This document shows positions 1 to 64,000 of a stretch of DNA of 64,000 bases, piece after piece; the first letter of the stretch is position 1; every line of letters starts with the position of its first letter. The notes beneath the pieces were generated by a model. It did no database searches, was not told the DNA's origin, and saw nothing but the letters and a program-made list of their open reading frames with translations. Made by a program: the position numbers and the translations under genes. The stretch comes from Mesaphorura yosii (taxonomy: Eukaryota; Arthropoda; Collembola; Poduromorpha; Tullbergiidae). The DNA lies in contig WIXG01000182.1 in the NCBI GenBank assembly GCA_009869945.1, positions 1 through 64,000 of the forward strand, given 5' to 3'.

Positions 1-95
1 AGTTGACTAGGGGCAAATGACGGGGGCCAGTTGACAGGGGGGAATTGGGAGGGGGCAGTTGTCGTAGGGGCAGTTGGAAAGGGGATTTTGACGTG
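1..95. repeat. G-rich degenerate tandem repeat at window edge
   Basis: The first 95 bases repeat a degenerate unit of the form (c)agttg followed by a run of G, about six times (near 1, 31, 57, 71 and others), with spacing of roughly 15-20 bases. No coding frame is associated. It may be the truncated end of a longer repeat that begins outside the window. Confidence 0.5.
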
Positions 96-1226
96 CTACG
101 ACCACTGTTACGGCTTTTTAATCATGCCTCCGTCATTGCTTGACCCAGCATTCTTTCTTTTCCTTTCCGGTGCCATCTCAAATTCCAAGGAGTGACAACA
201 GATTGTTCAACTTTGTTAGAACCCTTTAAATTAAGTTCACACTTTAAAATGAAGCTAGTGAAGCACAAATTAAACAATTTGATCTCACTTAAAATATAAA
301 TTTCACCTCGCACACAAACTGATTTCATCGCTTTTTATCGTCTCCGGAGACGATTCCTAAAAATCCGATTAAAATCACTATCTTGTGATTCGGAAAATCG
401 CCTTACTTGAAACATCCTAGTTGTTGGTTGTATCGAAGGCCTGATGGCTTCTTACTCTCTACTGTGGACATACGTTAAAGTTACGGTCTACGTCTTTTCT
501 CCACACCTGAAACTAGAAATCACATCACCAGGCTAAAATGAAAAATAACGTTGCCGCCAATGAATAGTCAGAAGGCTCGTCCTCCTCGGTTCCAGTTGCT
601 AACATCGCTTCGTATCGTCGTATGCAATTCGATCGCGGAAATCTTTTATTGCACTCGTGAAAATTGGGCATTTCAGAATGGGATTCTAGCTACTGCAGCA
701 ATGTGCAGTCTTCGGTATCATTTGACACGAATCCATTGTGACTAAACTGGTCAGGTTAGAAGGGCTTGAGAATCTGAAGCAAATTACACAGCACAGGTGA
801 AGTTCATATTCGTGCGTGATCAGTGCATTGTTTCAGAAATTAAAAATCAAATCGCATTTCTGTTCTTATTGTCTCGAGCTGAATCGTTTCGTGTAAAATT
901 TTAGCCGTTGGTGCTCACATTAATTTGATTTCTTGATAGCAGGAGATTACGGTCGGAAATAAATCATTACTATTATTTAACTTGAATGCCTCGCGTGATC
1001 CAAGACAAAATTCTCAATTAATTCCATTCATCCTCTTCTTGGCTGGCAAGATACTGCTGGAGACCAAATACGATCAGACAAGGTGCAATGAATAGCGACG
1101 TTGACAGAATCTGATACATGAAATGATAGTCAGATCGATGATTACAGGTTTTTGTGTAGTGCGAGTGTTTAACAAAATAGAAAATGCTGTGCTTTTAATT
1201 AACCAGCCTTTAAAAATTCAATAACA
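96..1226. other. Non-coding stretch downstream of sim
   Basis: This AT-rich stretch holds only short open frames without recognisable protein character. It lies 3' of sim, which is on the minus strand, so the part nearest 1226 is probably sim 3' UTR. I see no RNA gene or repeat beyond the G-rich block at the window edge. Confidence 0.5.
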
Positions 1227-4200
1227 CTAATTTGGCACAATTTGGTGAGTATAATTATGTGAATCAACGATGACACTCGTGTATTGAGGTGGCGGACCAC
1301 GTTTTGTGATACTCTCGCATCGGCGGGCACTTGCATTCACATCAGGACATTCGTAAATCTGGTTGCAATACGAGTGTGAGCCACCGTATGATAGTTCAGC
1401 ATTCATTTCACCGGTTCGGTAAGAGTCTTGGTGTTTGTTCCATTGCTCGTGGCCATTACTGACGGGCCAATTTCGATAGTAATTGTAAGGATCCTGATCA
1501 TACGCGACAGAATATTCAATGTGATATGCTGGTCCGTTTGAACCCGGAAAGTGGCTGCTGCCGTCTTCGTCAGATGCCGAATACTCGGCCATTGAGCTGC
1601 AAGAATCTCCGAACGCAGGACTTCTGGAAGAATCCACTACAGGCTTCCTCCAAGTCATGTGATTTGGACTCGTGTTTGGGACATTGTATGGCTTTACATG
1701 CTTCTTGCACTTTTGCGTTCGTGTGCTCTTCATTTTGCCGGTATGCGACTGAATTGGAGTCTCATGCGCGTTGTATGTGTTAAAATTGTTGTAGTGAACA
1801 TTAGGCGTTGAAGAGGACTTGGAAGTTGGCTCTGGAACAGGGTCGGGAATTTCTTGAACGGTGCTCAGAATTTGGTCTGCAGCTTCCCTGGAACTGTATG
1901 CAAAAATACTTGACCATTCGCATATAACTTTCCAGCAATTAAAGACCCTACTAATTCACGACGATAGGATTTACAAAGCTATATTTTACTTTCTTGGAAG
2001 AATAAAGAATTAAACAAAAACTTGACGGCATCCATTCCGTCTCTATAAAGTTGTAATAAAACTCTCACCTGATTACATGGTTAACGCTCACGATACAATG
2101 TGGCCGTGATGATCGTGAATTGTGGACAATTGTTGCGCACGACTGCATCCAGACCCAGCCACCACATCTCGTGAGAAACCGATAATAGCGCGTTATCACC
2201 TGGTTCTTGCTGCACACTGCAAATAGACAACAGACACCGTGGAATCATTCCCAGTGCTTACACTGGACACGTTTCTCCCAATGAAGTCTTACGCGTCCGG
2301 TGTGAAATTCCGACATGATGCACGTCCTCCCCATAAATGAACTGATACAGAGATTTGTCGATGAGGTGCCCAGGCTCGAATCCAGTGAGTTCGGTCACAC
2401 TGCGCTCAAATAAATTGGAAATCTGATGAGATCTGTGTTTCTAAGGTTTTAACAAGCCAATGCAAGCTGGATTCTCACCAAGAATCCACGAAGATAAGCT
2501 TGAAGTCAAGCGTCGCCCGGAACATGAACATGTTGGAGTACATTTTTATTTCCGTGATGGCTGAACTCGGAAGCGAGTTTCCGATCGCGACGAGACCTAT
2601 GCTCTGCAGTACAGTGGTCGTGTAAAAGGTAGAAGGCTCAAGTGGGTGTGCGTTATCGTCATCTGCGACCGTCGTAATTGTCGTTGGTCGAAGTTTGAGG
2701 TAGCCAGAGAAGTGAATCGCCTAAAATCAAAACATAAAATACTAAATACAAGATTACAAAACGCATCATCAATCAAAACACAGGATTTTGGATTTTACAA
2801 TTTTACGAGCTGAAGCTCAAGCCTTGAATTTGAATTCGACTCAACGGGAAAGTTAATCTGCTGCGCAATGAATTTGTCATGAACCCATTGTATTCAATTC
2901 TGTTCAGCAAAGGTGATTTTCTGAGCATCATCTCTCGTCTCGCCTCGCCTTCGCTCGAACCCATGGTCATGATCTCTTTCGTAGCAAGAGACAAGAGATA
3001 GAAGGTGGGCCTCATCCTACACACAATCTCACGCAATGCAGTGCACGACACGACGCGCGATGATGCACGATGCACCGGCCATCATAAATTCAGGTAGCCA
3101 TTTCACAGTATAAAAACACAATGTATAACACTTACTTTGTAGCCGCAGTCTGTGAGTCCAGCAGATCGCTTGGCCAGAATGCACTTGAGCCTTATGCAGA
3201 AGGAGCGCTGAACTTCGATTTCTGGCAATTGAAATTTAGTATGAACTCAAATTCAAGCTATCGAACACAAATTGATTGCATTATTGTTTTACCTTCTGCG
3301 CAATTCTCAGGGCACGGATAACAAACAGACAGCATTGAGCCCAGTTCGTCCTGGTCTGCGGGATGTGCGTATTCGTAAATGCTGTTTCCTGTCAGCTCCA
3401 CTTGCGAAGGGCCAAGATGCGTTGAAGCGGTCTCAGACACGTACAGAATCTTCCCGTCGGGGCCCAAAACGAGGAGAAAACCGTCCAAAGCGTGCAGAAG
3501 CTGAGATCCAATCTCACGAATCTGGTTCACTCCTGGAAGTCGTTGCGATTGATGCTGGCGCATGTGCCCTTGAGAATTGCCGTTGCCCCATCCTTCGCCT
3601 AATCCTGGAAAAGATTGTCAGTTCGTGATTTTATTTTGTAAACTGGCAAACATATGTCGTGTTCAAATGGAGGCCAACGTGCAGCGGCTTTCAATACAAG
3701 CCGTAATCGCTCAGGTGTTATCCTTTCACTTTCCTGAGCGCAAACTTCAGAATCATGAAAGTGTTAAAAATCGACCCATAGCAAATCAAAGCAATAACTA
3801 ATCACATGCATGAATAACTTTAATCCTTTCTACCCAGTTCCACAACAATGAACGCTTAAAAAGCAAAACCCGCACGTGCGTCGAATAGCAGTGTGAAGAC
3901 GTCCTCGGGTCGAGAGCAGCATGGGTTTTTGTAACGAACCCAATTACAGTGAGATGTTAGAAAGTGATCGTGTGTCGTGTGCCAATTATTTTGAATCAAC
4001 GCCTCACTTACTCAAATCGCGAGCGAATAACTGGCGACATGCTGACTCGTCATGCTTTAGTCATTGCCATTATGTCCTAGCCTTAATTAAATCCTAGTCT
4101 TGGTCGTCGTTGTCGCTTACCTCGAGGAAAGACGTGCCGCATTCGAAGGTAGCTTGTCGCCAGCCGAATCACGGACGCTTTGTCCAGAGTGCTCGTCGTT

Positions 4201-4301
4201 TGTACGGGAAAAGGCAGGAGACGAGCCAGCCTCACAAATTCCGCATTCTCGTTTTCACGCCGATTTCGGGCCGCGCTCTTGCTCCGTTCCTTCATCTGCA
4301 T
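1227..4301 (-). CDS. sim: Single-minded, bHLH-PAS transcription factor
   Basis: Sim is a nuclear bHLH-PAS factor that pairs with Tango/ARNT and specifies the arthropod CNS midline. The model has seven exons (4121-4301, 3293-3604, 3136-3221, 2479-2720, 2293-2399, 2069-2216, 1227-1893), all joined in phase, giving 580 residues. Residues 1-60 are the basic HLH with the Sim-type sequence [16 protein letters not shown] and the helix ending [13 protein letters not shown] (about 80-195) carries [19 protein letters not shown] and [15 protein letters not shown] (about 250-350) carries [16 protein letters not shown] and GGWVWMQS, then the characteristic [11 protein letters not shown]. The C-terminal exon is Ser/Tyr/His-rich and unconserved. 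The Sim-type helix end and the [11 protein letters not shown] stretch separate it from Trachealess. The start at 4301 is the first ATG before the basic region. Drosophila Sim is somewhat longer. Confidence 0.93.
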
Positions 4302-6402
4302 TTCGATATCTCGGAATCGGATCTGAATTCAAGTCTACTCGATCTTGATCTTGGAAATCATGACGCAAAGTCCTTGTGCCAAGCAAGCGGCTGTTTTATT
4401 GTCTGTACGTGCCGACAGTCCAATTCAATCCAGTACGTGCAAACGTGCTCCAAACCACGAATCGTGACAAAATTTCTTAATCCTGTTGGCGTTCCATCTC
4501 AGGCTCTTGTCTTTGCCACTGCACTCCTCAGTAATGTTTATGAGTCACTAATCCACTGCCACAATGGAAGAGCACATTCAGATGCCAAATAAACGTACGA
4601 AGTGTTGCCTGAATGTGGCTCAAGATCACAGTCACAGATCAGTTCAATTCCGACACTGAACGGGAAACGACTTAAGATAGCCGGGAAATCAACATGGAGT
4701 TTAGTTTGGGAAATGCAAGCGAGCTTTGAATCTTACGAGTTCAGTTTCAGTTCCGTAAGCAAAACACGTCGATCCAAAACTCAAACGAGAGGTTATATAT
4801 ATTATTATGATAAAAGTTGCACAATACGTCGTGAGGGGCAGTTTTACAGAACTCGGAAGAAGCTTGCCTAATTAAAACTAAATGTTTTGTTGTGTGTTGT
4901 GTCTGCTCAGTGATTTCTCTCAGCGAAGAAAGATGAGAAATGAATTTAACTCGCAATTGACGAGCCCGGGTTCGAACGTCAGCGTCCTGAAATGTGAAAT
5001 GCATCAACAGCGGGCACGCAAAATCAAAAGCAGAAGAGGAAAATGAACCTTAGCCTTTAGCTGGAATGCAATGATGAACAGTGATTAGTGTGGATTAAAC
5101 ATGCACTGTGATGTACGACGCGGTGCAAAGCAAACAAGCCACACCTTTCCCCGGATGTAGGAGGCGGACTTGGAGCTGGACTGGACGTGAGTACAGATTG
5201 GATGAACGGGTCCTTCCTGCGAGTGCAGTGCAGTGTCATTGGTGTAATACAATCGCACTGAAAGTGTGAAAGAGCCACGGGCCAGATTCTCCGTCCGCAA
5301 TCACTCACATTCAAGCGGCTCGAGCACTGAACACTTGCGCCGTGTTGTGTTCCGTGTTTAATGTGCTCTGCCTGACAAATTGCGTTCAAGAAGGCAATAA
5401 ATCTTGATAATCCACGACTTGGAGCAGAGAAAGGACGGACTTCACATCCTGAGCATAGAGTCTGGCTGAGCTAAATTCCCTTCAAGTGTCCCAGGTTGAC
5501 ATTCCTCACCTTACCTTCCTGTTCGTATAGAGAATTTGGGAGCAATACACAGATTAAGTGTGAAATGAGCCAGATAATCTGCTGTAAACATCGCACTTAC
5601 ACTCAAGACTCGAGTCTGAGTACAGTTGTTCCAAGAAGTGTTGTAAAAAGTGTGAATCTTTCGCTATTGCCAATGCCGTTGCTGCTGCGTTGCTAAAATC
5701 GAAAGCGACTAACACCTGAAATCAATTATTTTCTCATTCCAGCAAAACTCCACACGATCCAGTTCTACACTGCTTGCATAATGTCTCAACAATTGTACCG
5801 CTGAAGTAAGCTAGGATCATGGTCGAATTGATGGAATTTCGAGAGTGATAATCCTCTGAGTAGAACTAAAGTCATGATTTCGTAGTTGACCCACAAAGAA
5901 ATTCAACTCAACAAACTACTGCTGCTACATTGTGGATTTTTCGTGATCTTGACTCTGGCTCAGGATGGAGCTATAGATTTCGGCCCTTCAGTCAGAAGCG
6001 AAATAAATTACCCATCGAATTATTCAATTACAGCAGCAGCATCCTGCCCTGGGACTTGCAATCACTTTAAAATCAGGCCCGCATAAATTATGGTAGCTGG
6101 AAGTCGTTGTCGTTTTTCATTTTTCTCTTTCAATTAATTGTTGGAAGTTTAGGTACTAATTGCGAGTGCTTCACAGGGCAGGTGATTGAAAAATTTGAAA
6201 TATTATTACATTTTTAGTTGGACTACTGTTGTTTATTTGCTTCAGATTCTGAGTACGAGTGATTAGTAGAATTTGACAATTTAGGATTTTGAGTTCAAAC
6301 TCTCTTTCTGAAACATTCTCTAGCCATCTAGTTTAAATAGTAAACTATCTATGAATTTATCTAGGCTGACGGTGTGTCTACGACTGACATTGAAGATTAG
6401 TC
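4302..6402. other. Intergenic region between sim and SIAH-like gene
   Basis: This 2.1-kb stretch is the 5' flank of sim and the 3' flank of the SIAH-like gene, so it should contain the sim promoter. I found no convincing coding exon. A frame at 5886-6086 has a hydrophobic start but lacks an ATG. No repeat or RNA gene was recognised. Confidence 0.5.
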
Positions 6403-7983
6403 CTAGAGCTGGGGTTCGAGTTCAGACTCTGTTCCTGTACTTCCGCTGCCGAGGCTGCTGGGTTGGTCATCGATACCAGCAAATCGGACTCCGAGCTTTG
6501 GTGCAACTGGTGCTGGAGGCACGTCGTTCGCGTTCGGATCGCCACTAGCTTCTACTTGGCCTCTACTCTGATCCTGATAAAGCGGTGGGTACAGATTCTG
6601 GTTAGCCACTGCGTTGCTCGATGCCTTCGACCTGTGTCGGCTCCTTCGGCCGGACGAAGTTGCACTACTTCCATCAGCGCTGCTCGTGTTGCTACCCGTT
6701 CGTGGTAGCAGTTTCTTCTCGATATTCAGAGTCAGCGTGAGAATCTGATCGGGAGTCTCAAAATGCTGCATGAACGTCTCGGAACCTCCGAAACAGAGCC
6801 CTTCTTGGATGATGAGCGACGTCGGAGTGCGAATCGAATGGACGGGGCCACTCCATTTGACGTACGCGTACTTCTCTGGATTTTGGAAGACTAGAGTGCT
6901 CACAAATACGAAATTCTCGCCATAGCCACTCAGGCTGGAACCGGAGGAGTCTGAAGTGGATGGAGGAGTGGGAGTGTTGGCGTTGTGGCTGTGCGAAAGT
7001 TCCGGCGGCTGGACCCACACCCACGCCCAGAAATGTGGCTGCAAGAGGCATGTAATCGATGAGGACAGGACAGAATGGTCTGCGAAGTTAACTTACACGG
7101 CGAGCCTCTAGCATCAAGTAGAAATTACAGCCGTGGGCCTTGACGTAGTACGGCAGCCAGCGTCTGTCTACCGTCAGAGTATCCGTTTGAAAATTGACAA
7201 CTACAGGAAGACGATTTGTGCCGTGGACTTTGTGCGAGTCGATCAGATGGTCCATGAGGGATCGGTAAGGAATTGCGTCCTTGTCTGGAGTCAGGCAAGA
7301 GGGCACGATGCACTGAATGGGCCTGATGCATATGATTCCTTGTTAGAGAGCTCCAGCTTGGTCTTTGGTGCGAATCAGTAAAGATCAAATGTACCTGTAG
7401 AAGCAGGACACTTCGTGTAGTTTCATATCGCAGCCCTTCCACCGGAGGAAGATGCAGCCGTCGCTCGCGTAACGGCAGGGCTGAGCGTACTTCATGACGA
7501 ATTGCTCAGCAAAAATGTTCCTCGTGGTCGAGAAAGTCTCTGAACAAGCTGGACACTTGCTCGTCGTGTGTCGGCAGCTGGAGCACAGCAAATGACCATT
7601 TAAACATGGATAGATTGGCGGCACGCACGTGTTCTGACAAAGTGGACACTCCAGCTCCTTCAACGTGACGGAGATCTGCTGCATGATCAGCTGAGGAAGG
7701 CTTGTGCACGAAGGTCGAGATCGTGACTTGGAACGTTTCTTCCTGCTGCCATCGCCGGAACAAGCGCTTGTAAGCTGATTTGTGAAGGTGTTTACACTCA
7801 CACTGCTTGGAGTTACTCGACTGTGAAATAGCGGTCACAAATTACAAAGAAATGTGTTGTGCGAAAAATGAGAGCATTTCGGTACCTCGTCACATGAATG
7901 CGTGGACAGTGTAGGAGGCATACGTACCTGGTGAATGGCAATTTGCCGTGGCAAGAGATCCAGTCTCGCCATTTCCAGGGCAT
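6403..7983 (-). CDS. SIAH-like RING E3 ubiquitin ligase
   Basis: A probable RING-type E3 ubiquitin ligase of the seven-in-absentia class. Core exons are 7395-7820, 7097-7322 and 6403-7038. The RING is a C3HC4 with CPLC, YPCLNGH, LLCSSC and KCPAC. It is followed by a SIAH-type double zinc finger that crosses the first core intron (CRYASDGC, then QCIVPSC and MDHLIDSH). A TRAF-like substrate-binding half follows, with FWAWVWVQ. The C-terminus (about 100 residues) is Ser/Arg-rich and looks disordered. The frame upstream of the RING has no ATG until just before it. A small first exon at 7928-7983 supplies an ATG, the right phase and a GTACGT donor, giving 447 residues. That first exon is inference. 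The sequence is more divergent than true Sina/SIAH1, so it is probably a paralogue. Confidence 0.75.
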
Positions 7984-10544
<2,561 letters not shown>

Positions 10545-10975
10545 ATCGGGTTAGGGCTTGGGAACGCTTCTGTTCAATTAAATTATTGATTATGTTGAAT
10601 CCGAGATTAAGCTGCTAAAACATGCACGTAGTATTTTGTTTCGAGTGATTTTTTCAATGAAATGAGTGAACTGAATAAAAAAGTTGAATTTGAACGAATA
10701 CAAATGCATCCGTCTCGAATCTCTCGAACCCAACGCACACGATGAGTCATCCACTGAGTAATGAGTTCATTCCATGGCCTTGGGCCAAACCATGCGACGA
10801 TTTGCGCAAGCATGTTCACAATGCTGCGTCCATCGCTTTCGATTTAAATGTTCATTTGGTTTCTAGTTTCAACCGTAAGACATTCATAGTGCGATTTTCT
10901 CCCGACAATTGAGTTCCACGCTCCAGAAGTATGCGAAAAGTGCAGCTTCAGTTTGCAAATACATAAGGAAGAAGA
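10545..10975. other. Actin 1 to actin 2 spacer
   Basis: This 430-base spacer holds the actin 1 3' UTR with AATAAA at 10674-10679, then the 5' flank of actin 2. I see no gene. Confidence 0.55.
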
Positions 10976-12286
10976 ATGTCCGCCGCAGCCACAAGCACAG
11001 AAACGAAACCACTTGTAATTGACAACGGATCGGGATTCACTAAGGCTGGATTTGCCGGCGATGAAGCACCGAAGTCAATTTTCCCAACTATCGTCGGCCG
11101 TCCCCGTTATTCAGTAATTCATTTGTTTTAAGTGCGTTGTTGTGAAATAACAAAATTTTTCCCCATGAATTATAGAATTTTACATTTCCTGGGATGAAGG
11201 AATGGTTTGGTGGGGACGAGGCAGCCCGGAAGCGTGGAATCCTGACCCTCAAATACCCCATCGAGTTCGGCATCATTACGAACTGGGAAGCCATGGAGCA
11301 AGTGTGGTATTATACATTTTATGACGCGCTGCAAGTTGAGCCAGAACAACATCCGGTGCTACTGACCGATTCTCCACGGAACCCGAAGAAGAATCGTGAG
11401 AAAATGACTGAGGTTTGCAATTTGCAAGATCATGTAGCTCGTATGACGTAAGCCTGCAGGATCACATTTAATTCGATCAACTTGTTCACTGCAGGTAATG
11501 TTCGAGACATTCGTTGTACCCGAGCTGTACATTGAAATGCAACCTTCCCTGGCATTGCGTGCATCTTCACTTACAACCGGCGTCTTGTTGGACTCTGGCG
11601 ATGCAGTGACACACGCCGTTCCTTTTCACAACGAAATTCCCATCCATGGAGCCATCGAGCACCGCGACTTTGGCGGTCGCGACCTCACCACCTACTTCAT
11701 GAAGCTCGTTGTCGAAGGAGGCACGTATTACGCCCTGACTAACGCCACAAGAGACATTGCGCGTCAGATGAAGGAAAAAATGAGTTACGCGGCTGCCGAT
11801 TATCAGCAAGAACTGGTCAAAGCGACTACGGATCCTTCTTCGATTGAGAAAACTTTTGAACCTGTGGACATGCCACCTCTCACGCTGACGAAGGAGCGGT
11901 TCATGGTCCCAGAAGCCATGTTCAATCCAGAATTGATGCAGTTGGAATGCAGTGGAATTGCTCAGATTGTTTATAACTCCATTCAGAAGTGCCCTGAACA
12001 TATACGTGAGGACTTGTTCGCAAATATAATTTTGAGCGGAGGGAATACGTGCTTTTCAGAAATGGCTGAACGCCTCCATAAAGAGTTGAGCTCACTTGGG
12101 CCTACGGCCAGCTTCGACGTAAACATAATTGCACCAGAAAACCGCCAGTGCTCAGCGTGGATCGGCGGTTCTAAATTTGCATCACAAATTGAGTTTCAAC
12201 AAATGTGCATTTCCAAGCAGGAGTACTCGGAGTCGGGTGCAGCAATTGTGCACCGTAAATGTGGACGAATGCAAGATTCGAAGTGA
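10976..12286 (+). CDS. Actin 2, divergent actin paralogue
   Basis: An actin-fold protein that has diverged strongly from actin 1. Exons 10976-11113, 11176-11412 and 11495-12286 join in phase to give 388 residues. The nucleotide core is kept ([39 protein letters not shown]), as are the C-terminal WIGGSKFAS and IVHRKC. It has a longer N-terminus ([12 protein letters not shown]) without the acidic actin tail and nine extra residues at the C-terminus. The D-loop is replaced by [20 protein letters not shown], with an intron cutting exactly at this loop. Subdomain 4 has [18 protein letters not shown] in place of [18 protein letters not shown]. The frame is open throughout, so it is probably a functional, fast-evolving, perhaps tissue-restricted actin. 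It matches none of the conserved Arp families I recognise. Confidence 0.85.
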
Positions 12287-12342
12287 GGCTTAATTCGAAA
12301 AGCTGCAGTTGCGATTTATTGTTCCGAATCATCGTTGTTATC

Positions 12343-13438
12343 TCACACCTGCGGTCTTAAAATTAGGTCAGAGATTTTCTCAATTAAATTGCCTACTTCC
12401 GCTATGAATTGTGGTTTGAGTTCGTCGAATATTTCCATTGCATGCCCGTTGAGTCTTCGATTGATTATAGCGCCTGTGGAGGAAAGAAGAGATCAGAACC
12501 AAACTTTATTTTGTAGTTCATGAAACCAAAATTAGTGCAATGTTCAGTTAGTTCAGTAATTTATTGCATTATAATTTACCCAGCATTTGGTTGCCGTTGA
12601 ATAAATTCTGCATCTCAAGCTTTATGTGTTGTACGGTCATAGTTGAAGGCTTCCGGACGCGTTTCTCAGTTGTGTTCAGCTTTGCACGACTACTCAGTAT
12701 CTTCGTTCCATTAATTTCCAAGCCAAACAGTTCCATCCAAAATGGACCCTGCCCTTCTATTCTACGGAATACAGGTACTCCATCCCCGATCAGCGAGTAA
12801 TTGCCTTCAATTCGGATGCTGGGCACACTTATTCCGTAATCAAAGGTCGTTCGCCTGTTGTCGACATTTGTGATGACCTTCACCTCAATGTTGGATCCGT
12901 TGGTCAGATTGTGAATCACCACATTTGTGAAATTGGCTGCTATCGACATCGGGATTTGATTCTTGGCCCTGGCACCGGCGCTCCGTCCAAATTTGAACCC
13001 AAGGCGTTCCCCAAACCCCTCCACCGGATCCAGACGGAACTCACCAACCTCGTACGGATCCAATGGCGGAATGCAGAGGTCGGGAATTCCGGCAGCAAGC
13101 TGAGGTTGCAGTGACATCAACGTATCTTGAATGCAGCGATTCAGGCGTTCATCCAAGTCGGCACTGCTGTTGAATTCTTCCGACGGTAGAAGATGAATCT
13201 CTTTTGTCAGTGAGGTGGAGCAGTTCCCAAGTACAAGATTGCTATTTAATCCGCTATCTCTGGTAGGAGCCAATTCGGAGGCTGAGGCATACTCGTTTCC
13301 TGGTCCTGGGGACGTGTACGCCAACGCCAATTCCAGTGTTGGTGAAGCACTTAACAGCGCTATCACTACTAAGAATAGACCTGGAGATTTTAATTGTGCA
13401 CAGCTAAATTTCAGTCGTCTTTGTTTGAAGTGAAGCAT
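12343..13438 (-). CDS. Takeout / juvenile-hormone-binding-protein family, secreted
   Basis: A secreted lipid-carrier candidate of the takeout/JHBP family, whose members bind juvenile hormone or other hydrophobic ligands in haemolymph or sensory lymph. Two exons (12580-13438, 12343-12473) give 329 residues. The start at 13438 was chosen because it precedes a hydrophobic signal segment (LFLVVIALLSASPTLELALA). The family block reads LNRCIQDTLMSLQPQLAAGIPDLCIPPLDPYE. The C-terminal EMQNLFNG and, in exon 2, AMEIFDELKPQF are also family signatures. About 60 linker residues between the signal and the first family cysteine make it longer than the usual 240-260. It is convergent with actin 2: the stop codons are only 57 bases apart, and AATAAA on the minus strand at about 12315-12320 lies inside that gap. 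Confidence 0.88.
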
Positions 13439-14338
13439 TTTGAGAGCGAAATTGCAACAAATGCTGCTGCAGTTTGCCAACCTCTTTAAATCAGAAATGT
13501 GAGATAGGATGACAATAAATAAATTCAAGGGCCAGAAGAATGAGTGATGGGCAAAAAAGGAAGGCTTAGGATTTATTTCATCGTTCCAAGATTCCAACAT
13601 GATGAAGTCTTCGCCCATGAATTTAGGGGCAATGAAATGGCTGAAACGATATGAATGAAAACTCTCACTAGCTCAGCTATGAATTAACTCAAGACAAGAA
13701 AAGTATTCAAGATGAAAACAATTCGCTTACATACGAATTCATAGCTGTACCGCAATCTTGCACAATGCAAATTGCGAATTTAATTTCCAATTGTTTAGCC
13801 AAGCACAATGCGCAAGTAATTAAATGATTCAACTCATCGCATCGCACGTCGCATCCTGTGGATTTTCCGCTTATCTATTTATCGTATCTACGATCCTAGC
13901 CTACAAACCATGATTTACACCATACATGCAGTGCGAAGCATTGCGTTGCACAAGTTTTGAACTGACAACTGAACTTGAATCTAGCAATGAAGCAATGAGG
14001 AGTAGCGGTGCTCTGTTCTTTGGGGATTACGCACGCGAATTCCATGCATATCGTGCAATCAATATGATGACATGCATGATGGCAGTAAGCCCAATGCTAA
14101 CTCGCTTGTCTCTTGACATTGGTTCGTATTTTCGTACTTTTAATACTGATAAGAACGAGTCAGCGATAAGGAGAACTGGAGTTCTTGCATCAAACACTGC
14201 ACAACTCTCACCTCACACCTCACATCACTAACTTGAGTACAGTATCTCATTATTCCTTCTATTTCGCTTTTTTCAATCGTCGTCCCTCATTGTGTTTTGG
14301 TTTTGGTCACGATCTTAGATCCTTCGTCAGCTGATCGA
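13439..14338. other. Spacer between takeout-like gene and actin 3
   Basis: A 900-base divergent spacer that should contain both promoters. The minus-strand frame continues upstream of the takeout start for 60 codons, but those residues do not resemble the family and lie before the signal peptide. No other feature was recognised. Confidence 0.45.
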
Positions 14339-15654
14339 ATGGCAGCAATCGTGATTGACAACGGCTCCGGCGTCTGCAAAGCGGGCTTCACTGGCGAAGA
14401 TCAACCCCGCTCCGTTTTCCCTTCCATTGTTGGCCATTCGGTAAGTTAGCCAGCATCTATGTCAAGCTCTCCGAGTGGAATTGTAACTTATCTTGCCTCG
14501 TTTCTTGTGGTTGGATTGGAGCAAAATATTCGTACGTGGGGCACGATGCCCAGACCAAACGCGGGATGCTCACTCTCAAGTACCCGATGGAGCACGGAGT
14601 CGTCACCAACTGGAATGACATGCAAAAGATTTGGGCTCACATCTTCAGGGAGGAGCTGGGCGTACCAAGCGAAGAGCATCCAGTACTGCTGACGGAGCCA
14701 CCGCTCAATCCGAAAGACAACAGGGAACAGATGGTGCAAGTAAGTTTTAATTAATTTGACCGGCCTTCCGCTTTTCTGATAGTTTTGATCATCATTTAAT
14801 TTGTATTAATTTTCCCTAGATCATGTTCGAGAACTTCAACTCTCCGGCGGTTTTCGTCGCCATCCAAGGCGTGTTGTCGATCTACGCTTCGGGACGAACA
14901 ACTGGCGTCGTGCTGGAGTCTGGCGATGGCGTAACCCAAGCCGTCCCTATCTATGATGGCCGAGCCATCAAACCCGCTGTGCAGCGTCTGGACCTCGCTG
15001 GTCGCGACCTCACCGACTACCTGAAGAATATCCTCACGGAACGGGGCTACTCCTTCACATCCACTGCTGAGCGGGAAATTGTGCGTGACATCAAGGAGAA
15101 ACTGTGCTACGTCGCCCTCAACTTTGACAAGGAGCTCAGGCGAGCGACGAGATCGGATGCGCTGGAGAAATCATACGAACTGCCAGACGGTCGAGTGGTC
15201 ACGATCGGAAACGAGCGATTTCGGGCGTCAGAAGCGCTCTTTCAGCCACTATTCGTAGGGCAAGGAAGTGCCGGCGTTCCGGAAATGATTTACAATGCCG
15301 TGAGGCAGTGCGATGATTCAATTCGGAAGGTAAGCCTCAGAATTCTGTTGGATTGATATGCGTCTTGAAAATTGAACTGGCTTTTGATTGTGGTTTCAGG
15401 AGCTCTTCGCGAACATAGTCTTAAGCGGTGGCACGGCCTCTTTTCCAGGTATGGCTGAACGTGTGCATCGGGAAGTGACCGCTCTAGCTCCGGCTTCCAC
15501 ACAAATCAATATCGTACCCGTCCAGGAGCCGGTTTACTCCGTCTGGGTTGGAGGCGCTGTGCTTGCGTCGCTGTCAACCTTCCAAAAACGGTGGTTGACA
15601 AGACAAGAGTACGACGAGTACGGAGTTGATATTGTCCATCACAAATGTCCGTAA
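14339..15654 (+). CDS. Actin 3, divergent actin with shortened D-loop
   Basis: A third actin copy in tandem. Exons are 14339-14440 (or to 14444), 14522-14739, 14820-15329 and 15400-15654. It begins [21 protein letters not shown] without the acidic N-terminal tail. Most of the rest is close to actin ([57 protein letters not shown]). The D-loop is mostly missing: exon 1 ends VGHS and exon 2 resumes [14 protein letters not shown]. The best-looking donor, GTAAGT at 14441, gives a frameshift with the only good acceptor at 14520-14521. Reading stays open only if a weaker GTTAGC donor at 14445 is used. The gene is either spliced at a non-consensus donor or is decaying; the long open downstream exons favour function. 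Its 3' end lies 150 bases from the convergent SLC6-like gene. Confidence 0.8.
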
Positions 15655-15804
15655 GCAATGTTTATTGCGTGACTTTATTTTCTGTACCAGCCTTAGCTTT
15701 AACTATTAAAAAATAGATAAGACCACATTTTAATGTTCCGTAAACGAAACGAAAGTTATTCTCCTTGACATCGCTGAGGTGGGCATAATCTCATTTTCCG
15801 ACGT

Positions 15805-18580
15805 CTATTCGACAACTGCTTCTCCTTCTCCCGCTTCTGGCTCTGCTGCCTTTATGAAGCAAGTTTTGTAATGGAACGGGTTCTTGAACCAGTCTCGATG
15901 CGGCCGCCAAGCCCTCTTGTTATCCTTCTTCCGTCCTGTGTAGCCCTTGAAGTAGCCTTCGATTGCGGTCGCGACAAGCACGACAGCTCCACAGAGCAGC
16001 CACGAGACACCAGTCGCCACGTGGCTAGGCAAACTGCCATAGTCCGTATTTCCCGCGACCGGAACCTGATCCAGCAGCGCGGCGTGCAGGAGTGTCACAA
16101 CCAGGGCAATGCTAACCACAAACCTCGCATACTTTGTATACCGCGCACTGATGTGCTCCGCCCCAAATATGTCAAAGTGCATCATGTTGCGGAAGTCGTA
16201 CACAAACTTGTGGAGACCATGGCCCCACGCGATGGCCCAGAAGTACGCTCCGCATGTAAAGACGATCAGGACCATGCAACGGTTGGCGTAGAAATCGAGG
16301 AATATGAGGTGTTGGACGCCCTCCTTGCAGAGCAAGAAGACAGGTAGAACGAGCGCGAAGACGACGACAACCAAGACGTAGATGATGACTTTGATCCCAG
16401 CAGACGTTCGTTCTTGGTAGGAGCAGTGCACCAGCACATGAATGTACCCGTTCACGGCGAGGTAGCTTGATAGTCCGATGGACGCATAGAAGACACCCGC
16501 CCAAAATAGAATGTCTGTCTCCATCTTGCCCGTGTACTGTGCTTGGTGGTGCTGCATCGCGTAGACAATCAGGATCCCGTAAGGCCCAGACAGGTTTTGC
16601 AACGCACCAGCAATTTGCCTTTTGTTGGGAACGATGTAGTTCATACAAAGCACGACGGTGCCCACGGAGAGGTAATTCATGAAGAGCGAATACAGGACGA
16701 CAAGGAATCCGTCCCTGCAACAATTCACCATTGAAAACCTCACCATTCCAGTTATACGTTCAGGTTGAGTGATTCCATTGCTCACCTTCCGCTCCTGTAG
16801 TGGAACGCTGACCTCGAATTTAAGTACGGATGAACCAGAGTCCCGAGCACCAGGCTCGTGACAACATACACGATAGCGTCAATCCAGAGCCTGCCTTGCA
16901 GCAGCGCTTCTGGTCGAAATTCGACAAAGTCGAGAGCAGGCTGCCAGATTGGAGCTGAGTCGTAGTTCGCATCCCGCCCTGGCTTGGAGACGCCGTACCG
17001 TGACCAGACCAGCAGCGTTCTGTTCCGGCGCTTCACATTCTTTGAGTCCAAATACCGAGTCCAAATGACGAAGAAGTACATGATTTGGATCACGGTCAGG
17101 ATTTGCGTTGTGATACGGAAGAGACGACCGAATTTGTTGAGCGTGTAGAAGCCGATAGCACAAATCGAAAACTGAAACCGAATGAAAGTTTAACAAGAGG
17201 TTCGGATGCTGCATGACGATGTTTCAGCATCGTTTGAAACGTCTTAGTTAACTTACGAGGATACTCACGAGCACAAGAATGACTGGCACGCTCGTGGGAA
17301 CCGTGATCGTAAACTGACCGGCAGGGAAAGGCGCATGTCGTAGCGTTTGATTGTTGAACATTTGTACTGGAAGATAATAACAAAACTACATAACAAGACG
17401 GGTTACTAAATCTATTTGCATAAAAAGCTCTATGATTCTACTTACGAACTTGATTTGCATTAATCGTGCAGGAGAGGAAATGAAGCGCAAAGTACGTCGA
17501 GTACAAGAAAATTCCCATCGCCCGGATTGCCAGCAACACAGTTCTGATGTACAGCACACCACCTAAGCCCGAGAGAGACGGGCAAAGGTACCGGAGCATC
17601 TGCAACGGTTTTCTACCGCTGTACTGTCCACTGCCCGACTCCAGGATGTACATCGGGTAGCCAACCGCCAAGTAAAAGAAGATGGTCACGACCATGAAAG
17701 CACTGCCCCACTTGTGGACGTAGTGCACGAGCTCCATGAACCCGCATTGACCCAACACGAACATGATCGCCCAGGAGAGGGACTCGGCCTTGTATTTCCT
17801 GTTCTGAGACTGCTTTCCGCAGTAGTACCCCTTCCAGTAGTCCCATTCGCCCAGCGCGTCCAGCTGGTCATCTTCCGAGATGTCGCTCAGGTGCTCACAC
17901 CTGCGTTGGCACCACCCTGACAATCCCTTCGTGAACCGTACCGATTTGGTCTTGGACTTGCTTGAAATGGGCAGCACTCGTGAAGAGTGCTCCTCGACCA
18001 GGCTGCTGGTCTCGGTCGGCCCCGAGCCGCGAACTCCCTCAACAGTCGGTCGCTCGTACTCTGATATCGGGCCGTAGAGCGAGACCAGGCGAGTGTGGTG
18101 TGCAATTGTCCGGATTCTTCGTGACTGTTCGAGGACCGTGCTCTTGGACTCCTCGACGCCCGACTCTTCATCCGCGTCATAATCGCTTTTGCTCCTCTGC
18201 TGCGTGGGAATCGTCTGGATCTTGTGCTTGAGCAGCAACTCGTGGCCTTTTGACTGTGAAATTTGCATGACGTAGTCGAGTTGTGCACGACCAACGTGGC
18301 TGCGGCTGGTGTGGTGCGAAGAGTGCGACTGGTCGTGGAGTCGAGACATTTCTGAAGGTGTGGAGTGTTCTTGATGGTGATGATGCTGGTGTTCGTGTTT
18401 ATGATTGTGGTGGTGATGAGGATGATGGGCTTGTTGCTCTCCGGCATTTTGAACGTGGAGGACTTCGATTGGACACGGTGACGGATGTGCTTCGGTTGCT
18501 TCTGGATCAGGTTCGGCCACAGGCTTGGTGGAATACTGCCGGTGTCCCTCATCTCTAGTTCGGAGTTTAGGCTTTCCCAT
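15805..18580 (-). CDS. Orphan SLC6-like (neurotransmitter-symporter family) membrane protein
   Basis: A polytopic membrane protein of the SLC6/NSS fold, whose usual members import amines or amino acids with sodium. Exons 17446-18580, 17257-17366, 16786-17171 and 15805-16714 give 846 residues. ATG 18580 is the first methionine in frame. Residues 1 to about 255 are a cytoplasmic tail rich in His, Ser and charged residues. The fold starts with a TM1-TM2 pair ending YPMYILESGSGQYSGRKPLQ, matching the family block FLE-ALGQ. Later helices also fit, for example SGPYGILIVYAM and LDFYANRCMVLIVFTCGAYFWAIAWGHG. TM1 lacks the family GN-WRFP motif (here GQCGFM), so classical sodium coupling is doubtful. 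Exon 2 has two in-frame donors 12 bases apart. It could be an atypical transporter or a non-transporting relative. Confidence 0.8.
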
Positions 18581-19560
18581 TTTATGAAAGGCCAAATTCT
18601 GTAACAGAAGCGACTAGTGTGTTGAATAGTGAATAAACAAGAATATTACTGGAAATAAAGGTCTGCGGATTTCAGTTCATGAATAATTGAAATGGAATTG
18701 ATTTCGATCAGGTTGGGAATTGCCGGTTGTGTCAGGGTTGATCCATTTTCTCCGGGATCCTGATTCTTTCCAATCGGCCACTTGCACTGCTTTCGAAGCT
18801 CGAATACCATGACTCCTGACGTTTTTCAGAGCCCACGCGCCATACTGAAGGAAAGATCTCTCTGACGCAGAGGAAAGATGTCTTACCGCATCTTTTAGAA
18901 TTTTTGGATTGTAGGCGTCTGTCTACCTTTGACAATTTATTGGACATCGCGAACTTGTTTAGTTATCTATTCTTAGTCCAACGATTTCGTCTTGATTTCT
19001 CAGACTGTTTGTCGTACGCTTCGGGTCTGTGATGTATTTGGTTATATATGCGTTAGCAGTAGTTTGTACCAAAATGAAAGAAACGCAAGAGTTTTGGAAA
19101 AGGAGATTATATTTGGTCGCATCATTGATCATCAGCTTTAATTCATTAAGAATCCGTGCAAGGTTCTTAACATGTGGATTCAGCCTGCGCTACTTTCTCA
19201 TTGTACTGGTAAGTACATCATGGGAACCTTGTCAAACCCTGATAATTGATTAACACGTGTTCAACGATCCCACTTCTCTCCCCCGAAACTCGTCTTATTC
19301 AAGGTATGCAAAATGCCTGCACTGAAATGAAGAAAAAAAGCTGAGGTCTTTTTCCATCTTCTTCGCCTTCTTGCGTTGAATGGATTACGCTATTATTAAT
19401 AAACCCACGTCACTGCTTTTTTAAAGTGCGAAAATTCTACACATCAGGTAGGAAATCTCCGGATTCAATCCAGGGCGTATAAAAGACGATTGAAAGACTA
19501 GTAGAGCTTCATTTTTGATCAGAAGTTCTAATCGTTCGCAAGACCCGATTCGGTACCGAC
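18581..19560. other. Divergent promoter region, SLC6-like gene and neuropeptide gene
   Basis: This 980-base stretch lies between divergent genes and contains the TATA box of the neuropeptide gene. The frame at 19029-19253 is short and lacks recognisable features. No other gene was seen. Confidence 0.5.
19478..19485 (+). promoter_or_regulatory. TATA box of the neuropeptide gene
   Basis: TATAAAAG stands 76 bases upstream of the neuropeptide ATG at 19561. With initiation about 30 bases downstream this leaves a 5' leader of roughly 45 bases, which is reasonable. Confidence 0.6.
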
Positions 19561-20229
19561 ATGAAGGCACTTGGCAAGTTTATGTTTGCGATTGTTGTAC
19601 TCGTCATCGTCTCCAGCATCGTTGGAGGAGCCACAGCGGCTGTGGTCAACTCTGCTTCAGCGTCCGGATCACGAAGCACGAGAAATGTAAACGCATTTAC
19701 TTAACGTAGTTTCCTAAAAAGCATTTGCTGAATGTTAGTATTTTTTAACTACTCAGGAAAATGATCCCAGCCCGTTCTGGGCTGCGAGGGGCAAACGAAC
19801 ACCTTGCAAGAATTGTGAGGAGGAGGTGCCAGCAACACTGGACGTTGAGGAGCCCATGCAATTGAGACACTTCTCACTTCCGAGTCCGTTGTTCAGTAAG
19901 TTTAGAGTGTAAACTGTACGTTTCAAGTTGTACTGACTCGCCCTTCGCATTTTCCAGGTTATCCGAGGGTATTCCAGAGATTCAGAGGGCTGGGTGATCC
20001 ATTTCCGAGTTACAACTATTACGATGATCCAGGTTCGGAACCCGCTTCCAGTTCCGGCTACTACACACAGCTACGGTCGCACCCACAACTGCAGCTTCAT
20101 TACGCGCCAGCGCCGTCGGTGGCAGACACGGGTTATGTCTACTCTCTGCTTCATAAGCCGGCAAGCAAGAAGCTGGACACGGGAGCCAGCGACCAGGATT
20201 CGCCTCCATTTTGGGCGGCGAGGGGCTAA
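19561..20229 (+). CDS. Neuropeptide precursor with two PFWAARG copies (natalisin-like)
   Basis: A secreted prohormone of 178 residues from exons 19561-19686, 19757-19895 and 19958-20229. The N-terminus is a clear signal peptide (MKALGKFMFAIVVLVIVSS). Two copies of the same C-terminal peptide motif are present. The first is NENDPSPFWAARG followed by KR; the second is DQDSPPFWAARG, ending at the stop codon and preceded by KK. In both, the glycine would be converted to a C-terminal amide, giving -PFWAAR-amide. Phe-Trp-x-x-Arg-amide endings belong to the arthropod natalisin group and are related to tachykinin-type FxGxR-amides. The family call is inference; the precursor architecture is seen directly. 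A CKNC pair and a Tyr/Pro/Ser-rich spacer separate the copies. Natalisins in insects act on mating and activity through tachykinin-like GPCRs. The precursor is short, with few copies. Confidence 0.75.
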
Positions 20230-21446
20230 TCTGATGCACTCAAAAGGTGGGACAGCCACGGAGTAGTACAATAATGATAAAAATAGTAGCAGCAGTCTGA
20301 TTAATTATATAAGACTTGCAATTTGGCAATATCGCCCAAAATGATTGGCGAATAATGCATGAACCCAATGCGAAAGGTTTGGACGTAAACGAGTTATATT
20401 CTGAACTCTGAACTGCGAATAAAGCGATAATTTTGTCTCCAAACATACAAATCATGCCACTCCTTCCAATTTCCGTGCGAATGAAAATGAATTCTTGAGC
20501 AGGTATTGTGGTACGTTGCAGTAGCACACAAAGGCGGTCGATATCCATTTAATTTGGGTGGTTGCAGACGATGGCGAGAGGAATGAAATTACTTTAATTG
20601 CATTCCACGTCGCACTGCTGTAGCAAGACACGTAAAAGTCAGATTAAATGTCACCCGGGTTGTCATTTTCTCCGTGGACCGTCACGAGTCTGATTGGGCA
20701 ATAGTCCGAAGAGGTCACCAGTCCGAATCGAAGTGCATGAGTCCGAAAATTCGAAAGATAATACAAAAGTGTGTAAAGTTCGAGAAGTCGGTTTATTATA
20801 AAAGCCATAAAGTCAGAATAATTACAAGAATTAGGCCCCAATAATGCTAAGAATTTTGTCATTTACACCAGGGTTCTTTGCCTGTGGCTAGCCGGTTGCC
20901 TTCAATGAAGTTCTTCTATGTATTCTGTATTTTCTCGTCGCATTTGGCATGCTTGAGTAAGTTTTGGACCAAATGGGACAAGCACCCCTTGAAGGTGTCA
21001 GGAAAAATTTCCTTTATGTCGTAACTGCAGCAAGTTCGGAATCGGAGACAATTGCCGGTGCAAAATTCTCTGCATGGCCCAATTTTCTTATTGTCAGTCT
21101 ATCTTAGGATAGAACTTTCGGACTCAATGCACTTCGATTCGGACCGGTGACCGTTTCGGACTCTTGCACTTTCGGCATAGTGCCCAATCGGACTCGTGAA
21201 TTCGGACTGGGAGTAGTTCGGACTCGTGGCAGAACCATTTTTTCGGTAATGCGAGACATGCATGAGTCGTTTAATCTCGCCTGCCGTTCATAATTGCTCG
21301 GTTGGCACGCGAGTTCTTAATTTATCATTCGCCCATAAAATATTATAATCCTTCTCTGTTTCGACACGAACATCGTCTAACGCTGGAACAATTGAACATT
21401 AAATTATTGGGGCCTTAGTCCATTTTTCGTTCGGCCGTTTTTGGTA
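20230..21446. other. Spacer with inverted-repeat element
   Basis: A 1.2-kb spacer between the neuropeptide gene and the first receptor. The main content is the inverted-repeat element described at 20682-21199. No coding sequence was recognised. Confidence 0.5.
20682..21199. repeat. Inverted-repeat element built from a GAGTCCGA word
   Basis: The left arm, about 20682-20757, and the right arm, about 21115-21199, are reverse complements with scattered mismatches. Shared blocks include CACGAG-C-GATTGGGCA, GTCCGAATCGAAGTGCA and GAGTCCGAAA. Within each arm the word AGTCCGA recurs several times. The right flank to about 21230 carries two more copies of TTCGGACT. The arms are about 80 bases and the centre about 360 bases, with no coding capacity. 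It looks like a non-autonomous foldback or MITE-type transposon. I could not fix a target-site duplication. Confidence 0.6.
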
Positions 21447-23180
21447 ATGGATCGTCCATCACGCGCTCATACTGTCGAAAATTATCTCTCCAAGTCCCAA
21501 CTTTTCCCTCCTGCCAGTGTGAGTCCAGTCCAGCCCGCCATCAGTCCAGCATTGTTCGGCCAAATGGGTTTAGAGGGCTACCTTCACTCTGGGAGCCATA
21601 AGCAAGCGTTATCGAGGAATGGAGGTAAGGTCAATTCAAGCGGTATCACCAAAGAACACACAAATGAGGACGACTCGAAACTGGAAGAGGGATTTGGCCA
21701 GAATCCATCACGATGTCCTGATTCGCTCATTCAATACGTTATACCAGCAATGAAAGTACTTCACTGGACTTTTATGATCGTCTCCAAGTTTCGGTATGAC
21801 GTCAAGAGTGGGATGTATGCCCGTGTTGATGATGGGCTACTTCGAAAGGTAAGTGCCACTCCTATGGCTGTTGTTTATAACTTTCTTAATAAAACGAAAA
21901 CAATTTTTGTACAGGCGATCGTAGTCCTTCTTCAACTTCTATCCGTCTTCTTCCTCTGGAACAACGTTAATCGCCTCACGTCTGTCAACGAGGTGCAGAA
22001 CAACCGGATGGGAATAATTTATCGGATTGCGTACATTTCGTTCGCGCTGCTCTCCGTAATACTATATTGGTCACTTTGGTCACATCGTGAGTGTATTCGC
22101 ATTCTCCTAGCTCGAGTTGAGGTGCTGGGCATAGAAATGATGAAGGATCCTAGCTGCAAGCTACCACGTCGAAGTCGAGTCAAGTACGGAGTGTGGGCAA
22201 CACTTGGGTTGTCTGGCCTTTACTCAGTGGCCTACACTCTGATCTTTGAAATAACACACGGCAACATGCAGGATCTGACCTCACCGACACAATTCTTAAC
22301 TGTGTTGGTGCGCGAGGCTGAACTGAACTTGTACTACGGCACAGGATGGATTGAGTTCAAAAACAGGACAGATTTACAAGAGTACAATGTCGGAGCAGCG
22401 ATACTCATTGGTGGTACATACTTAATCGTTGTGCAGTACCAGACTATGACTTGGATCTCAGCATTCGTCATGGTCCTGATCTGGGGCCTCCTATTCCGGA
22501 AGCTTTTCCAAACCTACTTTGAAATACTCAACACACATCGTACGAAGGACCGCTTCAAACTCCGCTACATTCGCCTATTTCAGAAGATCACCATCCTCAT
22601 TGAAGACTACAATCGAATATTCGGAATGAACATCCTCTTCGCCATCATATCCTGCATTCTCTTTCTGTCAATTAACGGATGGAATATGTTCACTTCCTTT
22701 GGGTCCAATATCGGGATCAATATAATGGTGGCCTACTCATGCGTGATGATCACCGTGCTTTTGCTCGTCTGCTCGGAAGTTAACAATATGGCGAATCAGA
22801 TGTCGATGGCCATCAAAATATTCTACCAACAACAGGGGCTCTGGAGACTTGCTTTACAAGACAAGTGTATAGATGAGGAACTCGAACTGAATATTCACTC
22901 AAGCGTCATGACCGTGGAGAGCTTCTTAAAGTGCGCGGAGGTGACGCAAGGCCTCAGCATGATCCAGCACGACCTGCAGGCTAATTCGATCGGGTTCAAA
23001 GGATACGGATTCTTCACAATCAGCTATTCGTTCATGGGAACAGTAAGTCGAGCCTTACGGAATTCTGATTCTGACCTGGACTCTTTTCGAAGCATTTCTA
23101 TTTCGTCTTTGCAGGTTATCAGTGTCCTCATCACGTACTCCATCATGTTCAATCAGTGGAGGGGAACGACAGGACTTTAA
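21447..23180 (+). CDS. Gustatory-receptor-like chemoreceptor 1
   Basis: A seven-helix membrane protein of the insect gustatory receptor (Gr) type, likely a ligand-gated channel in chemosensory neurons. Exons 21447-21848, 21915-23042 and 23115-23180 give 531 residues. The start is the ATG at 21447. About 100 hydrophilic residues precede the first helix. The strongest family mark is the last-exon motif ITYSIMFNQW, matching the Gr signature TY-5-QF/W. The short last exon joined in phase 0 is also typical of Gr genes. Both introns (66 and 72 bases) are multiples of three without stops, so the frame reads through. They were called introns because receptor 2 has splice sites at the same places and a stop inside its first. 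Receptor 2 downstream is a clear tandem duplicate (shared SEVNNMANQMSM-type block and GFKGYGFFTISYSFMGT). Confidence 0.82.
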   Translation: MDRPSRAHTVENYLSKSQLFPPASVSPVQPAISPALFGQMGLEGYLHSGSHKQALSRNGGKVNSSGITKEHTNEDDSKLEEGFGQNPSRCPDSLIQYVIPAMKVLHWTFMIVSKFRYDVKSGMYARVDDGLLRKVSATPMAVVYNFLNKTKTIFVQAIVVLLQLLSVFFLWNNVNRLTSVNEVQNNRMGIIYRIAYISFALLSVILYWSLWSHRECIRILLARVEVLGIEMMKDPSCKLPRRSRVKYGVWATLGLSGLYSVAYTLIFEITHGNMQDLTSPTQFLTVLVREAELNLYYGTGWIEFKNRTDLQEYNVGAAILIGGTYLIVVQYQTMTWISAFVMVLIWGLLFRKLFQTYFEILNTHRTKDRFKLRYIRLFQKITILIEDYNRIFGMNILFAIISCILFLSINGWNMFTSFGSNIGINIMVAYSCVMITVLLLVCSEVNNMANQMSMAIKIFYQQQGLWRLALQDKCIDEELELNIHSSVMTVESFLKCAEVTQGLSMIQHDLQANSIGFKGYGFFTISYSFMGTVSRALRNSDSDLDSFRSISISSLQVISVLITYSIMFNQWRGTTGL

Positions 23181-23949
23181 TTTTAAGTTTTTATGTCGAC
23201 GCCAGTTTCTTTCTTTGGAATTCAGAAACAACAACTAGTACAAAGGAAATCTATCTTGACAACTTAAAGAATCTAGACGTTAGGACATCAAAACCGTCGC
23301 TTGCGTTTCGCTTAATAATTTACGCCTAGTCATTTAACTCGACTGTAAGAATTTGCTCAGTACTTGTTATTTGGTTCAAGAGAATTGCCAAAAGAATTCT
23401 AAATTATTGAAATTCCATTGAGAATCCTTAATATCTTGTCCCTGTTGTGCTGTGTACCTTGCGCCTTGACGCTGTCTGGCCTGATGTGAAAATTATGATG
23501 TATCATACAATTATTTTGAGTATATGCACGGGCCATGCCGTAAGTCAGCCGTAATCGCACCAATCGGCACGATACTGTTTCTAGCGCTGTTGGGCTTGGA
23601 TCGATATCCATTTCGAGCCCATTTATTGGCCTGGATATTTTATGAGTGCTGTAGAACAAGGCGTGTGTCGTATTTTAATGAAGCTTCGTAGATTTGGCCC
23701 AAATTACAAGTTTGTGTTTGACACGAAAAGGTCAGATTAAATGTGGTCTTATGATAATTGTTTCGTATGCCATCCCGAACTTGACCTTCCAGCTTTCTGA
23801 CAATATAATTAGTCAGGCGATTTCTTGTTCGCTCAGCACGCGAACTTCTGCTTTTACTTGACATTCGCACGAGGGCGGTAAGAATAAAGGAACAGAAACT
23901 GAAACGTTATCAGTCATCAAACTTGTGCCTTGCGTACTTCGGCCAAACC
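23181..23949. other. Spacer between receptors 1 and 2
   Basis: This 770-base spacer should hold the receptor 1 3' UTR and receptor 2 promoter. I saw no gene or repeat. Confidence 0.5.
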
Positions 23950-26108
23950 ATGGAGCGTTCAACCGCAAAAGATTCTTGGCTGCTGCACAATCTGGAGAGC
24001 GACTACGATAAGAAGCGGACCATGCACAGATCGAAGAATATATTTAGCCGAGGTTACGACCGTAGCCATAGTGTGAGTCCACTAAGCATTATCAATTCAA
24101 CAATCAGCCAGAGAGGCGAGGCTCGTGCGGTCAACGGTGGCCTTCACATGAAGAACAAGATGGGCGACTCCAATCAGAATGGCATGCCCGTCATGGAAGC
24201 TGGTGAATGTTTAGCGGATGGCCTGCTTCAGTTTGTGATGCCTGCTCTGGAATGCTGCTACTGGACATTCCTGACGCATTCCAGGTACAGGTACGACTCT
24301 GAAATGCGGACGCACGTGAGGGTTGATGGCGGAAGGACGAGAAAGGTAAGTTGAGCTGCGAGCTTCTTACAAAACACGTTAATCGAAGGGTCAAGTTCTC
24401 AAGTTCGAGATACTTCATTCAAATCTTCCTCAGGCGATCACACTCCTTCTCCAAGTCTCATGTCTATTCTATCTGTGGAGCAATGCCCAGCGCCTCACTT
24501 CATCCGCCATTGTGCAAAACAGCGAGTTCAGAATCATATACCGCGTCATGTACATTTCTTTCGCATTGTTGTCCGGAAGTTTTTACTGGATTCTGTGGCA
24601 CCATCGACAATGCATCAAATGGATCCTAGGGCGAATTGAGGAGCTGGCACTTGAGCTTCTGAAGGACCGTCATTGCAAGCTGATCACTCCGAATCACGTC
24701 AAGTATAGCGTATGGGCCATACTGGCGACGTCTACAACCTACTCGCTTGCGTACACCGTCGTGCACGAGATCATGCATGGAAACATGCCGGCATCACCAG
24801 TACAATTCTTGAGGAAATTGGCGTACGAAGCGGAAATGAATCTCTATTACGGGACCGGATTGATCCAGGAACCAACAAATGTAACAAGTAGTCAACACGG
24901 GGCGGTAACAGCGGCCTTGATTGGAGTCCCGTACTTTATCATCGTCCAATATCAAACAATGACCTGGCTCACTGCCTTCGCCATGATCGCACTTTGGGCG
25001 GCTTTGTTTCGAACGGTTCTGAAAACGTACTTCACATCGCTAAACAAGTACCGGACGACCCAACAGTTTAAGCTGAGGGTAGGCTGATTCTGAGTATTTT
25101 GTTTGAGTCTGTCTTATGTATGAAATCTTGCAGTATATCCGAATTTTCCACAAAATCACAATCCTCATAGAAGATTACAACCGGATATTTGCGCTAAACA
25201 TACTCTTCTCAATCCTGTCCTGCTTTCTATTTCTGTCGGTCAACGCTACAAGTGTGTTTACATCATTCCGCTCCAATATTGCTCTGCACGTGCTGATTGG
25301 ACTAGAGTTTGTGCCCATTATGACGATTCTCGTCGTCTGCTCCGAAGTTAACAGCATGGCCAATCAGATGTCGATGATTGTCAAGATTTACTACCAGCAA
25401 AAGAAATTGTGGAGGCTCACCATTCACAGTGATTCCGTCGACAGCAGCAGCAAGAAGGCGATTCTACGAGAGTTTATCGCGACTAGTTTATTGCCGAGTC
25501 AAATTATCGCAGTGCCCGATTATTGAAAATCGACAGTTTATCGTGGAAAAAATCACCAGACAACATTGCAGAACGCAGTTTATTGCAGGTCAAATTATTC
25601 CTGGTGAGGGGGAGTTCATTGCGGGGTGGCCCCTTAGGCTATTTTTAGGTCGGGTGAGGGGTGGTCCATTGCGGGTGGCAGTTAGGGTTCAGGATTTTTT
25701 ATCATCGATAATTTGACCTGCAATAACGTTGTCCAGCGATAAATTTTTCTACGAGAACATGTCGCTGGCAATAATTTGGCACTGTGATAATGTGACTCGG
25801 CGATAAACTGTTCTCGCGATAAACGGGCTGCGATAACGAGTCGTGCAACGCAAGAAGGCACAGGAGATATCACAGGGGCTCGGAATGATTCAGCATGACC
25901 TGCAGGCCGGTGCGATCGGTTTCAAGGGATACGGCTTCTTCACGATAAGCTACTCGTTCATGGGAACCGTAAGTCAATAATGTCTGCCTACGTCAGACAC
26001 TCAAGTCGATTTTATATTTCGTAATTTTTAATTGTTCGATAGGTGATTAGCGTGATGATCACGTACTCGGTCATGTTTCATCAATGGAAAGGTACGGCTG
26101 GACTTTAA
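23950..26108 (+). pseudogene. Gustatory-receptor-like 2, coding exon split by a transposon
   Basis: A tandem duplicate of receptor 1. Exons are 23950-24345, 24434-25078, the interrupted exon 25134-25459 continuing at 25860-25975, and a last exon at 26042-26108. The sequence keeps the family features, with IEDYNRIFALNILFSI, SEVNSMANQMSM and the C-terminal ITYSVMFHQW. A 390-base inverted-repeat element (25460-25849) is inserted in the third coding exon, flanked by the 10-base duplication GCAAGAAGGC. Reading into the element reaches a stop at about 25526, before the final helix. I see no splice pair that would remove the element cleanly. The flanking exons have no other damage, so the insertion is probably recent. 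It could be a polymorphic null allele. Confidence 0.75.
25460..25849. mobile_element. MITE-like inverted-repeat transposon inserted in receptor 2
   Basis: The left arm (about 25460-25600) and right arm (about 25700-25849) are diverged reverse complements. Shared blocks are GTTTAT(T/C)GC, CCGAGTCA-ATTATC-CAGTGCC and TTATTGCAGGTCAAATTAT. Within the arms the word TTATCGC recurs many times. The 100-base centre has an imperfect direct repeat built on GTGAGGGG and TTGCGGG. The element is flanked by GCAAGAAGGC at 25450-25459 and again at 25850-25859, an exact 10-base direct repeat interpreted as the target-site duplication. It has no coding capacity. A duplication of 9-11 bases is typical of Mutator-like elements; 8 would suggest hAT or P. 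Confidence 0.75.
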
Positions 26109-26396
26109 TCAAGGAATGAAATATCGGTTGTGGTTTAGTTGTCGCAAATTGATAAACACAGTTTTGTTTTCGAAATACAAGTCAATTTTCGTTTTAAACA
26201 TCGATTTCCCTTCAATTTTGTGGTGTTGATACTGCACAGTCTGTTCAAAGTCTACATTTTCAGATATTTTTAACATTTTATTATTTTTCTTTCGAAACAT
26301 AAAATACTTTAATTTTTCCAATACTCGTTGCCCGATTGGGTAATAAAGCGGCGATTGTCGTGTTTACACTGACCTGAGTTTTGCATAAAAAGGCGA

Positions 26397-27738
26397 ATGA
26401 AATCATCCTCCTCGACCAGCTCAGCTCCAGCTTCGGCGACTACACAAAGAAAGATGAGTTCCTGCCCGATCAAACCCCGAGTCGAGTTTCCATTCAAGAT
26501 CGCGTCCTCTTACTTCCGTTTCACATCCAAAGCCCTGGATGGAAGTCCCTTTCCCTGGCCCGTGTCGGATTCAAACAAAATATACAACCCACTCTCGATC
26601 CTACCGGACAAATTTCATCGACGAGTGTTGTGGTATGTCCACAGCTTGTATCAGGTCGCATACACGCTTTTTCTGTACGTGAGTCTGTCAAGGCACGCGA
26701 AGGAGTATGTTGAGAATAGCCAATTTGTTGCTGCCGTGCTTCACATCACTTGGTGCCTGGGACATTCTGTCATCTCAACCATTCGCATTCATCAGCTGCG
26801 ATGCAACCACGAAATGCACACCGCGTTTAATCAAATCTACAAGTTCGCAGCCCGTGCAACCGGTAAGAAAGACGTTCTCACTGTCCTCGCCTGTAATTAG
26901 GAGCATATAGCATATTTCTGTTTTAGAAAAGGACCCGGTCTTCACAGCCACATTTTTGAAGCGATGGCGAATCTACGACAAGGCGTCGGTGATCCTATTC
27001 CTTGTTGTGATCTTCGGGTCGATATCTTACGCCGGCTTCGTGGTCGTTTTCCCTCTTCACAAGCGCTACTGGTACCTGCTCGTCCTCCCCGGCAATTTTC
27101 AAATCAATTGGGTTGTGCTGCTCTTTCTTTTCGTCATTGAGTGTGCATACGTCAGTTCCCAGTGGGCGACTTTCTGCGCGGAGAACTTTCTTAGCATCTG
27201 GGTCATCGACACGATGGGAACAACTCTACGTCTGCTAAACAAGAAGAAGGCTGACCCTGCCGTCCCAATTCTGGAACTCGCAAAGATGTTCCGGGAAGTT
27301 CAGATTCTGAACACATTCTACCAGGAGGCGTTCAGTGGCCCTTTTGGAGTGCCTGGTTTCAAATTCCTTATCACCGTCACGGGCTTAGCCTGTGTCTCTG
27401 TCGGCATTCGGCTCTCTACTGACGTGCACCCGATCATCACAATGTTCCTGGTCATCGCGTCCTTCGCCTGTGTTGTGGTGCTTGGACTTCTCCTTCCGCT
27501 CTCAGCCGAGGTGTACGAGAACACCGCTGAGTTTGGGTTTCCCAACTTCGCGTACGCGGAATCACAAACACATGCCCGTCCGATTGCGAAGAGAATCGCG
27601 GAGAGCTGCAAGCCATTTGCGATCAGAATCGGGGCGCTGTACTACATCCACGGAGGCACTACGCTCACTTTTCTCAGCCTCTTTCTGGGGAGCCTCATCA
27701 ACATTTTAATTGGCATGAGTTTTTATTCGATAAAATGA
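26397..27738 (+). CDS. Chemoreceptor-like 7TM protein 3 (second Gr-like type)
   Basis: A multi-pass membrane protein of 425 residues from exons 26397-26862 and 26927-27738. The first helices sit around the YVHSLYQVAYTLFLYVSL and VLHITWCLGHSVISTIR segments, then KRWRIYDKASVILFL. The C-terminus ends with a helix TTLTFLSLFLGSLINILI. That arrangement (long loop before TM7, small polar start of the last helix) resembles a divergent Gr, but the TY-5-QF motif is absent. It is clearly paralogous to receptor 4, which lies tail-to-tail 163 bases away. It is unlike receptors 1 and 2 in sequence. A polyadenylation signal is at 27791-27796. A Gr-superfamily chemoreceptor is the best guess; another 7TM family is possible. 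Confidence 0.68.
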
Positions 27739-27901
27739 ACAATTTCCTTTGATCCGATCCGATTTCTTGACTTTCAATTTCCGTTGGTCCAATAAAAATA
27801 CTTTTGTCTGTTCTTCAATCTGCGTATTGATTATTGGTTTGCTGAATTTGTTCTACAATGCTGGTTATGCAACAAGCAAATAAAACATTTCGTAATCCAT
27901 G

Positions 27902-29326
27902 CTAATCAACGACAGAGTAGAGGCTCATTGTGAGCAAAATATTGATAAGCGAGCTCAGAAATAGACTCATAAAAGTTAATGTCGTTCCTCTTCTGATGTC
28001 ATACAGGTCGGCAATCTGAATTGCATAAGGCTTGAAGCTTGAGATCAAGTCTCTAGAAAATGCTGGTCGAGATCGATAGCTGGACTCCTGAAAGTTCGGA
28101 AAGCTGAAGTTTGATGTCCTCTCATGAACTGCTGCGGAGAGTGGCATGACGAGACCCAGCAGGCAGACACAGCAAAGCGCGCCAAACAAAAGCAAGACGA
28201 GGAGGATCGGATTGAGCCGAGTTCCGAGTCGAATTCCAACTGATATGCAGGCCAGGGCCAGCAAGGAGGCTCCCAGCTTGAGTCCAGGCAAACCAAGCGC
28301 GCCTCCGTACGCGTCTTTGTAAATAATGTTGAGGATTTTGATTTCATGGAACGTCTTGGAGAGTTCCTCGACCGAGTACGTCTTAGTGGGGTCTGCCTTC
28401 TTTTGATTTAGTACTTTAAGAGCAAGCCCCATTGTGTCGATTATAAAGACGATGATGAAGTTCTCCGTGAAGAACGTCGACCAGGCGCCAATTATGAAGG
28501 AGAACTCGGTGACGAAGAAGAGAGCGAGCCAGGGCCAAGAAGTGCGACAAGGCAGTACGAGTAGGTACCAATACCGTTTGTGGTGAGGAAAGAAGATGAT
28601 GAAGGTCGCGTACGAGAGTGCGCCACCCGTAATCACGAGGAATGGCAGAATCATGAGCATGTCATAGATTCGCCAGCGCTGCCTGCATCGGGTTGCGAAG
28701 TTCGGATTGTTTTCTGTGACGCAGCAAATTAAAACGGAATAAATCCTACAGTCTACGCGAAGCGGCAGGCGAAACTTACGAATTTCCTGCACAGCATACT
28801 TGTACACCGAATTGAATGCGAAACATAGCTCGTGAGTGCTTTTTGTCTGATGCATTCGGATCGTGGAGATGATGTAGTGGCCGATGAGCCAGATGAGGTG
28901 CAGGACGAAGGCCACAAATTTCTCCTGAGCGATGTATTCTTCAGAGTGCACGTAGAGGGTCACAAAGAGGAATACGGTGTAGGCCATTTCGTACAGAGTG
29001 GTAAGGTACCAGAGAAGTCGCTTTGTGGCTGGCGTGGCGGGGAGAACTCCGACCGGGTTGAACATATTCTCTGGGTTGGCGACATCCCACGTGTAAGGAC
29101 TGGAACGAAGGACGGCGCACGAAAATCTGTAGAACGCTGCAGTGTTCTTGAAAGGAAATCTGGTCGGAGTCGGGATGACGATTGTATCCATGCCAGTGGA
29201 ATGTCTCCAGAGAAGCAAGATCGGCCAGTGAATTCTTTGAAAGCAAGCTAGCGATTGTGGCGCGCGCCTGTGAGGTCGACGCTTTTCAAGTCCATTGGCC
29301 AATAAAGTTTTGTAATTTGTATACAT
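27902..29326 (-). CDS. Chemoreceptor-like 7TM protein 4 (second Gr-like type)
   Basis: This is the paralogue of receptor 3 in convergent orientation. Exons 28780-29326 and 27902-28713 give 452 residues from the ATG at 29326. An internal methionine at MDTIVIPTPTRFPFKN aligns with the core start of receptor 3, so a 407-residue product is also possible. Shared blocks include ISTIR-HQ, RWRIYD, HKRYWYLLVLP, IDTMG and the last helix GTTLTFMSLFLSSLINIL. The single intron (28714-28779) is 66 bases, a multiple of three and stop-free, at the same position and phase as in receptor 3. Its 3' end lies close to receptor 3 and its 5' end faces torso. Confidence 0.68.
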   Translation of the reverse strand: MYTNYKTLLANGLEKRRPHRRAPQSLACFQRIHWPILLLWRHSTGMDTIVIPTPTRFPFKNTAAFYRFSCAVLRSSPYTWDVANPENMFNPVGVLPATPATKRLLWYLTTLYEMAYTVFLFVTLYVHSEEYIAQEKFVAFVLHLIWLIGHYIISTIRMHQTKSTHELCFAFNSVYKYAVQEIRKFRLPLRVDCRIYSVLICCVTENNPNFATRCRQRWRIYDMLMILPFLVITGGALSYATFIIFFPHHKRYWYLLVLPCRTSWPWLALFFVTEFSFIIGAWSTFFTENFIIVFIIDTMGLALKVLNQKKADPTKTYSVEELSKTFHEIKILNIIYKDAYGGALGLPGLKLGASLLALACISVGIRLGTRLNPILLVLLLFGALCCVCLLGLVMPLSAAVHERTSNFSFPNFQESSYRSRPAFSRDLISSFKPYAIQIADLYDIRRGTTLTFMSLFLSSLINILLTMSLYSVVD

Positions 29327-30939
29327 TATCGTGGATCCTACGAGGTTAAATTGCGTAGTCGTTTGAAATAGACTTGGCCAAGTTTAGTGTGACTTCGAGA
29401 CTTTGGTGAAGTTCAAATCGATTCGGGCGATTCGGGGACTTTTGCACTCACGAAATGAGGCAATGATGAGACAGATTAATGTTTCATGTTGTGTAAACTG
29501 AGGAACGATTGACGTGCTTGATTTGCTTTTGTGTACTGCTGATTACGAGCACATCGGCTTTAATAACTACTACTGATTCTTTACTTTATTTCCATAAGCA
29601 GCACGAATGTTTCGGTCACTGGGTATTCGATAATACGGACTTTTAGTTCAATTAGATGGTATTTAGTTAGCCCTGCATAATTTGTCCTTTACCTTGATAG
29701 AGACCAAGAAGTAACGATGTCCACTTGGAGAGTACACGAAAATGCCATTTCCGCAATCCAATTCTCGTGCAGTTAAGTTCTAGGTGCTCAATAGCACTTT
29801 GTAAATTATGCAAACGCTTTTGTCAATTCTCGCGAATGCAAAATGGGAACTCGTGTTGAGTTTGTGAAACAAGGCTTGAAATTGCTAAATCCAAGTTAGC
29901 AGAAGAATAAGAAATAACGAAATGGTACAGGCAAAGAGCGTAAAACATGGAAAATATTTACTCAGTGATTTCAATGAGAATGAGAACGATAGCTTGTGTT
30001 GTATAGATCTCCATAACTAATTAGAAATAAACATTTCGTACTTAAAATTCTATAAAATGGCTCGAGTAAAGATAAAACTTAACTTTCTCCTTTCATAATT
30101 GGCAATTCTAAATTCACATATTATCACCTACTCCCAGTTTTCAATCACATCATTCAAAGTCCAGACTCAAGGTTCAAAGTTAATCACAAAATACTCTTCC
30201 TAAGACTAATAAGTAACTAAATTATAATAATTAAGGTTAAGATCAGAGGAGCCCGTTGACTATTTCCAGTCCTGTGAACAGGGATCTGAGGAGATCGGTG
30301 GTTAGTGAATGGCACGGTATGGTTAATGTAATAATTAATTTTAATTTGACAAGATTTAAGATTACATAACGTGTGAGATCAAGATAAAAGTGGAAAATAG
30401 TTTTATCGGCTATTATTATCATATCAGTTTCAGTCGTCTGGTGTCGTGATCGCAGTCGCAATCAATACATACCGTCAATTAAAAAACTGAATGAGACATA
30501 GATCGGACGATTGGTTGTGGTCAATTAATTTACTGCTGAGAAGAATGTTAAAGGTTATCAAGAACATTCAAACGGGGATCAAATGCCACACTCTCATGTT
30601 CTCACCAACATCATTACAACTTATTAGATGACTGATTAAGGTTACAAGGACCGTAATTAGCCTAGACTGGCAAGAATTGTTACAAATCGTGCGACAAAGA
30701 TATTTACTTAAACATTATTAATTACTAATGCCTTGTCAGTGGAAAATTAAAAACATGAATGAAAAACGTCGTCTCGTCGTAAACAAGTAATAAAATACTT
30801 AAATACTTGGCTTAGTACAAAATATAAGCATGGTGTCCGACAAACGAAGTCTAGCTGGTCTGCCCACACGTGCCAGGACGGCGCATATCCGCACGTCAAA
30901 GAAGTTCGCTCATTGATCGCCGATCGTTGCCACTGACCT
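29327..30939. other. AT-rich non-coding stretch, receptor 4 promoter and torso 3' UTR
   Basis: This 1.6-kb AT-rich region has no open frame with protein character. The half near 30939 is probably torso 3' UTR and the half near 29327 receptor 4 upstream sequence. No repeat or RNA gene was recognised. Confidence 0.5.
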
Positions 30940-33900
30940 TCACGAGTTTGTTTTCGTCTCCGTCGGCTCATGGATGCCCGTGCTATCTAGATTCAAGTAA
31001 TTCAAATCAGCTGACGATTCCATCTTCTTATCTAGATCAGCTTTGAGCTGAGTGAAATCTGGTCGTCTGCTCGGGTTGACCTCCCAACAGCTTTCCATCA
31101 TCTCGTACAGTGAGTCCGGGCAATTTGACGGTTTCGGCATGCGATAGCCTTCTCTCAGCATCTGATAGATGTTTGTGTTTTCGACTCCGGGATACGGATT
31201 GCCGCCCAGTGTCACAATCTCCCAAAGCAGAATTCCAAATGACCACACATCGGACTTGCTGGTGTAAACTCCTTGAAGCAGACACTCCAAGGCCAACCAC
31301 TTGATAGGAATCAGACCCTCGGAACTACGTTTGTACAGATTCTGCTCGTAAATGTCTCGGCTGAGTCCAAAGTCCGAAATCTTTAACGTCATCTTTGGAA
31401 AACCTCGTTCTAGGTCGTTTGTCCGTTCGATGCTGACCAAAACGTTTCTCGCAGCGAGGTCACGATGAACGACTTTGTTTGTGGCCAAAAATTCCTGTAA
31501 AGTTCATAGTTCATTCAAGGATGACTTGCACAGTTCGTGTCCGCAGTGTCTGCAATGGAATATAATGCCCTTTAACTTACCATTCCACAGGCAACTTGTC
31601 TTGCATACGAAATCAAATCCAAATCAGTTAAGTCATAAATTTTCTTCTGTTCTTCGTCTTCGGCTTCCAAGCCGTAAATCTCGTTTGTAACCAAAATCAA
31701 TGATGAGGCACCGGTTTTCTTTTCCACCTCGTTTGTTCCAGAGTCAGGCTCGTCAGCATCATCGGGGTCCGGTTCAGCTAATGTTGTGTCTTTATTGAGT
31801 GGACTGTATCGGCAATGCTACAGGAAACAAGAGTCACTCAAACTTGTAATGTAATGATAATGAGTATTCTTCGAATTCCCGTAAATACCTTTGTGAGGTG
31901 TGATTTCAAATCTCCGCCTTGACAGTATTCTACAACGAGTGACGGCGGCTGGTACGGTTTGGACGCCAGGACGCCAATCAGTCCCACAATGTGAACATGC
32001 TTGCCAAGGCTCTTCAGAATCTCAAACTCTTCCCAAAACTTCTTTGTCTCGATTTCCCCACTTACGCCGCTGACATTCTTCGGAATCTTCACCGCCACGG
32101 ATCTCTCCTTCCCGTGTTCGTACAGAAGACCTCTTCGTACAATGCCAAAGGCTCCTCGGCCGATTTCCTCTTTCAGGAGAACGTTTTTCTCTGAGATTTC
32201 CCATTTCGTGAGCTCGTAGCCGTGGAGGAACGTCTCCTGCACGAGGGTAGCCGCCATCTCAGCGTGCCGCAACGTGTCCACCTGCGGAATTTCTCCACCA
32301 TTTAGGCTCAAAGTCTGTTTGAGAAATCAATAATATTATCATTCGTGTTCAAATGTTCATACTTTACAGCAATGATGTCATGCAGATCATTGAACATGAG
32401 TCTTTGCAACCTTGTACAATGACCTGAAACGAATTCCACAAAAAAGAGATAGGAAAAGAGCCACGAGGCAAAGGATTGCAAGGGTTCAAGGCTCAAGGAT
32501 ACATAAAAGGACTAATGGACCGAGAATCTTGGTCAAAGTAATCAAAGATAAAAAGACTCCCAATGGAATTACGTTGTTTGGATACCTCAATCATAATACT
32601 ATCAATCATCAAAAGTGAAAGTTGTTATTACGATTTATCTACCTCAAAATATTCACGATTTGATTTCTTCCTTTGATGTTTCTGGAAGAAGTTCTTCACG
32701 AAAAATGCTCCTGCTACGAGCAGAATCAAACCAAAAATTAACCCAATTGTCGTCAAAAGCTTTTCGAGGAAAGAGGAAGACTGAACTGCAATTTTGAGAA
32801 ACGAGTGCACGTTTAGCAATAGCATTCACCTTGTCTTGAACCTTGTAATCAACAGTTAGGTTTGGTTACCTGCTTGAACTGTCATTGTACTCGGTTCTGA
32901 AGTGCCACCACCTGTCGTCGCCCTAACCGTAATCAGAAGCGATTCGGGGATGTCTGCTGTTCCTCCGGCCCCTCCAAGAGGAATGGCTTGAGACGTGAGA
33001 GTCAATAGCTGCTCAAAGTGAGTGGTGTTCCCAGGCACGGGAAACCGCCAACTTGGGAAAAAGTGACCGGGCGACAGGCGCTGAATGTCAATCGTGTAGT
33101 TCTTGACATGATGTGTATCATGTTTATGCCTGACGAGATGCTTGCTCGTGGTGCCATTAGCGTCAGGAACAGGATTGTAGACAGGAGGATTCCAGTCAAG
33201 TGTCAGGAAACCATTAGACTTAAGATGTCCACGTAAGTTTTGGACTGGCGGTGGGGCTGCAAGACAAAACATACACACATGCAGACATACAATGAATGTC
33301 GTCAACATAAACTTTGGGTCTCATCGCCTGTACTTTGCCCTCCACAAAAAGAATTGGGTTAGCACGTGAAAATCATCAGTCGCACTCGGAAATAATCGCG
33401 TACTCACTAATAAAACATGCTTCACATCACGCCTTGTGTTAGCAAAATGACGCGATTCAATCCGAACTTGTACTTTCGTGTAACTACGCCATGTCATGAA
33501 GGCCATACAAAGATTTTAATGATGAAGATTCGTGCGATAGTGAAACCGTTCATCCGTGATAATTACCGCACCAAAACCTCTGCTTTCATTTTTATTGTCT
33601 TGTCTGTCAATTTCCAATCTCGACCTCGGCTCTGAGACTTTCCTTCCCGTTCATGTTTCGTGTAACTTTACTTACTGGTGGTGCCTACTGCATTGATTTT
33701 TCAGTGAAATTAGCACTGGAATTCCGGTTCTGTCTCGTCTGGACTCCGGAATGGCTTGGCTTGATGTTGAATCTCAATAAATTAGTGTAATGTATGGGTA
33801 CTTTTTACTTACCACATTTCGAAAAGTCTCCATTGAGGAAATCGAGACACTTTGGAAGCACATATGTGATAGTTGATGGATTCACTTCTGGTCCAAGCTC

Positions 33901-36859
33901 CTGCTGCTCTACCACGTCGATTTTCAACTTTGCTCCAAACTTAGATCCCATCTGTTCCTTGCCGAGCACGGCCCAAAACACACGCTCTGGCTATAAATAA
34001 GATGTAACAGTTGTGAACTACGCACTTTTGGGTCTTTACGTGCAAGACATTCATACAGTCGATTATTTATGCGTAAATTGTATCATCAAATCTTTATCTG
34101 GAGTGGCTTTTGTTATTCTGACTCGGTTCTTATGCAATGCAGTTCTTCAATCAGATAGGTTAAGATCAGATGCATGCTGAGCAATTGCATTTAATACGAT
34201 ATTTATAAACTTACCGTTTTGGATTCTACCTTCCAACCAATGTCGTGCAGACACCACAGTCCATAAGAGCATGTTGCGTCCAGTCCCGACCCGCTTTCCC
34301 AATGGACAACGACTTCCAGGTTCATTTGATTCAGGATGTCATCGACGGGTGGAGGATTGTCGTGATCCGGATCACTCGGGACACTCTTCGCCGTGACATT
34401 GGCACTGGCACTGGAAACGTTCACGAGTCGAGTGTAAACAACGCGAAGGTTCCTGGGCTTGCCGCCTGCGCGATGGGGCGAATCTGAAAACATTCCATTG
34501 GTCAAGGTCGCATTCGTCGCATCTTATCAAGTCGGTGTCGAAGGCTTCAACGCTAATTACTACCTTGAAGTTGTATCGTAGTCAAAGGGGACTGCTTGTA
34601 GATTGTGGACGCCGAGATAGCCGTGACGGAGAGCGAGAGTCTCGTCCTTTTGGGAATTTCAACCGCGTACATCCACTTCTCGTAGACTACGTAGTTGACG
34701 CGTCCAGCTAGCTCCTGCCTTATCACGAAAACTCGTGGCACCACATCAGGCGTCCAGCTAGAGTACAAAGTACACAGGAATGTCACGCATTATTACGAAT
34801 TTTAAGCAGGGAGGTCGTAACGACGCAATATTTGTTGAGATTTAAGATAAGACTTCGACATCCACGGGGATTAAGGTCAAGTAAGTTACGGAACGACGCA
34901 GCATCATACATTAAGCATCCGGGTGACGTAAGGCGTTCGTCGGTCGAGTTCGAGGAAGCGTGTATGTTATTAATTCAACATTCAAACACGGCACCAGGGC
35001 AAGAGCGAGAACACGCGGAGAAAGCATTTGCGAGATTATGTTGGAGACCCCCGGCACCGAATTTATGTCAAACAACGCGCACTTGAACCTACGCACACTA
35101 CCGGCCTGGCATATTTAGGTTAAGAGAAAGTACAACGTAATTCATGTTGACAATGCATAATCTCGTCACGAATCACGCTACAGCACTTAACGGCCTGAGC
35201 CTGGGGCCTCGTGCTCGGAGATTACTTTCAACTCAAGCTCCTGTTACGCGTAACAACGTGCACGAGCTTCACACGTTCCTCGAGCTTCTAAATCCTAGCA
35301 GGTAATGAATGAATAATAAATTCATACATCCATTTTCGTAAATTGAAATAAATACGGTCAGGAATACGCCGAAAAATCAAGTTCAAAACCTTCAAAATTC
35401 CTTCTTTAGGAGTAACTGAAACTGCGCAATTTCCCTCCATGCAGTTAAAAGTTATTGATAGTGCCTCAAGGTAAAGAGTTTACGACCAGCGACCAGCTTT
35501 GACCTTGGACGATGTTTGCGCTATTTATAAACATTACGTAACTCAATACTTGGTAATTTGAGATTGACACTTACAATTTTTGATCAAATCACGTTCTCCA
35601 TATCAAAATCTCTGCTCTCGTTCTGCTTACCTTGTAAAATTTGAGAGCACTTGCGGGTGGTGCTTAGCAAACACGGAGGTCGTGTTCACGGTCGTCGTCG
35701 CGTCAGCGCCCTGATTTTCATATTCGAATCTGAATGCAGCGTTGAACGTGACGTTGTCGGAGTGCTTTTGTGAGCAGTGGAACAGTGGCCGGGGTGACAT
35801 GAAATCGGAGAAGAGAAACTCATCTCTGGCGGTGGTTGTGTGATTCATGGGAGAAGAGTCGGCGACCGACGGCGAATATGAGGACTGACTCGTAGAAAGA
35901 AGGCCCATACAAAAGGACGGCAGTTGGTATTCGGATCCACAAATCTCAGAAGCACCTTCGACCTTTAGACACTGAAAATAAAGAGTACGCATTGATCATT
36001 CATCCATGAATACTATCAAATGAGTGAGTAACGTGAGGCCAGGATTGCGTGAGAAAGTTTTTGCGTGCCAGCGCCACGGTGGCAAAGATCACGTCAGGTC
36101 CCTTAATTTAATGCATATAGCAGTGAATGAAAGTCATTCTTCGACCTAACTCGCACTACAGCTACGATACGGCGATAGCGTATTGACATGAAAGAAACAT
36201 TAATGGGTTCAAAGACATCTCCTTAGGACCTTGGTCAAGTCATGGACAAACTGGTTAAAACTTGTAGTCTGTCACCTTGGTATGTAGGTTATAATACCTT
36301 TTCTTTTGCCTGGTATAATGAAATACAGAAAGGTGTGTTGCCACCGTAAAGCGCTGTACGTTTTCGACATGGAATCTCTTGAGAGTGATCTCATCGTCAT
36401 CTGCATCTCCAATTAATGGTCACACTATTTACAAAGAGCATTTGAAAGACAATGGCTAACCTTTTCACATTCTAAACAGCGCTGACTCTCGCAAGTGGAC
36501 GGATTTGTCAGGAAGAGGCTGTTTAAGTCCAAGTGGGGAATGCTTTCACCAACCTGTAGCGATAAAGCGGCATCCATTCAGGATTTTCACTGATAAGCTC
36601 TAGTCTAAACACTACAAATTAGAATACACTTACAACTTACCATGCATTTTGCTTTACAAAAGGCTGTGGTCAGCGCTTTTTCATACTCGGGATCATCAAA
36701 GCGGGCCACTTTGCCATCAAGCGCATTTTGTACTGTAGCTGCAGGAAGGTTTGTGGAATTGTTCAAGCTGGCCCATCCTTCCAGGCTTTTGGGATCAGAC
36801 TGGCCAGAAGTATTTGAGCAGGTCAACAGAAGTAGCACGAGTAATAATTGAACACACAT
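30940..36859 (-). CDS. tor: Torso-like receptor tyrosine kinase
   Basis: Torso is the plasma-membrane receptor for Trunk/PTTH and signals through Ras-MAPK. Eleven exons join in phase: 36641-36859, 36461-36553, 35631-35971, 34564-34757, 34215-34483, 33813-33990, 32870-33256, 32643-32785, 31889-32314, 31581-31817, 30940-31494. They encode 1013 residues. A signal peptide (MCVQLLLVLLLLTCS) leads a cysteine-rich start (FCKAKC, STCESQRCLECEKC), then FN3-like domains. The ectodomain mark VPKCLDFLNGDFSKC lies before the last FN3, as in Torso. The TM is TTIGLIFGLILLVAGAFFV (about 570-590). The kinase has GRGAFG, VAVK, GKHVHIVGLIG, an acidic insert of about 70 residues, then GMEFLATNKVVHRDLAARN, DFGLSRD and LPIKWLALE-type IPIKWLALE. 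Orthology rests on recalled family landmarks; Ret or another FGFR/VEGFR-group kinase is the alternative. Exon 2 uses an unusual GTTAGC donor. Confidence 0.82.
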
Positions 36860-39800
36860 GCTGCTGGTGTTGTTGAACTTTCCAGGTATCCAGTTCCAGC
36901 TTCAGTCGTCTCGGACTTGAGAACCACTTTTCATTACGACCAAATTTTGCAATAAGTGGTTGAGACGATTCAGATTCCGACTGGATGCGTGCCAGGCAAA
37001 CGCATTTCACTTGTTTACACGGACACAGAAGACGCAGCAACGTCACGAGCACAGTTCATGAATCTGTTTAAGTGGTTGTTGGCATTTGTGTCTTGCCGTC
37101 GAGAAAGTTCAGGAAAGTGCAGCAGATTGTTCTAGTTCAAGATTCTATTGAGAGGTCGTACGCGTACTACTCAAACAGCACGTGCTCATGCTCTCTCGGC
37201 GTTAATTGCCTTGCTTGATGCGTTGTGTGTTCGCCTTTTGTTACTCGGTTCGTGATAAGATAAGAAAGTCGCAGAATTTCCTACTTTGTGGTTTCACTGA
37301 CGTGACAAGTCCAAAGTTCTGTTAGACTTCCAGTCACACTTCCCAGTTGCAAGGTTAGAATCAATTTACGACACCACCGATGACATTAAAATACACTTAA
37401 GCTTCGGACCAAAGTCTCACTCAGGCTACAGGTCTGAACCAGGCCAGGCTCAGCTGCTCAAAGTTTGCGTAAGTACTTTCTTCACTTCTGACTTTCACTT
37501 TATCACCTCGATGAACTCAAGTATAAAGTGCTGTGGTGTTTACAAGTTTGTTTTGTTGTCCTGCTAATTGGTTAATCAAGAGAAAAGCACGTACAACAAG
37601 GAAGAAGAGGAAGTATGAGTTTTTTCTCACTGGCTGCAGTGTTGTGGTTGACTGGCTTCAGTTTTGCGGTCTACCAAACTCAAGTATGTCCAGACGTCGC
37701 CTAGCGTCTATGCGTCTGTCGCACACGTCGTCTGGAGCACGCCAAGGTTGAGAGCAGAGTAGCAGAGGTCAAGTTCGCAGGTTCAGGTGCACAAGACGAC
37801 TAAGAAGATTAACACCAAAGAACAGACTTGAAACGAGACGAGGTGTCGACTCGTCACTCTTCAGACTGCGGTAACTCGTTGATGAGATTATCGTCGTCTC
37901 GCGTTACTTGTCGCGGTGTAATCTCATTGACAATGGTTACGCGACTGCGACTGAGACTCCGGCTGCCCGCTGCACTGGAAAATTTACTCCGTCGAAGCTT
38001 GTTGTCATTTGTCAGCTAAACTCACGCTCAAGTCGGGCTTCACTAGCACGCACGACGTACTCGCATGTAGTAAATGCAGCAGCCAGCGAATCTCGTATTA
38101 TCTATAGTAAATAGAAATAGAGCCAGATGAAGACAAGGACAAGACGCCTTACTATTCTTATACTCCTGCTGCCTGCTGCCGCTGCCTTTACTCGGCTTTG
38201 ACTTGGCTACAAGGAATTGGTAATTTGTCCTTATGTGACTGCTCCTTCCTTACCCTTTGCACTTCATCCCCTAAATCTCATTCATTCCCATCAAATCGCA
38301 TTCTGGCATCCGAATTTGATTTCGTGAATAAATGAATTCTCTTCTCACGCGCATTTGTTTATGTAAATGCTCCATTTTTATGGAACATTTGGGAAAATTT
38401 TCCTTGAAACTGATTTGGATCGTGTGAATCAATTATTTGGTGGTTCTTGTGCGTAACTGAGAGTCCAACTTCTTCTCCTGCTCAGCGTCCTGTCCTCTGT
38501 TCACTGATGCACAGCGCAAGTTCAACTCTTCACCTTTCTGCTTTCTGTGTCTTAAGATACGAGCAGAAGGTGTTTGGTCTTTATTGGCTGCTGCGCTGGT
38601 TCAATTTATTCAACAAGGTTATAAAAATCTGCTGAAATGATTTCTAAATTTGCACGGCTTCCTTTTCTCGCCAATTGTGAAGATCCACGCTTACGTGGTT
38701 CATCGGTGCTTGAATGCTGAGGAATTTATATTCGCATTCGTATAGATATTAAACGCATTTGTATTTTGTATCCACGAAGTTACGAACTAGTATGGAATAT
38801 TTACGAGATCAGCAATCACAATGGTAAGGCGCTGTGAGCTTGTAAGGGTTCCCGATTTCAATTTCGAATTATTTATGACTTCCTTCACTCAATAAAGTTG
38901 GGCTAAAGTATACAAAAGTAGAAAATACGAAATAGGCGAAAATCTTGATAAGTTGATCATTTGTATAAAGTTTACAAGAGAAGTTTGTCTCGCTGTGAGT
39001 CTTGAATTATCTTGAAAGACGCTTTTTCAAGTTAAAATGCAAAAACAATGAATCTGGTGCATAAATTCATATCAATTTTGTGATAATTTGTGTGCAGGCG
39101 TCATATTGGCGCTTTGCGGCGTGAATTCCTTCACATGAAATATGACCGCAGACATTTTGTCATTTCGTGATTCAGAACATAAACATAAAATGTAAATTGG
39201 ATAATCGAATCGAGACGCGAGGAATTACAATACCAGTGAGATTCCCACTCCTCTCGTCTTTCTCATTCTTATCGTCATCTCGTCTCTTCATTTTTAACGT
39301 TCACACGGTTCAGGAGTTCGGACCGTAGCCACAGCCAAAGCAACGCTACATTCCTTTGGCTGTGAACGGTGACTTTGTGACTTACTGGGAGCAAAGGCCA
39401 AGCTGAGCGCAGCAGAAGAGGGCCATAAAGTTTCAGCAGAGCGGAAGAGCTCGAACATTTCCACGACACAAGGCACAATTAACAATTGAAATATGACAAG
39501 AGCGGCGACTCCACGTCGCCAAACGGCCGTAATCAATTCCAACCTATTTATTCATGCAGTTTGCGAATTTGCTGGCTAGCTCGCCATTCCGAATCAAGAA
39601 TTTCTGATTTGCCATCATTTCGCTGGTCATAAATCGTGTGCCGGGTGTGAGAGAATTCTTTCTGTATTGATTCTAGGAACATGGAAAAGGAATGTCCGCT
39701 TCACTCTGCACCCGACTCCAGCTTCACATGAAAGAAATATCGAAGTTCTTCAACCTGGCCTATTTTACAATACAAAGGGGGCATGATTGGGAACATGATT

Positions 39801-40376
39801 TGAGATGTTTCGCACTGATGTGCTGAATTGACGATGGATGTATCCAAGCACCAAGCATGGGTGTTATCATACAGTCCAGTAATACGTGGTTTCACCGCCT
39901 CACTTTGTGCTTTCACTTTTCACAATCCTTTGTGTCTTGCCTTTCACGAGAAGTCAGTCAAACTCTTTGGCCGTGTCCGTGCCCATTCCTCAGATGAAGT
40001 TAAAATGAGAATTCACTCAGATAAGAGTTGAATGCAAGTAACCGGTCTTTAACAAGCTCATTCTCTTTTTGGCCAACCTCCATAGCGTCTGAAAATTTAA
40101 AAAACGCTTAACCACAATCTGTTCTCAGTCACATTGGACAGAATTGTTAATTAACTTACTTGAAACTGGACAACGGAGAAAGAGTGCCGTTGGCTTGAAG
40201 TTCATTCTGTCATTATTAGCTTAATCACAAAGTCATTTCCCTTACTACACCAATCTGAGAATAGAGTTAATTGCTAAGATTTTACATAGATATGAATTCT
40301 GAAGTTTATTGCGCCGTTTCCATGCTCTCAAAAAGCTCAACAAATGCGAACATAAACATGCAGGTCTCTGTGAGGC
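36860..40376. other. Non-coding stretch upstream of torso
   Basis: About 3.5 kb without a gene I can support. The segment next to 36860 should be the torso promoter. Scattered frames of 60-85 codons lack family features or usable splice context. No tRNA-like or repeat structure was recognised. Confidence 0.45.
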
Positions 40377-41714
40377 TCATCGTTGGTGTGTCTTTGATTT
40401 GGCTGAGCGGTTAATTTGGCTGCTTTCACGAAACCTATGAACATTAGCCACCGGAATTAAGTTCGAATTAAGCAGCCGAAACACTTCCTCGTCGTCGTAT
40501 TCATCTTCTGATGATGTCGTTGTCAATGCCATCGCCATTCTTCTCGCAACATCTTCTTGTTGCTGCTGCTGTCGTAAACGCTCTGTGTCATCCCACTCAT
40601 GCTCCGGATGCTGGACCTGATATTCACCGCAAGGATGCTGCTGCTGATGCTGATGTGTGCTCGGGTAGTAGCAATCTTTGTAGGCCTGATCTCTTAGCTT
40701 GTACGTCTCGATTGTGCGATGAATAATAATTAACTGCAAAGGCAATAGCAAAAAAAGGCAATTACTGCAAAGTACAAAGACTGGGCTAATTAGTTCATGT
40801 TTTAATTATCCCGTTTCCAGGCACGCACGGAGAACGGAGTACACTACATCTGCAATGCGGAAACACTCACGACGACGTAAAACGAGAGCGTCAACGCAGT
40901 GCAGACACAAAGAAAGAATCATTTCGTTCGCGTTTCCCGTTCCAGTTTGCAGGTTCCAGATTCTTATCATTACGAGTGTTCAGAAAGACTGGTGGCTCAT
41001 CTGCTTGGTGCACTTCATTATTATGATTATTACGGAGAAGCCCCAAAATAGTGTCTATTAACAGCAAACTTAGCCTGGCACTTTTCAAGTTGGCACTTCG
41101 CCAGCGCCGGCAAGCCCTGCCAGCGCCGTAGTGCAGTGAGGTAGGCAGAATTCGCTTACGATTGCATTACTTGATTAATTTAATTTATCTTTCCCTTTTA
41201 TGTTCCGTCTTTCTTCATTCTGCTTTCTGGTTCTACTTTGTCAGAAGATTCTTTTTACGATTCTCTCAAGCTAAAGAAACTCGAAAGAAAAGATTTGCTT
41301 TCACCGCATTTCATCCTGAAACTCGCGCCCGGCGTCGTCCATCGTAAGTGTTTTTCATTGTATTGCAAGTGTGATCTGGCATAGCACCTTTTTTTTTTTT
41401 ATCGAAACTCGACTTACCTGCACAACTGTGAAGATGATGATGAAGGCGACGACGAGCGGGAGAACGCAGGCTGGGCAAAGTACGCAACGAATGGCACCAG
41501 TTCCCGCACCACTGCCATCACTGTGCTCCTCAGACGTTCCAGTTCCAGCTACATACTCCATGATGCTCATATTTCTCTCAATGTCGCCAGCACCCCGACT
41601 GCTCCCGCAACCCGTCGCCAGCCTGGAACTTGAGCTTTGGGCGGTGGGATGCACCAGGTGATTTGAGCCGTGCTTCAGGTACGTTGAAGGAGCTCGAAGA
41701 AATTGGAGTGCCAT
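40377..41714 (-). CDS. Uncharacterised single-pass membrane protein
   Basis: I do not recognise this protein. Two exons (41418-41714, 40377-40733) join in phase 0 and give 217 residues from the first in-frame ATG. Residues 1-75 are Ser/Gly/Glu-rich with no signal peptide. One strong hydrophobic segment (CVLPLVVAFIIIFTVVQLII) crosses the exon junction at about residues 84-105 and is preceded by a CVLCPAC cysteine pair. The cytoplasmic or lumenal tail is Gln/His-rich (QQQQQ, HQHQQQH) with an acidic SSEDEYDDEE stretch. The donor is GTAAGT and the acceptor follows a pyrimidine tract, and the splice restores a continuous hydrophobic helix, which supports the model. A 12-base T run lies next to the donor. 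Orientation in the membrane is unknown. Further upstream coding exons cannot be excluded. Confidence 0.55.
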
Positions 41715-43889
41715 TGCGCAATTGTGACAAAAAACGAGCAGACACCGCCGAAGTAAAGTGTCCTGGGCAATTTCGGCCGAGATCTGCGAAAGAAGGAGAG
41801 AATATGATTTTAATCTGAAACGGAACGACTCAACATCAACTCTCAACTGGCTTCAGACATACAGCTCAACTTACATTCTTGGTATGGTAGTATTGAAAAG
41901 AAGGGAAGAGCGAAACGAAGTCGACGCCGGATTGATACGAGAACTCACAACTTTCGCGGCACGAGGCTGGAGTTGAACTGAAAAAGTATCAGAAAACTTT
42001 ATGCTCGTAAGTTGTTGGGTTTCATTTTCATCGGATTCAGACTCCAACTCGGGTTCGCATCTCTTCTGAGAATACGCGAGCCAAACTTTCACAAACTCTT
42101 TTTCCCAAGCTTTATTTTCGTTTAAGCTCCTGAACCCAAAACTAAAACCAGAGCCTTCACTCCACCAGGGCCATGCTGTAGCTGTCTCCTGCTCCGGCTG
42201 AAGCTATGCTAGCGAGCATCAGCAGTCAGCAGTGCGGTATAATTTTTGTGCTGATGCTGAGAAAGGAAAACACGAACTGCAGCCTTCGACTATAATGGGA
42301 TCATTTTGGTAACATTTTTTACTTTATTAAACTCGTTCTCAGTACACGGTACAAGACACAGTCACACGACTTTAGGCTGGCTTCCTAGGCTGCCTGGTGC
42401 TAGTTTCAGAACGCACGCTTCATTAACCCGATCTTTTATCCTGTCGTGGTGCAGACTCGCAATCCAGCACTCGTGGAGTGTCGTGGTGCTCCATTTGCAG
42501 CTGCTGAAGTCACTGATGCATGGCGTTGGCACGCAGAACGGCAAAAGTTATTTAATAATGAAATGAGGTTGATGAGATGATGATTCGGGAAGATGATCCA
42601 CATCACATCCTGCTTCCTTCCCAGCAGAATACTCGTGCACAGCATCAAAGCATAAGTACAAAAGAGAAAGCACAATAATACAATTCTGGAGATGCAGATG
42701 CAGAAAGCAGATGTGGAAACAAATACCAACTTTTGACGCAGGGAAGACGAGGCAGGCGTACGTGTATGTACGGCGAGCATTGAGCGGAACAATTCCACGT
42801 ACATCGTACGAGTATGCGGACAAGTGGCGCTCTTGGGGCCAATAAGACGGAAACAAATGTGCCAATTTTGGATTACCAGGAAAATTCATGCGGTACCTGC
42901 AAAATACGATTTGTATGGAAAGTAATGAATTCTCAGGACACACGACGACAGAAACGAGGCGCATGTGGACGTGGTCTTCTTACGTGCCGTGGTCGTGGAC
43001 GCTGTACGAGTGGGAATGAGTTTTGGTCTCATCTGGACAGACCAACGAACAAGAATAAAGACGCAAGTAGTAGAGTTGGCGACAAACGTCGATGGACGAA
43101 GTAAAGTAGATTTGAAGATTGGACGCTGGCTCCAGGACACGGCTCAGTGATTGCTGTTTATGTTTACAATTTGCTGCAGACCCCAAACACAAGACAAGAA
43201 TACTTTCACCGAATGAAAGGATAATATTATTGCAAGACACAAGATGCAATCAGTGTCCAGCGTGTAATGTGCAATGTCCTGCAGACAACGGAGGAAAACC
43301 AAAGCATTCGACTGTAATTCGCTTGGCATCTTCGACACGGTGATTGCTTGCCTGCAGAAATTCACAACATCACAAATCCTTCTGGCTTTGCAATGAGAGA
43401 AAAAAAGTTGGAGCGAGCGAAGAAAGTGTGGCGAAGGTACAGCAGCAGGAGACGACGGATGAAGTGCTCAAAACAGAAAATAAATGCAAAGCCAAGTACC
43501 ACGGGCACGCCAGAGCTCACACTGTGCAGGAAAGACAGACGACATCAAAAGAAAATATATCATGCACATCACAGTAAGGCAGCAGTAGCAGCAGAAGGAA
43601 ACCTGGGAGCTTAACATGGCTTGGCTCCGGTGAAAGTAAGAGCACGGTACGGAGTCATGAATACTTTATCACATCCTTCATAATACTCTCTCAATTTAAC
43701 TCAACTCAGAGTCAACTCTTCTGTAGCAATGTTAAGCGCAGAGGAAGCACTGAAAATGAACTTAGAATTTATTTATTCCGATTGAAATTGATAAGTCAAA
43801 TTCTTAGTATTACTTAGTAATTCTGTGTTTTGATATTTTATGCACTACAAAACTACATGGACTAATTACTGACTATTTAATATAGAGTG
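41715..43889. other. Non-coding stretch upstream of the membrane protein
   Basis: About 2.2 kb with many short overlapping frames on both strands (42300-43600) but none with recognisable features or consistent splice sites. I see no repeat or RNA gene. Confidence 0.45.
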
Positions 43890-43895
43890 TTTATT
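43890..43895 (-). terminator. Polyadenylation signal of the metallothionein gene
   Basis: AATAAA on the minus strand, about 97 bases past the metallothionein stop codon. It is the first canonical signal downstream and is suitably placed. Confidence 0.6.
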
Positions 43896-43991
43896 TGTTT
43901 AATAGTAAAAATGTCGTAGAAAAATTCCGCAGAAGCCAATTCCTTGCAGAAGCTGCCGTCAAGCCATGGCAGATCAAGCGATGGTAAATGA

Positions 43992-45808
43992 TTACTTCTT
44001 GCATGCACAGGCTCCACATTTGCAATCGGTGCATTTGCAGTCGACGCATTTGCAGGTCGCACTTTTCCCAGAAGCTGTGCACTTGCAGTCACCACATTGA
44101 CAGTTGGAACCTGAGTGAAGAAAACAGAATGCTCAATTAGCCTTCTGCCTCACTTCCTACGTTTTGAAGGCGGTGGAGTTGATTGAATCTTACATTTGCA
44201 ATCAGCGCATTTGCAGCTTCCGCTCTGGCCACAGTTGCAGGTCGCTCCACATTTGCATCCTGAGCACTGACAATTGATGCAGACGCAGCCAGCCCCTTTG
44301 CCACTGGGACCGCATTTGCAGTTGACGCATTTGCAGTCAGCACCTACGACCATAGATTATCAGATTATAAGTGTTCTGGTACAACAACTGAAGGAGTTCT
44401 TTTTCTGTTAAGCTAGACTTACATTTGCAGTCCACGCCGCACTTGCAACAGGCGCAGGCTGCCCCACATTTACATCCTGAGCACTGACAGTTGACGCAAA
44501 CGCATCCAGCTCCTTTTCCACTGGGACCGCATTTGCAATCCGCACACTTGCAATCAGCGCCTGTAAAATTAAGTGCAAGAGATTGGATATTGATTATGAT
44601 TGTGCAAGGTAAATAACATCAATAAATGAAAAGTCTTACATTTGCAGTCCACGCACTTGCAATCGCCGATTTTTCCACAACTGCACTTTGCTCCGCATTT
44701 GCACCCTGAACACTGGCAGTTGACGCAGACACAGCCAGCTCCTTTGCCACTGGGACCGCATTTGCAATCTGCACACTTGCAATCAGCACCTGCATTAAAT
44801 CAACGAAATCAAATTTAGACACTGCCAAAGTGCTACTTCATAAGGCCATATGTAAGTAAGTGTTCTGTATACAAGACTATCAAGACTTACATTTGCAATC
44901 AGCACACTTGCAGGCACCGGCACAGGCACAACTCGCTCCGCATTTGCAAGCGACGCAACGACAGTTCACACAGACGCAGCCAGCCCCTTTGCCACTGGGA
45001 CTGCATTTGCAGTCGATGCACTTGCAATCAGCGCCTAGATATATAGAAATTGCTGTTGAGTACGACTTGAGAACAGAATGAACTTCGACTTCAATTTCTA
45101 CAATTAAGGTGGCACTTACATTTGCAATCAACACATTTGCAATCGCCTTTTCCGCAGCTACAACTTGCCCCACACTTGCAGCCAGAACACTGGCAGTTGA
45201 CGCAGACACAGCCAGCTCCTTTGCCACCAGGACCACACTTGCAGTTGACACACTTGCAATCAGCACCTGTAACCCGATAAAAGAAATTTAAGAATCCTGC
45301 AATCCCGCGTCAAGATAACTTGGCAAGTGCTTGTCAGGATTCCCGAATCTTACATTTGCAATCTGTTCCACATTTGCAGCATGTGCAGCTCGCTCCACAC
45401 TTGCAACCAGAGCACTGACAATTGACGCAGACGCACCCGGCTCCTTTGCCGCTTAGACCACACTTACAGTCGGCACATTTGCAATCAGCGCCTGGAAGTC
45501 ATACATGTTCCAATTAGCTTTGAGCAATGAATGGAAATATAAGTTCCAGATAAGCAGGAAATCTTGACTTACACTTGCAGTCGGTGCATTTACAAGTTGC
45601 ACTTGTACCGCATGCACAAGACGATCCGCATTTGCTGCCGGGTCCACAGTTGCATGAAGCTCCGCATTTGCAGTCGACACACTTGCAGTTGGCTGTAGAA
45701 ACAGAATTCAGATAGAATGAGACTTGTGGCTAAAATTAGGATTCTCAAGATCTCACTCATAATTCTTGGGGTTTGGAACTTACGTTTGTCGCACGCTTTA
45801 GCAGACAT
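43992..45808 (-). CDS. Multi-module metallothionein, 376 residues
   Basis: A cytosolic cysteine-thiolate protein expected to bind zinc, copper or cadmium. Nine exons: 45784-45808, 45573-45692, 45354-45491, 45120-45266, 44891-45034, 44640-44789, 44423-44560, 44194-44343, 43992-44110. Every intron is phase 1 and splits a cysteine codon. Exon 1 encodes MSAKACDK; exon 2 is a divergent 12-Cys module; exons 3-8 are six homologous modules of 46-50 residues; exon 9 is a 13-Cys end module finishing GACACKK. Each central module follows the same plan: CADCKC(A/V/I)(D/N)CKC, G-SGKGAGC, VC-NC-C, GCKCGA-C, and a variable tail of five cysteines, 16 in all. I count about 122 cysteines in 376 residues. Lys pairs with Cys throughout and aromatic residues are absent. 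Typical arthropod metallothioneins have 40-80 residues, so this is an internally expanded form. Confidence 0.93.
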
Positions 45809-45950
45809 GATGAAGGAAGTCGAGATAATGTCACGGATTCCAAGATGAAGTCACAATTAACTTGAAGTGACAATGGTGGTTCACTTTTTCACTTGTTCAC
45901 TTTCTAAACACTAATCGTGAAATGATATAAGGTCACTGATCACTCCAGCC

Positions 45951-45958
45951 TTTTTATA
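45951..45958 (-). promoter_or_regulatory. TATA box of the metallothionein gene
   Basis: TATAAAAA on the minus strand lies 143 bases upstream of the ATG. The proximal metal-response motif starts 19 bases further upstream, the expected order for an inducible promoter. Confidence 0.7.
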
Positions 45959-45976
45959 CTGTTCAGCAAGCCGGGT

Positions 45977-46217
45977 CCGTGCGCAATAGGGAAGCGTTGT
46001 CCCATCGAGTCGTCCGCTATCGCAAAGGGCCGTGTGCAATTCGTCCGTTAATCAGTGGTTTTGCACACGGTACGCTAACCTCATCCTCTTCATACGTGCT
46101 AAAAAGTAGCGTCCCGTGTGCAAAACTGTCTCTTTGCACACAGGACGCTACTTTTCCTATACGCTCATACGTGCTAGAAAAAGCGTGCCGTGCGCAAAAG
46201 GACGTCGATGCACACGA
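45977..46217. promoter_or_regulatory. Cluster of seven metal-response elements (MREs)
   Basis: Motifs matching the MTF-1 core TGCRCNC(GG) occur at 45977-45985 (-), 46030-46038 (-), 46062-46070 (+), 46114-46122 (-), 46135-46143 (+), 46188-46196 (-) and 46209-46217 (+). The first is TGCGCACGGACCC, close to the full consensus. The last six form three inverted pairs. The pairs at 46102-46155 and 46178-46226 lie in longer palindromes. CATACGTGCTA at 46091 and 46166 shows that the block was duplicated with a 75-base period. The cluster is upstream of the TATA box and should make the gene metal-inducible through MTF-1. Confidence 0.8.
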
Positions 46218-46226
46218 AACGCTTTT

Positions 46227-49135
46227 GGTTCTGGAATGTACCGTGTGGAAACTGTTTACGCACGAATTGGGGCATTGCGGTCTACAGTTATGCTAGACGA
46301 TGATATGCATGCCGTATACGATGAGAAGTGATGAAATTGATACTATTGATTTATAAGCTAGACGAGCAGACACTTCGCTTCAGCGTATTTGTGTGGAACT
46401 GGCGACAGACAGTTCCATGATATTTTGATGTTCTTTCTTAAAGCAATGTCAATGACACGTACGGCGCAATTTGCACAATCATTTCAAACGGCGATGACAA
46501 TGACAAGCAGAAAAGCTCCAGTTCAAGGAGCAGTCCCTTTGATAGGAGCAGCCTAGTTGATTTACAAATTCGCATCACAATTTGCATGCAGTATCTAAGT
46601 GAGAATTGTATGAGTGTAGGTAGGGTTAAACTTCCAGAAACAGACGGACCACAATGAAAAAGTTCAAAATACGAGGCCAACAGTTACGTTGCATCTTGTC
46701 GAATCATTTGCAACTTGGACAATGCTACTGTGCATTCATACGTGTATTACTCGACATTGCAATTAACAGTTTAGCAGTTGTCAACACTGACTTCTTACAA
46801 CCATGAATTTTTACACAACAGTCTTTTATACTCCTTATTGAATGAACTTCTGCAATCACTCTACGACCTGAAACAGAAGTAGCATTCTTGTGTATCCCAA
46901 TTACATGAATTTGTATCGGCATGCTTGCAGGCTGTACCTGTTTTATGTCTGGATTTTTACTAATCTCGCTTCGCTAAATCAGGTTGGTCAAACGTCCATC
47001 AAAAATCTGCACTTTATACTGCTGCTGGCCAATTCAACTCAGGCTTTCAATTTGTTGAAGTGTCGAATCCAACAGGTGGAGAGCCCGTCCTTGCAACTTG
47101 CAGCCAAATCCATAAACTTACGTAATAGTACGAGTAATTACACTAATCTGAAGCTAGGTCTTGTCATTCGCTGTTGTTTACGTGTCATATCAGGATTTTA
47201 TAGCCGCAACTGAAACAATCTGCATAATATCTGTCCTGGCATTATGCGTCGTCCAATACCGCTTCCAAATGTCATGAACTACGTCCCCGTACTTCATTTA
47301 GTCTCGCATGATGAATTTCGTGCAAGTGCTAAAATTTCCTGCTCCCTGAGAGGGATCTAATTCGCTTAACATTGATTTCGTCCGGCAGCCTTCCTTCTTG
47401 CATCGGATGCCATAAAGCACTCAGTCGAACAGTCAGTCTGGTCACCGGAAGCCGGGGAGTTTTTGAAACCCACCACGAAGATCCCAGCCGAAAACAAGAA
47501 AACTTATGGCTGAACCTGTTGCCTGTGAATTTCCGAGGCATGCATGAAAGAGAGTCAGTGCAATAAAATGTGCACAGATAGCACGCAGGAAGGAGCGGAA
47601 AGATTCTGCAGCCACAGTCAAGTTGAGAGCGAGTAAACAATCCTCCACGATGCGATGAGAAATGCAGCCAACCTTTTCGCATGCTGTTTCATAATCGCAG
47701 TCGCCGTCATCATGATGAATGAGATTAATGCACGTCGCGTTGAAACACTTTAGATTAGATTCGAGCTGCGAACGATGTGGATTGTGGTTTTGAAAGTACA
47801 TCCATCCAACTCACAACACAACAGTATGACAGTAAGAGTAGACTCAACGCAGAAACAGAGCAGCCGATCGTGGAGGGTGGAATTCATTAAGTGAGAATCT
47901 TCCACACAGCAAAGCTCCTCAGCCAACGCAAAGAACCAAGCCAACTTCCTCCGGCTATGCTTGACTTTCATAATCCATATTTTTTGTACTGCGCTGCACG
48001 GCACAGGTAAGTTAATGATGAATCTCCAAATGCACGACGCACTGTGATGGTAGGCTCGTTGCGTCGCTGAATTGAATACCAAAGCCATTGTGATGTGATT
48101 GAAATGAACGGACATGAACTCTACGACTGACTACATCCCCCTTAAGGCAATTTGAATATTATTCTATACGAGTCGTGCCTTGTCTTCAGCACAGGCATGG
48201 ACGGCACAGGTAGGCAGGAGAATGTAATTAGTGTGAACCTTTTCCACAGCACAGCGCAGAAAAAACTCGACTTACCTGTTGCTGGTGTGCCTGTTGCCGT
48301 GTCCTGTCCTGTCCCGACCGACGAAAGTACTTTTACTTTATACCTGCACACTGCTGACACTGCATACCTGTTGCAGGCAGCAGTAATAATAAGCTCGAAT
48401 TACACCTGTACAATAAAATTTCAAGCTTCTGTGATTTTCAGTCTGTGGTTGTGACGACTCGCTCGCCAAGCCAAGTCAGTGTGTTTGGAAACCTGGGACT
48501 TGGGGGTTGGTGTAGTTTAGTTACTCTTTTAGTTTTTTATTCTCCCACGGACCCGTCTGTCCTCCGGTTGCGATTCGGCGATGAGTCGTTGAGGTCAACA
48601 ATTCAGGACACAGGTGGATTCTAACTGGTGATGGCCGTCCGTATCCAAATTGGTTAAGGCTCTGAACTCTGGCATCCGGCTTATAACGCAACAGCTGTAT
48701 TCGGTGGTGGGAAGGGGTTAATCTGACACAGAAGAAAAGATCGGGGTTGAAGGAATTCAAGTATTCGACCTTGCAAGACAACGCCAGAACAACCATCAGA
48801 ATTCTCACAGGGATTACGGCTAATTTTTGGGACATTTTTTCTTGAAACGGCGAGAAGGCCAACCAAGTGAATCAGGTGGAATTTTTTTAAAATTTTGGTT
48901 TGTGGTCCGACCTCTTCTCTCAAGACACGCAAGTTCTGGGCTTGAGGACTCGACATTTTATAACTCACTAAAGTCAATTATTTATCACTGGCGGTATACA
49001 GCAGCGATTCTTCTATTGCGAACCTCATCTCAGGAATCTCAAGAATCTGACTAGTGGTGCTCTTGTAATTATTGTAAAAATTGGCAGTAAATCGTAATAA
49101 TTGTTGGACCTTCGCTTCCTCACTTTACAACCACA
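46227..49135. other. Non-coding stretch between metallothionein and fusilli
   Basis: About 2.9 kb with no gene I can support. Frames of 98-121 codons at 47329-47682, 47750-48115 and 48521-48977 lack family features. The end near 49135 should hold the fusilli promoter and 5' UTR. Confidence 0.45.
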
Positions 49136-52100
49136 ATGAGTCAAAAGAAGAGTATATTGGTCGCACTCCATGTGGAAACTGTCGGCGAGGGTGGAGACAA
49201 TCTCGGAATCGACGAGGAAGAAATTCAGTGCATCGGAATCGGGCTGATTGGCGACGGCTTGAATTTAGTGGGAAAGGAGGTACGAACAGTTACTTTATTA
49301 GTCCCCTTTGTAAGGCACTTAAAACCTTCGTAATTCAACTCATTCGTGTCATATGCCACATCGGCAAATGTTCCCACAAAGGCCTTGTGCCAGTTTCGAA
49401 AGTCTTTTCTGGCAACAGCAATTAACAAAGCACATGCTGCTTTTTAGTTTTACGAATTTTCTTTGTATTACAGGTGATTAAAATATATCGGCCGACTCCG
49501 AGTTCCAATTCTTTGTCGTCAGTCTGTCTTTCGCCAGCCGAGCCTGCTCCAGCACAAAGCCCGTCGTCGTCGGTGGACCCCGACAATAACAACGTGCATC
49601 CCAAGTCGCCGTCACAAAGCAGCAGCAATGATCATGTCGGTGGCGCAGTGAATGGAGAGACGCTGTCGCAGTCTCAATCACTTGAGCAGTGTATCGAAGC
49701 GATCGACGCATTCCTGACTTCACATCTGAACAATAGCAACGCCATGTCCGATGCGGAATGCCTTCGTCAAATTACGTTCGTTTGTGACGGGCAACTTCCC
49801 CTTCGGCAATGCCTGCATCCACAGGCCGTAGCCAAGTCCATTGAGATGGACAAGCCTTGGTGGTGGAGTTTTGTCGATTTGAAGATGGAGTGGGAGAAAT
49901 TCAGCAAAGTGCAACGTGGTGATCAGAGCCCCGGCGGAGATGACGATAAGCTGTCAGACCTAGCTGATTATGGAGAGGAGCCGAAAGCAAAACTGGCCTT
50001 AAATGATATTATTAGAGGTAAGCGAAGTTACAACGAAATCAATTTTGGTCGCATTTCGTGTCGGTACTTTATCGGGCTCACTTTATTACACAGAGATGAA
50101 TGGAGAGTCAGCTCTGGTCACGACCACTGAGTCTTCCAGCAGTCCGCCTCCCAAAAGTACTACAGTAACCGAGAATCTCACAAACTCAGACTTGACAGAT
50201 ACTGATGCTAACGCTAACGAGGAATCTCAAGAAAGTCTGGAAATCATAGTAAAGGAATCTCCCGAGAAGGTCCTGGAGAAAATACTGTCTGTTATCAAGC
50301 ATATGCAGGCGCAGGATCATTCATTTGAGCCAGATGAGATTCAGTCTAAATTGGAACAAGGAATTTGGTGAGTCCCTGCAAGTGCAAAATGTGCTCGAAC
50401 AACTGGAATTATTCGAGTTTTTACGCACAGCTCCCGAGATGAAAATGTTGACGATAATTGCGTGGTGCGAGCCCGTGGCCTGCCCTGGCAGTCTTCGGAC
50501 CAGGACATTGCACGGTTCTTCAAGGGTCTTAACATTGCTAAGTAAGCTTAACCCAGAGAATGTGAAAATGTAAACTTTTCCAACCAATTTGCTAACTTGT
50601 GGCATCATCTCAAATGTTTCAGAGGTGGCGTAGCCCTTTGCCTGTCGCCACAAGGAAGGCGGAATGGTGAAGCGTTGGTGCGTTTCATTTCCACAAAACA
50701 TCGCGACCTCGCCCTTCGGCGGCACAAGCACCACATCGGGACACGGTACATTGAGGTGTATAAGGCGAACGGGGACGACTTCTTGGCGGTTGCTGGAGGT
50801 AAGCCGTTGTTTATTTCGCATCTGCATGCCTTACGTACACTTTTACACGCGCGTACATGAAAACGGAAATGGATTTGACTGGTATTCGTGTATTTTACGA
50901 GACCAAAATGCAATTTCACATAAAAAATCGCATTTGCATTGGCTGAGACAGGTTGATAAGTGCATGCTTCATTTTAAAATAGCTGCAATGCGTACAGTAA
51001 CATGAAACATGATGACTTGACAGTACGGGATGGACAGGCAGACGTGGGCTTGACGATGACGCGACGACACGAATCTTGTCCCTCTCACTGCGTAATGATA
51101 ATGGCCCTTTGTTGGCGTAAATCTGAGTTGGCTGCTGACTGCCTGCCATGCTGAAATAAGACGCGTGATAATGAGCTAAACTCGATGGTAGATGGTCGAG
51201 CCGTGCCGTGAGTGCACACTACTATTTTTGGTCTCCAGACTAATGGAGCAATTTAAAAGGTCGCCACGCATCAAACTACAATCCACCCTACGCCTGCCAC
51301 TGCCACTCGTATTAAGTTATCAATAAAGGCAGAATTAGTAAGCAGTAACGTGAAGATTGTGTTATTAGGTTAGTTACATAGTGCAGGAAATATTGAAGTG
51401 GAAGCACGCTGCATGCAACGACAAACGACACGACATGAAATGAGCCGCAACACATTTCATGATTACAATTCTGTTGACTTTACTAAATTAAACACTTCTG
51501 CCTTCATCAGCACATTTACAACTTACGAACGATTTACATAAAGTATGCAGTGCAATGCGGTAATCATCTTTATCCTAAGCCGTATCCGTATCGTGCATGC
51601 CGTTCCATGTCGTGGAAAGGTTATCGGTAAATAATAAAAACGTACTTAGTATCCACCAACCCCTTGCCGGCTGCTGGCTGGCTTCTCCCTTGGCGAGTTT
51701 ATCTCGCTAACTAGGTATCACATTCTGGTTGAGAGTGACATGCAGCAACAGTTGGACCAAGTACTCATTATCAACAAAGACCGTAACTGATAAACTCAAT
51801 AAATAAAAATCCACGTTTCAAGCATTTAACGCATTCCCTTGCAAGGCATTGCTGCCTTTTTTTAGTAAAAGTTTTGTTACATAAACTAACGTACAGAAAT
51901 TCGAGCAGGGTTCGAAATTACTCAGATGTAAGTGCATGCTGGAGCTCTAGGAGTATACTAGAAGCATTCAAAACTACAGCGTAGATTCAAGTGCAAGTGT
52001 GTTAGGAAGTTGTGTTTTTAGTTAAATCTAGTTTTCTAAGTAGTCAATTATCGAATTGCAGTATAGATTGCATTTACGCAGAGTTGCTCGATAGATTGTT

Positions 52101-55100
52101 GCGCCGATTATCTGTGATAACGTGATTTTGGCTCATTGGGTCTGACTCTGACAATGCCTTCGAGTTCGTGACGATTCGATTTATTTGCCGTTTTTTGACC
52201 GAAACGACTGAAGCCAAGCAGAAGCGTCAACTCTAGACCCTCTAGACTGCCTAGTGACGTCACAATGAGGCCAACATTAACTTCAAACCGTAATTCTAGT
52301 GCTAGTGGTTATAACGGTAAGAATAAAAGCACGTGTTGCATAACTTGGCGTTTTTAGCATGGGCATGTGCTTGCGCGTTCGCATGGTGGACTGATGGAAT
52401 AAGAATTAGTCACTTTTTGGCTCTGGAACGCTGTATTGTTTGAATTCCAGGAAACAACAATGAAGCTCAGGCCTTCCTCACCAAAGGTGGTCAAGTCATC
52501 ATCCGAATGCGTGGACTTCCGTACGATTGCACAGCGAAGCAAGTGGTAAGTTAATCTAACTTAACTTTAAAATTTGCGACTGCTCACCTGATCACGCTGT
52601 TGCTTAAATAGTGCGACTTCTTCAACACGGAGCCATCGTCAGTCCAAGTACTGGAGTCTGAGCAAGGGGTGCTGTTCGTCCGGCGACCAGATGGTCGTTC
52701 CACTGGAGACGCGTTTGTCACGTTCGCTTTGGAGGAGGAAGGAATTGCAGCGCTAACCAAACATCGTGAATGCATCGGGACGAGGTACATTGAACTGTTC
52801 CGAAGCACCACGGCAGAAGTTCAGCAGGTAAATCACTATTTTTCTTTGAGACCACATTTAATCTATGCTCTTTCTTTTCATGCTGCATTAGGCATTTATG
52901 CTTCTAAAGATTGGTAAAAGCCATAAACTCTAAACTGATACTTTCACTGCAGCTTTCGAATATGGGCAATGCTTAATTCGGCAAACGATTTTCAGGTGCT
53001 AAATCGATGTCTCGAGCCGTCAACTCCACAAATCTCTCCAAAACACGCACAGCAGTCTCCGATAGCTGCTGATCCGGCCGCCATTTCTCCAACGTCGCCT
53101 CTGTATATTCAGCCTGGCTTGCTGTCGCCTGGTCTTCCACTTCCAGGTCCTCACCACACGCACCATCATCACGTGCAGGCTGCGGTGGCCGCCGCAGCCG
53201 CTGGTGCTGCCGCTGCTGCAGCGGCGTCTTCACAGAGTCAACAGCACTCGCCCACCACGCAAATGCTCGCCACTCAGCAGCAACTGATCACAATCGGAAC
53301 ACGGAAAGACTGCGTGAGACTACGTGGACTGCCGTACGAAGCCCAAGTCGAACATATTCTGGAGTTCCTTGGCGAATTTGCCAAAAATATTGTGTATCAG
53401 GGCGTCCACATGGTGTACAACGCACAGGTAAAGTACACGACCTTCTCAATCTTACGGAATGGGCAGCATGACATGCCGTGCTAGAAATTTGACTTTCTTT
53501 GCATGGACATGAGTTGAGTTCGTATTGGTGATGGGATAGTCGTGATAGTTAACGAACCCAATTGGGTTTATTTGTGCAGGGTCAGCCTTCCGGTGAAGCC
53601 TTTATTCAGATGGACTCTGAGCACTCGGCCTTTACGACGGCTCAATCCAAACACCATCGCTACATGCTCTGCTTTAAGAAGCAGCGGTACATTGAGGTGT
53701 TTCAGTGCTCTGGGGAGGACATGAACTTGGTGCTGACGGGTGGACAATCGCTACTCAAGCACGCATCTTTCGTGGCAGCTCAGGCGCAGCAGCAGACCAA
53801 TGCCCTCATCGCCGCCGGTATGTCAGCACCGCCACGAGCCAGTCTTGGCGCTAACCCTTTGTACAATATGACGCCTGGGATGCATGCCCAGACTACGGCA
53901 GGGCTTATTGACTTAATAAATAGGCAGCAGCATGCAACACAAGCACAGTTTCACCGCGGCGGGTTATTCGCGCCAGGCCTTATGCAGCGGTTTCCTCATC
54001 CTGGCATGAACAGCCTGTTAGGACTCCCGCCTGGGCCTATGCCCATTCTTATTCCGCAAGGGCAGTCGCCTCATGCCATTTACCCAGGAGGTCCGCCATT
54101 CGGGCCGAGCGTAGAGGAGGCGCTTCTTGCACAGCAGCAAAAGGCTGCGCTGATACTGCTCCAACAGCAAGGAGGTTCGATTCTGGGCAAACGACCGGCG
54201 CCGGGTGGTCCGCTTGACCCAATGCTATTTGTACAACCTAACAAACGATTCTTGCCAGGCGGGTTTCCTCCGCAGCCGTATCTCGGCCGGAAATAAATAT
54301 GCCCTTTAAATATAAAGCTAGCAGGTTGTTGCCCAAAGGAAATGAGACACATATCAAAGGAAAATCCAAAGATAATCAAAGTGAAATTAGTGAAATCTTG
54401 GCGCGCAGGCTCAGGCATTAAATAGTTAAGTGGTGAATTGGGGAATTAGATTTAGCAATATTTCTTTAGTTTCTTGGCTTTTGTTATTAAAATAGTGTTG
54501 ACAAGCAATCGCGCTTTTGTACAAATGTACTTACATCAATCACACAATCAATTTCAAGGCATTGAAATGCATTGGCGCGTGGCAGCTTCTAAAATCTAAT
54601 CAGCTTTACTTTACTTTTGTGTTTAAACATTTTTATTTCACCCACAATCAAATCATTAATGTGCAATACACTTACCTCCTAATTGGCAAATTAATTAAGT
54701 TTATTTGAATTTGGTTTAGTTTTGTTGGTTAATAAACCTTTACACTACCAACGCGTCATGTGTGCTGCTTCTTTTCCTTAATTTCCTTCTGGGGGCTGAC
54801 ATTTCTTTAGCCGTGTAGCCGTGTAGCCGTGTAGAGGTTTTAGCAGCTGGCATTCAGTTTACAGGTTGTTCAGTGGCGTGGTTTTTTAGCTCTGTTCTGC
54901 GGGGATGTCACGGCCGGGCGGGGCGACGCAGGGGAAGTGGGAACTTGGCTCCGAAGGGTGTGATGGGGTACGGGTAACTGGTGCGGTGCAGAGAATGTTC
55001 GGGACAGGACAATTGTGGTGTGTTGTTAATACTCATGTCAGAGAAGACATGTCTTTACTACACGTACATGCTTTTTATTATAATTTGCAATTTGCGAATT

Positions 55101-56244
55101 CGCCTTGGTGAGTCCATTTACGATTTCTTTACTTTCTGATTCGGTATTGGCTTCCAACCCTTCTACTCACTCACTCACTCTCGCCTTAATTGTGACCTAA
55201 TCCTAATGCCTAGTGTACTTTTACTTGTACATTGCAATTGGCGAATGTTGGAGGGATTTGTTTTTGGCACACACATGGTAGTGTGATTCTTAACTTGTAA
55301 CTTCGGGTCCGGTGGGTACTGCTTATCTGTTTTTGTAGGATTTTTCGGCGGGGCGCCTGGGTTTCGCAACTATCGCCTTAAGCTGAGTTTGGCAGACTCC
55401 AGAAGGGCTTCTCTTCGCTTCCCAGAAGTCTAGCCAATTTGTGACCGTTCAGTAAAGGCGCGAAGATTAATTTCTTTACTCAATATTGTTAGGCTAGATA
55501 AGTCAGGAGCGCGATCGGAACTGCGGAGTCCGAAAATACAATCCCTCCAAAGAGCCAATCCTGTAAGTCGAAGTTCCTTCTTGTCAAACTAATTGTTGAT
55601 TCTATTCTGCAGGATCTCAACCGACGCATCATCATCACCATTATATTCCTTACAATCCGGGAACTCCGGCCGTCGCTGCTCCTCCGCTTCATCACAGTCC
55701 AGCTGCGATGCTTCATCATCATCGTCCAGCACACGCCCATTTTCCTCCTCATGCGCTGCACAATTATCCACAAATATTCTATTGGCCAGGGGCCGCTGGT
55801 GCTGGTGGAGGAGGGGCACAAGCCGGCGCCCACAATTCACCGCTCGTGGGCACCAACTACTGTACCACTGCCGCAGCGTATGGCAATCATGGTGTCGGTG
55901 ACGTTTCAGCCGCTGCTGCCTGCTTGACTCCGTTCCATCCGTTTTACCATCAGAAAGGTGCGGCATTCATTGGTTTCGGACTCGAGCAGCCTCCAGGCAG
56001 ACTGCTGATCGATGGCAACGGCATAAACGCACAACATGAGCAGAATGGCCACGGACTTTTCTACGAGCGGATGCTGAAGCCGATTCCTATTCTCACTCGA
56101 GGTGCTGGAGGAGGGCACGGGCACGGTCACGGCCCGCATGTACCGACTCCGCTCGTTGGTTCGAGCATAAACGGCAAAGGCTCTCCTACGTCCACAGGTG
56201 CTGCTGCTTCAAAGCAATACTTGGACCTAATCTTCATGGCCTAA
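49136..56244 (+). CDS. fus: Fusilli / ESRP, RNA-binding splicing regulator
   Basis: Fusilli/ESRP binds GU-rich RNA in the nucleus and controls epithelial splicing programmes. Common exons are 49136-49279, 49474-50017, 50094-50367, 50431-50541, 50623-50798, 52451-52545, 52612-52827 and 52996-53427. Form A ends with 53580-54296 (902 residues). Form B uses a GTATGT donor at 53818 and joins 53580-53817 to 55613-56244 in phase (953 residues). Residues 1-230 form the exonuclease-like domain ([15 protein letters not shown]). RRM1 (about 327-415) has [17 protein letters not shown] and [16 protein letters not shown]2 (431-515) has [16 protein letters not shown]3 (about 622-710) has [18 protein letters not shown] polyalanine run lies between RRM2 and RRM3. 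The form A tail is Gln/Pro/Gly-rich; the form B tail is His/Pro/Gly-rich with YIPYNPG. Signals for 3' ends are near 54730 and 56424. Confidence 0.93.
50799..52450 (+). other. Large fusilli intron between RRM1 and RRM2
   Basis: The 1.65-kb intron is far longer than the gene's other internal introns (60-170 bases). It has no coding frame of note. Its size and position suggest regulatory content, but I see no specific element. Confidence 0.5.
54297..55612 (+). other. Fusilli proximal 3' UTR and alternative intron
   Basis: In form A this is 3' UTR, with AATAAA near 54730. In form B it is part of an intron running from 53818 to 55612. A small triplicate AGCCGTGT lies near 54811-54834. A donor-like GTAAGTCG at about 55563 has no convincing partner exon. 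Confidence 0.5.
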
Positions 56245-56851
56245 CTCGTTACTGATGCTGCTAATGCTAATCAACACTCATAACTTAAACCCAATCCATT
56301 GTTTGTTAGTTTCATTGTTATTCTTACTGTTGTCCGACTGCGATTTCCTAATGACGTTTTATATTGATTTCATACGAAATTGAATTGATTTCAATTTTCA
56401 CTCTGCAAAAGTCTCAATTGAGAGCAATAAACGCAAGTTGTTTAAAGTAAAGTGCATACTTTTTCCGATTTAATTCCACTAAATGTACCCAGTTCCTTCA
56501 TCTGAATATGGGACTACATATTTTTGTGATCGCATGAAGATGTTGACGGTACTCGCCGAGAATGACAATGGACGTTGAGTTAGGAACACACCGAGTGCAG
56601 GGCGATGGCCACCGCTGACGAAGGATTCAATATTTATACTCACAAGATTGTCAGGAAGATGATCTCTCGATATAAAAGAGTTAAGGAATTATTGTCAATG
56701 TCATGTTTATTGCAATGCAAAATAACTAAACTACAAACTACACTACATGAATGTACACATGAACAAGAATATTGTCAACGTCAAGGGAGTCTCGAGTTCC
56801 ATGCTGGAATGCTTTCACTTTAGTTGAGCTTGTAATTATTGAGTTTAGAGT
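56245..56851. other. Convergent spacer between fusilli and the ABCG gene
   Basis: The plus strand carries AATAAA near 56424 for the distal fusilli end. The minus strand carries AATAAA at 56706-56711, about 140 bases after the ABCG stop. Nothing else was seen. Confidence 0.55.
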
Positions 56852-59800
56852 TCAGGCTGCCAGACTTCGCCTCATCACCATGTAGCCGAGCAGTCGGAAT
56901 ATAACCAGGAAACCGAGTAGAAATAGAGTGTGGCTCCACCAGGGCAGGTCCAATTCGTCGCTCGCCAGCAACTCTGGTCTTGAAATCACAGGAGACTCCA
57001 TCAAGGGTGTCTCCAGCATATCCATGTGAAGTCTCGAGTCTGGGCATGAATTTGGGAACGCGGAAGTCGAGTTGATCGCACACTGGATGGGCTCTCCGTA
57101 ATTGAACTCGAGGAGCTGCATATTTCGCAGGGCGTGGTACACAAGCGAGAAGGACTTCAAACAGGGTGGAATCTACGGAAGCATACCATGCATTAGTTAG
57201 AATTCAGGATTAGCAAAACTTAAACACTCTAAATGCTCACGTTTCTGGCCAAAAATCCGCCTAGCAATTGCGCTGCCAATGTAAAGATCGCTGCTGCCGT
57301 GACGGCGGCCGAAAGTTCCAGTGCGGCTCCGAAGAAGAAACCGGCCGACTGTGCAGCGAGTGCACTGAGCATTTGCGAGGACAATATTCCAAAGAATGCC
57401 GCAAAGTTTCCGCCAAGCATTGGGTAGGAAATTATCAAGTAGACGGATGGGAGGACGATGATGAGCGGCGCCTCTCCAAGCATCTTCGCGAAATAATACG
57501 AAGAGAGGCGGTAGAATCCTGAAAGACGCTCCTTTTCGATGATGGGTCGCTCACCGGGGACTTTATAAAATAAGGACATTTAGAGTGAATTATAAACTTG
57601 ATAACACTGCATCTTACATGATGCCAAAGCTCCGAAGAGTGAGAACAGCATCCAGAAAGTGCTGGAGAAGAACATCCATCCTTCGAGGTCCGGCAAAGTC
57701 TCTTCACGGCGGTCAGTCTGAAGTAAATACAAGCAGAATTTACTACTTATGCTAGAGGTTCAAGGGAGCTTTTACCAATCACGTCTAGAGCTCACCTTAT
57801 ACCATACAAGTCCCGCCATAATCGCCAACACCACCGCCTGCACCCAGTTCATGCGCGACAAAATCCTCGGACGCGCTTCGTGGAAGTTGCGTTCAGCCAG
57901 AATCCGCACTTGCGTCCAGAACGAAGTTGGCCATGCAGAGTCTGCGACATAAATGTCCGAGTCATGGCTGGATGTGGAGCTGGAGCTGTTGAAGTCGATT
58001 TCCAGTTTTGAAGTAGCAAGAGAGATTTGAAGCAATGTGGCGGAGCTGACCCAAGATTGAAGTAAAAGTGAGTTGGAGGATTTGAGTTGCTCGACTATTG
58101 TGAGAGAATGTTTCTTATCAGCTTTCGCACTCGAAAGAGTCGAGAGTGTTTCGTGAGCTTACGTATAAAATCAGCTGGATTGTAGTGAGGCGCAATTTGT
58201 AGTCCAACACTTGCGAAATGAACAACAACGGAAGAAGCGTGCCCAAAGTAAGCAGTCTGCAATTGAGAATTAAGCCTCAACAGTTAGTAACCGTAAGTCA
58301 TACATTGGCATTGACATAGACAAAGCATCTCGTACCTTTCCATCTGAAAGCAATAGTAACTGGTCGAAAAGATGAAAGATCTTGGATGAAGGCTGGTGAA
58401 CGGCGAGCACGACGCACTTCGACTGCTTGGACGCGTACTCCTTCAACATTTGCATGAGTGTGGTGGCCGTGCAGGAGTCCAGGCCAGAGGTGGGCTCCTA
58501 TTCAATTAGTAAAATTATTTTGGTGGGCTTAAACAATTAACGAAACTAAAAGTAAGAGTGGGCTCATACATCGATGAGCAGAACGCTGGGGTTCGTTATC
58601 AGTTCACACGCGATTGACAATCGCTTCTTCTCTCCTCCGCTAAGTCCACGCTTCGACGCATCACCCACAATTGTGTGCTGAGCTCGTCTCAAATCGAGCG
58701 CGTCGATGATTTCCTCGACCTTGTCCAGCTTCTCCGATCGTGAGTATTTTGAGTCAGGAAGGCGGAGCAATGCGGTGTACTAAAAGAACCAAATCACAAT
58801 TATCATCTATATTTTGTGATTCTGCTTGTTAAATTTAAGTAGAAAGCTGTCTCACGATGAGTGTCTGCTTGAGCGTGAGATCTGGAAAAAAGACATCTTG
58901 CTGAAGTACGTAACCAATCCGCGTCCTCCGAATTCTTTTGCTCAGCCGTTCGTCGTTCAGGTGGATTGAGCCGGAATGCAGACGGAGACGACCGGACAGG
59001 GCGTTCAGAAGACTCGTCTTTCCGCAACCTGCAAAATTGAACTTCTTTGACCATGAATTCCGCTTTTGTGTAGCAACGACACCTGTACTGTACAAATGAT
59101 TGCCTTTGTACTCTCTTTAATGCCATGATTTTGCTAATATATTTTTAATGGCAGCAGCTATGAACAATTGGCTTAAGTAATTGTCAGTTTTAATTGTGTA
59201 ATTGCTTATGCTCCAGTGCTATTACGTGTACTAATTTTGTGCTTTTGTCATCGTCTTCTAGACTATCTGAGTTGAAGGTGAGCTAATTGGTAGTTAAATT
59301 GAGAGCGGATGCTCTAACTTCTTACCGGTTGGTCCCATCACAGCCAGCATCTCACCCGCCTTGACTTGCCCGGAAATGTCATGAAGTGCGAAGCCATTTG
59401 CAGGGATTGGAGTGGTTCGAATACTATTGAATGTGAGGTCGTACTGCTCCGACAAGTCACACCTGAAAAGAAATGAGTTCTTGAATCATTAAAATCGTCA
59501 AAATGTGTCGCGATGCCGCGCGAAGCGTATACTGGAGGCGTAGACTATGTGGAGACAAGACAATCTCGGATGTGGGCATGTTGGTGGCCTGCTGAACTGG
59601 AACTGGGTCAGAGTTTATGCTGTATGCTCTCATTGCCATAATCATCTGCCATTCCAGAGTCTGAGTCCTCAAGCACTTGACTGATTGTTTATCAGCTTGA
59701 CATTGACTAGAATTCTCAGAACCGAACGAGGTCAATAAAAATTCTTTCAAGTGAAATTGACCATTATTCTTTAGCCAGCCTGGAGAGCCTGTACATAGCG

Positions 59801-62800
59801 GCTCAAAGACTTAAAACGCAACGTTCAATATGGAATATGCCAGCAGATAATCAGCCTGTAGCCACGTGCCGGTAGTTCAACCGACCTTTTATGGACTTGG
59901 GGCTGCAGCTGCAACTGAACAGGTTGTCAAAACTTGTCCAAGAGACACAGCGGAATCGCACGTGGATGAATCATAGACTTATAATTAGCGAACCAAAATA
60001 ACCGGGGGCTTTTTCAATATGACGTCAACTTCAACTCAAGACTTGTGGGCAGGATGCTCGTGCCACGCCATGCAAGATCAAATTCTCTCCTTCCACGCCA
60101 GTAACGCACAACAGAACAGCAATTGCACTTGACCTTGGCAATGTGACTGCCGTGACATTCAAACTCGCTCAGCAAATTATCCAGCAGTACGCAACGACCC
60201 AACACGATGCTCTTCTCGGAACTGTTTGTGACTTTTACTTTCGTAATCGTAATTTATCATTTTCATTTTATATTCATGATGAGCAAGCATTTAGCATTCA
60301 GCCAGGCATAATTTCATTCTACGCATTGCTGCGAGGTTTCGGTTATGTAACTTCTAACTGATATTGCATTTTGCAACTGCAATACAAAAATAGATTTAGC
60401 GTCCGTCGACAAGACAAGAAACAAGCGTCGCATTTTGCGTATGCGTTTGCAAAGGCTAACATTTCGATGTCGTTGCTCCTAAAGCGAGGAAACTAAAATC
60501 TACAAAACTGCAAAACTGCAAGCGTGCACTTCCTGCTGATTATGACCGGGTTAACAAACTGAGGCTGGACCTTCCACTCGTGGCTCGATCGTACATTGGC
60601 ACGATCCATCAGCTGTTCGGTCAATCAGGAAAGTGCCCTGTTTGTGAGTCAAGCGCAATGCCCGCTTATCAAACGCGCCCAAGCCACAGTTAAACAATTG
60701 GAACGCAATTGTTCGCACTCTTACAATCTTACACTTGTCAAGGTAAATGTTAGTCACCGCGCAATCGAGTGCGAGAGTGCTCTGAACTTAAAGGAGGTTA
60801 ATTAGGACTATCTTGCAACCAAGCGATTCATTAAGGCCTTGACTAGGCTGCGGCTGTGATACTTTCATCCACGTAATTCACACAATACACAGTGCGAATG
60901 ACTTAAAAGTAGTCCAATAAGAACACAATGACAACCACGTCGATTACGCACCACTTCGACAAGGCAATACTGTGATTGTGATTACGACGACCGAAAAAGG
61001 CAAGGCAGAGCAATGGGCAATGCATCGCAGTGCTAAATAGTTAAATGTAGTGCAATGCAGGGCAATTTGGCTTGCATTCTGGAGTACAGGATTAGAATTA
61101 AAATTAGAGTTCGATGACTGCTTGTCTAAGCCGTGACCGCAAGTGAGCAAGCAATTCAGCACAATTACACAATGCGTCAACGTGGACATGTTACAGCGTA
61201 AAACAAATGCAAAGTCAATCATAGATGCTCTACTGTGCGTTGACCTCTGTCGTTATCAAACTCGCATTCAGCAGAATATGAACTCACTGCTCGCTTCTCG
61301 AGAAATCTTCGAGATCAGCACAATTCACTCAATTCTGCCTCCATCCTGAAGCGCGCTCGCATGCATCACGCTAAACCACCACGGTCCTGGAAGCTTAATC
61401 GCAATGTCGCAATGCGCTATCCACTGTGGCTGCCGCCAGAATTGACGTTGCCTGACCTTCAGCGTCAATCACTAATCACAAATTGCCAACTGCCCAAACA
61501 TCCGGACTCTGGACCCGTCAACAACGAATTCTTGACGTTCTTAATCGCACCCAATTGCATGGAGCCTAATTTAAGTCAGCGTGCGTCACTCGTGTCACTC
61601 GTGCTCGCGTTTGTGCATCTGCGCTGCACTGTAGCTTTTGTCTTACATAATCCAGCAGTCTTGTACCGCGATTGTGATTCTTTTGTATGATTCATCGCGG
61701 TAATGATGAACCTGACCTTTGTAATGCGACTCTGCACAACTGTACAGCCTAGCAAAGGCTGAGCACAGTTGGTAAACGCAAAATCTTCGAACGCAGTTTC
61801 TCGTAGCTATTTCTGGATTCGCGATCGCACGCGTAATTTGCACATTGGAGTTTTTAACACGCGCGATGTGTCATTTCGTACAACAACAAGATTCATTTGC
61901 CAGTGTACGAATGCAAAAATAAAAATGAGAATGCTATCAGCACGGGTACTCGGAATCAGTGCCAAGTGCCAAGAAATCTCCGTGGCGTGTCGGTAGCAAG
62001 TGTAAACAATCACACTACACACGATTGTGGTTTATTTATAATCAAATCAACCATTAACGCAAATGCCAAAGAAAAGTAAAGGATCATCGAACCTGATCTC
62101 GGCCTGCACGGGCTCCATGAGACTGCGAATATTTACTATGTCAAACAACTTCATTTCGGCTGCAATGCAAATGCGATGCGATGCGAGTGATTCAGGAAAA
62201 ACTTGATTCACAACAACCACAAGGTGATAAACAAGTTTTAAATTCACTTGTGACAAGTCTTTCAAAATAAGCAATACGCTATACACAATTCGCGACTCGC
62301 GAATTCGGTTTAATGAACGAACGAGCAAACGACTGACTCAGACTGGAATGGGGTTGACTTTGGCTTGGCTTTGGCTCGTGGAGGGTTTGGATTGAGACTT
62401 GAGACCAAGACCCTCAAGCCTCAAGGAAGCCGGGCTGGATGAAGTTCAACGTCCTTTTTCGCGACTTGGACCCTTTTCCTTCCTTTGTACTCATTTCGCA
62501 CTCCGCTTTTACAAAGGTGGTGGTTGTTTTTCTCATTTCACGTTGGCAATTTTCGAAATTGGGCAATATGCAACGAACGGATCGTAAAATTAAACACGCA
62601 CAATACGCATACGCGTTCAAGTAAAGGAATGAATGGGCCCAATTCTGTTTGTATGTCTGTGACCCTCTTTCGTTGCTCCGCTGCCTCGTCTCTACCTTTT
62701 CTATTGTGTATCGCACGCATCTGTGATTTTAATGATATGTTTAGATGTTTTACACACCGAACGCGTACAATGAACGCGGACTCTCGAACATGTACGACGT

Positions 62801-63107
62801 ACTTGTCTTTTTGGACCCTCCACACTCAATTACGAAACAATTCGCAAACTTTTTGGTAAACAAGACCATAAAACCCGGTGCGCATCCTGAGACTACGTGA
62901 AACGGTGCTTTGTATCATGTACCGCGGCGGGGAAGGCAACGAACCCTTTTTTCGTCTCATGCATAGTAATTAAGGAAGAAAAGGACTGACTTACTGAATC
63001 TGAGTCTCGGCGGCTCCGTGCCCACTTTTCTGCAGCTGCTGCTGAGGCTTGCTGGTGGGCAGCCGCAGGTAGTCGCCAATGACGAGCAAATCTTTCGCAA
63101 TGATCAT
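56852..63107 (-). CDS. ABCG-family half-transporter
   Basis: An ABC half-transporter of the G subfamily, working as a dimer in a membrane to move lipids, pigments or other hydrophobic substrates with ATP. Ten exons join in phase: 62995-63107, 59326-59462, 58856-59028, 58570-58779, 58336-58497, 58163-58256, 57796-58094, 57618-57717, 57241-57560, 56852-57172. They give 642 residues, normal for the family. The ATPase comes first: Walker A GPTGCGKTS (about 80-88), signature [10 protein letters not shown], Walker B SVLLID with EPTSGLDS, and the H-loop AVHQPSS. Six helices follow from about residue 380, with the ABCG block [18 protein letters not shown] large extracellular loop with cysteines precedes the last helix. 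The first exon is 3.5 kb upstream and rests on ATG, donor and phase. White, scarlet or brown identity is not supported; I cannot name the subgroup. Confidence 0.88.
59463..62994 (-). other. First intron of the ABCG gene, 3.5 kb
   Basis: The longest intron in the window, in a gene whose other introns are mostly 55-300 bases. A minus-strand frame at 59457-59750 adjoins the next exon but is in the wrong frame to continue into it. No gene or repeat was recognised inside. Confidence 0.45.
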
Positions 63108-64000
63108 TTTTCAGGGTCAGCGTAAGTCACAGAGCATCGGCGAAAGAAGTTGACTAAGCAAAGAAGTCGGCAAAGATCCGGGTACAAGATTCACAATTCA
63201 CTGTAGAGTGTTAGACGGAATCACAGAATAGGTCATTAAATATAAACAATGGGAGTTCGCGAATTCGCGATTTGCGAATTGGCCAACTAGCTGGAAGAAA
63301 CCGTAGGCTGCTCGCGGTTCGCGTGGTTTCTGGATGAGGTATACAAGTTGAGACTTTCTCGATTCGACTGTGTTCGACGAGGCTCTAGCTCTGGCTAAGA
63401 GACTAATGAGTTCAGAACTGCACTGCACTGCTCATCATTTAAGTGTTAAGCCACCGCAACCATGGCACGGCACGGCAGGAAAAGCCTACCACAATATTAA
63501 CGTACTGCCAACACAGAGTTTTATTTAAAGAACGCGGATCCTCGCCTTTTCTGTGCGGGATGTGAATTCGTTTCGTGGTTGTGGTACTTCTTTAGCTAGA
63601 GACTTCAATTCTTCGGACTGTCTTGTAATGTGTGGTTTCCTTGTAACATGTGGAGAAGAATTTTACACGAGATTCAGATATTCAGAAACTGGAATAGATT
63701 CCGGTGTGGGAAAAGTTTAGGCAATGATTGTTGAGGTGGTCTTGTTTTCGTGATATGATTGACTATTGTAAATATAGACCCAAATCACAACACTCAACAC
63801 ATCCAAACAGCCAATGTTGCCTTATCAGTTAGTGTGTTGCGGGAGCTGGCTCAGTCGCAGGCGCAGTCGCTGACTGATAAGCGATAAGCGACTGAATGCG
63901 ACTGTCGTGAGTCAGGCAAAGCAATCAGCAGGCGTGCAGTGTCGCAATGCCTTTCCCCAGCCTCCGCTGCCAAATTACTAAAGTCAATATCAATCGACGA
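63108..64000. other. ABCG 5' flank to window end
   Basis: About 900 bases upstream of the ABCG start, expected to contain its promoter and 5' UTR. No TATA box or gene was recognised. A segment near 63845-63905 repeats GCGACTG and GATAAGCGA words. Confidence 0.45.

Follow-up and report, generated by a model that had tools for sequence, protein, structure and literature searches.

Introduction

Classical metallothioneins carry about 15-30% cysteine in C-x-C, CC or CCC motifs (PMC9781358), and the family has also been defined by a lack of aromatic residues and histidine (PMC1913499). A described protein close in scale to the one reported here is OdiMT2 of the tunicate Oikopleura dioica, which has 399 aa and 123 Cys in six repeat units, each built on a t-12C plus 12C plan. 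The repeat number of the Oikopleura protein ranges from 3 to 7 between populations and is described as directly related to its capacity for binding divalent metal, and the same genome holds a short sister, OdiMT1, of 72 aa and 20 Cys (PMC8283569). A paper on snail metallothioneins, citing an Oikopleura reference, mentions a gene type with the repeats in one large exon. The same paper reports the 9md-MT and 10md-MT forms of Alinda biplicata, in which one domain type has been tandemly multiplied and is accompanied by a distinct C-terminal domain; the 9md form has 287 aa, and its domains are of 9 Cys as counted from the printed consensus (PMC7084494).

Within the open-licence literature covered here (titles and the beginnings of abstracts), no arthropod metallothionein described as multi-domain was found among the matches listed, and the springtail gene MTC of Folsomia candida appears there only where it is used as a biomarker. 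The paper that introduced MTC (2010) is said to describe it as much longer than an ordinary metallothionein and of repeated sequence. In other papers, MTC is a metallothionein-like gene that is up-regulated by silver (PMC5097105), is described as differing strongly from the other metallothioneins of Collembola (PMC3060125) and, in a 2019 paper, is called unique in F. candida (PMC6512762).

Here, we analyze a gene in a 64-kb window, the whole stretch of DNA under study, that a first-pass annotation had read as a giant modular metallothionein, and we compare its structure, its modules, its promoter and a short paralogue with these described systems.

Results

One gene with one cysteine-rich module per middle exon

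The minus strand of the window holds a nine-exon gene (45808-43992) whose spliced open frame encodes 376 aa, 122 of which are Cys (32%), in agreement with the roughly 122 Cys in 376 residues counted in the first-pass annotation. All eight introns are GT..AG introns of 79-101 nt and all eight are of phase 1, as the annotation had also noted. Exon 1 (45784..45808) encodes MSAKACDK, with a single Cys, followed by the first base of a split Pro codon, and is alike in the paralogue described below; exon 2 (45573..45692) encodes an N-terminal module of 40 aa and 13 Cys. Six middle modules follow, namely exon 3 (45354..45491, 46 aa), exon 4 (45120..45266, 49 aa), exon 5 (44891..45034, 48 aa), exon 6 (44640..44789, 50 aa), exon 7 (44423..44560, 46 aa) and exon 8 (44194..44343, 50 aa), with exons 3 and 7 belonging to a CC-containing subtype. 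Each middle module has 16 Cys, a count that takes in the last Cys of the module, whose codon (T|GY) is split by the downstream intron. Exon 9 (43992..44110) encodes a C-terminal module of 38 aa and 12 Cys, the number also found in the last exon of the paralogue, and ends in a TAA stop; about 90 bp past the stop, matches to the ATTAAA and AATAAA motifs (43890..43903, minus strand) mark candidate poly(A) signals. The annotated arrangement of six successive exons, each with one 16-Cys module of 46-50 residues, between divergent end modules is thus what the spliced frame contains. In the protein, most of the Cys stand in C-x-C motifs among Lys (53 residues), Gly (52 residues), Ala and Asp; Phe, Trp, Tyr, His and Glu are all absent, the only Met is the start, and the mass of the chain, by arithmetic from its composition, is ~37 kDa.

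Every module is itself the size of a metallothionein, and tandem metallothionein genes occur in other animals, two points in favour of several short genes in tandem instead of one. This reading is barely credible, given that none of the seven exons from 2 to 8 contains an in-frame ATG or stop, that a single Met is present in 376 residues and that the MRE cluster described below lies upstream of exon 1. In addition, the internal exons begin and end within codons split at the splice sites, and these split codons force splicing. We therefore rejected separate tandem genes, in view of the missing internal ATG and stop codons, and treat the locus as one gene. Since all of its internal exons are 1-1 symmetric, the frame is kept with any subset of them, and modules could be gained, lost or skipped without a frame break, as the first-pass annotation had argued.

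The modules diverged long ago under constraint on the protein

To compare the modules, we aligned seven rows, the six middle modules of the giant gene and the one middle module of the paralogue on contig C113. All 15 Cys columns that fall within exons are Cys in all seven rows, with the Cys of the split codon as the 16th. Module subtypes differ in how their last four or five Cys are spaced, and the alignment gaps were placed there, in the last third. Among the six modules of the giant gene (15 pairs), the three codon positions differ at 56, 69 and 303 of 683 sites each (8%, 10% and 44%), and the 339 differing codons comprise 238 synonymous and 101 non-synonymous differences. Nei-Gojobori dN ranges from 0.043 to 0.147, while dS is 0.7-3.2 in seven pairs and not calculable in eight, such that 13 of the 15 pairs have a dS that is >1 or not calculable. 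The modules were copied long ago, and selection has acted on them as protein. Given this age, the array did not expand recently, and variation in module number between individuals is not especially favoured. Unequal crossing-over may take place at the present day.

These values also bear on the possibility that the locus mainly gives rise to shorter isoforms by alternative splicing, with exons 3-8 skipped or used in a mutually exclusive manner and the full six-module protein perhaps rare. The symmetry of the internal exons, any subset of which would be in frame, and a GTAAG inside exon 3 at 45467 are consistent with such isoforms, as is the precedent of an earthworm metallothionein locus with duplicated exons that are reported as absent from the final transcript (PMC12783039). 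Pairwise dN is low in every module, however, even in exon 5, which has the highest values (0.106-0.147), and none of the modules therefore looks abandoned; moreover, the product of mutually exclusive exon use would closely resemble the 128-aa paralogue. We consider predominantly short isoforms unlikely, though partly compatible with a single gene for a multi-module metallothionein, the reading that we retain.

Two further candidates for the origin of the array were examined and rejected. The first-pass annotation had named an assembly artefact as a finding that would overturn it. This is unlikely, as is a very recent expansion, since the modules are 75-87% identical in DNA (15 pairs) and the introns only weakly alike. 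For the 21 pairs of introns 2-8, z against base shuffles is 0.9-4.0 (z>=2 in 15 pairs and z>=3 in five), and part of this similarity must come from common splice signals and composition. We also considered a higher-order block duplication pairing exon 3 with 7 and exon 4 with 8, as the former two have the CC subtype in common and the latter two VNCKC, but DNA identities and intron scores lend no support to a consistent block.

The upstream region is dense in MREs

Of two TATA-box matches within 600 bp upstream, the nearer (TATAAA, 45953..45958, minus strand, motif match only) is 150 bp before the ATG. Seven MRE cores (TGCRCNC) are distributed over both strands at 45979..46215, all of them within 410 bp upstream, and five have the form TGCACAC. 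Six of the seven make up three divergent (back-to-back) pairs; the two cores of a pair are 30, 19 and 19 bp apart, and successive pairs follow each other at 84 and 74 bp. We simulated 2000 sequences from a first-order Markov model of the 500 bp upstream; they contained 0.72 MRE cores on average and 5 at most, and none reached the seven observed. The window as a whole contains 44 MRE cores (0.69 per kb), and the cluster of the giant gene is its densest 300-bp stretch. For comparison, the metallothionein of Orchesella cincta, a protein of 77 aa, likewise has an MRE-rich proximal promoter, and the TGCACAC core is conserved between Orchesella metallothionein promoters; the MREs reported there are all sense-directed, whereas those of the giant gene occur on both strands (PMC1913499).

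We also observed, at 46058-46226, inverted repeats with MREs in their arms, three of them 18-23 nt long and a weaker fourth of 42 nt. Repeats of 23 nt (96% complementary) and 18 nt (83%) enclose the second and third MRE pairs, respectively, while a 20-nt repeat (95%) joins pairs one and two, and the 42-nt repeat (71%) joins pairs two and three; these repeats were counted without a chance control. Because of the inverted repeats and the recurring MRE pairs, the MRE promoter unit itself looks to have been copied.

The genome also holds a short paralogue

We searched the window's own genome (93.0 Mb in 1127 contigs) with five queries, the counts of which are lower bounds. The exon 6 module gave at least eight matches, seven in the giant gene and one on contig C113, and with the four further queries these two remained the only loci among the matches listed (at least two loci). 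The gene model on C113 (6098-7248, corresponding to 4099-5249 of L010) has four exons (6098-6122, 6733-6810, 6881-7036 and 7121-7248) and encodes 128 aa with 39 Cys, arranged as an N-terminal module of 10 Cys, one middle module of 16 Cys and a C-terminal module of 12 Cys. All of its introns are of phase 1, a feature it has in common with the giant gene, along with an MSxxxCxx start and split Cys codons. Upstream of the C113 gene, there is a TATA match at -199 and two MREs are present within 300 bp, with an overlapping MRE pair directly before the ATG; at the settings used for the promoter of the giant gene, no inverted repeats were detected.

The end modules of the two genes give a mixed picture. 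The C-terminal module on C113 is identical to its own middle module at 30 of 37 positions, compared with 23 of 38 for exon 9, while exon 9 aligns with the C113 C-terminal module at a score of 151 and with exons 3 and 6 at 146 each. These similarities indicate that the modules have been homogenised to some extent or have changed separately, and they make a three-module ancestor plausible but not proven. Judging from the sequences, the simplest history would be one in which the symmetric middle exon of such an ancestor was multiplied to six; the opposite direction, with module loss in C113, is possible.

Class assignment

In profile searches, Pfam gave no match above cut-off in eight queries, five of which had no hit of any kind; the sub-cut-off hits were to PF12749 (E 3.8 for exon 9 and 2.1 for the C113 middle module) and PF02067 (E 8.6 for exons 1-2). 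NCBIfam, a library that serves bacteria and archaea, had no match for the two proteins, and in viral contigs five pattern matches to the module were seen, none of which was confirmed as a relative. Metallothionein chains without metal lack stable structure. In PDB, there was no match to exon 6 at E 1, and the C113 protein had one non-significant match (E = 1), to an eggshell-membrane Cys-rich protein.

As no curated profile matched, the protein is called a metallothionein on the grounds of its composition, its C-x-C pattern and its promoter. The Cys content of 32% on a C-x-C plan conforms to the classical composition, and the giant protein also conforms to the definition by absence of aromatic residues and histidine. 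At 376 aa, it exceeds the classical size limit (<100 aa); given this size and the lack of a curated profile match, it is filed by its features as a multi-domain rather than a classical small metallothionein. Accepted multi-domain metallothioneins also exceed 100 aa (PMC8283569, PMC7084494). The predicted spliced frame has the tandem copies of a Cys-rich domain in one chain that characterize modular metallothioneins, and the C113 model provides the shorter form in the same genome that is typical of them without being required.

The PDB match of the paralogue would be in line with a Cys-rich structural or secreted protein of the cuticle, silk or eggshell type, as opposed to a metal store, and structural proteins can also have repeats and high Cys. 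Such a function is very improbable for the giant protein. Its MSAKACDK start has no hydrophobic stretch resembling a signal peptide (by eye), its Cys mostly occupy C-x-C motifs surrounded by Lys, Gly, Ala and Asp, aromatic residues and His are absent, and the region upstream is dense in MREs, all of which argue against a structural or secreted protein.

Other observations in the window and genome

Elsewhere in the window, a long frame on the minus strand (12569-13672) encodes a JHBP (haemolymph juvenile hormone binding) domain (E 4.1e-26), and several frames that look actin-like by eye, some of them divergent, are located on the plus strand at 8945-15356. Four long multi-pass frames at 21396-29383 resemble chemoreceptors of the gustatory type by eye, and none of the four reaches a Pfam family at E 0.001. 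In the genome, 61 pieces match gustatory receptors of the 7tm_7 family at E 0.001, some of them below the cut-off. Odorant receptors (7tm_6) had no match, in a search whose controls gave no signal for that family, and the assembly likewise gave no match to COX1. Springtails are reported to lack odorant receptors (PMC6080948). The combination of JHBP and 7tm_7 without 7tm_6 is compatible with, but does not prove, a host among the non-insect arthropods, for instance a springtail.

Isopenicillin N synthase is a springtail marker. In F. candida, its presence has been reported (PMC5490193). The genome has 13 matches to PF03171, and isopenicillin N synthase was recognised in none of the 10 loci whose frames were read by eye, one of them also searched in PDB, which makes for a weak test. 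Three of the 13 matches, L029, L030 and L031 (contigs C764, C1065 and C722), are 2-oxoglutarate/Fe(II) dioxygenase matches. The best PDB matches of the L029 frame are plant-type dioxygenases (E 3.7e-42), compared with E 2.4e-10 for the best isopenicillin N synthase; the match to plant enzymes possibly reflects horizontal transfer or an unrelated expansion. At a further locus, L032 (contig C759), two adjoining long uninterrupted frames are dioxygenase-like and histone-deacetylase-like by eye, and these may point to a bacterial contaminant contig.

Discussion

The locus very probably represents one gene for a metal-inducible, multi-module metallothionein in which the middle exon has been multiplied. 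The first-pass reading of a giant modular metallothionein is well supported, and the short paralogue and the MRE promoter, which were added to it here, strengthen it. The gene structure, the constraint on the modules as protein, the MRE enrichment and the paralogue were all observed; from them we infer transcription, metal binding, control by MTF-1 and the direction of change. In the mechanism that we propose, Cd, Zn or Cu would activate MTF-1, which would then bind at the upstream MRE cluster, an induction suggested by the MREs. A single nine-exon message would be produced from the gene, and the encoded chain would fold around metal, every 16-Cys module building one or more metal-thiolate clusters of its own in the manner of beads on a string. 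In metallothioneins, d10 ions are held by C-x-C arrays within metal-thiolate clusters, each divalent ion taking up ~2.75-3 Cys. The estimated load would be ~41-44 ions for the 122 Cys of the giant protein, compared with ~13-14 for the 39-Cys paralogue. Most likely, the gene grew from a three-module C113-like ancestor, whose single middle exon, being symmetric (1-1), was duplicated in tandem until there were six; metal capacity would have risen in this way while the frame was kept. The two genes could serve as a before-and-after pair for testing how capacity scales with module number, and the giant gene is a candidate metal biomarker.

A more far-reaching version of this reading is also conceivable, though we regard it as doubtful. 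The gene could be an independent arthropod giant metallothionein that arose as exons were amplified strictly one per module and the MRE-pair promoter was multiplied alongside, such that both capacity and responsiveness would be tunable and module number or splice-in may vary by individual or metal load. If true, this would amount to an exon-count rheostat for detoxification.

How, then, does the gene for a modular metallothionein described here relate to known systems? Multiplied metallothioneins had been taken by the first-pass annotation as established for some molluscs; that is correct for molluscs, but the tunicate OdiMT2 has to be added (PMC8283569). Given OdiMT2 and the published springtail MTC (PMC8283569, PMC3060125), the novelty implied by the annotation was too strong. 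Large repeat metallothioneins arose in both tunicates and molluscs, and the present case overturns nothing. OdiMT2 resembles the giant protein in scale, and its short sister OdiMT1 parallels the C113 gene; it differs in its Cys plan and belongs to another phylum. In a comparison made by description rather than by sequence or exon structure, MTC resembles the giant gene as an arthropod metallothionein-like gene. The Alinda forms share with the giant gene the tandem multiplication of one domain type and the distinct C-terminal domain, but their genes are intronless and most of the copies differ at two positions only (PMC7084494).

The multi-domain metallothioneins of Biomphalaria glabrata and Crassostrea virginica are similar in another respect, as exon duplication has been proposed as the source of their domains. 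In B. glabrata, which also has an MRE promoter, the first two domains match exons; the protein differs in having three domains and a C-terminal extension, and its third domain matches no exon (PMC5578137). In the giant gene, by comparison, each of the six middle modules corresponds to a single exon. With its short paralogue, it offers an arthropod case in which the amplification of domains exon by exon can be seen directly. Large repeated metallothioneins are already known, and what is distinctive here is the one-exon-one-module layout, which, together with the 16-Cys plan and a probable arthropod host, sets the giant gene apart from the systems compared here.
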